A stretch of 64,000 nucleotides of DNA from Mya arenaria (lineage: Eukaryota; Mollusca; Bivalvia; Myida; Myidae): NCBI RefSeq assembly GCF_026914265.1, contig NC_069122.1, positions 39,216,514 to 39,280,513 on the forward strand, written 5' to 3'. A model generated the notes under the pieces. It saw only the letters and a list, made by a program, of their open reading frames with translations, had not been told where the DNA came from and did no database searches. Below are positions 1 to 64,000 of this stretch, in pieces; positions within the stretch are counted from its first letter, which is position 1, and each line of letters opens with the position of its first letter. The translations under genes and the position numbers were made by a program.

Positions 1-59
1 GTTTTGGCTCGGAGAAGTTTGCTTTGTGATTTATATATTAGGTCTTAATTTAAAGAATG

Positions 60-123
60 CCAAAATAAGCCGATTCTGAGACAAAAAGTGTCAAACTAGA
101 ATTCTGTGAGAGTGCAACTTTAA
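60..123 (-). mobile_element. Fragment of TTAA-ended palindromic MITE (family 1)
   Basis: The segment ends with TCTGTGAGAGTGCAACTTTAA, which is the terminal repeat of a family found complete elsewhere in this window, for example at 60796-61160. Only one end is left and the inner part is diverged. It is called by similarity to the other copies. Confidence 0.6.
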
Positions 124-1761
124 GAATACTGTTAATCGAGTGTGCATGTGATCCGGACTCTGAACATTGGATGAACTATCATTAAATATTGTAGATTTAC
201 GTAAATGGCCCAAAATATAAAATAACAATGAAAATACATGCATGTTTGACTTGTTCTTTATTCATAATAAGTCTAAGTCTTTACAGCACATGTTTGGCAG
301 AATCAAGTTCTAATGAACATAATAATTGATTTAAATGTACAGTGAAATAAATTGTTTTATACAGAAAATAAAACCTTAACGATTCAGACCGATCTGTTCT
401 CGTTTTGTTTTGGTGGCTCAAATATTTATCTGAGTTTTGGAGGAGGCCTAGCTGGTGTGAGCTGGTCAAATACAGTAGCTGCTTGAGGGTCAGTGTTTTC
501 TTGATTGGATTTCCCGTCGACAAAGTGCTGATATGAAAATAAGAAATCTATGAAATGTGTCGGAATGACAGCTACAAAAGCCATTGTTTACATAGGAACC
601 ATACGAGTATATGAGATTCGGAAGCATGCGATGGTTCGGACAAAAATCTAGTTGTACGATATTTCCTGATTTACTTTGAAAGCAAAGCAGTTTATAAAAA
701 CTACATAACGGTATCAACAAAAATACCTCTATCTTGAATGAAATCAATCGTGTCCATGTTGAACCTGATATTAAATGGCCATTAATGCCGATTTGACAAC
801 ACAAGCCAAAGCATAAATGTACGATGTTTATAGTTTAAAAATAGTAACACTTATTTAGGTCATGCACGGACAATTTCAGTATTAAATAAATTTTGAGCGG
901 ATTGAAATAAGTAGTTTTGTTCAAAAAAATACTTTTGTACAGACGTATAGATGTTTCGCCTTTGAACGATCTTTCAAAATTTCCAAGTTCAGCTGTTGAT
1001 GAGGTCTTCCACAGAGTCTGATACAGCACTTGCATTTTTCTAAATAACTCACTGGTTTCGAATACAGAACGAATTGTAAGCCATCTTTAGTCGGCCTGGC
1101 TACCTTGTATCCGAATTACAAGTGCCATGACAACACCTTTTTACCATAATACTTAAAAAGGCGAGGAATTGCCAGCGCATGTATATGACGGACTCTGGTC
1201 AGTTTGACGGACAAAATGGCGGATAGCAACACGGCTTATCAGCCCTACATTCTGATTGGCTGATAGGACCTGTCAATCAAATCCTGTCGTAAGGTCAATT
1301 GCTCATATAATAACCACCATTTAACAAGGTGATAAATAGTACACTTAGCACCTCGTTAAGTGTATTGTTCGAACCTGGATGTATATTGCACAGCAACCAA
1401 GACACCAATTGGGAGACATTACTCGAATTCTCACTAGTAACAAGCCAATAATTTATGTTACTCAATAGTTATTAGATATATATATATCATGCTAAAGTAG
1501 AAATGATTTGTTATACTACCAAAATATGTTAATTATTTTCTTACATTTTGCTTACTTATAAACAATAATTAAAGACTGATCGCGATGTATTTTTGAGTAA
1601 AATTACGTTTACATAAATGATCATTCTTGACCTATTTCATTGACTATATTTGTTTGAATTGTTTAAAACGAACAAAATTTTGTTCTGTTTTTTTCTCAAT
1701 TGATTCATATTCTGCATACTTTATATCCGAAACCGACAAAAAACAACCTTAAATTATTTGT
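124..1761. other. Gene-poor stretch
   Basis: No splice-flanked coding segment is convincing here. Around 1210-1265 an ATGGCGG context opens a 16-codon frame next to two CCAAT-type boxes (ATTGGCTGAT and its complement CCAAT nearby), which could belong to a promoter, but nothing downstream supports a gene. The open frames present are short and AT-rich. Confidence 0.4.
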
Positions 1762-1860
1762 TAGGCCAAATAAAAAAATAGGTCTGTTTCAGGTTACCCG
1801 ACCGACCCTATTTTTCCCGCCGACCCTAACCTATTTTTCCCTGAAAAAAATGTGATTTGG
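1762..1860 (+). mobile_element. Half of a GGCC(A/T)AAT-ended inverted-repeat transposon (family 5)
   Basis: Starts GGCCAAATAAAAAAATAGGT, followed by a CAGGTTACCCGACC stretch. The inverse of this end lies at 5893-5962, and a compact copy with both ends is at 35063-35385. Either this is a solo half, or the two halves bound one larger element of about 4.2 kb. Confidence 0.5.
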
Positions 1861-2976
1861 GTACGAAAAGCATTTGTTACGAAATGTATGTACGTAAAGT
1901 TGACAATATTAGAGTTGGATTTTTTGAATGTATTTACCGTACTTCACCTTAGAGTTCGGACACCTTAAAATAATTAATTTTTCGCTCTACGAATTCATAG
2001 AAAATAACCATTTTTACATTTTATTTACATGTATGGTAAACCTGCCTTTTTTCTTCATGTCTGCATTTTACCACTTATTAATTTATCCGTAGTTATCAAT
2101 GGTTATTACGCCTATAAGTCACTGTAGCTCCTTCATCAAGATGGTTAAAATCCCATTCAACACCATTTTATACATGCATTGAAATGAATAAACACCTTTT
2201 ATCGGCTTCAGATCAAACAGTCCCATTGTGTGACGTCACATAACTCAGTTATACCCACGAGGATCTCATGGAGAGCATGGATATTGTTATGCAGGATTAA
2301 TGTGTCTGGTGTTTTTTTATTGTAACTTGAGTATTGCATTTATAACTTTAATTCATCACATTTAATAGTTACCTGTATCATTGAATGTGTTGACTTTATT
2401 GTTTTCATGCCAAGAAATCCTATCCAATTTTCAATTAAGAAGGAAACCCCTGTATGCCAGCATATACCTGGATTTTAGCAGCATATGCATTATGTTCCAT
2501 TCAGTGGTTTTGTGCTAAGGGTTAAAGGACTGACTTGGTTCTCCATGAAATTTTTATCAGTTATCTGCTGTTACAGCTAATTCATTTCATTTAATGGCCA
2601 TTACGACCAGCATGAAATTCAGGGGAGCAATAATTTTGGTCATTTTTCGGAAAAATCTTTCTATAGTGCATGGTTCTTAGATTTAACGCTTCATCTCATT
2701 TTGTTGATTACGACACTTGTCAAAAATAAAAATAAAAATTCAATAATAGTTTATTATTAAGTATTGACATGATTTTCTTAACTATAAAAAGTATAATTAT
2801 TAATTAACTAAGCTAAGCATTACATCTTTGATATTGTTTATGAACAATCTCCTTGATAACAATATTTAACTATCTAAACCACACTCTTGTTATTATGTTT
2901 AATTATGTTTAAAGATTGAAAACATCAAGTACAAATGTACTAACTATATTTCTTAGTTCCCCGACAGCTAAATATT

Positions 2977-3102
2977 TTCCTCACGCCGGCCAAATCCTAA
3001 TAGCCTCTTATAGAACAATACCGTAATCAAGTCGTTTAATTTAACAACTTGAGTACGGTATTGTTCTATAAGAGGCTCTTAGGATTTGGCCGGCGTGAGG
3101 AA
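2977..3102. repeat. Near-perfect 126-bp palindrome
   Basis: Two 49-bp arms (2977-3025 and 3054-3102) are reverse complements with a single mismatch (T at 3001 opposite C at 3078). They start TTCCTCACGCCGGCCAAATC and enclose a 28-bp loop that is itself partly self-complementary. The arms are far better preserved than those of the older MITEs in this window. It is probably a recently inserted fold-back transposon; no target duplication is obvious. Confidence 0.8.
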
Positions 3103-3232
3103 GTTTTTTGAAACAAATAGAATCACAAACCCCAGTCAAACTTATCAACTTCCGGCTCAAAATGTTATGACTCATGTATATTTAATAAAATGATACCGGG
3201 GAGTTGTTTATCTGTGGATGTCGAAAATCTGC

Positions 3233-3495
3233 TTAAAGGGGCTATACTCCGTATGATAAAATAGCGGAAAAAAAGAGAAAATTTTCGAAAACTGACATAA
3301 ACTTGGCATCGATGTGTACACTGCATTGAAACTTACTAACTGAAGAACCCGGTCTCCGACACAGTTTTTTTTTACATTTTGGTACTTTTTTTTTACAATT
3401 ATGATAAAGCGTAACACAGTCCATTAGATAATTGTCCTGAGATTCGTTACAGAAGAAAACTTTTTTGGTGCGAATCTGGTGTACAGTCCCTTTAA
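3233..3495 (-). mobile_element. TTAA-ended MITE (family 2), internally deleted copy
   Basis: Reversed relative to the copies at 36323-37247 and 61548-62036. It has TTAAAGGG-type ends flanked by TTAA. Compared with those copies it lacks about 230 bp carrying the tRNA-like part. The junction lies at a TTC repeat, as expected of a deletion at short homology. Confidence 0.7.
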
Positions 3496-3619
3496 GGGTT
3501 CATTGTACTTTGCGCTCATTATAAATAGATAAATGAAGGGTCTTCGCATTGATACAAAAAGCTTAGTTCCTTCATTCACAGCAACATATAATTGATTAAC
3601 GCAAGATTAGCAGCATCAG

Positions 3620-3860
3620 TAGAAGTTATATGATAGTTAGTAGAAGGAATAGTAGTAGCTGTTGTTGTAGAAGTGGCAACAACAACAACAACAATTCAGC
3701 AGGAGCGGCAGTAGTTTAGGGGTATCATCATCATCATTATCATCATCATTATCATCATCATCATCATCATCATCGGTGGTGGGTGGTGGGTGTGTGTGGT
3801 GGTGCTGACGGTGGTGTTGTGGCGGTGGTGTTGACATTGGCAATAGCAGAAGCAGTAGTG
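3620..3860. repeat. Mixed trinucleotide repeats
   Basis: Runs of CAA, CAT/ATC, GTG and AGT/AGC-type triplets follow each other without a common frame. Open frames rich in His, Asp or Leu across this stretch are by-products of the triplet composition. Confidence 0.85.
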
Positions 3861-5892
3861 GCAGTATCAACAACAATAGCTGCAGCATTACCACCTGTAT
3901 TACTAAGACTTAAGAGCACACATATTAAATGACCAACATAGTCGGTTCTGTTCGGTGGGGTTAAATACCTATTTACAGTAACGTTCTGAGTCATGTTATT
4001 ATTTGGGGTGGGGGTGGGTCAATATTTTACAGAAAAGGAGTCACTCAAGGACAGCGACCATTGTTGTGAGTTTATGTCGGTCAAAACATGTTCTTTCACA
4101 GGTCACGGTATGAAGACAATGCCAGATGAACACAAAACTAAGCAATTTTTTAGATTGAAACATTGCAAAAACAAATCCCAATCAGTTATACGAAAATGCA
4201 TTTTAACCGCCTCATGTGTTCATGATAATATGAACAAAATTGAAGTAAATTTAACATTCGGAGATTCAGTTTTGCCAATGTGATATATTTTTTCAAGTTT
4301 CGTTTGTATTTCCCATTTTCCATGGTGTATACGTATACTTACGAACTCAATATTTTTTACAGTGAAATAAAAACAACAAAGCTTTAAAAATGAACAATAA
4401 GAGTGTGTGTTTTTGTTAAAAAATGTGAACCCAATAAATCTGACATTTTAAAATCAATATCCATACGCTTAGTAAAGCATACCCTTAAATATAATTCGAC
4501 CTACGAGACGGCCAGATTCATATATAATGTAATATAGGTTACATTTTCATTCCAAATAAAACGGTTGGTTAAGCATACCATTTTCATTAACATCTGTCAT
4601 ACACATGTATGTCTAAAACGATAATGTTACTCATTAAAAACATCATATTTTTGTTTAAGAATAAGTAAATAATAAGTTTTACTAAATTAAGTACTCTGTA
4701 ATTTTAATTAATTGTAGTTAACACTTGATACTTCTTCACGTCTTTCTGGGCAAAATTAAATACATTCTTCCAAATCTTGACCCAAACTACAGCAACTCCC
4801 TAGATATGAAAACATGATTAAACACATGGTCAGATTCTCGGTCAATTAGGGGTTAATGTGTAGCTGAAATTGGCTCTTGTGTAGAAATGAAAAGTGGAAA
4901 AATTGGCTGGTATTTCTTGGCATGATTGATGTTTCAATGAGTATTACTGTACGATTATTGCTTCATAAAGTCTATATTAAAAGTGTGATACAAGTTTCAA
5001 AGTTAATTGGCGGATCGTTTTACAAACATGTCATGTCTGTGTTTTAATCTCTGCATTGCCCTTGTTGTTTCTTTAATCCTCCATTGAATATATCACACAT
5101 CCTTTTCACCAGGCAATAAATCGTTTAGGATGGGTAGTAACCAACTAACTTATCACAGTGATGTATACGGTTAGGTAATCTAGCCAGGCATTGTAACGAT
5201 AAAGATCAATAATTTTTGTCTGTGAGACTTAGTAACTGTAAAAGTTCAGTCGATGTCCTTTGGGTGTCCAAAAATTAGGTACCTAAAATAAATTATTTTT
5301 TAAAATAATAATGGATGTCGGAATTTATAGAATGTCCGAACTCTTAAGGTGAATTACGTTTGTGCTTGTGTGGCAGGTATGTTTCAATTCTTGAACTATA
5401 TTTTCTTGTCAGATACAAATGTGTCAGATACTGACTTTCGGATTGATATGTCAGACTTAAGTGTGCAATTTTGGCAATAAAACCTGCATGTTACTTGTTC
5501 TTCAAACCTGAACCCCCAGGTCCTCTTGACAGCATTGAGGTTTCCTTGGCTAATGGCTTATATGGTAAATTTGCTGTCCCACTCTTCATGTAATTATGTT
5601 TCAGGGAGGTTAGTATTCTACAGAGGGTGATTGAAAGCAAACGGGTGCATAAAGAAAAGTAAAACCGTTCCTGGAAAGTCTCAAATAATAGCAGAGTGGT
5701 GTACCATAACTTAGTTGAAATCCAACCACCATTGTCAAAAGTATTTAACCAGACAAATAAAGAATGTTTCCTTTGAAGCATGTAACATGTTTAAAAACTA
5801 CTGATAAACCTGAAAATTGATGACTTTTATTTTTGTTACTTTCTGAGTCAACAGTTACTGAAATCAATATATCAAAAAAAAAAAAAAAAAAA
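3861..5892. other. Gene-poor stretch
   Basis: One 96-codon frame (3993-4283, +) has no recognisable domain, splice context or neighbour and is not called as a gene. The rest is AT-rich. A 22-bp A run sits at about 5873-5892, next to the transposon end that follows. Confidence 0.4.
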
Positions 5893-5962
5893 TATTCCGA
5901 CCTACCTACCCTATTTTTTTTAGCAGTGTTACCTGAAACACACCTATTTTTTATTTGGCCTT
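5893..5962 (-). mobile_element. Second half of the GGCC(A/T)AAT-ended transposon (family 5)
   Basis: Reads CCGACCTACCTACCC, then TTACCTGAAACACACC, then TTTTTTATTTGGCC. It is the inverse of 1762-1860. It could be the right end of an element starting at 1762, or an independent fragment preceded by a poly-A run. Confidence 0.5.
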
Positions 5963-6559
5963 ATGGTATTAATTTCCAATAACAAGATACAAAATTAAAC
6001 ATATCGGCACATTTTTAATACAATAAGCATATAAAAAGCGCATAATCTCATTCGGCAAACTCACTACATTTTACAATACTTCTATGCAATTTAATAAAAA
6101 GAAATTCTAAAGTAATATGGTCTATATATTTAAAAAATATTGGCTTAAGGTCACAATTCCTCTCAATGGTAGAACATCTATGAATTAAAAAATTATTACA
6201 TTTAATATTCAGCCTGCTTATAATATTTCCTTCGCAACATAAAAAAATAGCTAGTGTGAATGTTTCTATTTGTCATAGTTTCAGAGTTTATTGGCAAATC
6301 GCACTACACTATTAGGAATAAAGAAGGAATACAACTACTAGATTTAACTTTGTTTATGTTGTTATTTTTATGTTTTATACTTACAGTAAACTTATTTTGT
6401 AAATTCAAATGGTATTAAATTAATTCCTCATAATTATAGGAGTCAACGGTTAAGATATGACCATTCGATTTCTTAACGGTTACGAATTGACTAACACAAT
6501 GGTTACGAAATGACCAACAATGAGCGGTTACGAAATGATCATAATTCATTTGACAGGGC

Positions 6560-6695
6560 TTTTACCAGCTGTTTGTCTGTGCAGAGCGGGAATTTTACCT
6601 GGGATTGGCTGGACCGAAAGTCAAAGTCCCCGCTATTAGCAGGACCTTGGGGGCCCATGCTGCAATTGACTGTTGCATTATTTGGATTTTTTCTT
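6560..6695 (+). mobile_element. Fragment of TGCACCAGTC-ended MITE (family 3)
   Basis: The string GGCTGGACCGAAAGTCAAAG and the closing GGGGGCCCATGC...CAATTGACTGTTGCAT match the right part of the element complete at 38021-38320 and the fragment at 46205-46301. The left end is missing. Confidence 0.55.
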
Positions 6696-7075
6696 AACTT
6701 TACGACACGCCCCCCTACAGTATTTTATAGTCAAGTTTAGTAATATTTTTTTACAGAAATTGGATAACTTAACAAGTAAAGTAAACTGTACTGAGCTTTT
6801 AAACAAACCTACATACTTATAAATCAAAATTGATATTTTAGGGTCTACACTGAATAAACCCAAAATGTTAGTTTTGATTTGCTAAATTCGAACAGTATTT
6901 AGTCAATCAACACAAAATTTACAGGATCATCAGATAACAAATTTTCTAAAAATTCTCTGTTTGCCAAATAGGGAAGACAGGTTTAAGTGGGATTAAAAGG
7001 TTGCTATCTGTGACCAAAAAAATACTGTTCAAAATTGTGAGTATTCATTTATCTTTTGTTCAGTAAAGAGCATGC

Positions 7076-7142
7076 AATGGCATAGTGGTTGGATTAGATA
7101 ATCTGACAGCGGTGCTGGACGTCAGGAGTTTAAATATTGTTG
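7076..7142 (+). repeat. tRNA-like repeat head (decayed SINE)
   Basis: TGGCATAGTGGTTGGATTAG resembles a tRNA box A region, and about 40 bp later GAGTTTAAAT is a worn box B. No acceptor-stem pairing is visible, so this is a repeat head and not a working tRNA. Confidence 0.4.
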
Positions 7143-10100
7143 TGAGTTCAATGTACCAAAAGAATACCTTTGGAATACACTACCGGGTATTATCTATAAA
7201 AATGGCAGAGCAAATTGCCCATATTGTAGTAATGTCTTAGATCCAGCTTGGATAACTTGGACACAGTAAGCGGTTCACACCCAGGGAAATTCTCAGATAA
7301 AACAGCGCCTATAAACTTGAACATTATTTTTTTCATTGAGACAATTAAAGAAAAAACATTATTGCTGATCTTCTGAAAACAAATCCTCTAACATTCAAAT
7401 ATTTAATTTGTTGGATGAACTAAGGTTTATATTGATAAGAGATTGCTTCAGTTGGATTTAAACTAATCACCAACAAAAATATATGCATTTAAATCACACA
7501 ATGTAAACAACTGCGCCACATATCTTATCTGTATGTTTTGGGTTTTTAAAATTTAGCAGTTAAATATAGATTAGCATACTGGTAGGTCTGGTTGATCTGT
7601 TGCTTTAGTTGCTAAGTAAACATAATGTCAGTGATTTCATCACTATTTCTATTAAAATATCAGTTTTCTTCTTCAGGGCTTCTCACATTTGCACCATTTT
7701 TTTACCATTTGAATCATAAAAAGATAACAAACACAAGAACTTAACACTTTGTGAATATTTAAGGAATGTAAGGGGTCAGATTTCAGATTGCTCATTATTG
7801 CTGGAACACTAAATACTTTATTTGATTGTGTACACTGCACTTTCTTGTTAAGCATTCATCCAAATCATTTGGGTAAATTTTGGCAGAAAAACTGCTTTTG
7901 GATTTATACTGGTCATCAAAACCGGCACTGACAAAACATAAGACGTGTTTAATTAATGTGCGGGAAAGAGGTTTAAAGGTGTCGACCCACAACGAAAGGC
8001 TTGCGGGTTGCAGTACCCCTTTAAGTAGTTCTTGAAAAAAATGATTCTCTGAGGTAGCATTTGATTATGTGTACATTGTATTCTTGTATGTATTTTCAAG
8101 TTAACACATGATTTATATAAGGTTTGTATAATTTTAGTTTTATTTAAGTTTTAAAATTTTGATTTTTTTTTAAGATTTGCCTGCCCCTGTCTGAACACTT
8201 AAATTCTTGGTCTTTGGACTATTGTCTGCAACTTCAAAACACACTTTTTGGAACAGGACACATTTTCCTGATATTTTATCCAGTTTGACTGCAATATAAG
8301 TTGTATTTATCAATAATTTAAGTAAAAAATGACATTTATATTTCCATAATTACCTGGTAGTTATTTGTTAATTTGTTTTAATTCATGGATAGGTTTATTG
8401 CGAGTGTCATGGAAAGCTGGAACTTTTCAGTACACAACATGCAAACTGAGAATGAACTGTGTGTGCCGGCTTTGTGAACAAAAACGCAAGGCGGCTACTG
8501 AATTTATTGTGTTAAATCTGACTTGGGAGTAAGAGTGCATCTTTAACAATTAAAGAAATGTTGTAAAGAAATATTCCGTTTATGATTATGTCATCACATA
8601 TTGAATATAAATGAATTTGCATTAGCATCAAATACTACAACTACAAACTTTTAGAGAAAATGTCATTTTTGTACTATGACCTTTAAATGTCATTGACTTG
8701 ACCTTGAGGTATAGGAATGCGACATATTCATTTAAGAAACATTAAACACATGAGCAATTTACATTGCGGCCATTTCCAATAATTTTTAGCATTATGACCC
8801 GACTATATATGATATACTTAGATTAATATGAATTCATTGTACAACGATTGTGAAGAAATTAATTTACATTATTATGCCTGTTACTTTCGAATTCGTCTAG
8901 ATATTTTCAACAATATATAATGTTATTCATGCAAGAACTAGTTGAACAAGATATTATTTAGATTTTAAGGTCAAATGGTTATATTTGCCAGAAAAAGTCG
9001 GGCAACCTACATGATAACAAAACATTATTTACATTTGTAAAGGTTTCGTACCATTTTATTCGACAAAAGAGTTCAATAGCATGCCCTTACTTTTAAAATG
9101 TTGATGTAGCGGTACTGTGACGGTGTTCGAAAAAAAACCCACCGTACTCGTGCTAGGGAGAAGGGATTTTTTTCAATGGACTACACGTTAAATTATTTGG
9201 CCAGTAATATCATTCAGTTCGACAAAGAATAATAATGAATATTGGATTGAAAATGGTCCAATGTTGAAAACACTTGTGTTGTATTCAAATATTTTAAATC
9301 ACAGTGTATTGTTTCTTGAAATTAATTATACGACTTTAGCTAGAACATTGAGGAACACTACACAATTTCCGATATTCGTGAAAAAACACTACAAGTGCGA
9401 AGTGGTCGCATGTGTTGTGAAGTACTAATCTAAAGTGTTCTAATTCATACATGATAGAAACATATTCACATCTCATATTTTATAAATATACTATCTAATC
9501 AATCATAAAACAATATTCAAGATATCCTTGGGACCCCCCCCCCCCCCCCTGGACACGCAATACAATTCGTGTTTCGCTGATCTGTTGGCTGGGATCAGAT
9601 CATCCATTTAGGGATTTAGATATGTTACCCCAGCCACCAGGCTGAATGTTTAACCGTCACCAGACACTCTGCCATGAATGTGAGAGAGTTTAAAGCTATT
9701 TCTTATTTTCCTGTGTAACTATATTGATGTTTGATTAAATTTACGCCGTCGTGTTACTGAGTAACAATTTGAAATTGGGCCAAAATCATCAAGCTAGAGC
9801 TTTGCATAATCTTTTTCAAACTTCTGGGAGATTTCTGCCCTTGAAAGTATTTGCTCGCAGCCCGCCTCAAAGTTACACTTCGTTCAGTATTTAAAGCTTT
9901 CGGATACACTTTTTTGTTAATTTGAGATCTTAATGACGCTACATTGTACTTCTAAGTAAATAGATGCTCAAAGTAACAGATGCTCTGGGTGTTCACTGGG
10001 TGACAAAGGCTACCCAGTATTGGTTGTTTCTTTTTTCTGAAAAGATGTTTCTAGTGAATTGCCAAGTTGCAGTGGTTTTGACGCCACAGAACCAGCACAG

Positions 10101-10250
10101 CTCCATGACAGATATATATGTTTTCGTCATTGATGTCAGTACTGCTGTATTGGTGGCCTCACAATTTCTGTGTGGAAATGTCATCTGATACACTCATAAC
10201 GGCGTATTTCTAGCATAGCTTTCATAAGTGCATGGCCATTCTCTGTCATT
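7143..10250. other. Gene-poor stretch
   Basis: No supported gene. At 8437-8530 an acceptor-like TTTTCAG is followed by a Cys-rich frame (CKLRMNCVCRLCEQKRK) that ends in TAA after about 34 codons. It could be an exon remnant but has no partner. A 16-base C run lies at about 9535-9550. Confidence 0.35.
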
Positions 10251-10282
10251 TTCAGATACACTGTGTTGTGTGTGGATAAGAA

Positions 10283-10741
10283 ATGCAGAGTGGTACCACC
10301 AATCACCTAAGCCACCATTCCCCTAACAGACAAAAGGCTCATGGGGACAGTTCCTGCAGTTTACAGCAAATTGTAGCCCTACAAACTTCAGGTAAGTGAT
10401 AAATCTGGGCTTCAAGATATCTCTGTACTCACTTTAAGTTTATACTTCATTTGAACAAAACTTACAATTTCAGCATCAAAATCCAGGTTTAGATCCCAGA
10501 CCGAACCTTGTCTCCTTTATTAAACTTCATTTCAGATAATCTATAAGCCACATACATGTTCACTACTTATGGCGGATAAGAACTTTCGCAAATTGATTAT
10601 AAATGCGTTTTCCCAGATATACACCCTCCTCTTGCAGATACTGCCAAGCTTGGGTGCACTGGGCCGGTTATCCAGCCGTGTGGAATCAACATCTCCAGCT
10701 GAACTTGGGCCGGGAATTATATAAGAATCCTTAGCAGCATG
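10283..10741 (+). other. Two possible exons of an unassigned transcript
   Basis: An ATG at 10283 opens 36 codons that run into a strong donor at 10392 (TTCAG|GTAAGT). A good acceptor precedes 10638 (CTCTTGCAG), and that segment ends at a GTGAGC donor at 10742. Joined, the frame stops after about 18 more codons, so these are either non-coding leader exons of the unknown gene downstream or chance splice signals. No protein similarity is recognised. Confidence 0.25.
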
Positions 10742-11791
10742 GTGAGCTTTTGTGTATTTATTTCCAGGCTCGTATACCCGTCCAGACTTCTGCGTTTAAG
10801 CTTTCCTTTCGTCATTTTTTTAAATAAGGTATCTCAAGTCTTTCAATGAAATCACATCTTTGGAGGCTAGATTTAAATTAAGGAACCATTATGTGTAGAA
10901 AGCCTTTTGGGTGATTTAAAATCAAATTAGTAAACAGGATTCTCATGGTTCATGGTTTATAATTGGCCTTGTGGACCTTTCATTCTTTACTTTGGTAAGA
11001 GCCGCTTAGGTATGTAAGAAGGGGGGAGGGGGGGGGGGTACAGATGTGATAGTAAACAGTGTTTAATAAGGTATATTTGTTTTTATTTTATCACCATTTT
11101 GAAGGTAATGATTGTGTTATCAGGGATAAGTAACAAGTTTAACATAAACACTGTAACATGTTCTTTATTTCAAATAAAGCTATAAATTATCTCTGGAGAA
11201 TTTAGTCTGATCTCCATTTCTCAGAAAATGTAGCTGTCTAAGTGCCTATTCCATCAATGAGTATCACTGTCTTTAAATTGCTGTTGTGGTACAGTTTAAA
11301 TGGCAAAAGTTTTATGGCCCTGCTTGTTTGCAACTCCTCATTCATTTTTGTACAGCGAGAAAAGTAAGGGAATTCTAGAGATTTACTAGAATTATGGATT
11401 GTTTTTACTAGAATTATGAATTGTTTTTCTTGAGTTACACAGTACATAAGGAGGAATTAGTGTGTACACAACTCCTCATTTTATTCCTGTTTATTATTTT
11501 ATATATGTAACATAGATGTGTACAAGACCTACGGTACTGTAGAAACATGACATAAAAGAGCTCACTTTGATTAATTTCCTCAAAAAAAGATATCTTTACT
11601 GTTAAAGTAAGAACTTTAACTGCATAGTAAGTAATGTCTTCTGCTCATCTTTATGACATCATTACATGGAATGATGTCAACTTCCCAAGACACATTTCCA
11701 CATGGCGCAGCTCATTTATATATATTGCTGATGGATTGTTTAGAATGGGACAGTTTTAATTGGACATAATGTTTTAATCGCCATTTTACAG

Positions 11792-14420
11792 AGTGCCAGC
11801 CAGTCATTGCTGTTCTTTGCATTGCTGAGGAGGACAGTCCTGCCAACATAATAGTTTGTTCAATAACAGGTAAAAAACTGGTCTCACTTTACATTTTCAA
11901 CCACTGTTCGATCGTAACAATTATCAAAGAACCGGCTAGTCTCAATCATGAAGCCGCTCTAATTAGAGTCAATGAACGATATAGATCTGGATACAAGCGT
12001 CTAGATGATCGAGACTAAATTGGCAACATGAGAACATTTATTTCCTTTCCTGATTCTTGAAAATTACATGAACAAATGACAATTCTACTACCATTTAAAG
12101 CTTGATTAATTTTCGGACAAATGTGTTTGTTTTAATTTGCCTTCCGCTTAAAGTAAACGTATATATACTGGGCAAGAAGTGCTGAATTTCATCGTGAATC
12201 ACAGTGATTATCCAAAGTTTGAATTTGGTTCGGACATGTTTGACGGGAATTCAAAGACATTTTTTGTCAGCCGTCTTATATCACAGGTTTCCATGCATTT
12301 TGCATACATTGGTTCATTCCAAGATAAAAAATTATAACCTTTTTCAAAACGTTCAATCTGTGAGAGTGCAGCTTTAATAGACCTGTAAAGACTTGTCGAT
12401 GTGAAACTTAACTCTCAATCAAACTATGGTAAAAGATCAAATGCGGGGCTCCGTGTGCGGCATAGACTGCTAATTTTTATTTAATATGATGAAGAGCTAG
12501 TTAAGTTATCTTTTTTAAAAGTCTTCATTTGAAGAAAAAAAATGTTTCAATACCCTGTATGAATTTTCTTCACCGGATATTGATTCATAAAAATCATTGC
12601 TCCAGGGTGCGGAGCTACTTTTTGTTATATGTCTATATGGAAAAATCTTCTCCTCAGAAGTCAACTTTGTTCCCCAATGTGCAAGGCACAATCGGTGAAA
12701 ATAATTTCAGTAAAAGTCACTGATTATTATTATTGTGATTATTATTAATAAACTTTTACTATTTCAGGAGACAAACAGAAACACAGAGGTGCTATACATT
12801 CCGATGGAAAATACAACAAAAGAAGAATTTTAAGAAAGGTAATAACTGAGCAACTAAGAACATGCATGTTGCACTGGTCAGAGTGTAAGACCCATCTCGC
12901 TTCATAAGAATTGATAATCATCAATGTATTAAATCAAGAAATTGAAACGTAAGTGTCTTGTCTTTTGCAGTGTTTTTGAAATAGAATATAATTTTAAAAA
13001 AAAACTAAATTATTTTTTAATATGATTGTGAATGTGTGATGTTTTCTTCCGATCATTCTCTCTCAAAAACCAGATACAAAAAACATATTTGTAGATTTTT
13101 ATACGCCCAAAGGGTCGTATTATGTTATGGCCTCCATCGTCTGTCCGTCTGTCTGTCTGTCCGTCCGTCTGTCCGTCCGTTAGCAATTCCGTGTCCGGGC
13201 CATAACTTGGTAACTAATAAAGCAATTTTCAAATAACTTTATACAAATCATCACTACATTAAAAGGGTGTGTCGCGCGCAATTTCCAGGTCCATACCTCA
13301 AAGACTAGAATCACCATGGGGGGGGCGTTAGCAATTCTGTGTCCGGGCCACATCTTTGTTACTCGTCCGTTAGCAATTCCGTGTCCGGGCCATAACTTGG
13401 TAACTAATAAAGCGATTTTCAAATAACTTTATACAAAACATCACTACATTAAAAGTCCTCGAGCCGAATCTTCTTCGGGCGTATAATGCTCCGTTTCGCG
13501 GTGCTCTTGTTTTGTTTTACTTGTAAATTTAGTTTTAAGTTTGTATTTTAGGCAAAGCCTTTTATTCTGCTCAATACAAACTTAAATATTGTAAGAGTTA
13601 TGGCCCTTTGTAATTTTTAAACAAATACATTTTATTTCATGTTTTTGTAAGCCCATTATTTAGGGACTTTTAATATTTTCACCAGCAGCATTATAAAGTC
13701 AGACCAAAAGTGTCCAGTTAGTGTCCAAACAATAACTAAGTTAGAATCCTTTCTCAAATCAGGTGAGCGATATAGGGCCATCTCTGTGTTTGTCTGACAA
13801 AAAAACAATAATCAATCTTTGAGTTAAATTGACAAAATATTGTTGTAGAATGTTTTGTGAAGACATACTATTGGATTACTTTTGTGTCAATAGGATTAAG
13901 GTTTCTGCACATAAAAATTATTTAGAATAGCATTTGGGTCAGTCGGTTCACGTTCAATATTACTGATAGTATAAGTGGAAGCAGTGACTTAAAATTAATT
14001 ACCAAACAGTTTCTGCTCAATTGCTTTGAGTTAACATACGAGTTATGAAACTTGGAATACTAGTTCTTGGTGGCATAAATGAAAGACCTTGTTTTGTCAC
14101 ATTGACTTGTAATCAAGCACTAACTTCCTCTAAAAAAATTTCAGGTGATGGTTGGGCACACACAAGAAGACATAGATCACTGCCAAACTTACTTCATCAG
14201 AGGAGCAGAAAGCTTCCCAAGATCCCGCACTGCACACTTAGATATAGTCTTTGACTACAACAAGGGGGAGAAAGTACAGAGAGGTCCAATTGAAATCAAT
14301 TCTGTGCTGCGTCATTTCTTCATTCTGGAAGTCGATGGACATGATTTATCATGGCATCAGGTGTGCAGTTTGTCGACTATCAGCAGTCTTGTTCACCAGT
14401 TGTGCAACTTGAGCTGGTAG
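11792..14420 (+). CDS. Unrecognised spliced reading frame, 5' end not found
   Basis: Three segments join in phase without a stop: 11792-11869 (after TTTTACAG, ending before GTAAAA), 12768-12838 (after ATTTCAG, ending before GTAATA) and 14145-14420 (after ATTTCAG, ending at TAG). The joined peptide is about 140 residues and includes CQPVIAVLCIAEEDSPANII, then DKQKHRGAIHSDGKYNKRR, then VGHTQEDIDHC, where the middle part is strongly basic. VGHTxEDID recalls a motif I associate with transposon-derived proteins in invertebrate genomes, but the rest does not extend the match. No start codon is found upstream in frame, so it may be a partial gene, a domesticated transposon exon set or a pseudogene. 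Phase agreement across two introns is the main support. The last segment could also end at an internal CAG|GTGTGC donor near 14364. Confidence 0.4.
12240..12377 (-). mobile_element. 3' half of palindromic MITE family 1
   Basis: Contains the family sequence TTGTCAGCCGTCTTATATCA and closes with CAATCTGTGAGAGTGCAGCT. It lies in the intron between the first two segments of the unassigned frame. The opposite end is missing. Confidence 0.65.
13097..13488 (+). mobile_element. Non-autonomous repeat with TTATACGCCC inverted ends
   Basis: TTATACGCCCAAAG at the left and CTTCTTCGGGCGTATAATG at the right are inverted ends. The body has a pyrimidine-rich GTCTGTCCGTC run and two direct copies (from about 13179 and 13366) of CGTTAGCAATTCCGTGTCCG followed by GGGCCATAACTTGGTAACTA. 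Related CGTGTCCG-type sequence occurs at about 25955. It resembles repeats common in molluscan genomes; no coding capacity. Confidence 0.6.
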
Positions 14421-14953
14421 CTTTATTGCTTGAAGCCACAGCATAAGAGGGGGAAGGTGCAGGCTCATCAAAAAGTCTCAAAAGTTGAAACTAGGAAAAG
14501 AAGTTTGTCAAGAGTGTGAATATTTGCTTTGAAAACCATCGTTACGATGATTTGGTTTCCTTTGAAACTTGATACATACTATGTGTATGTTGAATGAATT
14601 GAGATGCTTAAATAAAGAACCGCTATTCAAATATCAGGAAACTGCATTTTTCATACTAAATGGTAAATGATGTCGCCATTTCCTGTATGTATTTAAATGA
14701 GATATGTTTCCACAATTAATATTTTTAGGGAATTTTTCTCATCCTAATGAATGAGATTAAATTGTACAGCGTTATATGAGCTTAATATGTGTTTTCTGTT
14801 TCTTTAAAATTGGTGAAAAATTGTCAGAAGATAATTAGACCAGTATCCATTACTGCAATCACACAATCAAATATACAGGGACAAACCCACTGGGCATATA
14901 ATATAATTAAACCCTGTTTAGGGGCACGAGGCAAACAGAGTTACTTTCAAACG

Positions 14954-15261
14954 TTAAAGCTGCACTCTCACATTTTGGACGTTTTGACAACTTTTCTCAT
15001 TTTATGTCTTGGATTGGAACCATCCAATTTTTGCGAAAAATTAAATGGCAGATTTTTCAATTTAAGTTAAAACATTGATGTTTTATGCACTTTTCTTAAA
15101 CCGTTAGTAACATTAATTTTTGAACGGAAATATGAAATCTGTGATCTGATCTTTTGTCAGCAATCTTTTATCATTGGTTTGCAGATAATTACGTAAAACA
15201 TTGCTCATTCAAAAACAAAAAAAGTTGTGAAAACGGTATATCTGTGGGAGTGCAGCTCTAA
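14954..15261 (+). mobile_element. Palindromic MITE family 1, copy A
   Basis: Begins TTAAAGCTGCACTCTCACA and ends GGGAGTGCAGCTCTAA. The two halves are inverted repeats of each other with a TTAAACCGTTAGTAAC-type centre. No coding capacity. Confidence 0.8.
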
Positions 15262-15710
15262 ATGTTTTCTTGATTTTACTACTGTATTAGAAATTACAGG
15301 GGTTGGGGCATATTTTTAGTGTTTTTATTGCTTTTTATTTTCATACAGTCATACTTTATTCCTCAGGGCATAACTTACAAATAGACAAAACTGGAAAATG
15401 GTCGTTTCAAAAGGCCAAAGATAATGCAAGTTGAACAATCATATTGTTCATGGCTTGTATTTTTGGTGTATTTTGTTGCATATGCTATAGAAAAGTTGAA
15501 AGTTAAAAATAAATTCATAGTTGAAATGATGGCTTTGAATGGTATTGTCAGATGAGAAACGGCACTTTTAAGAAATAGGTATAATGGTACTTTATTTATT
15601 TTGATCAATTTTAGATATTGTATGAAAATTATTATCTTATTTAGTACATGAGACCTTTTAAACAGTTATTGACAATATAACAATGTGTATATGAAGCTTT
15701 AGATCAACAC

Positions 15711-16062
15711 TTAAAGCTGCACTCTTACAGATTGTCAGTTAAGACACAAAATTGTCTCAAAATCTGCTGATTTGGTTATCATTCCTTTAATTCAGTCATA
15801 TTAGATAATTCACAATAGAACCCATCAGAAATGTAAAAGTGCCGAAAATTTCATTTACATTAAATTGTTTGTAATGCTTTTAGCCATAAAACATCATTTT
15901 TTTAACATAAATATGATAAAATGCTATCTGATCTTTTTTCAGCAGTCTTATATCACTTAAAATTGGGTCTAGACATTTATGCAAAAAAATTGTCCATTTA
16001 TAGACAAACAATAAAAGAGTACCGGTAGTCAAAACGATCAATCGGTGAGATTGCAGCTTTAA
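15711..16062 (+). mobile_element. Palindromic MITE family 1, copy B
   Basis: Begins TTAAAGCTGCACTCTTACAG and ends GAGATTGCAGCTTTAA, with TTAA at both borders. The interior shares GTCTCAAAATCTGCTGA and TTTTTTCAGCAGTCTTATAT with the other copies. Confidence 0.8.
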
Positions 16063-17877
16063 ATACACCTTTTAAGACCGCTGTAAAATTCCAATGGTTT
16101 GCCTAAATCTTTAAAGCTAGCATACTGTTTAATTAACAACCATACTTATTGTTTAAAAGTGTCATGATATCTTTGTACAATGTTTTTATATAATTCATTA
16201 AAGAAGTCAAAACAAATTTGTTTATCTTGTAAATTGTTTTCTATTATTTAAATGACCCAGACAAAAATGGGAACGTCAGTGCTAGTTCTTTTACTATTAA
16301 CATCCCATGAAGTTTCTATTGGTGTAGCAGCAAGGAGGTGTTATATTAAGGATGCATCATTTAAACCAAATTATACATTTGGCACCGTGCACCCCAGTTA
16401 AGTCGTGCAGCGTCGGGAACGGGCCAGTATATACACTCCGGTATAGTAGGGGTGGTCACCGAGCCCGAGCCACACTGTCTAAGGGGCACGTGCAATTGGC
16501 CATTAATTTGGGGAATTAGCTGGCACAACTGCGAGTTACCGTTTAAGTTCAGATCACGTTTAATGGTTCACTTTGATTAACAACTCAAGTCCAATTAAGA
16601 TGTTTAAAAGTTGGTTCTTTATTAATTCCACATTTGAGTTGAATAGTTAACAAAGATAAATCCAAAGACTTATTTAACAAGAAACATTCAATAGTCCATG
16701 TGATATATTAAGTTATGAAAGTAAGTGAATTAATTATATAGTCACAAAAAAAGTAGTTCAAAAATATTTCCTTAGTAAAAGAAGAAGTTCAAAGTTCCTA
16801 GTCTATATGTATATCTAATGAATATATTTCTCCTTCTCCTTAAATGAAAAATGTACATACTTATATACTAACTTAAAGAGTAGAAGTTACCAATCAGAAT
16901 TAAGTGATAAAAAGATAATGATCGAAGATTTTAGAAAGTGTCACTCAAAAATAATTATTGTCAAAAATAAAATTTACAATTAGATTAAGTCTGAGATAAT
17001 TGAGAAGTGTCAAAGTCTCAAAGAGTAAGGTTTATGATTATGATCTGAGATAATTAACTGATAATAATTAAGAAGAGGAAGCAGGAAAATCTTATCAGAA
17101 ATGTCAAAACACTCAATTGCAATTAGAATGACTGACAAAAGTCTCTTTAGGAAATTATGAAAGTAAATATCATAGAAAAATAAGATGTAACCAAAAAAAA
17201 GAACAATAAATTTTCTAACAGAATTTGAAAGAGAAAGTCACATGGTGACACATTCATATGCACAACATAGAGGCGTGTAGCCGCCTATACGTGAATACGC
17301 GGCTGAATCCACATGATTCTGACAAAAAAATCAACCAAAGTTGCAGTATGCGAACTTGACTACATGAATCTAAAACTGGTTATTTTCCAGTACTAAATAA
17401 TGCACATCGGAACGCCCAGAATGCACTAGATTGCACCATGGTTTTCAAAATTTTCAAGTTTGCCCCGAACCCCCAGCACATTTATGAATCCTCATGAATA
17501 GAGGGGTAGCTACGCCCCTGACATAATTGAAACCACAGTGTGGCTAAACAACACTTGTATGTTTATCCTACGCAGTGATCTCCCATGGAAATGCAATCGT
17601 CAAAGAATCTGAAGGGGATGTTTATATGGACTACATTTGAAATGCACCAAGTGTTTAAAAAAGTTGATTTCAGTCACGAAGAGAATCAACCATACCCCAC
17701 ACTTGTTGGAGTAAGATGAAATGTCCACTTTCCGCGAGAAAGAAAGTACATTGAAAATGTTCATTTGATTCAAGTGACTATTTTTTATAAATATGTTACA
17801 ATACATAAAATACGTTATTTTTTTATAATTGTTTACCCATGTTGAATTTTATTTGGCAAATTTATAAGAGATTTATA
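16063..17877. other. Gene-poor, AT-rich stretch
   Basis: No gene is seen. A short GC-richer island at about 16380-16500 and a solo transposon end AGCTACGCCCCTG at about 17508-17520 (as in the element at 50777-51110) are the only distinct items. The block 16600-17250 is A-rich and purine-biased. Confidence 0.4.
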
Positions 17878-17879
17878 TA

Positions 17880-19748
17880 CAAGGGCATAGCCAGAAGTTC
17901 GTGGAAAAGCTTGATAAAATGAAAACAATATGCAGCATATCTTTTAAACTTTCATACAATAATAATCAGGTAATTTGAAATTAAGAATGCGAGATTCATC
18001 GTAAAGCATGTTATAACGACAACGTAGTGATCACTATGGAAACAGGTGGTCGCGCATTCCTCCGCAGTTGCTAAAATAACCCATGACAATATCTTGTTTT
18101 GTTGACCACTCACATTGAAACCAATAAAACGGCGCGAAGGTTTGCACATTTGACGTGACGTTAATAACGTGTGATGAAGTGAAGTTTTAAGTCAGTGCGT
18201 TTGTTTGTTTATTTCAAAGGAAACATTTTAGCTTGAACGGAATAGTTAAATTTTGTTTAAAATGACGCCAGAAGACAGATTGATAAAACGGGCAGTGATA
18301 CAGTTCTGTGTAAACCTAGGGAAAACTCCATCGCAAACACTTAAACTGATGAATGAAGCATCGAGTGAAACTCAAGTGAAGCGAATGCTCGTTTACAAGT
18401 GGCACAAGCGGTTCAGTGAGGGGCGGGAAAGCATTTGTGACGACGTGAGGTCTGGGCGACCGGTTTCACAAACTACAGTGTGTGACGTCGAGGCCGTGAA
18501 AAACATCGTTGACGCTGATCGTCGAGTCACTCTTTATGAAATATGCAAGATGTTGGACATGAGTTATGGGTCGGTACGGAGGATAATGAAAGACAGTTTG
18601 AAAATGAGTCGAGTGAGTGCGCGTTGGGTTCCACGGCTGCTGACAGAAGATGAGATGAGCAAAAGAGTACGGGAATCACGCCGATCCTTAGCTCGGTACT
18701 AAAAGGAAGGAAACCGTTTTCTTGAGAAAATAGTCACTTGCGATGAAACCTGACTGTTTTATTTCGACTCGAGACAAAACAGCAAAGCAGTCAATGGAAG
18801 ACTACCAGTTCCCCGCCTCCGAAGAAGGCACGACCATCCTGCTCGATAGGAAAGTATATGTTCATTTTCTTCTTTGATGTGCACGGTGTTATCCTACTCC
18901 ATGCAGTTCCGCAGAGCCAATCTGTGACGGGTGCTTCCTACTAAAAGGTAAAGTGATATATAACAAAATTCATTTTTATCAATATTTAGGACTTGATAAA
19001 ATCTGCATAAAACAATGTTTTAAAAAGTTTATGATTAAAAATATGGGATTGAATAAGTGTTAGTTTTAATTATATTTGATGAAGTACGCAAAACGCGACA
19101 AATGTTATAAGCCTCAGTTATGTTCTCCATTTAAGGTTTTGAGGCGTGACTTGTAGAGGGCGATGGCATTTAAGAGACCACTGGCGTTGCATGATGGGTG
19201 GATTCTTCACCAGGAAAATGCATCAGCGCATAGATCGGAGGAGGCACCGACTACCGCGACAATCCAGCTTGAAGCGGAGATCCTTCCCCCCCCCCCCCCC
19301 CCCCCCACCCCCTTTTTCGCCAGACCTACCACCATGCGATTTTGCCCTATTTCCGAAACTTAAATGTGAACTAAAGGTAAACGCTTCAATGACTTTCAGG
19401 CACTACAGAGTGAAGCTCAGACACGCCTGTATTTTTACAAGTCAGAGTGGTTCAGTGACATTTAGCGGCAGTGGGTAGAGAGACTTCGACGTTGTATTGC
19501 GGCGAACGGCTCTTACTTTGATAAGTTATGACGTTGATGTCAGATTCTGACGTTTGAACTACGCGGGCTATACTGATCTCATGTTAATGAAAAAGCTGTA
19601 GTTTCCTTTATATTTTATGTATCAGTTTGAAGTTTTCTATGTCATTTACAGCTGAAATAGATTTTATAGCGAACTGACGTTCGTTGAAAAATATTAAAAT
19701 GTGTTGATTGTATTAAGGAATTCCACGAACTTCTGGCTATACCCTCGT
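17880..19748 (+). mobile_element. Mariner-type DNA transposon, complete ends, dead
   Basis: The left end CAAGGGCATAGCCAGAAGTT and the inverted right end (19722-19748) match at 25 of 27 positions and are flanked by TA at 17878-17879 and 19749-19750, the target duplication expected of Tc1/mariner. The 1.87-kb length exceeds the usual 1.3 kb, partly because of AT-rich DNA at about 18950-19140. The transposase inside is broken, so the copy can move only if an active relative acts on its ends. Confidence 0.92.
18262..19530 (+). pseudogene. Broken mariner transposase
   Basis: The intact first part, 147 codons from the ATG at 18262 to a TAA at 18700-18702, is the DNA-binding region. It has paired helix-turn-helix segments, including YKWHKRFSEGRESICDD and the SGRPVS linker that is typical of mariner transposases. 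Sequence past the TAA continues the family: a CDET block is followed at once by a TGA where Trp is expected, FFDVHGV is in another frame, then a 200-bp unrelated AT-rich stretch. HQENASAH follows, where the family usually has Asp-Asn (here Glu-Asn), and then SPDLPPCDF. A run of about 40 C bases (19267-19306) interrupts the region just before the last motif. Two stops, frame changes and the altered catalytic site make it non-functional. Confidence 0.92.
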
Positions 19749-19750
19749 AT

Positions 19751-20620
19751 TAAGAAACTCGGAAAGTATGTGAATGGTTTGGACCGGCTTCCTCAGCCGC
19801 TAAAGAGGATATGATTATGACATACTTTTTTTAATCTTTCGAACATGAGTTTTTGAGTGAATATAAGCGAAGCGTTAAGGGTTTTAAAACTGCATCTTTT
19901 ACTTGGATTTTATAGATTGTTATTACGAAATAAAGTATGGTGTATCAAACGAAGTGTTAAAGCTAAGCTATTGATGGCTGAAACCCTTCAATAAATGTTG
20001 ATATGTGCTAACATATAGTCTTTGAAGTCCAATATTTGGAAATGCGTTACTAACCCGATTCAACAAAAGGCTGTTGCACAATCAGTTGATTGACATAATC
20101 ACGTGATAAACCAATAACTTCCATTAAGGTTAAAATATTCAACACCTTAGTATGAGTCCCTGTGGGCGAGTGGATAAGAGATCCGTTTTTTATTCTATGT
20201 GTTATCTGCACCCCTATGTGCTTGCTCCCAACTTGAACAAGATTAATTTTTAATACTTCAATCGTTTTTTAAAAATGCAATTGAAGTAAGAAAATCAACC
20301 TGGTTACTATTATTTCTGCAATTTCAGTACCAAGGAGTAAAATAAATATACATGTAAGTGTTTTCAGATGCATTACGAGAAAAAATATGTTTGGTGCCAA
20401 AACATGAGAGAGTCTCTTTAACGGAAAAGTTTTGGCAGTTACTCAGTCAGTCAGATGGTGATAAATATAATGCATAGCATCATCGCTCTGGAGTACGAGA
20501 ACGTTGTATACAGAGCATTTTTTTACTGAACATGCGTCTGTTTATGTTGATGACATAAAAGGTTTAAACTGTTTAAAGGAACAATAACATTATGAAACAA
20601 CAAATCTGATTACAGATATC
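19751..20620. other. Gene-poor stretch
   Basis: No gene is seen. At about 20160-20185 TGGGCGAGTGGATAAGAGAT resembles a tRNA 5' half without a matching box B. It is probably a truncated tRNA-derived repeat. Confidence 0.35.
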
Positions 20621-20621
20621 A

Positions 20622-21560
20622 GTGGCAGATCCTGGAATTGACTTAAGAAGGGGTACGTGAAACTCATGGGCTTAATCTTTCCACATCCGTCCCTCCCTCA
20701 GAACAGAAATTGAATGGCTTAAAATGTTGGACCGGGGTGGGGGTTAGACTCCCCCAATTTATAGTCCGAAATAGTGCATTTTTATCTTAATATTGTATTT
20801 TTCCCGATATTGACTGAGAACATATTATAAACGGACGATTCAAAGGGGTGGGGGACGGCGCGCGCTGGGACCAATTCCCCCCACCCCAACCCGCCCCCTG
20901 AATCTGCAATTGAGTACATGCATTAAAACCGTCTCTGTAGCCTATTGGTTAAGGCGTTCTATACCCTTCATTAAATTGACTTAATACTTCACACAATTGT
21001 TCAGGACCATAAGCCAATGAGGTTACATAACTCCATATCCTTAATACAAGTTATGGCCCCTGATTGACTTAGGTTAAACTTTTAGGCAAGTAAAATTTGA
21101 GGGGAAGTTGGAATTTAATAAAAAAAACTTCCATGGGTCACAATGAACCCAATGAACAATGTTCTTTAATCATGAGCTATATAACTGTTCAAGCGTTAAC
21201 AGACACATTCGTGTGCAGACGAAACTTTTATTGTTTTTATAAGCACAGAACTTGTATTTAGCATTTACAGTTTCTATATAATTCAACTGAAAGTTCTATT
21301 TAACCATAATATATCAAATATTAAGTCACCATTCACTAGCGGATTGAGAAGGGGTGCAGTTGGCGTGCGCTCCCTCTAAAATCGTCCAAGTTTACTATTT
21401 GTGTCAATATATGAGACGAAAATAATAAAATATACACATATAAATGCATCATTTCCGACTACAAATTGTTAAAAATTACTTGATTGAGTAACCCTCAATC
21501 CTCCTGCAAACGCCCCTAAGTAACGCCCCCTTCTAACGAGAATTCCTGGATCCGCCCCTG
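20622..21560. mobile_element. Cluster of GGCGGATCC-type transposon ends
   Basis: CAGTGGCAGATCCTGGAATT at 20622 and the inverse at 21536-21560 (GAATTCCTGGATCCGCCCCTG) are inverted ends. Internal ends occur at about 20893-20912 (CCCGCCCCCTGAATCTGC) and 21338-21360. This fits one element of about 0.94 kb, or two short non-autonomous ones side by side. The interior has no protein coding. Another tRNA-like piece (TAGCCTATTGGTTAAGGCG) is at 20938. Confidence 0.5.
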
Positions 21561-21720
21561 GTCATTATATATTTTGTTTATCAAACGGTACAGAGACCAA
21601 GTGACTGAATCTGACTTGCATTTAATGAATGAGATGGTCTGTAAAAGATTTCCGATGAATATCCTATGAAATTTGCAGTCCTCCCGTTTCGACTGGTCAT
21701 TGTTTGTGGATTTATTATAC

Positions 21721-22685
21721 CAGGGCTCGACATTAACCACTGCCCGATTGCCCGGGGCAAGTAATTTTTGCAGGCGGGCAGTAGTTTTTAGAATCTACCT
21801 GCCCGATCGGGCAGAAACAAAAAAACTCGTCATAGTGGCGACTTTTCTGGTAAAAAATAGTAGTCCGTAATCTCCTTCTTGGAGAGTATTTATCAAACCG
21901 AAACTAATGCACTCATTGGTTGTTGACTCGAAAAATCGGGTCAAACGGAGCTCCTCTGACATTTTCATTCGAAACTACGATGGCAAAGACTGCCGAATAT
22001 TTTCCGATAGAGCTCGAGTAATTCCGTCTAGATCCGTTGGCCAAATCGCGTGAGCTGCACCAAATCCATATAGCTAGCATTCCAGTTAATGCCCTCACAA
22101 TGTACACAAATCGTCAAATGATGTTTTGGCAGTCGACGCTGTCAAGTATTTTTAATGTTTCAAACGAAAAAAGGCTAAGTCATCCGAGAAAAAGACCAGC
22201 TATGAAAAGAAACGAAAACGACGCTGGGTCGAGTCTTGGGGGAAACAATTTTCCTGGACTCAGACACAGCGAGAATGGTCATTTTGGCTATTTTTCGGAC
22301 TGCTCCAATTTTCGGATGCTCGGTTTTTGGAACTTTACGATTTCACTTTACATTGCGATAAATTGTAATTTACTTCAAAATAAATGTAAGATTACAAGGC
22401 TAAGATAATAAGAGGTTGACTGTTGGTTCTTATAATTCAATTTTATTTCATCCTTAATAATTTGAATGTATGTGCTATTAGTTACAAATTTCATGACAAC
22501 TGATTTATTTCAAATACAGCAAGCCCTGATGTGCAGGTTGAATCTGGAAATGGGTTTTGATGTGAAGTATAAAAACAAAATGAGCCCCCAAAAATTGGGC
22601 AAGTAAAAAATCCATTCGGGCAAGTGAAAATGGCTAGGTGGTTGCCCGAAGGGCAACCAAGTATTAGAATAAGCGTCAAGCCCTG
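21721..22685 (+). mobile_element. CAGGG-ended hAT-like element with transposase remnant
   Basis: Left end CAGGGCTCGACATTAACCAC and inverted right end CAAGCCCTG. The 5-bp flank TATAC is identical on both sides (21716-21720 and 22686-22690). GCCCG/GGGCAAGT motifs recur near both ends. Inside, about 22150-22350 (+) reads as KKAKSSEKKTSYEKKRKRR followed by WVESWGKQFSWTQTQREW, resembling the basic, Trp-rich start of hAT-type zinc-finger transposases. It stops at about 22361 and the rest of a transposase is absent. CAGGG ends plus a 5-bp duplication fit the hAT5 subgroup; the coding assignment is tentative. Confidence 0.65.
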
Positions 22686-22717
22686 TATACACAATTATAA
22701 AAAATACTATTACCAAG

Positions 22718-23199
<482 letters not shown>

Positions 23200-23723
23200 A
23201 TACAAATGTATAACCTTTTCTTGTGACCACTATATAGCGGATTAAGGCTCTCCCAATTTGTCCCCGATCTCTGTATGAAAACATGATTATGCAAGATAAT
23301 AATTAGTTCCCCTTATCATGTCATACGCGAGCGGGTTATGGGGAGCGGCCTCGACCTTGCTTACCCAGGAATATTTATTACAGAATAAAATTAATTATAA
23401 GTAAGTAAGAATTTTGTCTATTATTGTGACATGTACATTTCAAACAAAGAAGAAATAGCATATTATATACAAACATTTGCACCCGACCCGAATGTTTTTT
23501 ACTATAACAGAACTGGGATGAGGGCTGGGGCATGATAATTAAGTATTTTTGAGAAACTTAAATTTTAAGTTCCGTTGTCAGCTTTATAGCAACACGTGAA
23601 ATGAACGGCTTGGCCTTTTTTTAAGCGCATCTAAAATTGACAAACAGTTTTTATATATTACACATATATTGGTTGTGCGTAACCTTCGCGATTATCGTAC
23701 AGGCGCAAAATTATATGCACCGA

Positions 23724-23786
23724 TGACGTCATTTTACCTAATATTTGTTGACAGATAATCGGAAGTAAATTTTCGGACGATACGCA
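23724..23786 (+). promoter_or_regulatory. Possible promoter and leader exon of the LYR/ASB gene
   Basis: A full palindromic TGACGTCA (CREB/ATF-type site) at 23724-23731 lies 55 bp before a strong donor (GCA|GTAAGTGA at 23787). The first coding exon downstream starts at an acceptor only 8 bases before its ATG, so a non-coding leader exon must exist upstream; this is the best candidate seen. No transcript evidence. Confidence 0.3.
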
Positions 23787-23996
23787 GTAAGTGATTTTGG
23801 GGGTTTTATGGGTCAGTTGCACGCAATACAAGCTTTACATTCATGGCATTGATGCATATTGCAGAGTAGTGATTAATGAAGAATAGAAACAGTTATGTAT
23901 ATGTTTTTTGTTGTTGTTTTTTTAATTTATATTTGTGCAACAATTCTTTTTTATTAGCTCAGTTTACCATGCATGTGAATTTGCAGTAGTCTTTAA

Positions 23997-24535
23997 TAAT
24001 AGACGTATTATACGGAATTCTTCCAATCCCTAACGTTTAAACCGGTTTGTGCAAAAACCGGGGGTGTTTGAAAAATATTGAAATTGTATTAAGTGTATTT
24101 TATGGTTGAAATTGATCATAAAGGTTAATATTCATATTTTACCATGTAAGTGAAAAGTTATTCTGCACAAAACAAGCATTTAATGCATTAAAACACATTA
24201 TTTACCTTCCAAATAAAACGAAAGTGGACTGACACAGACAACAATTATGCCAAGTGCAACAACTCGACCTAGTCTAAAATAATAGACGTGTTATACGGGA
24301 TTCTTCCAATCCCTAACGTCTAAACGGGAATGTGCAAAAAACGGGGGTGTTTTAAAAATATTGAAATTCTTTTAAGTGAAGTATTTTATGGTTGAAATTG
24401 ATCATAAAGAGTTATTTTCATATTTTACCATGTAAGTGAAATGTTATTTTGCACTAAACAAGCATTTCATGCATTAAAACAAGTTGTTTACCTTTCCAAC
24501 AAAACGAAAGTTGACTGACACTGACAACAATTATC
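23997..24535 (+). repeat. Tandem duplication, about 285 bp, two copies
   Basis: AATAGACGTATTATACGGAA at 23998 and AATAGACGTGTTATACGGGA at 24282 start two copies that stay alignable through CCAATCCCTAACGT, GTGCAAAAA, GATCATAAAG and CATTAAAACA. Copies differ by scattered substitutions. Confidence 0.8.
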
Positions 24536-24548
24536 CGAAGGGGGACAA

Positions 24549-25368
24549 CTCGTTACAATCGTAAGAACTCGGCCTCCTCCGACAAAGCTTCGAGAAAGAC
24601 CTCGTTATACAATCGTAACAACTCGGCCATGGCCGAAATGTTCCGAGCGATTTAAAACTGTGCCCTGAAGCCTTGCAGGTGCCCTTCATGTATATATCGT
24701 TATGTTTTGACAGAATGAAATGAAGAAAAGCCGTCAAACTCATAATTATAAGTTGGATATTTATTTTTTGTGTACGGAACTAATATAAAATAACATTATC
24801 TGGTAATATTTCTTGTTTTTATGATATTTTATAGACGCTATATGCTTTAACCCGGAATCCTGATCGGAACAACTACCCACTTTTGATACTAAACAATTTG
24901 TACGTGAAGGATTTGCCATATCAAAAATCTAAAAAAAATCTGTCAACGTACAATTATTTGGACTACAACTCAACCCAATCGTAAAAACTCGGCCTCCGAC
25001 AAGCTTCGATATAGACCTTGTAAATACAGTCCTAACAACTCGGCCATGGCCGAAATGTTCTGATTGTTTTAAAATTGTGCCCTTCATGTATATATCGTTA
25101 TGTTTTGACGGAATGAAATGAAAAAACACAACATCGAAGTCATAATTGTTCATTGGCTTTTTATTTTTTGTGTACGGAACTCATATGAAATAACCTAATC
25201 TAGTAATATTTCTTGTTTTTATGATATTTTATAGACGCAATATGCTTTAACCCGGATTCCCGATCGAAATAACTTCCCAATTTTCTTACAAGACAATTTG
25301 CATACAGTGAAGGATTGCCAAATCGAAAATCGTAAAAAAATCTGTTAATGTACAATTATTTGGACTAA
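24549..25368 (+). repeat. Tandem duplication, about 400-420 bp, two copies
   Basis: The first copy (24549-24960) and second copy (24970-25368) share AAAACTCGGCCTCCGACAAG-type starts, GTATATATCGTTATGTTTTG, TTTTTTGTGTACGGAACT, TATTTCTTGTTTTTATGATA and TGTACAATTATTTGGACTA. The first copy also carries a partial inner repeat of the CTCGGCC phrase. It lies immediately upstream of the LYR-motif coding exon. Confidence 0.8.
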
Positions 25369-25542
25369 AATTTGCAGATACTGAGATAGTCCACCTAAAT
25401 GGGTGTAAAGTAACTCTTGGAAGAGTGTTCCCAGTGCACACCCAATTTCACCAGAATTGCCTATCCAGTGTGCTAGAAAGTATGATTATCATTGATCACT
25501 CCTTGTACATACCGGTATTTGTTTGCCTTTTCAGGACCAGTG

Positions 25543-26741
25543 ATGACAGGCAGCAGTCATGTCCTGTCTTTGTACAGACAGCTTCTAAGGAAAGGCCAAG
25601 GTCTCAAACTGACAAACAAGGAGTACTTCTTTAACAGAGTGCAGACAGAGTTCAGGAACAATAAACGCCTTCACAAAGCAGCAGACATCAAAACTGCTAT
25701 AGAGGTGTGTTAAGTTAAGGTGAATTATAATGCCTCCCCAATCAATGGGGAGAAATATTGTTTTTGCTCGATTTGTCTGCCCATCCGTCTTTCTATTCAT
25801 CACAAATTGTGTCCACTCCATTTCTCTTTAACTGCTTGAAGGGTTTTGAAATAATAATAATTATCCACAAATGTTCACCAGATTGAGAAAATGTGTAGGG
25901 CAGGTCAGTTCAAGGTCAAGGTCATACTTACAGGTCAAAGGTCATTTGATTCCATTCCGTGTCCGCTCCATATCTATTGAACTGCTTGAAGGAATTTCAA
26001 ATAACTTCCCACAAAAAGGCCACAATGTTCACATATTGAGACAATGTGTACAGTACGTGTTACAAACAGCTCCATTCAAGGTCAATATCACACTTAGAGA
26101 TCTTTTTACTTTGTTATTGTGTCAATATGCTTCAAACTACCAACATGTGTAATCAACAATGTCTCGAGAGTCCTTGATGATATATTTTCAATTAAGTTAT
26201 TTAAAAAAGATTGGAAAATAGTGGGTGAAATTTCTTTCCTGATTTCAAAAATGCAAATATCTTTTTTAAAATAGCTGCAATCACCACTAAGCCTCAAGAC
26301 ATTGTTGATTTGGTAGCTCCGATACTTTTGACTCATAAACATATTCATTTTGTATTCATGAAGACATTTCCGGGAAAATGTAATGCTTTTTTATTGGAAA
26401 TCTGATCAAATCTTCTTGCTTAAAAATTGCTCATCTACTTATTACAGCTTCACATGTTGCAACGGATATATATGAACTATGCTTGCTATATATTGAACCT
26501 CAAAACTATATAAATTGATTTTTTTAAGCATTTTAAGCCTTGGTCCTTTAAATGACGTTTCCATTGTGGCCGGCCCTTAATATCATCTTAGATCTATGTA
26601 GTTGCTCTTTTAGTGCTGTTCAAGTTTATATCCTTAAAAAGAAAATTGTTATACACTGTATCATGTAAATAATATTTATATAGTGTTATTTGTTACTTTC
26701 AGAAAGCAGAGACGTTTTTGAAGAATGACAGACTAGTATGA
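25543..26741 (+). CDS. LYR-motif microprotein, resembling MIEF1 upstream-ORF product
   Basis: Exons 25543-25704 (after acceptor TTTTCAG at 25534; donor GTGTGT) and 26703-26741 (acceptor CTTTCAG; stop TGA) join in phase to 66 residues. It starts MTGSSHVLSLYRQLLRKGQG, with the LYR motif at residues 10-12. Next come Tyr-Phe-Phe at 28-30 and EFRNN at 36-40 with the conserved Phe37, and the end is KAETFLKNDRLV. This is the whole LYRM (Complex1_LYR) fold. Spacing and length (about 70 aa) match the microprotein translated from the 5' leader of vertebrate MIEF1 better than LYRM1, 2, 4, 9 or SDHAF1, judged from memory. Known relatives act in mitochondria with acyl-carrier protein, and the MIEF1 microprotein is reported to help mitoribosome assembly and translation. 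The stop lies in the same exon as the next protein, 80 nt before its ATG, so this frame is an upstream ORF of that mRNA unless the two are transcribed separately. Confidence 0.85.
25735..26105. repeat. Dispersed molluscan-type repeat in the LYR intron
   Basis: Has two diverged direct copies of a GTGTCC(A/G)CTCCAT ... GAACTGCTTGAAGG ... AATGTTCACC/ACATATTGAGA block with GGTCAAGGTCA phrases. Shares CCGTGTCCG wording with 13097-13488. No coding content; frames across it are chance. Confidence 0.55.
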
Positions 26742-26821
26742 ACATTATGGAATATGCTACAAATCTTGAACTGACAACAGAAAAAATACTATAAACTTGC
26801 GGCTGCTTTTTAAAAAAAAAG

Positions 26822-27649
26822 ATGGCGAATTTGAATGAAGAGCTTGCGGACAGCATTTTAATGATAAATGCTGTGCAAGCAAATGATGGAATTGTACTCA
26901 GACAGCTACTTGAAAAGAAACAAACACAAGCAAACCTGGACACAAGCTTGTGTTGGGCGTCACGGCTTGGTCACTATTGCCTTGTCGTAATGCTCATCGA
27001 TTATGGAGCCAGCCCTGGATCAGAAGTCTGGGGTGGATTTACACCATTGCTATGGGCAACCATTTTTGCAGGTGATTTGAATGTGATCCACTATTTGATA
27101 AAATGTGGTGGAAATGTGAACCACTGTTCCAACAAGCGAAAACAAACGCCGCTCCATGCAGCTGTTATTAAGGGGGACCACCTTGTCGCGCAGGCCCTGA
27201 TAGATGCTGGCGCAAATCTAGACCACCAGGATTATCTTAACAAGACTCCTTTGCTCCATGCTGTACAAAGAAATCTTCAGGAATGTGTTAAAACATTGAT
27301 TTTGAACAACTGTAATGTAAACCTGCCAGGATTTGTAAATGGATCTCGATTATCTCCCTTGTTAGTGGCTCTTTTACAAAATAACTTGGAGATTACTAAA
27401 ATGCTTATTCTAGCTGGAGCAAGATTTGAACAAATGGCTATATACCAGACATACACGTTAAGGCAGTTTTACAGGACTGTCGAGGATAATTTGAATTTTG
27501 AGATTAGACCTGTGTATTTGAAACAGCAATGTCGAGTAAGCATTCGAGAGTTTTTGAAGCCCCAGTTTTTAGAAAAGCTTCGAAAAATTGACTTGCCTCC
27601 TGCCCTACGAGCTTTTATTAGTATGGAAGAACTGAATAGAATGTTTTAG
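26822..27649 (+). CDS. Ankyrin-repeat SOCS-box protein (ASB-like)
   Basis: A 275-residue single-exon frame from an ATG in good context (A at -3, G at +4). About five ankyrin repeats run over residues 36-65, 71-101, 106-136 (KQTPLHAAVIKGDHLVAQAL), 139-170 and 177-205. The C-terminal SOCS box is at about 232-270, with an elongin-binding BC box (YLKQQCRVSIREFL, Leu and Cys in place) and a LPPALRAF stretch like the cullin-5 box. ASB proteins use the ankyrins to hold a substrate and the SOCS box to recruit elongin B/C and cullin 5 for ubiquitination. The substrate cannot be read from sequence. I do not assign a vertebrate orthologue; the length suits the short ASB members. It shares its exon with the end of the LYR microprotein. 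A short 18-codon frame (26738-26794), whose ATG overlaps the microprotein stop, lies between them and may influence reinitiation. Confidence 0.92.
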   Translation: MANLNEELADSILMINAVQANDGIVLRQLLEKKQTQANLDTSLCWASRLGHYCLVVMLIDYGASPGSEVWGGFTPLLWATIFAGDLNVIHYLIKCGGNVNHCSNKRKQTPLHAAVIKGDHLVAQALIDAGANLDHQDYLNKTPLLHAVQRNLQECVKTLILNNCNVNLPGFVNGSRLSPLLVALLQNNLEITKMLILAGARFEQMAIYQTYTLRQFYRTVEDNLNFEIRPVYLKQQCRVSIREFLKPQFLEKLRKIDLPPALRAFISMEELNRMF

Positions 27650-27684
27650 ATATTTGTTTTAGATATTTGCTTTTTTAATAGTTT

Positions 27685-28074
27685 TTAAAGCTGCACTCTC
27701 ACAGATTGAACGTTTTGACAACTTTTATATATTTTGTCTTGGAATGAGCCAATATATGCGAAAATACATAAATGGAAACCAGTGACATAAGACTGCTGAC
27801 AAAAAATCAGTTCGCAGATTTTCATATTTAAGTTAAATAAATGATGTTTTATGCATACCGGTATTTCTTACATATATAAACTGTAGTAACCCTTTTAGCC
27901 AAAAAATATTCATTTTTAAAAGGAAATTTATATGAAAATCTGCAACCTGATCTGTTGTCAGCAGTGTTATATCACTAGTTTGCAGATAATTATAATTTAT
28001 GCTAAAATTGGCTCATTCCAAGGCAAAAAATAAAAAAAGTTGTCAAAATGGTAAATCTGTGAGGGTGCAGCTTA
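27685..28074 (+). mobile_element. Palindromic MITE family 1, copy C, in ASB 3' UTR
   Basis: Begins TTAAAGCTGCACTCTCACAG 36 bases after the ASB stop codon and ends GGGTGCAGCTTAA. The two halves are inverted repeats along most of their 390 bp, so transcribed RNA would fold into a long hairpin. It also brings AATAAA words of its own (near 27836 and 28028). Confidence 0.85.
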
Positions 28075-28990
28075 AAAGGGACTCACTCATGTATTTTGAC
28101 CAAAAATATTTCTTCAGCATTTAAGAACGCATGAGTGAGTCAGTTTAATACATTCATGCGCCATTGTTATCTTGTTATCGACTATTTGTTTTAACCCATA
28201 ATTATATATTGTAATGTTATTATATATATATTTTTTTGTTTTTGAGAAATGTTTTTAATGACTTTTCAAGTTTGTTTTTTACTTTAACATACATTATATA
28301 CCTTTGTAATTATACACCTTTGTAATTTTGGTATGCAGAGATGAATGTGTGTATTGAGGTTTTTTAATATTTTAATGATATGAACATTCCTGTATAATTA
28401 ACATTCTTTTATCATATTGCTAAGCTTGTTTTTCGTGTAATTTAACTTGAAATTGAAATCATCTCACTCTCTGTAAGTTACATGTTTTAAGCACCAAACG
28501 TTTACCACAAAATATATGAAGTCTTCATACTTGGCTACAAATGTGAAGAATTTTTCTTCTTTATGAGTTACAATGTACCACAAAATCTGATAAATCTCTT
28601 TTAACCATGGTCCACTGGAAAGTATAGAATAATTAGTATATATACATGTTTGAGTATAAAAAAGAAATATCATTAGTCGCCATATATCTGATCAATTAAA
28701 ATGGAAAGGAACTTCAGGTTCCTTTCTTTTGTTTGATAAATCAATGAGATTTCAAAATATAAAAATACTAAATGATGTTAAATACTAAATGATGTTAAAT
28801 ACTAAATGATGTTTTAATTACAATGATAAAGTTATTCCTTTGTCCTACATACATGTATTATTCCCAGAGCACATGCCCATAACTTATAATAAGGTGAAAA
28901 CTGTTAAGAAAGAACACATTTTGCTGTTGAGTTTTGATTTTGTAATTTGTTTGATAAAGTTTTCCAAAATAAATACGTTGAACTTCAAAA
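28075..28990 (+). terminator. Probable 3' UTR and polyadenylation signal of LYR/ASB gene
   Basis: Non-coding AT-rich sequence with three 17-bp copies of AAATACTAAATGATGTT at about 28766-28816 and an AATAAA at 28968-28973. No gene is seen up to the repeat at 29149. The true cleavage site could be earlier, at an AATAAA within the MITE. Confidence 0.4.
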
Positions 28991-29148
28991 AGTCTTAGCA
29001 AATATTGTGTGTTGTTTTCATTAAAAAAACATGTGTCTAAAATGTAAGAGATAGCACCATTTTAGATAGCTAGGGCCCTGAAGAATTTGTCCTATAATAA
29101 TCACCGTCTCTCCGCCGGACAAACATTTAGGGTTATTTATGGGTTTTT

Positions 29149-30612
29149 TAGCTCACCTGAGCACAAAGTGCTCAAGGTGAGCTATTGTGATCGGTCTATG
29201 TTCGGCGTCTGTCGTCCGTCGTTTGGCGTCAACAATTAGTTATAATCATCTTCTTCTCCTAAACCACTTGGACAATTTTGATGAAACTTCATAGGAATGA
29301 TCCTTGGTTGGTGCTTTTTCAAGTTTGTTCAAATAAATGAATTCCATGCAGAACTCTGGTTGCTATGGCAACCTAAAGGAAAATGTCTTCAATTGGTTAT
29401 AATCATCTTCTTCTAAACCACTAGGACAATTTTGAAGAAACTTCATAGGAATGATCCTTGGTTGGTGCTTTTTCAAAATTGTTCAAAGAAATGAATTCCA
29501 TGCAGAACTCTGGTTGCCATGGCAACCTAACAGAAAATTACAAAAAAAATTTGGCAAATTCTAAGAAGCCTAAGTGCTTAAATATTTGGTGTGTAACATT
29601 GTCGATTGGTTATCTACCATGTTTATTCAAATTATGCCCCTGGAAAAGAATGGCCTAAGCCCATGGGCTACAAGTTCATTATATATACATTTTGTTAAAA
29701 TCTGATAGTTATGTAAAGTTTACTCTTAAAACAAGGGCAGCAAGTCTTGCTATGTGGTCTCCCTTTTTGTTGGAGATTTCACTACTTTTTTTATTTTTAG
29801 TAACAAGGGAATAGACTTCTGAGGTAATTATTGTCCATTTTTAGGTTCATAGATTCAAATAATTATTATACACTTTATTCTTTAGAAGAAATTTCATTTT
29901 TACTTAATAATAAATTTAATAATCAGACTTTTCCATTGAACTTCATGTAGATTATTGTTCATGCAGATGCTACATTCTATCTTCTGTGTGGATAGTGTTA
30001 TTCACTTAAAACTTATATGAAGAAAACAGTTTTTTATTAACATTAGACATGTAGAAGGAATGTGATGTTGTCCTAGATGGCTAAATGTGATAATATTAGT
30101 TGAAGGTGCTGAATGTGATCTCATATTTGATTTTTAGAGCTTAAGGCAGTTTATTGATTTTATTGGATGGTGCACTGTTTGTTGTTTGGGTATCTATACT
30201 AAAGGTTCTTTCAGTGTGCAAGCAATATAACATAGTTTTGTCAGTGTGTAGGCAATCGAACAAAGTCCTGTCAGTGTGCAGGCAACTGAAAAAGTCCTGT
30301 CAGTGTGCAGGTATCTGTACCAAGTGCTGTCAGTTTGCAGTCAATTATCAAGTCCTGTCAGAGTGAAGACAACTAAACAAAGTCCTGTCAGCGTGCAGTC
30401 ATTCACCAAGTCCTGTCAGTGTGCAGGAAACTGTGACAAGTCCTGTCAGTGTGCAGGCAACTGGGACAAGTCCTGTCAGTGATTATCCAGGCAACATGTT
30501 TGACCAGTATGTTTTTCAATATTCTTTGAAAACAAATATCAAGCTATATTGATAACAAAGGTTAAACTCTTTTACTCAGGTGAGCGATTTAGGGCCATCA
30601 TGGCCCTCTTGT
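29149..30612 (+). repeat. Dispersed molluscan repeat, CTCACCTGAGC...GGCCCTCTTG
   Basis: Starts TAGCTCACCTGAGCACAAAG followed by TGCTCAAGGTGAGC, and closes with TCAGGTGAGCGATTTAGGGC then CATCATGGCCCTCTTGTTT. An internal block is present twice (29228-29365 and 29392-29528, both with TTCATAGGAATGATCCTTGG). The same closing phrase occurs alone at about 13759-13790, and a related element is at 54693-55368. Widespread in bivalves as far as I know; no coding. Confidence 0.7.
30195..30480 (+). repeat. 30-bp minisatellite
   Basis: About ten units built on GTCCTGTCAGTGTGCAGGCA, with spacing of 27-33 bp and gradual drift at the left side. It lies inside the repeat 29149-30612. Cys/Gln-rich open frames here are by-products of the unit. 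Confidence 0.85.
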
Positions 30613-33600
30613 TTGACAATAGGGTTGGGGAGTGTTTGCTTAGTTAACTTTTGAACCATTTTCAACTTCAAACTTAATGAAGTTTGCTCACAGTTGCAAT
30701 ACGCTCTTTTATGACAAGTGATGTAACTAAAACTTAAATAGTGACAGATTTATATAATTGCCCCTTGTAAGCTGTCAGATGCAAATTCATCAAATCAGCT
30801 TACTTTTCAACCATTTTTTATTTTAAATGAATGACGTCTAAGCAGCAATATAGTTATGTGTGTGCGTGTGCGTGCGTGCGTATTAGAAAACATGCTTAAA
30901 ATTTAGAAAAAATGAAGGGCATTGTATGTTTCACTCATGCTCATCAAGAACGATAACTCTATTACCAACTGTTCCCTTATTGTCTCCCTTAAAATGAATG
31001 TATTCATAACTGTTCTTCTGTCCAAAAATATACTCAAGAATAGAGTGAAACTCTGAAATTTATTGATGGCAATACATATTTGTACCCACAGGGGATTCTC
31101 ATGATAAAATACCCTATATTTGTTGTATAGTCTATTTAATGATATGAATTGTGTAGTTATATACAATTGTAGCGTGCGACGTCAAAGACCCTTCAGAGAA
31201 AAGCATGCTTGACCCTGAAGGGGTCGACTGGTCTTTATATACAATTCTCAATCCACACGGAGCCCGGGCTTTGCTAATTTGCATATTACCAACCAAGTAA
31301 ACATACGTACTATGAACATACATTAAGCTTTTAAGTTATCCTTTCACATATTTACGTGGAACTTATTACATCACATCGACCGACCAATTAAATCTTAGCT
31401 TTGATGTGCTAAAAACCTACTGTTCGAAATCGCGTTTTGTGCGCTACGAATTGTCTGTCTCTTCCTTGCGAAAAGGGGCACTACTGTCGGGCTTGTATGT
31501 CCTGATAGACGAGCACGCTTTGCTACGTTTACTTGCATACAATGGTAAGGCATTCCACCAGTATATTTCAGCAGAGATTCGGATTCCATGCGTCCCTGAT
31601 CATTTAATATTATGGCGTTATATCTTACACTGAGACATGCTAATATTGTAAGATGATGCGAGAACAAATATGCGATGAGATGTTTAACTCATGCATATGA
31701 TTAAAATCTTCTATACATTCGCAAAAAAATAAGACCGTATGCGAAAGTGAATCCTGTTTAGCCATTCACGTAAACAACAATTAACAGGAAAAAAATAATT
31801 TACAAAATATGTTTAATCAAATTAAAGAACATTTTCGAGAATATATATGTTAGATACTATTGCATGGTAATGAGGAGCGAAACTTTGCAAAATATAAAAT
31901 CACTGGGTTCAATTTAATGATAAACGTTACATTATTCAATTGCTATCAATCCTCTATTCATTTTTTATTAGACTGAAATACCTTTTTGAGCATGAACTCG
32001 GTTGCTATTGTGATTAAAAAATGTGCACAGTCGGTTAAAATTTGAAACTTTGTAGAACACGCTTCCATAAAATATGCATATGATCCAAAAAACACAAGGC
32101 CAAATCTAGATTTATCAAAAATGGCTGGCAAAATTCAAGATGGTCGCCATAATTATGTTATATATAGCTGTGGTGCAACCTGGTACTTGAATAAATGCCC
32201 TCTTTAGTGACATTAAATAGTTATAAAGATGTTGAAACTGAACTGTTTGAAAATTCATATATATACTCATTGAAATGTTTGTGTTACCAAGGCAATCATG
32301 ACATCCTTAAAAATGATTATTATACCGGTTTTTACAGCAAAGAACCTTATACTTGTATAATATTATACTTAAAACGACGAAATGTTACATTTACAGTGTT
32401 GCAGTATTGCAGACGTTTTTTAACTTAATTTTGTGTAACCTATGTATGATGATGACCGGGAAATACAAGATGGCGTTCAAGATGTCCACCATGATTATCT
32501 AAATGAGTATTTTCCATCTCCAAGGATGACACCCATTTAAAAAGATATTTCTGTTTATTTCAATGTATATTATTTATATACGTACCTTAAAATTACATGC
32601 TGCATTGACTACTTCAAGGATATGGTCAAGGCCCTATCAGGGTCAATGAATGAAAATGCCACAATTGGGTGTCATTCCATTATTTTGTATAGGCATTTCA
32701 AGTAATGATTATAAGCATTAGATGAAAGAAGCTTTTTGTTGCAATTGGAATTGTTTTATTTTCTAAAACAGACACTATTGACAACATATACATGTATTCT
32801 ATACATACTTAGAGAACAAATATACAAAATAATTGTACTGTAAGAAGAAAAACAGGATTTTGGTCAATCACATTAGCGAACAAATCTTGTCGGTGGAAAA
32901 TGGCTGCCATGGATACAAAAAGCTTATTCTATAAAAGAAACACCTAATATTTCTATTTTATAGTGTTTCTTTGTAATATTTTGACTAAATTGTAAAGTCA
33001 AAAAATGTATTTACTGAGGTAATATAACAACTTATTTTTTATGACAATTTCTCTTTATAGCATGAAGGGTGATTGCGGCCATCTTGGATTTTGGCGGCCA
33101 TCTTGGACGAAATTTAGGTGGGCCCTGTGCTTTTTTTAACCATAACATGCCTATGTGTTTTCAGGGAAAGTCTCATAATTTTAACCAAAAGTGCCCAATT
33201 TAATAACATTTCATTACGATATGACGGGACTAATAGAGCCATGGTTTATCATGTTGTTTATTTCTGTTGTTGTTTTTCAAAGAACAGTACATAGGGTAGT
33301 ATTATCCCCCTTTATGAAAACTTTTTGTACATATTTGTAATGCTCTACTAGAATTGCGAATCACATATCATATTTGCATATCAAATGCATATCTCCTATT
33401 AGGAAGATTATAAGTATCTTCCATGGCCGAGAGTGTAAGATAGGTTTATTCCGACCCGAGCGTAGGGTGTTTTGCGGAAACGAGTATATATAGCTACCCA
33501 AGTGTTTAAATGTAGGCAAGGGTAGGTTTTGAACTTACTTAATTCCGTTATAAAAAAGACCATCGAACAGGTCAAAAGCAATCGGTATATTGTTTTGAGA

Positions 33601-34010
33601 GTCGGTCGGGAAACGCAATTTAAAGTCATGGCCTTAAAGTTATCAAGTTACGTAATCGGAGCAGCGGATTCTACTTTGTAGCGGGCGGTGACCTGGTTTC
33701 ACGGTTGTGGTTTGTTAACTTGATTCGTGGAAAGAATGAAATACAAACTGTACTTGACACCTTTTATGAACTCGTATTTTACGCTATATTCCTGTCAATA
33801 GGACACGATTAGATACAGATTTATGTGGTGCAATATACTATACAGTTTGTTCTGTTGGTTTTTTATCAAAACGTGCAGCGATTGGAGTTTGCACTATACA
33901 ATTGTGCATAAAATACAGGTAGTTGCTAAACAGAAATTGCACATTTCGAAGGTTTAAATTTTCGTGCAAAAATCATTGAAATTATAGAAAATCTTGGATA
34001 AGTGAAAATA
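30613..34010. other. Intergenic stretch upstream of the acyl-CoA ligase gene
   Basis: No gene is seen. A hairpin-forming segment lies at about 31186-31239 (AAAGACCCTTCAG opposite CTGAAGGGGTC...GGTCTTT). Repeats of an AAGATGGC/GCCATCTTGG word occur at about 32137, 32468, 32896 and 33079-33108. The promoter of the next gene should lie just before 34011 but no TATA box is convincing. Confidence 0.4.
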
Positions 34011-37000
34011 ATGGCGATGTCTGGACATTCTAAATTGACCCTTGACGATATTCCCGTCATAAACATGGGGCAATTTCTACTGGACAGGATGAAGACGTTC
34101 GGTGACTCTGTTGCAATAGTAAGACTTGTGTTGTTTTTGTTGCTAAAAATGGAAAGTGCATAAATGTCTTCTTCTTCCTTTATAACTACTAATTGTGAGC
34201 TATCACCATGCCGATCACTAAATTATAAGTTACTTGTGAACCTTTGGCAATGACAGAGAGGTGGATTTAGGTCTCAAAAGCGGTAGTTTTGGTTCAAAAG
34301 CGGTAGAATACATCCGGGGGGGCAAATGTCCGGGGGGGCAAATGTCCGTTTACCAGAATGATTTCGGAGTGTTTTAATTCCTTTAATTTTCAGTCAAAAA
34401 CAATGATGGAGACAATGTAAGCAAAATCTTGATATTTGTTACTGTTTTTAGATTTTCGGAAAATACGCATAAAATATGTCATGCTTAAAAGACTTGTTAT
34501 ATGTTACTGTTTTTGATTGAGAAACAGACGGATATTACCTCTGACTTGTAAAAACAAGTTTATATTTAGAACAGCTGCTAAACTATCAAATCAGACTGCA
34601 AAAACAGGTCGGAGTGTAAGTGCAGACGACTGCAGAATTGTGTATGTCAATGTTCCCGCCAAAATGTCGTAAAATTGTATACACTAAATAATTAATAACA
34701 CCTTGGAAATGTTGTTTTCTTTAGTGTTTTGACAGTTCTATAATGTCTTTGATATTTACAAAAATTCTGATTAATGCTAATTAACAAAGAATGCTAATTA
34801 GTCTTTTTTGTACCGTACTGGTAACCTAGCAACGATCTAGGCCGGAGTGTGAAGTGATTTGACAAGTTGTTTACTTTAACGTGACAGTATGGTATTTTAG
34901 CATGGTTGTTTTTAAAAGTAAATTTAAGGCCAATTTGATATAATTTTGAGCTTTTTTTAAAAGCTCAAATTGTCGGTAGATTTTGACGGGAAAGCGTTAT
35001 GACGTTAGAAGGGTCTCAAAAGCGGTATATTTCACCTACCGCCGGTAGAGTTCCAAAAAAAAATGTTTGTTTAGGGTAACCTTCCCAATATTTTTAGGTA
35101 GGGTAGGTAGGGATTTAAAAAAAAAAAAAAAAATTCAAAATCGGTCGTAAGTTCAGAGTGTTTCCTTGCACATGGCAGTCTTTCCTACATTACTGTCATT
35201 GCCTGACTTTGTTTTATCATATAAACAATAATTCTGATCGTCCAATTCCCATTTATCCGCCCTTCGTAACTCTCTATTCGCTAACGAATATTTTTTTGCT
35301 CAGAAACGGAAAAAAATAGTTAGGGTCGGCGCATTTTTATAGGTAGGATCGGGTTACTCGAAACAGACATATTTTTTAGGCCTTATTTCTTTCCGAACTC
35401 CTTATTCAAAATATAGTATTGCAAATAGGGAAAATCACTGTGTTGTAATGAGTTTCGTATTTGCATATACCAAATAAGCAACTCTATGAAATGAAACAAT
35501 GCATGTAAATGAAACATTTCGAATAATGTATACGAGAGACACTCTTTATTGCCTCCATTATGGTGAGACATTAATTTATAATAATTAATCATAGAAAATA
35601 AATGAGACAAACTTCCATGTTAAACAACTATATCTTTAATTATATCTTATATAGTACATTACAATCTCAATTCGAACTTTTCGGCCATTTTCCACGGAAA
35701 TAGCCTCGGATATATGCTGGTACATCGGTAGAAATAGTTAATAAAAAATATTTAATAATTAAGTGTAGTGTGTTAACGTGTATTTTGTATTACCTAATTT
35801 AAATTGATTGCCAGTGAAGTTATTATTGCATAAATAACTAAGATTCCCAAGAGTAGAGACCTTAGGTTTAAATGCTATATTTAAATCACTACGCGAATCT
35901 AGTTTAATCTCGTCCCGTTTCCTATAGCCGTATAAATTTGTAGAAATTTAAGTTCCAGAGCAAACGTCTTTTGTGTGAGAAACCGCCGGCTAACATTCCT
36001 CATACTTACGGGGACCCTCTTAAAGATTTAATATTGGCGATATATTTCCCACTAGATTTGTTTCAGTTGAGATTTTCATTATTTTTATACAAACAAACTC
36101 CAAGCACTAACCGACAGTTACTTCTTGTATGTAAATTTTAGCTTAATATTATATCACTTTTTATATCGAAAAAAAAAACAATTTGTCGCTTTTTATGTCA
36201 CATTTTTAAAATATTTTAAACCAAAAACATTTTATTTGAACGCCTTATGACGAGTTTGCATTGATACAACCATACATTTGTTCACAATACACACGTTTGT
36301 AAAATTATCGACGTCTAACAAGTTAAAGGGACTGAACACCTGGCCCCAATATCACGAAAGTACTTAAGTCAAATCTCAATCTCAATCTAAACTCATTGTT
36401 CGACATTAGTATGTCATTATTAAAAAATACTAATGTTTTACTATTTTTAAAAGCACATTCTCAAATGCATTATGTTGATAAACATAATTGATCAATATTC
36501 TAAAAAAACAACATTTCTACAGCACAAAATGTACTTGAGTAAAACTCAAAAATAATAAATTGGACTCAAGTACAATTTTTGCTCTCATCTTTTTTTTTTA
36601 TAAAACTTATTGACCAATGCTTTTATCAACATAATGAATGAGAGAATGTGATTTTAAAAAGGGTAAAACATTTACAATTTTGAATCATATGATGCTGTAA
36701 TTTGATAAAAAGTGTTGAGACTGAGATTGAGATTTGACTTGAGTATTTTCGTAATATTGGGGCCTGATTGGCACCAAAAAAAGTTGTTGTTTTTTTCTGT
36801 AACAAATCTCAGGCAAATTATTTAATAGAATGTGTTACGCTTTGATATCATCATAGTAAGAAGTACCAAACTGTAAAAAAAAATTCGGAGACCGGATTCG
36901 AACCCGTGTCGCCAATATTGCAGCGTAGTGTAGTATCCACTGTGCTACCAAGGCTTATTCCAAACGAGTGGTATTTTTAAGCTATATATCTAAATTGGTA

Positions 37001-38729
37001 ATATCACGTGATAACATCGACTAACCAATCACGCATAAGGAATGAATTCTACTAGGTAGACATACCCAGTAGTCTTTTTTAATGGAAAAATACGAAATAA
37101 CTGCTAAACTTAAACAAATTGTAAACTATGTGGTACTTCAGTTAGTAAGTTTCAATGCATTGTACACATTAATACCAAGTTTATGTCAGTTTTCGACCAT
37201 TTTCTTTTTTTCTTGCAAATTGATCATCTGGTGCACAGTTGCTTTAAGACGTGTGTCCCTTTAATTTGCTGCAGCTATTTGTATATAGAGCAAATTCTGT
37301 TTTTATCTGACATCAAACTGTCTTACTCTTAATAGTACAGGGCTATAATAAAACATTCAGTACACTGAGGTCACGTTACGGTCATTGCATTTTGTGGGCA
37401 TTACATTTGTAGACGAGATAAAGATAAATGAATTGGCGTTAGGTTTCTACCACGGCTTGATAATATTTTAATTCCAAAATTATGTATTTGTATTTACAAG
37501 TATTATTGCCTTTATGTTTGATCTAAAGACCCTATTAGATTAAAGGTTTCGTCGTGTTTTTTTGTTTTTTTTTTGTCTTCTGTGCAAAATAAAGTGATGA
37601 TAAAGCATGTTAAATACACGACCAATCTCTTTCTTACTAATATTTTTTAGTCAGTTAAGTCAATAATATTATATTATGAACTAAGGCGCTGCCTTAACAG
37701 GCTTAAAGTCTTATTGCCGGACACGTTAAAGTTAGAGTCTACTTAATGACTAATAGAAACATACCTGGAGTGAAAGAAAAAAAAATCATTTGCGTTAATA
37801 AACATTGAAAATCTTTCACCCTATTTAAAATATCAAGCAGTTCTGACGTTGTTGGCCATTTATTTAATATATATACAAACACGTACAAAAATTATGTATA
37901 CATTATATATAATGCATTATACTATAAATCAAAGTTTGGAGTTGTCCTACTCATTTCAGCTTAAAAGGAGCTATTGTGCATTTGAGATTAAGTACACAAA
38001 CGCATTTAAAGAATATGTAATGCACCAGTCAATTGTAACCACGCCCCCCCCCCCCCCCCCCCCAGGTCCAAAGATTAGCGGGAATTTGACATTCGGTCCA
38101 GCCAAGCCCATGTAAAATCCCCACCAAATGCCCCCGCACCCCAGGGACCCTAGGTAAGGTCCATTACCCGCTATATTTGGTGCGAAGACAAAACCACCGC
38201 ATTCGCCCGGCACTGCGGGGCCACACGAAATGTAAAAACATGGCCCATTTACACGGCTATCCCAGGTATACCCCCGGACCTAGGGAGAGGGGGGGGGGCG
38301 TGGTTACAATTGACTGGTGCATAGCACACAGAAATAATGTGTTAGTCAGTAAAGTCATTAATATTATAAAAGCATCTCATGTCATCAGGTCGATGGAACT
38401 ACCGAGGAAGAGACTTCATACCGGAAGTTGGCAATGGAGGTGGAGAGCGCCGCGAGCGGGCTGCAGGCATTCGGCGTACAAAAGAATGACGTCATCTGTG
38501 TCGTCTCACCGAATCACCCAGACTACCTCGTGGCGTTCTACGCTACCACGTTGATTGCGGGAACGTTTCAACCAGTCAACCCAATGTATACAAAAGGTAG
38601 AAGCGTTATTGATGTTTGAACTGCAAAGATTCATCGACAGGGTGGATGGGGGGGGGGGGGGGGTAGATCGTCGTTGGTGCATAGCTACTTCTACTTCTAA
38701 AATGATGATTATGATGATTATTATGATGG

Positions 38730-38760
<31 letters not shown>

Positions 38761-38762
38761 AG

Positions 38763-38805
<43 letters not shown>

Positions 38806-41800
38806 TTTGCAATTTTAATTATAAAAACAGCCTAACAGCTCATACTAAGATATATGTACCATGATTTCAGATGACATTGTGAAAGTATTCAAGCAATGTA
38901 AGTCGAAGTTTATCATGACCACTTCAGAACTTTTACCCAAGGTAAAAGAGGCATCAGCAGAATTTCCAACTATTAAGGTACGTAGTCAAAGGTTTAAACC
39001 TTAATCATGAATCATCATCTTTCAACATCGTATTAAGTTGCAGTGAATTGTTCGTAGCATTTGTTAACATATGTAAATGGAACCGTGGATGTTTGTCATA
39101 AAAACCATCATGTATGTAATAAGAAGACTGAAAAATGCAGCAAATTGTACAGTCAAAACTCGCTTAGTCGAAGTCGTGGCGACCTCAGGAAAAAAAACTT
39201 CGATATAACGAGCATTCGATATAACCGAAATACAAAAGGTGTAAAATTAAACCAAACGCATTCGTATTTTCATTGAGCTCAATGAAATAACTTGTTTTGA
39301 CGTTATGTTATAATGACCTTTATGTCGATCCAATAAAACTGGTCGCCATAAAGTGTTTTCTGTGACCATTTTGCTCGGACTTCGCAGATAATAATGTTTG
39401 GGGAGTCTCCAGGCTACACCAGCTTCCGGTCCCTGTTTGACCACTCACATGGCCCTTACGTGTCACCGGATATAGACCCCAAATCAGATGTAGCGGCCCT
39501 CATGTCCTCTTCCGGTACAACAGGATTCCCGAAAGCCGTCCGTATGACACACTACTCCATCGTGGCTAATACCCTACAACAGAGGTCAGTTGTTTATTTT
39601 TTGTTATTTTAAACATACAGTCGAAACTCGCTATGTCGAACTCGGATATCTCGAAATTCCGATTATGCAGAACTTCTTTCGAATATTTTGGGGAAAATGA
39701 GACATGTTTTTTTCGGTTATGTCAAATGTTCGTTAACTCGAACCTTTTCCCGAGGTGCGAAAGACCACGTCATAGCGAGTGTTAATTGTAATATTCGTTT
39801 TGTTATGTCATATTGCAAACAGTGGATATCCGGCTAGGATTGTTGTTTTTTTGTTGTTGAAAAAATACGTCTTAAATTCACCAAATCTTACACTTACTGT
39901 GTAACAGATTATTTCTCATGAAAATATGAGCCAATGCTTATTTTCGCACGTATGTGACTAGGTGTTCAGTCGCGTAGCTACATATATAGGCCATGTAGAC
40001 CTGGGCCTGCAACTTTTTTTGAAAAATGACAAAAATTAAACAACCCAAAAATGCAATAAAAACTAATAGCTACTCAAACACTTTGAACAACTAAAAAGTT
40101 AGTTTATTTTAACTATAGTTTGGTGTTTATTTAAACTACGTACAGGGTGTATTGGTTGATTTTATTGTAATCATTGCACATAAAATTGAGTGTGTGTAAT
40201 GCACATATAAAGTCCCCAAACTCACAGAGAACCATCAGGTCTACATTTTTTTGGCCTAGCTACGACCCTGGTTTTGCGAAAAGAACGTCGTTGTCGTAAC
40301 ATTCTACAGTGTTTAAATGGAGAGCTATGACAAATAATCCACATGCCCAAAATATACAGTCGAACCCTGTTGGCTCGTACTCGCTTGGCTCAATTTTCTC
40401 GCTTGCTCGAACTGGATGTTAAGGACCAAATTTATTCAATGTTAGCATTACCGCTTGGCTCGAATTTCCTGTGGCTCGAGGTATTTTCACCGGTCCCTGG
40501 GTGTTCGAGCCAACGGGGTTCGACTGTATGTCTCTTACAATCAATAATGCCTTTTGGTTGCGACAAATTGATCAAAAGCGCCCTGGTCCTGTTTCTTCTA
40601 TTTCCCCAGGTATTCGGCCTAAACCTGATCATCTATAATTCGCATGTCCCTTCCTCCAAGCTCAACTCATATTTTCTTTTAATTGTTCTCAGATGCGCCG
40701 GACTGAACACAAGCGCCGACACTTTGGTTGTATTCCTGCCATTCTTCCACGCTTATGGCCTCTACTTAGTCAGCTACTACGCCCATCATCTTGGTGCAAG
40801 GCTCGTCGTCATGTCAATGTTTGAACCCGATAAATACCTCTACCTCATCGAGAAATATAAGGTAAATTAAAGCATTCGGAGCTCCTCGGCCATTTTTATT
40901 GAAAACGACCTCGGATGTATGCCGGTACATCGTTAGAAGTAGTTCGTAAAATTTTGAATTTATTAAATGTAGTGTTGTAGCTTGAATTTGTAGATTTAAG
41001 TTTGAATTGATTGTCAGTGAATTGTATTAATGCAAACATAATTAAAATTCCCAAGTGTTAAGTCATTAAGTTTACCTGCTAAATTGAAATTACTACGCGA
41101 TCTACTTGCAGCGTAGTTAACGTGTACCGATGTCCGACATTGTAAACTGTCCATATTTATCCGAAGTTGTTTTCGATAAAAATGGCCGAGGAGTTCCGAA
41201 TGAAAATAAAGATGCCGCACCGGTGTCCAATCACGACATTATCATGTAAACAGATATGGTTTGCTAGAACGAATCGAACGGTCTTGGACACAATAAATGA
41301 CTTGATGTCAAACATACTTAAATGGAGGTCAGCCTCGACTAAGGCAATACCACAATTTAGCTTCATCGGACGGGTTGTATTTCGTCTTTCAAATCGTAAG
41401 TTATGAACAATACATATACCTCCACAATCAGCCAAAACAAACAGATTTAAGGATTGAAGGAGCTGATAATGATGCAATCAGGCACGATTAGTTAGGAAAA
41501 TAGTGTTAAGTGTACACAGATAAATGGCTAGTCAAATGTAGAACACATGGATATGACCTTATCGATAAAATTTCATGGTAATCAGTTAATGTTATACAAA
41601 GAATAAATTTGGTATGGCCTCATTTGTGAAGCCGTATTTTATCACACATATACCAAATCATCGTTAAGCCCAACCTAATAAAAGTGGTACCTTCTGTGAT
41701 AGTGATGATGGATTTCTCATAAGAACCCATAACCTTCCCAACTTAAAATCGATCATAGTTGTTGTCATTTCTTTTTATTTAATTACCATGAATATTTCTA

Positions 41801-44800
41801 CATCAAATTCACAGCCCAGCCTGCTCCAAGTGGTACCTCCACTGATGGCGATATTTTCAAGTACCCAAATTGGCCAACTACGATTCTCCCATGTAAAACA
41901 GAATCAATTATTTTCGACTACAAATAATTATATTTATAAAACATATTATTCTCTAGTAAGTGTATACCACGCGATAAATTACGTCATAAGTGCTACGTAC
42001 GTAGGAAGGCATTTTTTGCTTCACATAAAAACTTGAAACAAAGATAACTTTACTATTTATTCATCATATTAAATAAAACATGGCGCAGTCTACGCCGCTT
42101 ACATAGCCCTGCCTTCGGTCTTTTACTGGATCATTATTGAGAGTTTAATATATAGCATCTTAAAACACTTTCGTAAACCGCCGCCTGATGTAGCACTGTC
42201 AATACATTAGTTTGGAAAGATGTCGAAGTGTTTGAGGAAACCAATCACCAAATCAAACTCCGGTAATGAAACGAAGGCGGGGCTCTTTAAGCGTTATAGA
42301 CGCAGCCCTTTGTTTCATTGAAAATGGTGAAGAAAATGAAAAACGGAAGCAAAATGTTGCATTGCGACGTAGCATTTGCTACGTAATTTATCACGTGGTA
42401 TAAACACACTGTTCTCGCTACAGCCAAACCTACTCCAAGTAGTACCTCCAGTCATGGTGTTGTTTTCCAAGTACCCGAAGGTGGCCAACTACGATCTCTC
42501 CTCTGTAACACAAATAATCTGCGGAGCGGCCCCTCTCAGCAAGGAGATTGAGGACACGGTGAAAACTAAGCTCAACATTCAGTGTATTCATCAAGGTACA
42601 GTCGATTGAAAATAACTAGATACTGAGGGTAGTATCATTTCAACAAAAAAGTTTAACACAGTGTTTGATATTATCTTAGTCGCCTGGTTTCAAGTTTACT
42701 GTTTGCATTATTTCACGTCTTAGGTAAATTTGAGCTGCAAGAAAAGGTTTATTCACATAAATGGGTTGATTTTAGCCCTTCTGTATAGCTTGAAAAGCCG
42801 AGGAATTGTGTGAGACGGACAAACTCCACCTCACAAATTTTAGCATAAGCAAATGTTGTTTATATTTATTAACCTAATACATTGTTTTAGGGGTAAAGTG
42901 TATTACATTTTACAACATGTCTTCTCAGTAACAATTCAATCACAATTTTTCGGGGTGGGGGATTAATTCGTCTGTTCAATACGTGATGGTGCATTTCGTC
43001 CTAGGAGGTTTTGTCATGCACTCTTAAAGTGTTTCCGTCATCGGCGTCAGTGTCATTTGAAATGCACATGTCGCATGTGACTAAACGCGTGTGGGAAACA
43101 TTCTCCTTCTGCTGTATCTCTTAGATGTGAAACACGATTTTTAGTATAGGTCCTGTCGATTTAATCGACAAAAGATGCAGTTCTACGCAATGCCTTCTCA
43201 TCCAGAGACACTGTTCTACACAATGCCATCTAATCCAAAGATGCAGTTCTAAGCAATGCCTTCAAATCCAAAGATGCAGTTCTACGCAATGCCTTCTAAT
43301 CCTAAGATGCAGTTCCACGCAATGCATTCTCATCCAAAGATGCAGTTCTACGCAATGCAATCGCATCCCAAGATGCAGTTCCACGCTATGCTTTTTCATC
43401 CAAAGATGCTGTTCTACACAATGCCTTCTTATCCAAATATGCCGTTCTACACAATCACTTCTCATACAAAGATGCTGTTCTACACAATGCCTTCTTATCC
43501 AAAGATGCAGTTCTACACAATCACTTCTCATACAAAGATGCTGTTCTACGCAATGCCTTGTCATCCAAAGGTGCAGTTCTACACAATGCCTTGTTATCCA
43601 AAGATGCAGTTCTACGCAATCACTTCTCATACAAAGATGCTGTTCTACGCAATGCCTTGTCATCCAAAGATGCAGTTCCACGCAATGCTTTTTCATCCAA
43701 AGATGCTGTTCTACACAATCACTTCTCATCCAAAGATGCTGTTCTACGCAATGCCTTGTCATCCAAAGATGCTGTTCTACACAATCACTTCTCATCCAAA
43801 GATGCTGTTCTACGCAATGCCTTGTCATCCAAAGATGCTGTTCTACGCAATCACTTCTCATCCAAAGATGCTGTTCTACGCAATCACGTCTCATACAAAG
43901 ATGCTGTTCTACGCAATCACGTCTCATACAAAGATGCTGTTCTACGCAATCACTTCTCATACAAAGATGCTGTTCTACGCAATCACTTCTCATACAAAGA
44001 TGCAGTTCTACACAATCACTTCTCATCCAAAGATGCTGTTCTACGCAATCACTTCTCATACAAAGATGCTGTTCTACGCAATGCCTTGTCATCCAAAGAT
44101 GCAGTTCTACACAATCACTTCTCATCCAAAGATGCTGTTCTACGCAATCACTTCTCATACAAAGATGCTGTTCTACGCAATGCCTTGTCATCCAAAGATG
44201 CTGTTCTACGCAATCACGTCTCATATAAAGATGCTGTTCTACGCAATCACTTCTCATACAAAGATGCTGTTCTACGCAATCACTTCTCATACAAAGATGC
44301 TGTTCTACGTAATCACTTCTCATACAAAGATGCTGTTCTACGTAATCACTTCTCATACAAAGATGCTGTTCTACGTAATCACTTCTCATACAAAGATGCT
44401 GTTCTACGCAATCACTTCTCATACAAAGATGCTGTTCTACGCAATCACTTCTCATACAAAGATGCTGTTCTACGCAATCACTTCTCATACAAAGATGCTG
44501 TTCTACGCAATCACTTCTCATACAAAGATGCTGTTCTACGCAATCACTTCTAATACAAAGATGCAGTTCTACGCAATCACTTCTCATGCAAAGATGCTGT
44601 TCTACGCAATCACTTCTCATACAAAGATGCTGTTCTACGCAATCACTTCTCATACAAAGATGCTGTTCTACGCAATCACTTCTCATACAAAGATGCAGTT
44701 CTACACAATCACTTCTCATACAAAGATGCAGTTCTACACAAATCACTTCTCATACAAAGATGCTGTTCTACGCAATCACTTCTCATACAAAGATGCTGTT

Positions 44801-47800
44801 CTACACAATCACTTCTCATACAAAGATGCTGTTCTACGTAATGCCTTCTAATCCAAAGATGATTTTCTACCCAATGCCTTCTTATCCAAAGATGCAGTTC
44901 TACACAATGCATTCTAATCCAAAGATGCTCTTCTACGCAATGCCTTTCTAATCGAAAGATGCTGTTCTACACAATGCCTTTCTAATCCAAAGATGCTGTT
45001 CTACGCAATGTCTTCTAATCCAATGATGCTATTCTATGCAATGCCTCTAATCCAAAGATGCTGTTCTACGCTATGCCTTCTAATCGAAAGAAGCTGTTCC
45101 ACGCAATACCTTCTAATCCAAAGATGCTGTTCTACGCAATGCCTTCTAATCCAAAGATGCTGTTCCACGCAATGCCTTCTAATCCAAAGATGCTGTTCCA
45201 CGCAATGCCTTCTAATCCAAAGATGCTGTTCTACGCCTTATCCAAAGATGCTGTTCTACGCAATGCATTCTTATCCAAAGATGTTGTTCTACCCAAAGCC
45301 TTTTAATTCAAAGATGCGGCGGTTCTACGCAATGCCTTCTTATCCAAAGATGACGTTCTATCCAATGCAAGTTTATCTAAAGATGCTGTTTTTTACTATG
45401 TTTTTTTTTTTTAATTTTAAGATTGCTGTTTTACTCTATGCCTTCTAATCCAAATTTATGTTGTTACCAAGGTTACGGGATGACAGAAGTAGGCGTGACT
45501 CACCTAAATGGACGGGACAACTCCAGATACAAATCAGTGGGCAAACTGCTCCCGCTTGTAGAAATGAAGGTTAGCGCCATAATTCTTTATTAAAGGCCTA
45601 GTTTAAGGAAATGTCATGATAATCTCCTGCTGTGCATCTACTGCTATTTGCACTGGTGTCACAGTAGGGGCCAATTTCCTGTATATTCGTTTATTGGTTC
45701 AGGGCCATTTAGGGTCCATTTCTATAATAAAACATCCCAAATTGCACAATAGGATACTCAGATCAGAGATCTGATAAGAGGGATCAAGGCAAGTAGATTC
45801 AGATCAATACACAGAGGTTGTGTACTGTACACAGGGTTTTTTTTGTTTTGTTTTTTGTTGTTGTTGTTGTTGTTGTTTTTTTTTTTTTGTTTTTTTTTTT
45901 GTTTTTTTTTTTGGGGGGGGGGGGGGTGACTTATAGAAGGCTTAAACTAGGCCTTTAAGTGTCTAACTACACAATGAATGTAGCGGCGCAACGTTGTATA
46001 GCTAGAACATATTTAGTAAATTAATGGGTAAAAAACGTGTCCTGCTAAGTCATTAAGACTTTACCTTATATGTTCAAACTTTACATCTTAGAGTGTATCA
46101 TAGTTAGAACATTTTGTGTAAAAATTAATGAAGTAATATAATTCGCTCACTCCACCATACTCAGCATAACTCCTTAGATGATACATTTAATGTCTTTTAA
46201 GTGGCAGGCCGTGGATTTTACCCGGGCTTGGCTGGACTGAAAGTCAAAGTCCCCGCTATTCCACGGAACTGGGGGCCGTGTTTACAATTGACTGGTGCAT
46301 AAGTTAAGCAACATGACTTAAGGTAGAAAATGACTTAAGAAGATGTTTTATGAATACTGACCTAGGTCCCAAATATACGCTCTGCAGTACTGCAAGCACG
46401 GGAAATCGAGCGCTTCAGTCAAATTGTTATATAAATAATCTCATATTACAGATAGTAGACGTCGATTCAGGACGGATCATGGGTGTGAACGAGGAAGGTG
46501 AGATCTGGGTAAAAGGCCCGCAACTCTCTCTTGGCTACCACGAGCTACCCGAGCAGACACGGGAACTATTTACACCAGACGGATGGGCAAGAACAGGTCA
46601 GTTCGTGTCGTGATACAGCGTGTTTTTGTTCTTATTTTGTGGATACATTTAAAGATACACTCTTACTCCCAGGTAAGATTTACCACAATTAATAATATTG
46701 TTTTGTTATTGCAAAAAGGATGAATAAATGTCGAAAACAAAGGTTATTATGAAGGATACCGAGTTTAATTTGAACAAAATAAGCATAAACATGGTATTTC
46801 TACCTTGTGGGACTATAGTAGACCACAATAAATCTTTGAGCATTCACCAATCATTTAATATGTTTACGCTTTTTGCTATTAAATACACGGTTACATTTTT
46901 TTTTCAGTAATTAATATTTTCCATTAATGCATTATTTAGTAAGAAGTTAAAGGTTTATCAGCAAATATTGATTTTGAAAAAGAGTGTCACTTTAAGAAGA
47001 AAAACGTTTTAAACAAAAAAATATACTGACATTAATCACGTACCACTTCCGTATCAGGTGACATCGGGTACGAGGACGAGGACGGATTCCTGTTTGTTGT
47101 TGACAGACTCAAGGAGCTTATCAAGTACAAGGCATTCCAGGTCGCCCCCGCAACGCTCGAAGACATCCTGCTACGCCATGACGCCATTGCTGACGTAGGG
47201 GTCGTCGGGATGCTGGATGTCGACGCTGGAGAACTCCCGCGCGCGTATGTCGTACTCAAGGCAGGACGGACATTAACGGAACAAGATGTGCTTACGTTTG
47301 TAGCAGGTGTGAAACATTTTCTAACTGAATCACAGTATTACGATTTTTGAGATTATATTGAAATTAAAGCATGTGCATAAAGTTAAAACGTATGTTGTTA
47401 TATTGTATGTTTGGTGACTTGAAATAATGCCATGGTATACACACAGGGGTACAGTATCGGTTATAAATACACACATACATGAAAAAGTGCACACGCACAT
47501 GATAAACTGCACACGCACACGCACATGATAAACTGCACACGCACATGATAAAGTTCACACGCACATGATAAACTGCACACGCACATGATAAATTTCACAC
47601 GCACATAATAAACTGCACACGCACGTAATAAACTGCACACGCACATGATAAACTACACACGCACATGATAAACTGCACACGCACATGATGAACTGCACAT
47701 AATAAAGTGCACACGCACATGATAAAGTGCACACGCACATGATAAACTGCACACGCACATGATTAACTGCACATGATAAAGTGCACACGCACATGATACG

Positions 47801-48757
47801 CATATGATAAACTGCACACGCACATGATAAACTGCACACGCACATGATAAAGTTCACAAGCACATGATAAAGTGCATACGCACATGATTAACTGCACACG
47901 CACATGATAAAGTGCACACGCATATGATAAAGTGCACATGCACATGATTAACTGCACACGCACATGATGAACTGTACACGCACACAATCATGATAAACTG
48001 CACACGCACATGATAAAGTGCACACGCATATGATAAACTGTACACGCACACAATCATGATAAACTGCACACGCACATGATAAAGTGCACACGCATATGAT
48101 AAACTGTACACGCACACAATCATGATAAACTGCACACGCACATGATAAAGTGCACACGCACATGATAAACTGCACACGCACACAATCATGATAAACTGCA
48201 CACGCACATGATAAAGTGCACACGCATATGATAAAGTGCACATGCGCATGATTAACTGCACACGCACATGATAAACTGTACACGCACACAATCATGATAA
48301 ACTGCACACGCACATGATAAAGTCCACACGCACATAATAAAATGCACAAGCACATGATAAAGTGCACACGCACATGATAAACTACACACGCACATGGTTA
48401 AGTGCATAGCGTACTCGAGTACCAAGCAATTCGAGCATGCTGAAAATGAGAATCAAGTGAATTCCAAAAGAAAACTCGATATGATATCTCTTCGAAACAA
48501 ACTTTGAGAAGAATAAGAAGAAAGCATATTTAACACATTACTAAAACTTATTTTATTAAAAAGACGCCGACAGGATATTTATCTTTAGTTTGCCTTTCGC
48601 TCACATTTCAGACCAGGTGGCTCCCCACATGAAGCTGCGGGGAGGGGTGGAGTTTGTACAGGAAATCCCGCGGACCGCCTCGGGGAAGATCCTCCGGAAG
48701 TCGCTCCGGGAACGCGCGCGGGAGTTTGCAGCGAGCAAAAGTCCGAGAAGCAACTGA
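34011..48757 (+). CDS. Acyl-CoA synthetase, 4-coumarate-CoA ligase/luciferase type
   Basis: Ten exons join in phase to 532 residues, close to the family's usual 540: 34011-34118, 38389-38596, 38871-38977, 39388-39584, 40693-40861, 42424-42595, 45472-45569, 46452-46596, 47058-47306, 48612-48757. All have GT-AG borders. Motifs of adenylate-forming enzymes appear in order: [12 protein letters not shown] (about 181-192), PFFHAYG (223-229), YGMTE (322-326), [14 protein letters not shown] in exon 8, [12 protein letters not shown] (401-412) with Asp403, [13 protein letters not shown] (417-429), and [11 protein letters not shown] with the catalytic Lys510. The enzyme should activate a carboxylic acid with ATP and join it to CoA. 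The natural acid is not predictable, and luciferase activity is not implied. The C-terminus ends SPRSN, not an SKL-type peroxisomal signal, and no signal peptide is seen. The coding exons are GC-richer than their introns. The first intron is 4.3 kb, and introns 6 and 9 hold large minisatellites. Confidence 0.94.
34271..35060. repeat. Repeat segment in ligase intron 1
   Basis: GGTCTCAAAAGCGGTA occurs directly at about 34271 and 35009, close to AAAAGCGGTAG and ACCGCCGGTAGAG variants, and brackets about 0.75 kb. A 17-bp phrase CCGGGGGGGCAAATGTC is doubled at 34314-34347. It is probably a transposon body of unknown class with no coding. Confidence 0.4.
35063..35385. mobile_element. GGCC-ended inverted-repeat transposon (family 5), compact copy
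   Basis: TTGTTTAGGGTAACCTTCCC and TAGGTAGGGTAGGTAGGGAT on the left are mirrored by GTTACTCGAAACAGACATA and TTTTTTAGGCCTTA on the right. A poly-A run lies at about 35117-35132. Related halves are at 1762-1860 and 5893-5962. Confidence 0.6.
35670..35920. mobile_element. Diverged copy of CTCGGCCATTTT-ended MITE (family 6)
   Basis: Shares TCGGCCATTTT, GCCTCGGATATATGC, GGTACATCGGTAGAA, ATTGATTGCCAGTGAA and ATCACTACGCGAATCTA with the complete copy at 40877-41198. The right end is not found. Confidence 0.6.
36323..37247 (+). mobile_element. TTAA-ended MITE (family 2) with tRNA-like core and nested insert
   Basis: TTAAAGGGACTGAACACCTG starts the element and TGCACAGTTGCTTTAA ends it. The matching copy at 61548-62036 is about 489 bp; this one is longer because another MITE sits inside at 36353-36763. 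On the minus strand 36952-36884 reads like a tRNA: TGGTAGCACAGTGGATACTA (box A region) and GGTTCGAATCC (box B at 36894-36904). Confidence 0.75.
36353..36763. mobile_element. Nested GCCCCAATAT-ended palindromic MITE
   Basis: Ends GCCCCAATATCACGAAAGTA and, inverted, GCCCCAATATTACGAAAATA. The next 20 bases (TCAAATCTCAATCTCA) and the inner parts (CATTATGTTGATAAA opposite TTTATCAACATAATG) also pair. It splits the host element between ACACCTG and CTGATTGGC; the undisturbed copy near 61560 reads ACACCAGATTGGC, so CTG is duplicated. Confidence 0.85.
38021..38320. mobile_element. TGCACCAGTC-ended MITE (family 3), complete
   Basis: The left TGCACCAGTCAATTGTAACC and right GGTTACAATTGACTGGTGCA are perfect inverted repeats, each next to a C or G run. 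300 bp, no coding. It sits 68 bp before ligase exon 2. Fragments of the family are at 6560, 46205 and 57165. Confidence 0.9.
38649..38806. repeat. Poly-G run and GAT microsatellite in ligase intron 2
   Basis: A run of about 14 G at 38649-38662 is followed by ATGATG repeats from about 38700 to 38802. The poly-Met and poly-His frames here are by-products. Confidence 0.9.
39148..39250 (+). mobile_element. TACAGTCRAA-ended short element, truncated
   Basis: TACAGTCAAAACTCGCTTAG opens a TCG-rich segment with CTTCGATATAACGAGC and ATTCGATATAACCG, like the complete copies at 39613 and 40355. The inverted right end is not found. Confidence 0.5.
39613..39786. mobile_element. TACAGTCGAA-ended short element in ligase intron 4
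   Basis: The left TACAGTCGAAACTCGCTATG pairs with the right CATAGCGAGTGTTAATTGTA. TCTCGAA and ACTCGAA words recur inside. Style and TA borders suggest a pogo/Tigger-type MITE; superfamily is inference. Confidence 0.6.
39967..40270. mobile_element. CAGTSGCGTAGCTA-ended hAT-like MITE
   Basis: CAGTCGCGTAGCTACATATA and the inverse CCTAGCTACGACCCTG are the ends, flanked by GTGTT and GTTTT (4 of 5 alike). The same family is at 50777-51110. Confidence 0.65.
40355..40528. mobile_element. TACAGTCGAACC-ended MITE in ligase intron 4
   Basis: TACAGTCGAACCCTGTTGGC and the inverse GCCAACGGGGTTCGACTGTA are near-perfect 20-bp ends with TA at both borders. The body repeats GGCTCGA words. 174 bp, 164 bp before exon 5. 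Confidence 0.8.
40877..41198. mobile_element. CTCGGCCATTTTTAT-ended MITE (family 6), complete
   Basis: CGGAGCTCCTCGGCCATTTT and inverted CGGAACTCCTCGGCCATTTT, extending through ATTGAAAACGACCT-like sequence, give terminal repeats of about 35 bp. It begins only 15 bases after the exon 5 donor. Confidence 0.85.
41816..41920 (+). pseudogene. Decayed duplicate of ligase exon 6
   Basis: After TTCACAG, the reading [14 protein letters not shown] matches [14 protein letters not shown] of the true exon at 42424. A one-base deletion (TTTTCAAG against TTTTCCAAG) then shifts the frame, although GGCCAACTACGAT still aligns. The downstream half, including the conserved CGAAPLS part, is absent. It cannot substitute for exon 6. 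Confidence 0.85.
41963..42402. mobile_element. TATACCACG-ended MITE between relic and true exon 6
   Basis: TATACCACGCGATAAATTAC and inverted TATACCACGTGATAAATTAC are the ends, followed by GTAGC/GCTACG words. 440 bp with no coding, filling most of the 608-bp spacing between the two exon 6 copies. Confidence 0.8.
43165..45455 (+). repeat. 33-bp minisatellite in ligase intron 6
   Basis: About 69 units of 33 bp around AAAGATGCTGTTCTACGCAA plus a spacer that is either TCACTTCTCATAC, TGCCTTGTCATCC or TGCCTTCTAATCC. The middle (43860-44820) is the most uniform; the edges drift. Because 33 is divisible by 3 and units lack stops, long frames run on both strands. The array ends about 17 bases before the exon 7 acceptor. 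Confidence 0.97.
45830..45928. repeat. T-rich/TTG low-complexity run with poly-G
   Basis: TTTTTTGTTG-type runs followed by about 14 G in ligase intron 7. No other content. Confidence 0.9.
46205..46301 (+). mobile_element. Right-end fragment of MITE family 3
   Basis: GGCTGGACTGAAAGTCAAAG and the closing GTTTACAATTGACTGGTGCA match the family complete at 38021-38320. It lies in ligase intron 7. Confidence 0.75.
46649..46995 (+). mobile_element. TTAA-ended MITE (family 4), copy 1
   Basis: TTAAAGATACACTCTTACTC starts it and AGAGTGTCACTTTAA ends it, TTAA on both borders. AATTAATATTTTCCATTAAT and GCATTATTTAGTAAG are shared with the copy at 59303-59650. It lies in ligase intron 8. Confidence 0.85.
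47462..48405 (-). repeat. 20-bp minisatellite in ligase intron 9
   Basis: About 45 units of CACACGCACATGATAAACTG with small changes (AAACTG/AAAGTG, ACATGA/ATATGA). At about 47970-48300 a 66-bp block containing CACACAATCATGATAAACTG plus two ordinary units is itself repeated four times. Cys/Val/His-rich frames on the minus strand are by-products. Confidence 0.97.
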
Positions 48758-49800
48758 CATGCCTTTTATTATAAGAGATGTGACATTAATTCACGACCGT
48801 GGCTTTTATAATCGCTCAATTCATTCCGAGGACATTATAGATAAAATAATGTTCAAAATATGGATGACCAAGTAATACTGGTATCACCTTGATGTAGATA
48901 AAGTCTTTGAGGAAGTATTGTGGTAGATATTTTTCAACATGTTCATTGGAAATTTTAATCAGTCAAAGCTTTACTTTTTTGATATCACCGCTTTCAATTG
49001 AAACAATCCATATAATGGACTAAAGACCTTACATAACGAAAGTCGAATGACGGACTTCTCTTTGTAACCTCAGTTTGGGACATAAATGTGTAGGACATTT
49101 AAATCATACCTATTAAAGCTGCACTCTCACAGATTTACCATTTTTACAACTTTTTTTTATTTTTTTGTCTTGGAAAGAGCAAAATTTTGCGTATATATCT
49201 GCAAACCAGTGATAAAAGTTTGCTGACAAAAGATCAGATCGCAGATTTGCATATTTCCGTTCAAAAATCAATGTTTTATGGCTTAAACCGTTCCTAACGG
49301 TTTAAGAAAAAGGCATAAAACATGAATTTTCGAACTTATAACTATAAAGGAGCAAAATTTGTCAACGCGGTCATTGAAACCACCACGCATTATGTTTTAG
49401 TTATCTGGACATGATCATTTTTCCACAATTAACTGTTAAAACATAATTTCACTTTTAAATCCAACGATATGAATGTATTCGTAATATGGCCAGTGCCTCT
49501 AGTTCATTGTCGCATGGTTCCTTGCCGTTTATTTTCGAATATTCTGCTACTGGGCTTGACCATGTAGTTTTCATTGTGTTTGTTTTATTTCTGCATGACA
49601 TACTATACGAGTACGTATACGGATGTGCGAATATGTACATAATAATGCCTTTGAAACAATCACGCTGTTGCCACGACGTTCATTTTATCTTTATAGTTTA
49701 GCTTTGTATCGCTTAATGCTTATTATAAGTTGTATGTTATATAAGGTAACCGTATATTTCATGTATTCATGAAAAGAAATAAAAAAAGATTGATAACAGT
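48758..49800 (+). terminator. Probable 3' UTR of ligase gene with polyadenylation signal
   Basis: Non-coding after the TGA at 48755-48757, with AATAAA at 49778-49783. It contains a partial MITE of family 1 (next entry). A 71-codon frame at 49486 is not supported. Confidence 0.4.
49113..49340 (+). mobile_element. Palindromic MITE family 1, copy D, truncated
   Basis: Begins TTAAAGCTGCACTCTCACAG, has the CTTAAACCGTTCCTAACGGT palindromic centre and breaks off shortly after CATAAAACATGAATTTTCG, without the right end. Confidence 0.8.
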
Positions 49801-50776
49801 GTCATTATGTCTGTTGTATTTTACAGAATACGTATGTTCCTATACTTGGTGATGGGATCCCATGACTTCATATTGGGAACATAATATATATTTTTTCCAA
49901 GAAAAAATACTTATAAAATAGAATAAAAGGGCTGAAAGCCTGTTCACAGGCAATTCAAATCTGACCCAACATATATTTTGAATGGTCTCAAACTGTAACC
50001 GATATGTGCCTGTCAAAAACTAAGAGGAGGTTATGTAAAGAGATGAATTTGTAATAACATTAGCTAGGGTCATAACAGTAACCCATAAACCTATATATAT
50101 ATATATATATGTTCTAGGGTATATAAACATTTTTATTTTCTACGTCACAAGTAATCTATAATGATCTATTCCCCTCGATTCTTCGCAAAGCTTTATTTAG
50201 GATTCTTCGGCGTTCTTTTTTAGTTGCAATCTTATGAATGTACTTAAACAGTGGGTTTTCCATTCGCACTATTTTACACCGAAGCATTATTGTCATGTCA
50301 AAAAGTAGATCTCACGAAACCTGATTTCGATTTGAATTACTAGTCTACCGCCTAAAAAAACGTCAAAAATGCATGAATATACATCCTTGAAGACTTGTAT
50401 TTGCAAACTAAACCTCGGGACCCCTCAAATCACTGACAATATACTTATATCGATTTTTTTTTTCATTCTACTTCCGGGATGATTGATCGAGGGGACTCGG
50501 CATATCATAAAACGAGGTATGTGAAATACTACGCCAACCCTTGCTTCGAAACGGTTTCACACCTTAGACCGATAAGGTGATCATGTCAGTTCATATTCTA
50601 CCATATGGTTTGCCTTGATGTAAGACCAAATAAAAATGTTAAATTTTCTCAAGCACAGCCGCATTCATAATAAAGAGCTAGTCCATATAAACAGCCGCTT
50701 CCCTTATTTCAAAATGAATTTAACAAACACGCTTTTCCGATTTGAATGATACCAAAATGTGCAAATGGACGTCCGG

Positions 50777-51110
50777 CAGTGGCGTAGCTATATATAGGCC
50801 TTGTAGACAAAAAGTGACAAAATTTGAATAAACCAAAACTGCAATAAAAACTAATAGCTGCTCAAACACTTTGAACAATTTAAAAGTTTGTTTTATTACA
50901 TGTATTACCAAAACAAGTTTGGTGTTTATTGCTTGATTTTGTAATTATTGCATATAAATTTAAGTGTGTGTAATGTGCATATAAAATGGATGTAATTGTG
51001 CTTTTTTTTCGCCTGGAATGCTCCGAAATTGCAACATTTGGTTTCTTATTTAGAAAGAAAGCTTGTGGAACCATCGGGCCTACAAGTTTTTAGGCCCAGC
51101 TACGCCCCTG
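50777..51110. mobile_element. CAGTGGCGTAGCTA-ended hAT-like MITE
   Basis: CAGTGGCGTAGCTATATATA and the inverse GCCCAGCTACGCCCCTG are the ends. TCCGG flanks both sides exactly (50772-50776 and 51111-51115). The inside shares AAAACTAATAGCT(A/G)CTCAAA and TTTGAACAA with the copy at 39967-40270. Confidence 0.85.
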
Positions 51111-51407
51111 TCCGGTATTGATCAGTAAAAGTAAGAGGACATAAAACACAAACTACAATAAAGTTATCCCTTATAATATGACATCATTAATAACCAGAAA
51201 GTATTTACCTTTCAAATAATACCAATGACACACAATATTAATGCAATTTTCCAGCTGATTCCGATATATTAAAAATATTTATATCGGCAAGCATATCAGA
51301 TTTTAACTTGGTTGTACCTTGGAGTACTGTAGGATTTGTGATTGCTCCAACGTTGTATACAATATATATACATACCATTTTAATTGCTTAAAAATAACTT
51401 ATGAAGA

Positions 51408-51786
51408 TGTTGGTTTAATTGGCTAGTTTGGGCTATGTAGTAAAATGTTTAATTGGCTAGTTTGGGCTATTTAGTAAAAGGTTTAATTGGCTAGTTTGGG
51501 CTATTTAGTAAAAGGTTTAATTGGCTAGTTTGGACTATTTAGTAAAAGGTTTAATTGGCTAGTTTGGGCTATTTAGTAAAAGGTTTAATTGGCTAGTTTG
51601 GGCTATTTAGTAAAAGGTTTAATTGGCTAGTTTGGACTATTTAGTAAAAGGTTTAATTGGCTAGTTTGGGCTATTTAGTAAAAGGTTTAATTGGCTAGTT
51701 TGGGCTATTTAGTAAAAGGTTTTATTGGCTAGTTTGGACTATTTAGTAAAAGGTTTAATTGGCTAGTTTGGGCTATTTAGTAAAAA
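51408..51786 (+). repeat. 34-bp minisatellite, 11 units
   Basis: Units built on TTGGCTAGTTTGGGCTATTT followed by AGTAAAAGGTTTAA. The GGG is GGA in three units. Very uniform, which suggests recent expansion. Confidence 0.95.
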
Positions 51787-52429
51787 CAATGAGGCTTTAA
51801 CAAAGTCAAATCCCTTTTTTACAAAAGTGGCTAAGAAACTAAACATCTTTTTTTATAATTCATTTATTTAAAGGCCTTCAATTTTGTATCCAACACAAGC
51901 TTCATGTATGTGTAATAGTGTAAGTTAATCTCAGTTATAATAGTTTGATGTAGCCCAAAATTTATTTCCGGTGAAATGTCAAAGAAATATTGCTGAATGC
52001 TTTACTAGTTTTTATCAATAATAGAGGTAAGAGGTTTATTCTATTTATTTGATATTGTTTTCAATTCAATGGTTACATATCTAAGCGTTAAGCTCTGTCA
52101 AAGTCTTTTGTTTTAAAGATAAACTCAAGTTCGTACCCATACGTTTCGAACCATGTTTTATTTTACTTCAAATGTATACATTGTAGTTGCAGACTATGTT
52201 TTCCGTAAATATATGTGTAAACATTAGACACCCATACTAACGCACATTGATTTTGTTTTTAAAAGTGATACTATTTTTTTTAATAAACTCTGATAATTAA
52301 CATTTATGCTATAGCTTCAGAGCAGGTTTATTTCTTTATTGTTTTTATTTTTAAGACAAGTGGTTATAGTGTGGAAATTCTGCAGAGTAGCCATCAACGT
52401 CATTTTGTGGTCGGTAAAGTCGTTCTATC

Positions 52430-55400
52430 ATGACGATTGAAGTTACTGCCCTCTTGAAGCGAGGTACAGTGTTCCTGGCTGGAGAAACTCTGCACTGTGA
52501 TATCACATTTAAAAATGTTGGGCCAGTACAGTAAGTTTGTATACATGTATGTTGAGGGGTAATAGTGAGATGGTTCTGATTGACATTAAATAAAGAAACT
52601 TTAGCTTTCACCCTTCTATATGAGGTTAAAAGGTTTCCATCACTTATTGAAAGAAAAGAAATACTCTTGCTAGAATTGATTGTTCTTCTTTAAAAGAACT
52701 TTGTACATGTACTTTAGAGATAAAAATCAAGTAACAGTTATCAAATTTAATTCATTATCCATCAAAATCATTTTTGTTGGTTTAAACTTATTTGATTTAC
52801 AATAATATTTATTTTTAAAATTAAAAGTTATTTTTCTTGTTGGCATGATGATGCGCAAGAGTGTTGTCTGGTGTTGTGGTGGAAACCGCAGAACTACCAA
52901 CCAAACTCACACGTGCCAATGTGGGGGATTCAACTGCACCCCAAAAATTTGAAACCTGACAAAAAACTTTCTTGTAAAGCCATATTGTATTGTTTGCATC
53001 AACAAAAAAATGTTATTATATGTCTCTGACAACCAAAGGAACACTAGGCAGAAATCCATTTAACAAAAACAAATTGGTGTGGCCTAAGAGGTGGTCCAAA
53101 CACTGTATCACTGCATCTACATTTCTAGTTTAAAATACATTGTATATTCGTTATATCCCTACAGAGAAGGCCCAGACAGTCTGTCGTGGGCAAGTGCTCA
53201 AATCAACTGCCAGTGTTCTGTCAGTGAGAGTCGAGTTTTCCTTCCCAGGATGCACCAGCTGTCTTCAGAAGACATCTCAACCTCAAGTTAGTTTTGTTGT
53301 TTATAGTCTGCTGTGCTTGAAATATTTCAAGTATTTTTTTTTAACAACTTTAGATGTACTCCTATGATATTAAAAAGCACACAACATAGGTGGATGCAAA
53401 AATGCTCTTTTAATTTAATGTATTTTCATGTTTAACTCATTTGACATTAATTATCATAACAAAAACTAAAAAGCTAGTTTGTTTCTGTACAGATAAAAAA
53501 TAGTAACAATATTTGACCCTTTTTAATTGTTTTGTTGCAACGTAGCTTTTATGAAAGGAAATTCATAAAGGCTAATGAAGGCTGTTCAAAGGGAGCTTAC
53601 CCAAAAATACATTCACTAGATTTGGAAGGACAAAAAAAGGTAGTAGAGAGCATAGCCCTATGTGGGCCTTTTGTTTTTTCTCATAAAAATAAGGATATTT
53701 GAAATCTAGTACTTAAACTCTTGTTACCAGTAATATATTTAACATAATCAATTCACACAAAACATGTTCTATATATATATACACAGGTGACACATCATTT
53801 GTTCCCAGCAAAGGCGAGCGAGGACTGACAGTGCTGTCAACGAAGCCTAGAATACTCTTTTGTGACTTGCGAATAGATCCAGGCCAGTCAAAAACCTGTA
53901 AGTTTAAAGGGCCTTTTAATCAAGAGGTTGTGGATTCATTCACCACGAGGGGAACTTTCTTATGGCCTCTAAAAATAGACAACAGTACAACAGTTCTTGT
54001 AAAAATCCCCTGAGGTTATTATGTTGCTTGTTTTTCTAGAAAAATAAGAGATGTGGTTGTTTGTGTCATTGTTTTTGTTTTTCAAAATCTTACACTTGTT
54101 TATAATTATAAACCTATTCATACTAGTTATATATCAGTGATTTCACTTAGTTTACAAACAATGAATATGATAATCCACACATTTATTGTAAGGCCCATAA
54201 TTTTGGCTTTAGTGATTCTTAAGTTACATCCCTTGGTCAACTGAAAAAATAATCAACAACTAAGCTAGCCTCATTGGTCAACTGAAACCAATGAACAAAC
54301 ATTCTCATTAGCATCTAATTTCAGTGCTCTTGTAGTAAATTTCTATTTTGGCTAAAACTGTAAAATGAGTTTTTATGTATACCTGTATCATAATGATATT
54401 TTAATCTTTTTACTGCCTCTTCAGTTACATACAGTGAGATAATACCTGTCGATGCCCCACCCTCCTTTAGGGGCCAGGCGGTGAAGTATTCCTATAAGCT
54501 GACCCTGGGGACACAGAGACTCAACCACCCTACCAAACTGCTCAGAATACCGTTCAGGGTCCTGGTGCTACATGGTAAGGTTTTAAGGGATCTGATCTTT
54601 AAAGTTTGTAAAATCTTGTAAAATTTCGCAACACTGTATTTCTCGTTTTCATGTGTGCGTATTCATTACCATTCATCTACTCTTTTTTTGCTCGACTGGC
54701 CAAAAGGCCAGAAGAGCTTATGTGATTGCGTGGTGTATGTTCGTCTGCTTCTGTTAAAAAATTACCTGCGAACCTTCATAAAGTTTTCAATTTTAATTGT
54801 ATATCAATCAAACTTATACAGTAGATAGATATCCATGAGAGTTTGATTCCTTTCGAAAACCAGTAAGATCCGTCAATGCATGACTGGATTATTATGGCCA
54901 TTTAAATGATTAAGCTTTATCAAAAATATACTGTAAGGGAGACAACTTGTACATAGAGTTGTGTTTTATTGTACTGATACTCTCCTTTTGTCAATTGCTA
55001 CAAATAAGCAGGAAAACATATGGTTCATTAATTGCTTCCCTTAGAATGTGGGTTCAGTATATATCGCCTATTACTAGTATGTACGTGCTTTAGAAAGATA
55101 GATAGATAGATTCATTTTGCAAAGGGGTGCATAATACATGTATGAACAATCAAAACATGTATAGTAAATATAAAAATATGATTTATATCCCATACATGAA
55201 TATATTGATTACCCATGACACACCAGCACGAAGATTAACACAGGAACTGCCATAGAGAATTCTTATTTCCATTGTGATCCTTACTATCAACAAATGTTTT
55301 GATAAAAAAAATACCAAAAAAGTCATGCCAGTAGAGCATAGGGCCTCATGGGTCACTTGTTTATTCTTAGATATTGTCTTATTTGAAGGGAAATGCTTAA

Positions 55401-58400
55401 TCTTCTTGCTGTACATTCTCTAATTTTACGTCCAACCCTTGGCATGATTATCAAAATGTGTTTTAAATGATACATTCTCCGATATTTTTCTTTTCTCTTT
55501 AAATGTTGTTGGTATTTTAATTGTAACAGTTTTTTTTCCACTTTAAACAGGCGTCATTGGTTAACTGAATTTTACCGTAGATGAAATGCCAGGATATTAT
55601 TGTATTATATTACATGCAGGCTAAAAATAGTGAGATAAATCTAGTTAAAGCTCCATTCCGTCACTAATCAATGTACACAAGTTATAATTTCAATTATATT
55701 CTAGATTTTAACTGCATACTATCTATTGTTAAATATGGTTAAATAAGAACCTAAACCCATTTCTGTTTGTGTAATAATTATGATTTATTTTTTAACATTA
55801 AATTTTTGTAAGTTTGAACTATATTCTTTTAATATCAAGCAATGATAGTTTGTTTTCTCAAATTTGGCTGTTTCTTATCACAGTATGTTTTGAAAGCAAC
55901 TTTTAATAAAAATAAGTATGTACATTTTACCTGGGACCAATAACAATCCTACTCCCAGATATTACATACAGTAAACGGCCAGTTATTTTGCTGGGTTATA
56001 CAGGTTTCAATCATTCTTGTGTATTTATTAACATTATCATTAGATGACATATTATAAAAGTGTTTAGAAAGAATTAGTTTTAAAACATAAAGAAAACACT
56101 ATTTGCAGGTTTGAAAAAAGGTAAGATTTTTTATGGAAATGGAATGCTTTTGCCAGAATTTTGTGAATTCCATCCTTTGTCTGTTTTGTTTAAAACTATG
56201 AGGTATTCAATTTATAACGGTATTGGAGTATACAAGAACTAAGATTGATCATGTGGGATTGAATACAGGCTGGGCCAAATTTATTACAGTATAACACAAT
56301 GTGGTAAAATCAGGCGAGAATGCTAGTGCTATGCTACATGTGTAATAAAACATTGGAAGAAAATAGCTATTTAGATAGCGAACCAACTTTAAACTTTGAA
56401 ATACAAGAATTTACCAGTCATACACAAAAGTCTTTACAATAAATATATTCACTTGTATTCAGCATTTGAAATATGCATGTTTATTAGTGAAAGTAAAGAA
56501 AAAAAACTGTTTAGAATCATGGGATTTTATTTTTAAAATAAAAATTGTCGAGGTATTATGATAAGCTTGGTGTCATTGTTGGTATGGTGCAAACACTTTT
56601 ATCTTATCCATGACTAAAAATCTATTCAAGATCTTATTTTACTTGGTAAACATGTTTTCAAAGACAATACGCAAATATATAGCAAGGCTCATAACTCTTC
56701 CTTTTATAGTTGATGATTTATGCCCTTTGATTATCTGAGAGAAAAAAATGATGAGCATTTGCATACCCACAGTCGGATACCCCCGTTACACACAACGTTA
56801 TGCTTCTTTGTGTACCGTGGGCAATTTGGCTAGGAAAATCTCGTAGTCATGAATAATTAATGAGGCAGTTTCATTGTTTCTGCAAAGTACCAGATGCTTT
56901 ACAGTTGAAAAATATTCTGGCGATTGCTGGAGTTGAACCGGGTCCGCCTTCTCAGTACAATAATATTAGGCAGTTGTCAAGACCACATGGCCACAGAGGC
57001 TACTGACACTGTACAGTTATTCAACAATATTTGAGTGTAACATGCAAATTCATTGGAAGAAGGGTTGTCTCTCCTGCCTCATGCATATTCATTAAAACGA
57101 GATTTTGTCAGTCAATTGTCCCACATTATGTATGAAGTGTAACAGAAGAAAGTACAGTGGTTGCCAACGATGTGGCATACCTTCCCCAGCACTGCAGGGC
57201 CACCTGAAAAGTAAAATCACGGCCCATATCCCCAGCTATCCCCGGTATACCCCCGGACCTTGGGGCCCATGGTTACAATTGACTGGTGCATTAGTACTTG
57301 CTAAGCATCTGAAGGGATTAACTATACAACATTTTTTTTGTGTACTTTTCCCTCATAAAACAACAAGTTTGGTAGTTGTAATCCAGTGTTGAATATTCCA
57401 GGTCTGAGAATTAAACATGTCTGTGCTTGTAATGAGAGCATGTGGCAAGGGACGAAATAGCTTTTGAAAATGATTGTAATGATAACAACAACAACAGACG
57501 CAATAATAACTCTGAACTAACAGCATGATATGATTTTGAGGCTGATGTGCAGATGCCATGGTTCCATATAATCATTACATTAGCATTCATTTAAATGGTT
57601 GAGCAAGAATTACGTGCATCTTGTCAATTAACTGTGATAGTAATGACAGGAAGATGACTTTGCATGTTTAAGTTTCAGCATTTTTTGGCAAATTGCTGTA
57701 AAGAAGCTTATTTTCATGACAGAGTTTGATTTTCCGAACACTTTTGTCTGGATGTATCCAGGGGCAGCTCCAGGTTTTGAGGCTGAGGGGGGCACACCCA
57801 GGGGTCATGACTTTGGAAGTCTGCACCCTCTTCTGGACCTGCAAAGTATAGGGTTGAAATTTGGTGTATGGGTGGGGGGAGGAAGAGTGGGATATGTTCC
57901 TTAAATAAAAGTTCTGACTAGTTTAGTCTAAATTAGTGCATTCTGCTGTATTCGGGGTTTATTGGTCTCCCAAATGGACATTAAATGTCTAATTGGGCAA
58001 TTTTTAGGTGGCGAGGGATGGATGGTGTTTTCTAAATCCAATCCCCTGACTCTGAGGTAGTGAAAATTGTCAAAATCCATACAAAAGGGATGCTCCATGC
58101 ATCGATAATCCTTTATGATATAAACTCTGCCAACTGTATTTCGGTGGCGGTCTTATGGTACCGTACTGCCTCTCCGGATTTACCCACTGTCCCCTATATG
58201 CCCCTATTTGATTTAAAGCTGCACTCTCACAGATTGAACGTTTTGACTTTTTTTATTTTTTGTCTTGGAGCGAGCCAATTTTTTTGCGAAAATTCATGGA
58301 AACCAGTTATATAAGACTGCTGACAAAAAAATCAGATCACAGATTTTTATATATAAGTTCAAAAATTGATATTTTAAGAAGTAGTAACAGTTTAAGCCAT

Positions 58401-61400
58401 AAAACATTATTAAATTATTTATTGAAATGGAAATATGAAAATCTACGTTCTGATTTTTTGTCCGCAATCTTATATCATTGGTTTGCAAATATTTCAGCAA
58501 AAATTTGCTCTTAAATTCCAAGACAAAAAATAAAAAAAAGTTGTAAAAATGATAAACCAGTGAGAGTGCAGCTCTAAATAACTACAAAATGTACATTTCA
58601 AAATGTGTCAGAAATTTATTTAAGAATATTATTCATGTGCATTAGAGCTTTTATTAGAGTTTAATCGTTTATTAAAGTATCATCATTTTGACACCATATA
58701 TTAATTTCAGGATATTAATAATACCAATAAAATGTACTGCCATACAAAGGATATATGTTATATGAGACAGAGTTCTTATGTTCAGGATTAAGCCTCAGAA
58801 ATCTGGATTGAGATCTGTTAACTTCAGACTATTGTACAGTTGTAAAGGTTATTTTTTAGCTTAAACTTTCGCATTAAAAAAGCTAGGAAACATGTACCTA
58901 GATATGAATATATTTAATAACAAATTTCGAAGGGAAGAGAAGTTAAGGCCAGAGATAATTGACAGGCTAGATGATCTTGCTCTTATTCTGTTAAAATATA
59001 ATTTCCTTACCTCCCACGCAGGCCTCAATGACCTATCGGTGTACCTTGACCCGGAAGAGGTTCAGCCTTCAAATCCGTTCTTGCTTTCAAAGAAAGAGGA
59101 TACAGTCATGGATGTGGCTTTACATATTCTGGAGACTGTCACAGCCAGGAAGGGACCCCGTATGTATTGAATTTTGTATTTTATCTCCTGTTTGTGGAAA
59201 TTTGTGCTTCTGGAATATTTGATGATTACTGTAGAAAGTGTTTACATGTTTATGATGTGGCATTACTCATCTTAAGATCATTTTACTTTCGTATGTATAT
59301 TGTTAAAGATGCACTCTTACTCCCAAATAAGATGTACCACAATTGTGTTAATTTACCGAAAAGGATCAATAAATATTGAAAAAAGTGGGATACTGTGTTT
59401 AATTTGAAAGAAAGGTGCAGAAAACACGGGAGGATAGTTGATCAATGTAAATCTTTTAGGACCCACCAGTCATTAAATATCTATGCGTTTCAGCTATTAA
59501 ATACAGGGTTAAAATCTTGTTATCAGTAATTAATATTTTCCATAAATGCATTATTTATTAAGTGGACAAAGGTTTATCACTCAAAATATATGTTTGTTAT
59601 AAATACATGTGTTCTGTATGTTTTGATTACAAATACGACTGTCACTTTAAGATCCTCATTTTACTTTAGTATGTACATTTATGTGACACTATTGTTGATG
59701 ATTCCATATTGTTAAAAATATTGTATCGTTGTTGGTAATTGTTTCCAGCCGGAATCGTCACACCACCAATGTCTATAGATACAGACAGACAGAAAATAAT
59801 TAATGCATAGCATATTACAAGGAAAACATGTAGTTATAGAGACAAATAAAAACAGAGCAGAGAAGAAAAATGTTTCAAAAATACTAATGATAAATATCAA
59901 AATCAAAATTTAAATGGTACATATCTGAAATAACAGGATAGTAGGAATTTAGGAGGCTAATATCATATACAGTCTTGAACATGGCTAAAAGGTCATTGTT
60001 AGAAGATTAAACACCTAGGGATTATGTACTTTATTTGTGTTTCAGATTCCTACAACATCACAAACACCCGTGGTCGTGTTGCACGATGTATTCTGTTTAA
60101 GACGGCCTTCAAGCTTGGAGAGGATATCATAGGAATCATGGATTTCTCAGATACCACAGTGCCATGTGTTCAGGTTTGTGTGTTTTGTCTCAGTACTAAA
60201 CTAATATGTCAGGCTTAGTCTTAATCTATATTATAATGATATAGTGTAGCATACACATATAGTAATTGTTGTTCTCAGGCCAAATAGCACACAAATACAC
60301 AAGTCTAATCACAACCCATTTAAAGGGGCTAGACACCATATGGTCCAAAAATCGGCAAATGCAGTATTTCATTAAAACAAGTCCAGGATTGTCTATGGGA
60401 GCTAGTAGGAGACCAATAATACATAACTTTACATGGTTAAAATAAAAATGCAACAATCATGCTGCTGTCAAATCTGTATTCCTATTTTAAATAGTGCATA
60501 ATGGTTTCCCAGTTTAAATTATATCAGTTTATGAGTACAGATGAATATACCGACACTATTTTAAACCTTACTGAGCTTTACAAGGTAGACAACCCCAGTA
60601 AATTTTAAATTGGCAAAACTGAAAGATGCATGTGTCATAAGCCATGTGATACCAGGGCTCTCGCGAGGGGGCGACTTGGGGTATCATACATCAGTAAGTA
60701 ATATTCAATCCGTTGTACACAAAAATGTCAATTGTATGTAATTTTTGACAATTTGCTTTTTTTCTTGCAAGTGTATCATCTGGTGTCTAGCTCCTTTAAA
60801 GCTGCACTCTCACAGATTGAACGTTTTGACATTTTTTTTTATTTTTTGTCTTGGAAAGAGCCAATTATTGCAAAAATCCATGGAAACCAGTTGTATAAGA
60901 CTGCTGACAAAAAATTAGATCGCAGATTTTAATACTTAAGTTAAAAAATTGATGTTTTATGTATTTTTCTTAAACCGTTAGTAACGCTTTAAGCCATAAA
61001 ACATTAATTTTCAAACAGATATATATGAAAATCTACGATTTGATTTTTGTCAGCAATCTTATATCAATGGTTTGCAGATATTTCCACAAAATATTTCCCT
61101 TTCCAAGACAAAAAATAAAAGAGTTGTAAAAATGGTATATCTGTGAGAGTGCAGCTTTAACATAAACATCAAAGTTATCTGAAACATATTTTTGTGCTCT
61201 TTTTACAAGCATATTTTGAAGTAATACGTCTTGATTAAATCCTTTTGTTAATATTTAAAAGAACACAATAATTTTAGAGCAAAACATGTACTTGTAGTTA
61301 TTGATCAAAAACAATTTTTTTTTGTATTCAGAATGTATTTTTTTTTTGAATCTTGACGTGAGTTAATGTGCTTTTAAAAGGTGTAAAAGCATAGATGATT

Positions 61401-62389
61401 TTTGATAACTTTTAATATTATGTGGTTAAATGAGTTGAGATTGATATTGTGATAAGTCATAAGTAAGAATACAAAATACAAGCTACTCTTCAAAATGAGT
61501 TAGGACTATAATGCCAATTGCATATCTTTTTAAACAGTTAAAATTTCTTAAAGGGACTGTACACCAGATTGGCAAAAAAAAAAAGGTTTTTTACTGTAAG
61601 GAATCTCAGGACAATTAACTAAAAGATGTTTTACTCTTTGATTTCATAATTGTAAAAACAATACCAAAATGTAATAATAATATCGAGTCGGAGACCGGGT
61701 TCGAACTGGTGTCGCCAAAATTGCAGTCCAGTGTTGTATCCACTGTGCTACAAAGGTTTACCCTAATCGGTCGGCATATTTTAGCTATATACCTAACTTG
61801 GTAATATCACGTGATAACATCGACTAGCCAATCATGCATAAGGAATGAATTCTACTAGACATACCTAGTAATCTTTTTTAATGGAAAAATACGAAAAACT
61901 CTGAAAAACATATTAATTGTAAACAATGTGGTACTTCAGTTAGTAAGTTTCAATGAATTGTACACATCAATACCAAGTTTATGTCAGTTTTCGACAATTT
62001 TTTTTTTTTCGCTATTTCATCATACAACCCCTTTAAGTGTTTGAATACTATTGATCTTTATCTGTAATAAGGCTATTTACAAAGGATATCCCTAATTAAA
62101 GACTTAAGTTGTTGTATCAGGTAAACTTTAACAATTACTAAACCACATAGAGAATTTTATTTTGACTCAAAAAAATACATTTTTGACCTTTATTACTTGT
62201 ATTTTGTTTAGTATTGCGTAACATTACAAAGTGAAGAGACAATCTCAGAGGAGTGTCGAAAGAAGAACACACAGGGTAGTTCGTTGACGTCGTATGTGCG
62301 ACACCAGGACATGTGTTTACACACGCTCAAGTCTCACTTCAGTATACCAGTCCCCCTGACTGCGACACCATGCTTTATAACTGATATAG
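52430..62389 (+). CDS. RGP1: RGP1, RAB6A exchange-factor complex partner, 3' end outside window
   Basis: Seven exons join in phase to 309 residues: 52430-52530, 53165-53286, 53787-53897, 54425-54574, 59022-59159, 60046-60173, 62212-62389. All have GT-AG borders. It starts [20 protein letters not shown], like human RGP1. Further matches are [76 protein letters not shown] and [20 protein letters not shown]. These cover the arrestin-like Rgp1 domain. RGP1 with RIC1 forms the exchange factor that activates RAB6A for retrograde transport to the Golgi. Human RGP1 is about 390 residues, so roughly 70-80 residues in one or more exons lie beyond the right edge. Intron 4 (4.4 kb) and introns 5-7 carry several MITEs, and intron 7 continues into a minisatellite. 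Confidence 0.95.
54693..55368 (+). repeat. Dispersed repeat in RGP1 intron 4
   Basis: Begins GCTCGACTGGCCAAAAGGCC followed by AGAAGAGC and closes AGGGCCTCATGGGTCACTTGTTT, the same design as the repeat at 29149-30612 (hairpin start, GGGCC...CTTGTTT end). A short GATA run is at 55098. Confidence 0.55.
55369..56920. other. Intronic AT-rich stretch of RGP1
   Basis: No exon or structured repeat is recognised between the repeat ending at 55368 and the tRNA-like piece at 56925. Confidence 0.4.
56925..57003 (-). repeat. tRNA-like SINE head, minus strand
   Basis: Read on the minus strand, GTGGCCATGTGGTCTTGACA resembles box A and GGTTCAACTCC box B, about 50 bases apart. No acceptor-stem pairing, so a tRNA-derived repeat and not a tRNA gene. 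Confidence 0.5.
57165..57293 (+). mobile_element. Right-end fragment of MITE family 3
   Basis: CCCCAGCACTGCAGGGCCAC, TATCCCCGGTATACCCCCGG and the closing GGTTACAATTGACTGGTGCA follow the right half of 38021-38320. Confidence 0.8.
58213..58577 (+). mobile_element. Palindromic MITE family 1, copy E
   Basis: Begins TTAAAGCTGCACTCTCACAG and ends AGTGAGAGTGCAGCTCTAA. The halves pair along the length (CTTGGAGCGAGCCAATTTTT opposite TTCCAAGACAAAAAA). RGP1 intron 4. Confidence 0.88.
59303..59650 (+). mobile_element. TTAA-ended MITE (family 4), copy 2
   Basis: TTAAAGATGCACTCTTACTC starts it and GACTGTCACTTTAA ends it. Shares GATGTACCACAATT-like, TTTCAGCTATTAAATACAGG and AGTAATTAATATTTTCCAT phrases with 46649-46995. 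RGP1 intron 5. Confidence 0.85.
60320..60799. mobile_element. TTAA-ended MITE with GGGGCTAGACACC ends
   Basis: TTAAAGGGGCTAGACACCAT and inverted TTAAAGGAGCTAGACACCAG are terminal repeats. The right TTAA (60796-60799) is also the left TTAA of the next element. RGP1 intron 6. Confidence 0.85.
60796..61160 (+). mobile_element. Palindromic MITE family 1, copy F, complete
   Basis: TTAAAGCTGCACTCTCACAG and GTGAGAGTGCAGCTTTAA, with a TTAAACCGTTAGTAACGCTT centre. This is the best preserved copy in the window. Confidence 0.92.
61548..62036 (+). mobile_element. TTAA-ended MITE (family 2) with tRNA-like core, undisturbed
   Basis: TTAAAGGGACTGTACACCAG to CATCATACAACCCCTTTAA. The minus-strand tRNA-like core has TAGCACAGTGGATACAAC and a GTTCGAACCCGG-type box B region. 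It aligns with 36323-37247 outside the nested insert. Ends 175 bp before RGP1 exon 7. Confidence 0.85.
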
Positions 62390-62816
62390 GTTAGTATTAG
62401 TTTAAACTAATGTATTTTTGCAACAGTTGTGAAAGAAGTTATATTGACTTACACGTTTGCTAAGTCACTCACATTCACACAATGTTGGGCAGAGTGTGAT
62501 CTTGTTTTGTGAGCAGAACTGGAGTACCAGGATAAAACCAACTTGTAAGGGTTGTTTACCAGCAACCAAACTTAAATATGCCCAAGCCAGGCAACAGTAA
62601 CTGGAATACCTTTGTAATTGAGTATTCACAATTTATTTGAAAATTATATCTCACAGGCTTTTGCTGCAAGTCTGGTGCTTGACCAACTGTGACTTTTATG
62701 GATAATTACTTACCGTACTATCCTTCCAATCCCTTGCACACAATATTCATACATATGTATTTCTATAGGAGGAGGAGTCAAGTTTGTGTTTCAGGAGACT
62801 CTTGAATCTCTTACAA

Positions 62817-64000
62817 TGTTGTTAACTGTCAAACATTTCTGAACAGTTAACTAATAACGTTAACTGTAATTTAGCCCAATTCTGTTAACTGTCAAAACAT
62901 TCTAGACTGTTGACCCAATGGTGTAACGTATTTGACCCAATGGTGTAACTCAACCCAATTATGTTAACTGTCAAAACATTCTGAACTGTTGACCCAATGG
63001 TGTAACTCAACCCAATTATGTTAACTGTCAAAACATTCTGAACTGTTGACCCAATGGTGTAACTCAACCCAATTATGTTAACTGTCAAAACATTCTGAAC
63101 TGTTGACCCAATGGTGTAACGTATTTGACCCAATGGTGTAACTCGACCCAATTATGTTAACTGTCAAAACATTCTGAACTGTTGACCAAACGTTGGAACT
63201 CAGCCCAATTATGTTAACTGTCAAAACATTCTGAACTGTTGACCCGATGGTGTAGCTTGACCCAATTATGTTAACTGTCAAAACATTCTGAACTGTTGAC
63301 CCAATGGTGTAACTCGACCCAATAATATTAGCTGTCAAAACATTCTGAACTGTTGACCTGATGGTGTAGCTTGACCCAATTATGTTAACTGTCAAAACAT
63401 TCTGAACTGTTGACCCAATGGTGTAACTCAACCCAATTATGTTAACTGTCAAAACATTCTGAACTGTTGACCCAATGGTGTAACTCAACCCAATTATGTT
63501 AACTGTCAAAACATTCTGAACTGTTGACCTGATGGTGTAGCTTGACCCAATTATGTTAACTGTCAAAACATTCTGAACTGTTGACCCAATGGTAATTATG
63601 TTAACTGTCAAAACATTCTGAACTGTTGACCCAATGGTGTAACTCAACCCAATTATGTTAACTGTCAAAACATTCTGAATTGTTGACCCAATGGTGTAAC
63701 TCAACCCAATTATGTTAACTGTCAAAACATTCTGAACTGTTGACCCATTGGTGTAACTCGACCCAATAATGTTAACTGTCAAAACATTCTGAACTGTTGA
63801 CCCGATGGTGTAGCTTGACCCAATTATGTTAACTGTCAAAACATTCTGAACTGTTGACCCGATGGTGTAGCTTGACCCAATTATGATAACTGTCAAAACA
63901 TTCTGAACTGTTGACCCGATGGTGTAGCTTGACCCAATTATGATAACTGTCAAAACATTCTGAACTGTTGACCCATTGGTGTAGCTTGACCCAATTATGA
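62817..64000 (-). repeat. 57-bp minisatellite running past the window edge
   Basis: About 20 units around TGTCAAAACATTCTGAACTG plus TTGACCCAATGGTGTAACTC and AACCCAATTATGTTAAC. Variants CCGATGGTGTAGCTTGACCC alternate with CCAATGGTGTAACTCAACCC. The 57-bp length is divisible by 3, so minus-strand frames stay open. It lies in RGP1 intron 7. Confidence 0.97.

What the first reader, a model, noticed from the sequence alone, without database searches (positions are those of the whole stretch)
25543..27649. LYR-motif microprotein and ASB-type ubiquitin-ligase adaptor encoded on one mRNA
The 66-residue LYR protein ends at 26741 in the same exon where the 275-residue ankyrin/SOCS-box protein begins at 26822, with no splice or terminator signal in the 80 nt between. 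Vertebrates make a very similar LYR microprotein from the leader of MIEF1, also a two-protein mRNA. Here the same kind of microprotein heads a transcript whose main protein is unrelated to MIEF1. This suggests that the 'upstream LYR ORF' habit is older than, or independent of, its vertebrate partner. I do not know of a description of this pairing.
Basis: partly seen in the sequence, partly recalled or inferred. Interest (0 to 1): 0.88.

Follow-up and report, generated by a model that had tools for sequence, protein, structure and literature searches.

The report
Paired LYR–ASB gene in molluscs
In a clam, the gene for a tiny protein whose human relative helps build mitochondrial ribosomes sits 80 letters ahead of a gene for a ubiquitin-ligase adaptor, probably on the same messenger RNA, and the two are also neighbours in a limpet.

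Summary
The window is soft-shell clam (Mya arenaria) DNA. A two-exon, 66-codon LYR frame (25543-25704 + 26703-26741) is followed after 80 nt, in the same exon, by an uninterrupted 275-codon ankyrin/SOCS-box frame (26822-27649). The LYR protein groups with AltMIEF1/MIEF1-MP, the mitoribosome-assembly microprotein that vertebrates read from the MIEF1 leader. The second is an ASB-type adaptor; its model fits ASB9 over residues 8-269.

New here: the pairing looks old. A coding 5' exon piece was found at 23876-23891.

Not shown: that one mRNA carries both frames, or that ASB is translated from it. For: no good splice site or canonical poly(A) signal until 187 nt past the ASB stop. Against: five extra AUGs before the ASB AUG, a TATAAA 32 nt upstream of it, and public records that keep the two apart.

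MIEF1-MP outside vertebrates is already known; my paper searches found no LYR-ASB pairing. Most likely an ancient molluscan two-cistron locus, parallel to MIEF1 rather than its ancestor.

The parts
23724..23731 (+). TGACGTCA, CRE-like site upstream of the 5' exon (motif name recalled; function not tested)
   Evidence: one of 3 copies in the window
23760..23766 (+). CGGAAGT, ETS/GABP-like site near the presumed transcription start (motif name recalled; function not tested)
   Evidence: one of 3 copies on the + strand, 3 more on the - strand
23787..23792 (+). GTAAGT, possible donor of a non-coding 5' exon ending at 23786
   Evidence: top 2.4% of GTs in the window; use inferred, no RNA seen
23876..23891 (+). 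Start codon and first codons of the 74-aa LYR isoform (MKNRNR...), donor GT at 23892; the 5' end of this exon is not known
   Evidence: the donor is weak by my matrix (66% of GTs score as well), but the joined frame gives P0001 exactly
25535..25704 (+). Exon 2; LYR start at 25543 (context GTG-ATG-A)
   Evidence: acceptor in the top 0.2%, donor in the top 0.5%
25543..25704 (+). LYR microprotein, first coding part (54 codons)
25705..26702 (+). Intron, phase 0; relatives whose frames read through into V... suggest the same position
26703..26741 (+). LYR microprotein, last 12 codons and stop
26738..26794 (+). 18-codon frame whose ATG overlaps the LYR stop (ATGA); obstacle to scanning
26742..26821 (+). 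80-nt gap: no GT, poor AGs, TATAAA at 26790, A9 tract 26812-26820; 26703-26860 is less structured than shuffles (z +1.45)
26822..27649 (+). ASB-type ankyrin/SOCS-box protein, 275 aa, uninterrupted, start context AAG-ATG-G
27518..27619 (+). SOCS box (residues 233-266), with an LxxxC stretch and an LPP stretch like the elongin-C and Cullin-5 boxes (motif names recalled)
27836..27841 (+). First canonical poly(A) signal after the LYR stop; further AATAAA at 28029 and 28968

Best explanation
The locus is an old molluscan gene pair read as one transcription unit: a 5' exon ending at 23891 or 23786, the LYR exon, and an (inferred) last exon holding the end of the LYR frame, an 80-nt gap, the ASB frame and the 3' UTR. 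Shown: both frames code for conserved proteins, they are neighbours in this order and strand in the clam, and their relatives bear consecutive locus tags in a limpet. Inferred: LYR transcripts run through the ASB frame to the poly(A) signals at or after 27836, so one mRNA carries both. The 5' cistron gives an AltMIEF1-type mitoribosome-assembly factor. The 3' cistron gives the substrate receptor of a Cullin-5/Elongin ubiquitin ligase, made at a lower rate by ribosomes that reinitiate after, or bypass, the LYR frame, or from a minor shorter mRNA. If the LYR stop lies in the last exon, no exon junction downstream would mark the mRNA for nonsense-mediated decay. Because the ASB frame is uninterrupted while the LYR frame is split, the pair may have arisen when a reverse-transcribed ASB copy landed in the 3' region of the LYR gene. 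Sub-estimates: conserved adjacency 0.97; a mRNA with both frames exists 0.7; ASB translated from it at a useful rate 0.45; retrocopy origin 0.4.
Against: No RNA was examined. Public records treat the two as separate (two locus tags in Patella; P0001 and P0002 in Mya). Between the LYR start and the ASB start lie five other AUGs, four with A at -3; with the longer 5' exon four further AUGs come first, three of them out of frame with LYR (exon start guessed). The last short frame ends only 27 nt before the ASB start, so leaky scanning or ordinary reinitiation should be inefficient. TATAAA at 26790 could be a weak poly(A) signal for LYR or a TATA box for ASB (chance of one in 80 nt about 6-7% at the window's rate); variant hexamers also lie inside the ASB frame. 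The gap shows no stable fold. Four of seven LYR rows that look molluscan (P0067, P0068, P0075, P0076) have no ASB row of equal contig length; each row lists only the longest contig of a cluster, so I count this as uninformative rather than contrary.
Confidence: 0.62

Rival explanations
1. Two closely packed but separately expressed genes: LYR mRNA ends in or just after the gap, and ASB has its own promoter in intron 2 or at the TATAAA. The neighbourhood is conserved because the genes share regulatory DNA or by slow rearrangement.
For: TATAAA at 26790, 32 nt before the ASB ATG, followed by a T5 run and A9; AAGATGGC around the ASB start resembles a start element of short-leader genes (recalled; 2 copies on the window's + strand); separate records in Patella and Mya; five AUGs in the way.
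Against: No canonical poly(A) signal before 27836. A TATA box at that spacing would start transcription almost on the ASB ATG (usual spacing recalled), leaving hardly any leader. The ASB frame shares its exon with the LYR end.
Confidence: 0.28
2. A sub-case of the best explanation rather than exclusive of it: one transcript is made, but ASB is translated little or not at all from it; the LYR protein is its product and ASB is served by other mRNAs.
For: AUG burden and the 66-codon first frame; in human MIEF1 the microprotein is the main product (PMC6283296, passages).
Against: The ASB frame is conserved at 44-75% identity to the window in 38 relatives and keeps its SOCS box, so it must be translated from something, and no other place in the clam genome encodes it but the C7 copy.
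Confidence: 0.2
3. The pairing is a quirk of the clam assembly, for example a local artefact or a recent insertion.
For: A near-identical inverted copy of some 47 kb on another contig shows that this region is duplicated or redundantly assembled.
Confidence: 0.02

Closest known systems
MIEF1 bicistronic mRNA of vertebrates (AltMIEF1 / MIEF1-MP / L0R8F8 uORF followed by the MiD51 frame)
   Same: A closely related LYR microprotein of about 70 residues as first frame and a larger protein after it.
   Different: The second protein is an ankyrin/SOCS-box adaptor, not MiD51. The LYR frame is split by a phase-0 intron, whereas the human coding sequence lies in exon 2 (PMC5703645, passages). Expression of both from one transcript is shown in human and not here.
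MIEF1-MP subfamily of LYRM proteins
   Same: Sequence, length, LYR motif, three-helix model, best matches to human and mouse AltMIEF1.
   Different: Import, ACP binding and mitoribosome binding untested in the clam.
ASB family (ASB9, ASB8)
   Same: Ankyrin repeats followed by a SOCS box; fold match to ASB9 over residues 8-269.
   Different: No one-to-one vertebrate ASB assigned; 26% identity to ASB9 in the structural alignment; substrate unknown.
GPR75-ASB3 read-through transcript (human)
   Same: An ASB frame in a transcript with an unrelated upstream gene (PMC3951408, passages).
   Different: Described there as a read-through product of two genes; no LYR protein is involved.

Membership tests
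MIEF1-MP (AltMIEF1) subfamily of LYRM proteins | Complex1_LYR domain with LYR motif and downstream F | tested here: met
   PF05347 48.9 bits over a cut-off of 24.8; LYR at residues 10-12 and F at 37; in 27 aligned rows L10, Y11 and F37 are invariant and R12 is kept in at least 90%.
MIEF1-MP (AltMIEF1) subfamily of LYRM proteins | Closer to AltMIEF1 than to other LYRM proteins | tested here: met
   PDB sequences: AltMIEF1 1.6e-9, LYRM4 4.2e-5; profile 85.2 bits against 24.9, 22.0, 21.0 and 16.2 for four other clam LYR exons (profile of 23 of the 27 non-Mya rows). No family tree was built.
MIEF1-MP (AltMIEF1) subfamily of LYRM proteins | Binds acyl-ACP and MALSU1 on the mitoribosomal large subunit | not testable with these tools
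   Stated for the known protein in PMC11293456 section 7 and seen in the titles; needs biochemistry in the clam.
ASB (ankyrin repeat and SOCS box) family | Several ankyrin repeats followed by a C-terminal SOCS box | tested here: met
   (39 of 39 members at E 1e-3; the precomputed Pfam lists lack the SOCS box for P0024, P0037, P0038, P0040 and P0042 of these); ASB9 fold over model residues 8-269. A sequence search with the C-terminal 55 residues alone found nothing at E 10.
ASB (ankyrin repeat and SOCS box) family | Binds Elongin B/C and Cullin 5 | not testable with these tools
   Box-like motifs seen by eye (motif names recalled); binding not tested.
MIEF1-type bicistronic mRNA | Both frames on one mature mRNA | tested here: inconclusive
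   Sequence signals favour it; no RNA data.
MIEF1-type bicistronic mRNA | Second frame encodes MiD51/MIEF1 | tested here: not met
   Second frame is ankyrin/SOCS box. A search of the clam genome for MID51-like_C found nothing, but no control rang, so absence of MIEF1 in the clam is not shown.

The most novel reading that the evidence does not exclude
The AltMIEF1 gene has at least twice become the first cistron of a two-protein mRNA, with MIEF1 in vertebrates and with a reverse-transcribed ASB adaptor in early molluscs. In molluscs the pair has been kept since before bivalves and gastropods parted, so that translation of a mitoribosome-assembly factor gates production of a Cullin-5 ubiquitin-ligase receptor, tying mitochondrial ribosome building (and perhaps eIF2 stress, as proposed for human MIEF1) to protein turnover.
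Probability: 0.33. Interest if true: 0.75.

Novelty: new variant of a known kind. Interest (0 to 1): 0.56.

Why it matters
Transcripts that carry two proteins are called rare in eukaryotes (abstract of PMC3951408, search listing), and why MIEF1 carries its microprotein is, in my view, unsettled. A second, unrelated partner behind the same microprotein, kept between a bivalve and a limpet, gives an independent case: if both partners answer to stress in the same way, the first frame rather than the partner is the regulatory device. It should be testable with mollusc long-read RNA data.

Tried and rejected

Artefact: rejected by the limpet locus tags. Splicing between the frames: rejected on splice scores. 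Structured IRES in the gap: no support; 26703-26860 folds worse than its shuffles (z +1.45; 184 of 200 shuffles fold at least as well), and no Rfam family reaches its gathering score in 23500-29100.

SOCS-less isoform: P0002 (241 aa) ends KCF in place of the SOCS box, which needs an intron from a donor at 27536 to an acceptor near 27640 that scores very poorly; the 39 aligned members keep the box, so I treat P0002 as a doubtful model.

MIEF1 elsewhere in the clam: PF21297 gave no hit, but no control rang; PF03281 was asked once and not answered. Cross-species DNA: genome contigs gave three bacterial ankyrin loci only, viral contigs no relative. The LYR protein search of the own genome did not complete. 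Transcript evidence from short public contigs: not usable, because several LYR rows read through the intron and so look genomic, and the DNA of those contigs could not be fetched. NCBIfam gave only generic ankyrin matches far under their cut-offs for the ASB proteins and none for the LYR proteins.

Literature: no LYR-ASB pairing seen with the terms, whose listings were mostly capped (two returned no paper; the three papers of 66 were seen in the listing only and look unrelated). Subscription papers and preprints are largely not held, so this is not proof of absence.

Full report
What is there. The window lies on a contig of a 1.22-Gb genome in 18 contigs. Its LYR frame is 100% identical to a Mya arenaria record (P0001) and its ankyrin/SOCS frame 100% over 87% of its length to another (P0002), so this is soft-shell clam DNA. 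The splice sites score well and the 80-nt gap has none that does (matrix of recalled human-like frequencies). P0001 is a 74-aa isoform that begins MKNRNRPV; a pattern for those codons matches the window once, at 23876-23893, and joining 23891 to 25535 gives P0001 exactly. That donor is weak; a better one at 23787 would give a non-coding first exon and the 66-aa form (inference). CRE-like and ETS-like sites lie just upstream, at 23724 and 23760 (names recalled, function not tested).

What the first protein is. It passes the Complex1_LYR cut-off. Its best solved relative by sequence is the MIEF1 upstream-ORF protein of mitoribosome entries (1.6e-9), ahead of LYRM4 (4.2e-5). A profile built from 23 of the 27 non-Mya relatives gives it 85.2 bits, while four other LYR exons of the clam genome get 16-25 bits. 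The predicted structure is three helices with modest confidence (pLDDT 74.9); the first two of 112 Foldseek matches (E up to 10) are human and mouse AltMIEF1 chains, but the best E-value is only 5.3e-3 and ISD11 follows closely, so the fold alone does not separate LYRM types. Relatives from oyster, insects, a hemichordate and vertebrates carry NCBI names such as AltMIEF1 or MIEF1 upstream ORF protein; those of the limpet, an annelid and a chytrid are called hypothetical. Ten relatives (P0066-P0068, P0072, P0075, P0077, P0082-P0084, P0092; by eye) run into a valine and then stop or diverge at the very position of the clam's phase-0 intron, as the clam frame itself does (AIE-VC). This points to an old intron there. 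The human coding sequence lies in exon 2 of MIEF1 (PMC5703645, passages).

Is the pairing more than chance? Yes. In Patella caerulea the ASB relative is SNE40_023223 and the LYR relative SNE40_023224, both with a contig of 43,996,941 bases. A comparison of 43 ASB rows with the 27 LYR rows that have lengths gave three equal lengths: Mya, Patella and this one (21 bacterial-type ankyrin rows were left out, and none of their lengths equals a LYR one). Seven LYR rows look molluscan by name or similarity (P0001, P0066-P0068, P0075, P0076, P0078); three have the match and four do not. Each row shows only the longest contig of a 90% cluster, and contig counts are often lower than member counts, so I do not take the four as evidence against. 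In a genome of some 25,000 genes (assumed), two given genes are neighbours by chance about once in 10,000. Order and strand outside the clam were not seen. Bivalves and limpets parted more than 500 million years ago (recalled).

One mRNA or two? No RNA was available. For one mRNA: shared exon, no good splice site between, no canonical poly(A) signal from 26691 to 27836. LYR transcripts must either end on a weak signal or run through ASB. If that exon is the last, no exon junction follows the LYR stop. For two: a TATAAA at 26790, which could act as a weak poly(A) signal or a TATA box and has about a 6-7% chance of lying in such a gap (rate); an A9 tract; variant hexamers inside the ASB frame; and public records that keep the two apart. 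For translation of ASB from a long mRNA there are real obstacles: five AUGs other than the LYR start precede it, one overlapping the LYR stop, with an 18-codon frame ending 27 nt before the ASB start. The ASB start context is good (A at -3, G at +4) and the region is unstructured. In human MIEF1 both proteins come from one transcript, the microprotein in excess. MIEF1 was named a candidate for resistance to eIF2 inactivation, though short of that study's strict criteria (PMC4383229, passages), and the repressive effect of its uORF depends at least partly on the encoded sequence (PMC7530721, passages). Whether the clam mRNA behaves so is inference.

Origin. A split LYR frame followed in the same exon by an uninterrupted ASB frame is what a reverse-transcribed ASB copy landing in the 3' region of the LYR gene would leave. 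I did not map introns of other ASB genes, so this is a proposal (0.4).

Relation to known work. PMC11293456 treats MIEF1-MP as one of 12 LYRM subfamilies across 22 eukaryotes and calls it less abundant (passages and sections 6 and 7). Another study writes that MIEF1-MP evolved during vertebrate evolution (PMC10032668, passages); the invertebrate relatives speak against that. The conserved-uORF survey PMC7530721 and the list of 14 human two-protein transcripts in PMC13303939 both include MIEF1; the words invertebrate and LYR do not occur in the main text of the first, nor invertebrate and mollus in that of the second. No paper in the listings describes LYR with ASB as far as titles and abstract starts show.

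Copy number. Window 4556-51804 recurs inverted on contig C7 at 98.5% (4556-16278) and 99.5% (16329-51804) identity (the 4556 edge is only the limit of what I fetched). 23500-29100 differs at two places in 5601, neither in a frame or the gap. The public records P0001 and P0002 sit on a contig of the same length as C7. The stretch 58800-59300 has no full second copy, so the duplication is bounded on that side. It may be a recent segmental duplication or a leftover second haplotype; a published Mya assembly of 1.22 Gb in 17 scaffolds used haplotig purging (PMC10663159, passages).

Verdict. A real and probably ancient pairing; a likely but unproven two-cistron mRNA; a new variant of the MIEF1 kind of arrangement rather than its ancestor.

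Noticed in passing
window 4556-51804 and G000:C7:9003421-9051700: Inverted near-identical copy on another contig (98.5-99.5% identity over about 47 kb; 99.96% over 23500-29100); segmental duplication or uncollapsed haplotype. No full copy of 58800-59300.
   Followed up: partly
L005 and L006 (G000:C11 and C13): Another LYR gene (L005 SDHAF1-like by eye, recalled; L006 not read) has two places with equal score and span on different contigs, so such duplicates may be common in this assembly.
   Followed up: no
window 27536-27640: The public 241-aa Mya model P0002 (named ANR17-like) lacks the SOCS box, apparently through an intron with a very poor acceptor; probably a wrong model.
   Followed up: partly
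window 18250-19475 (+): Frames resembling a mariner-type transposase (by eye, recalled).
   Followed up: no
window 38362-47347 (+): Exon-like frames resembling an acyl-CoA ligase (by eye, recalled), with a tandem array at about 43.1-45.4 kb between them that is open in several frames.
   Followed up: no
window 53717-54010 (+): Rgp1-like exon (Pfam Rgp1, E 9.5e-5, 22.2 bits, below the curated cut-off of 31).
   Followed up: no
window 26738-26794 (+): An 18-codon frame starts on an ATGA overlap with the LYR stop, the arrangement used in some termination-reinitiation systems (recalled); conservation unknown.
   Followed up: no
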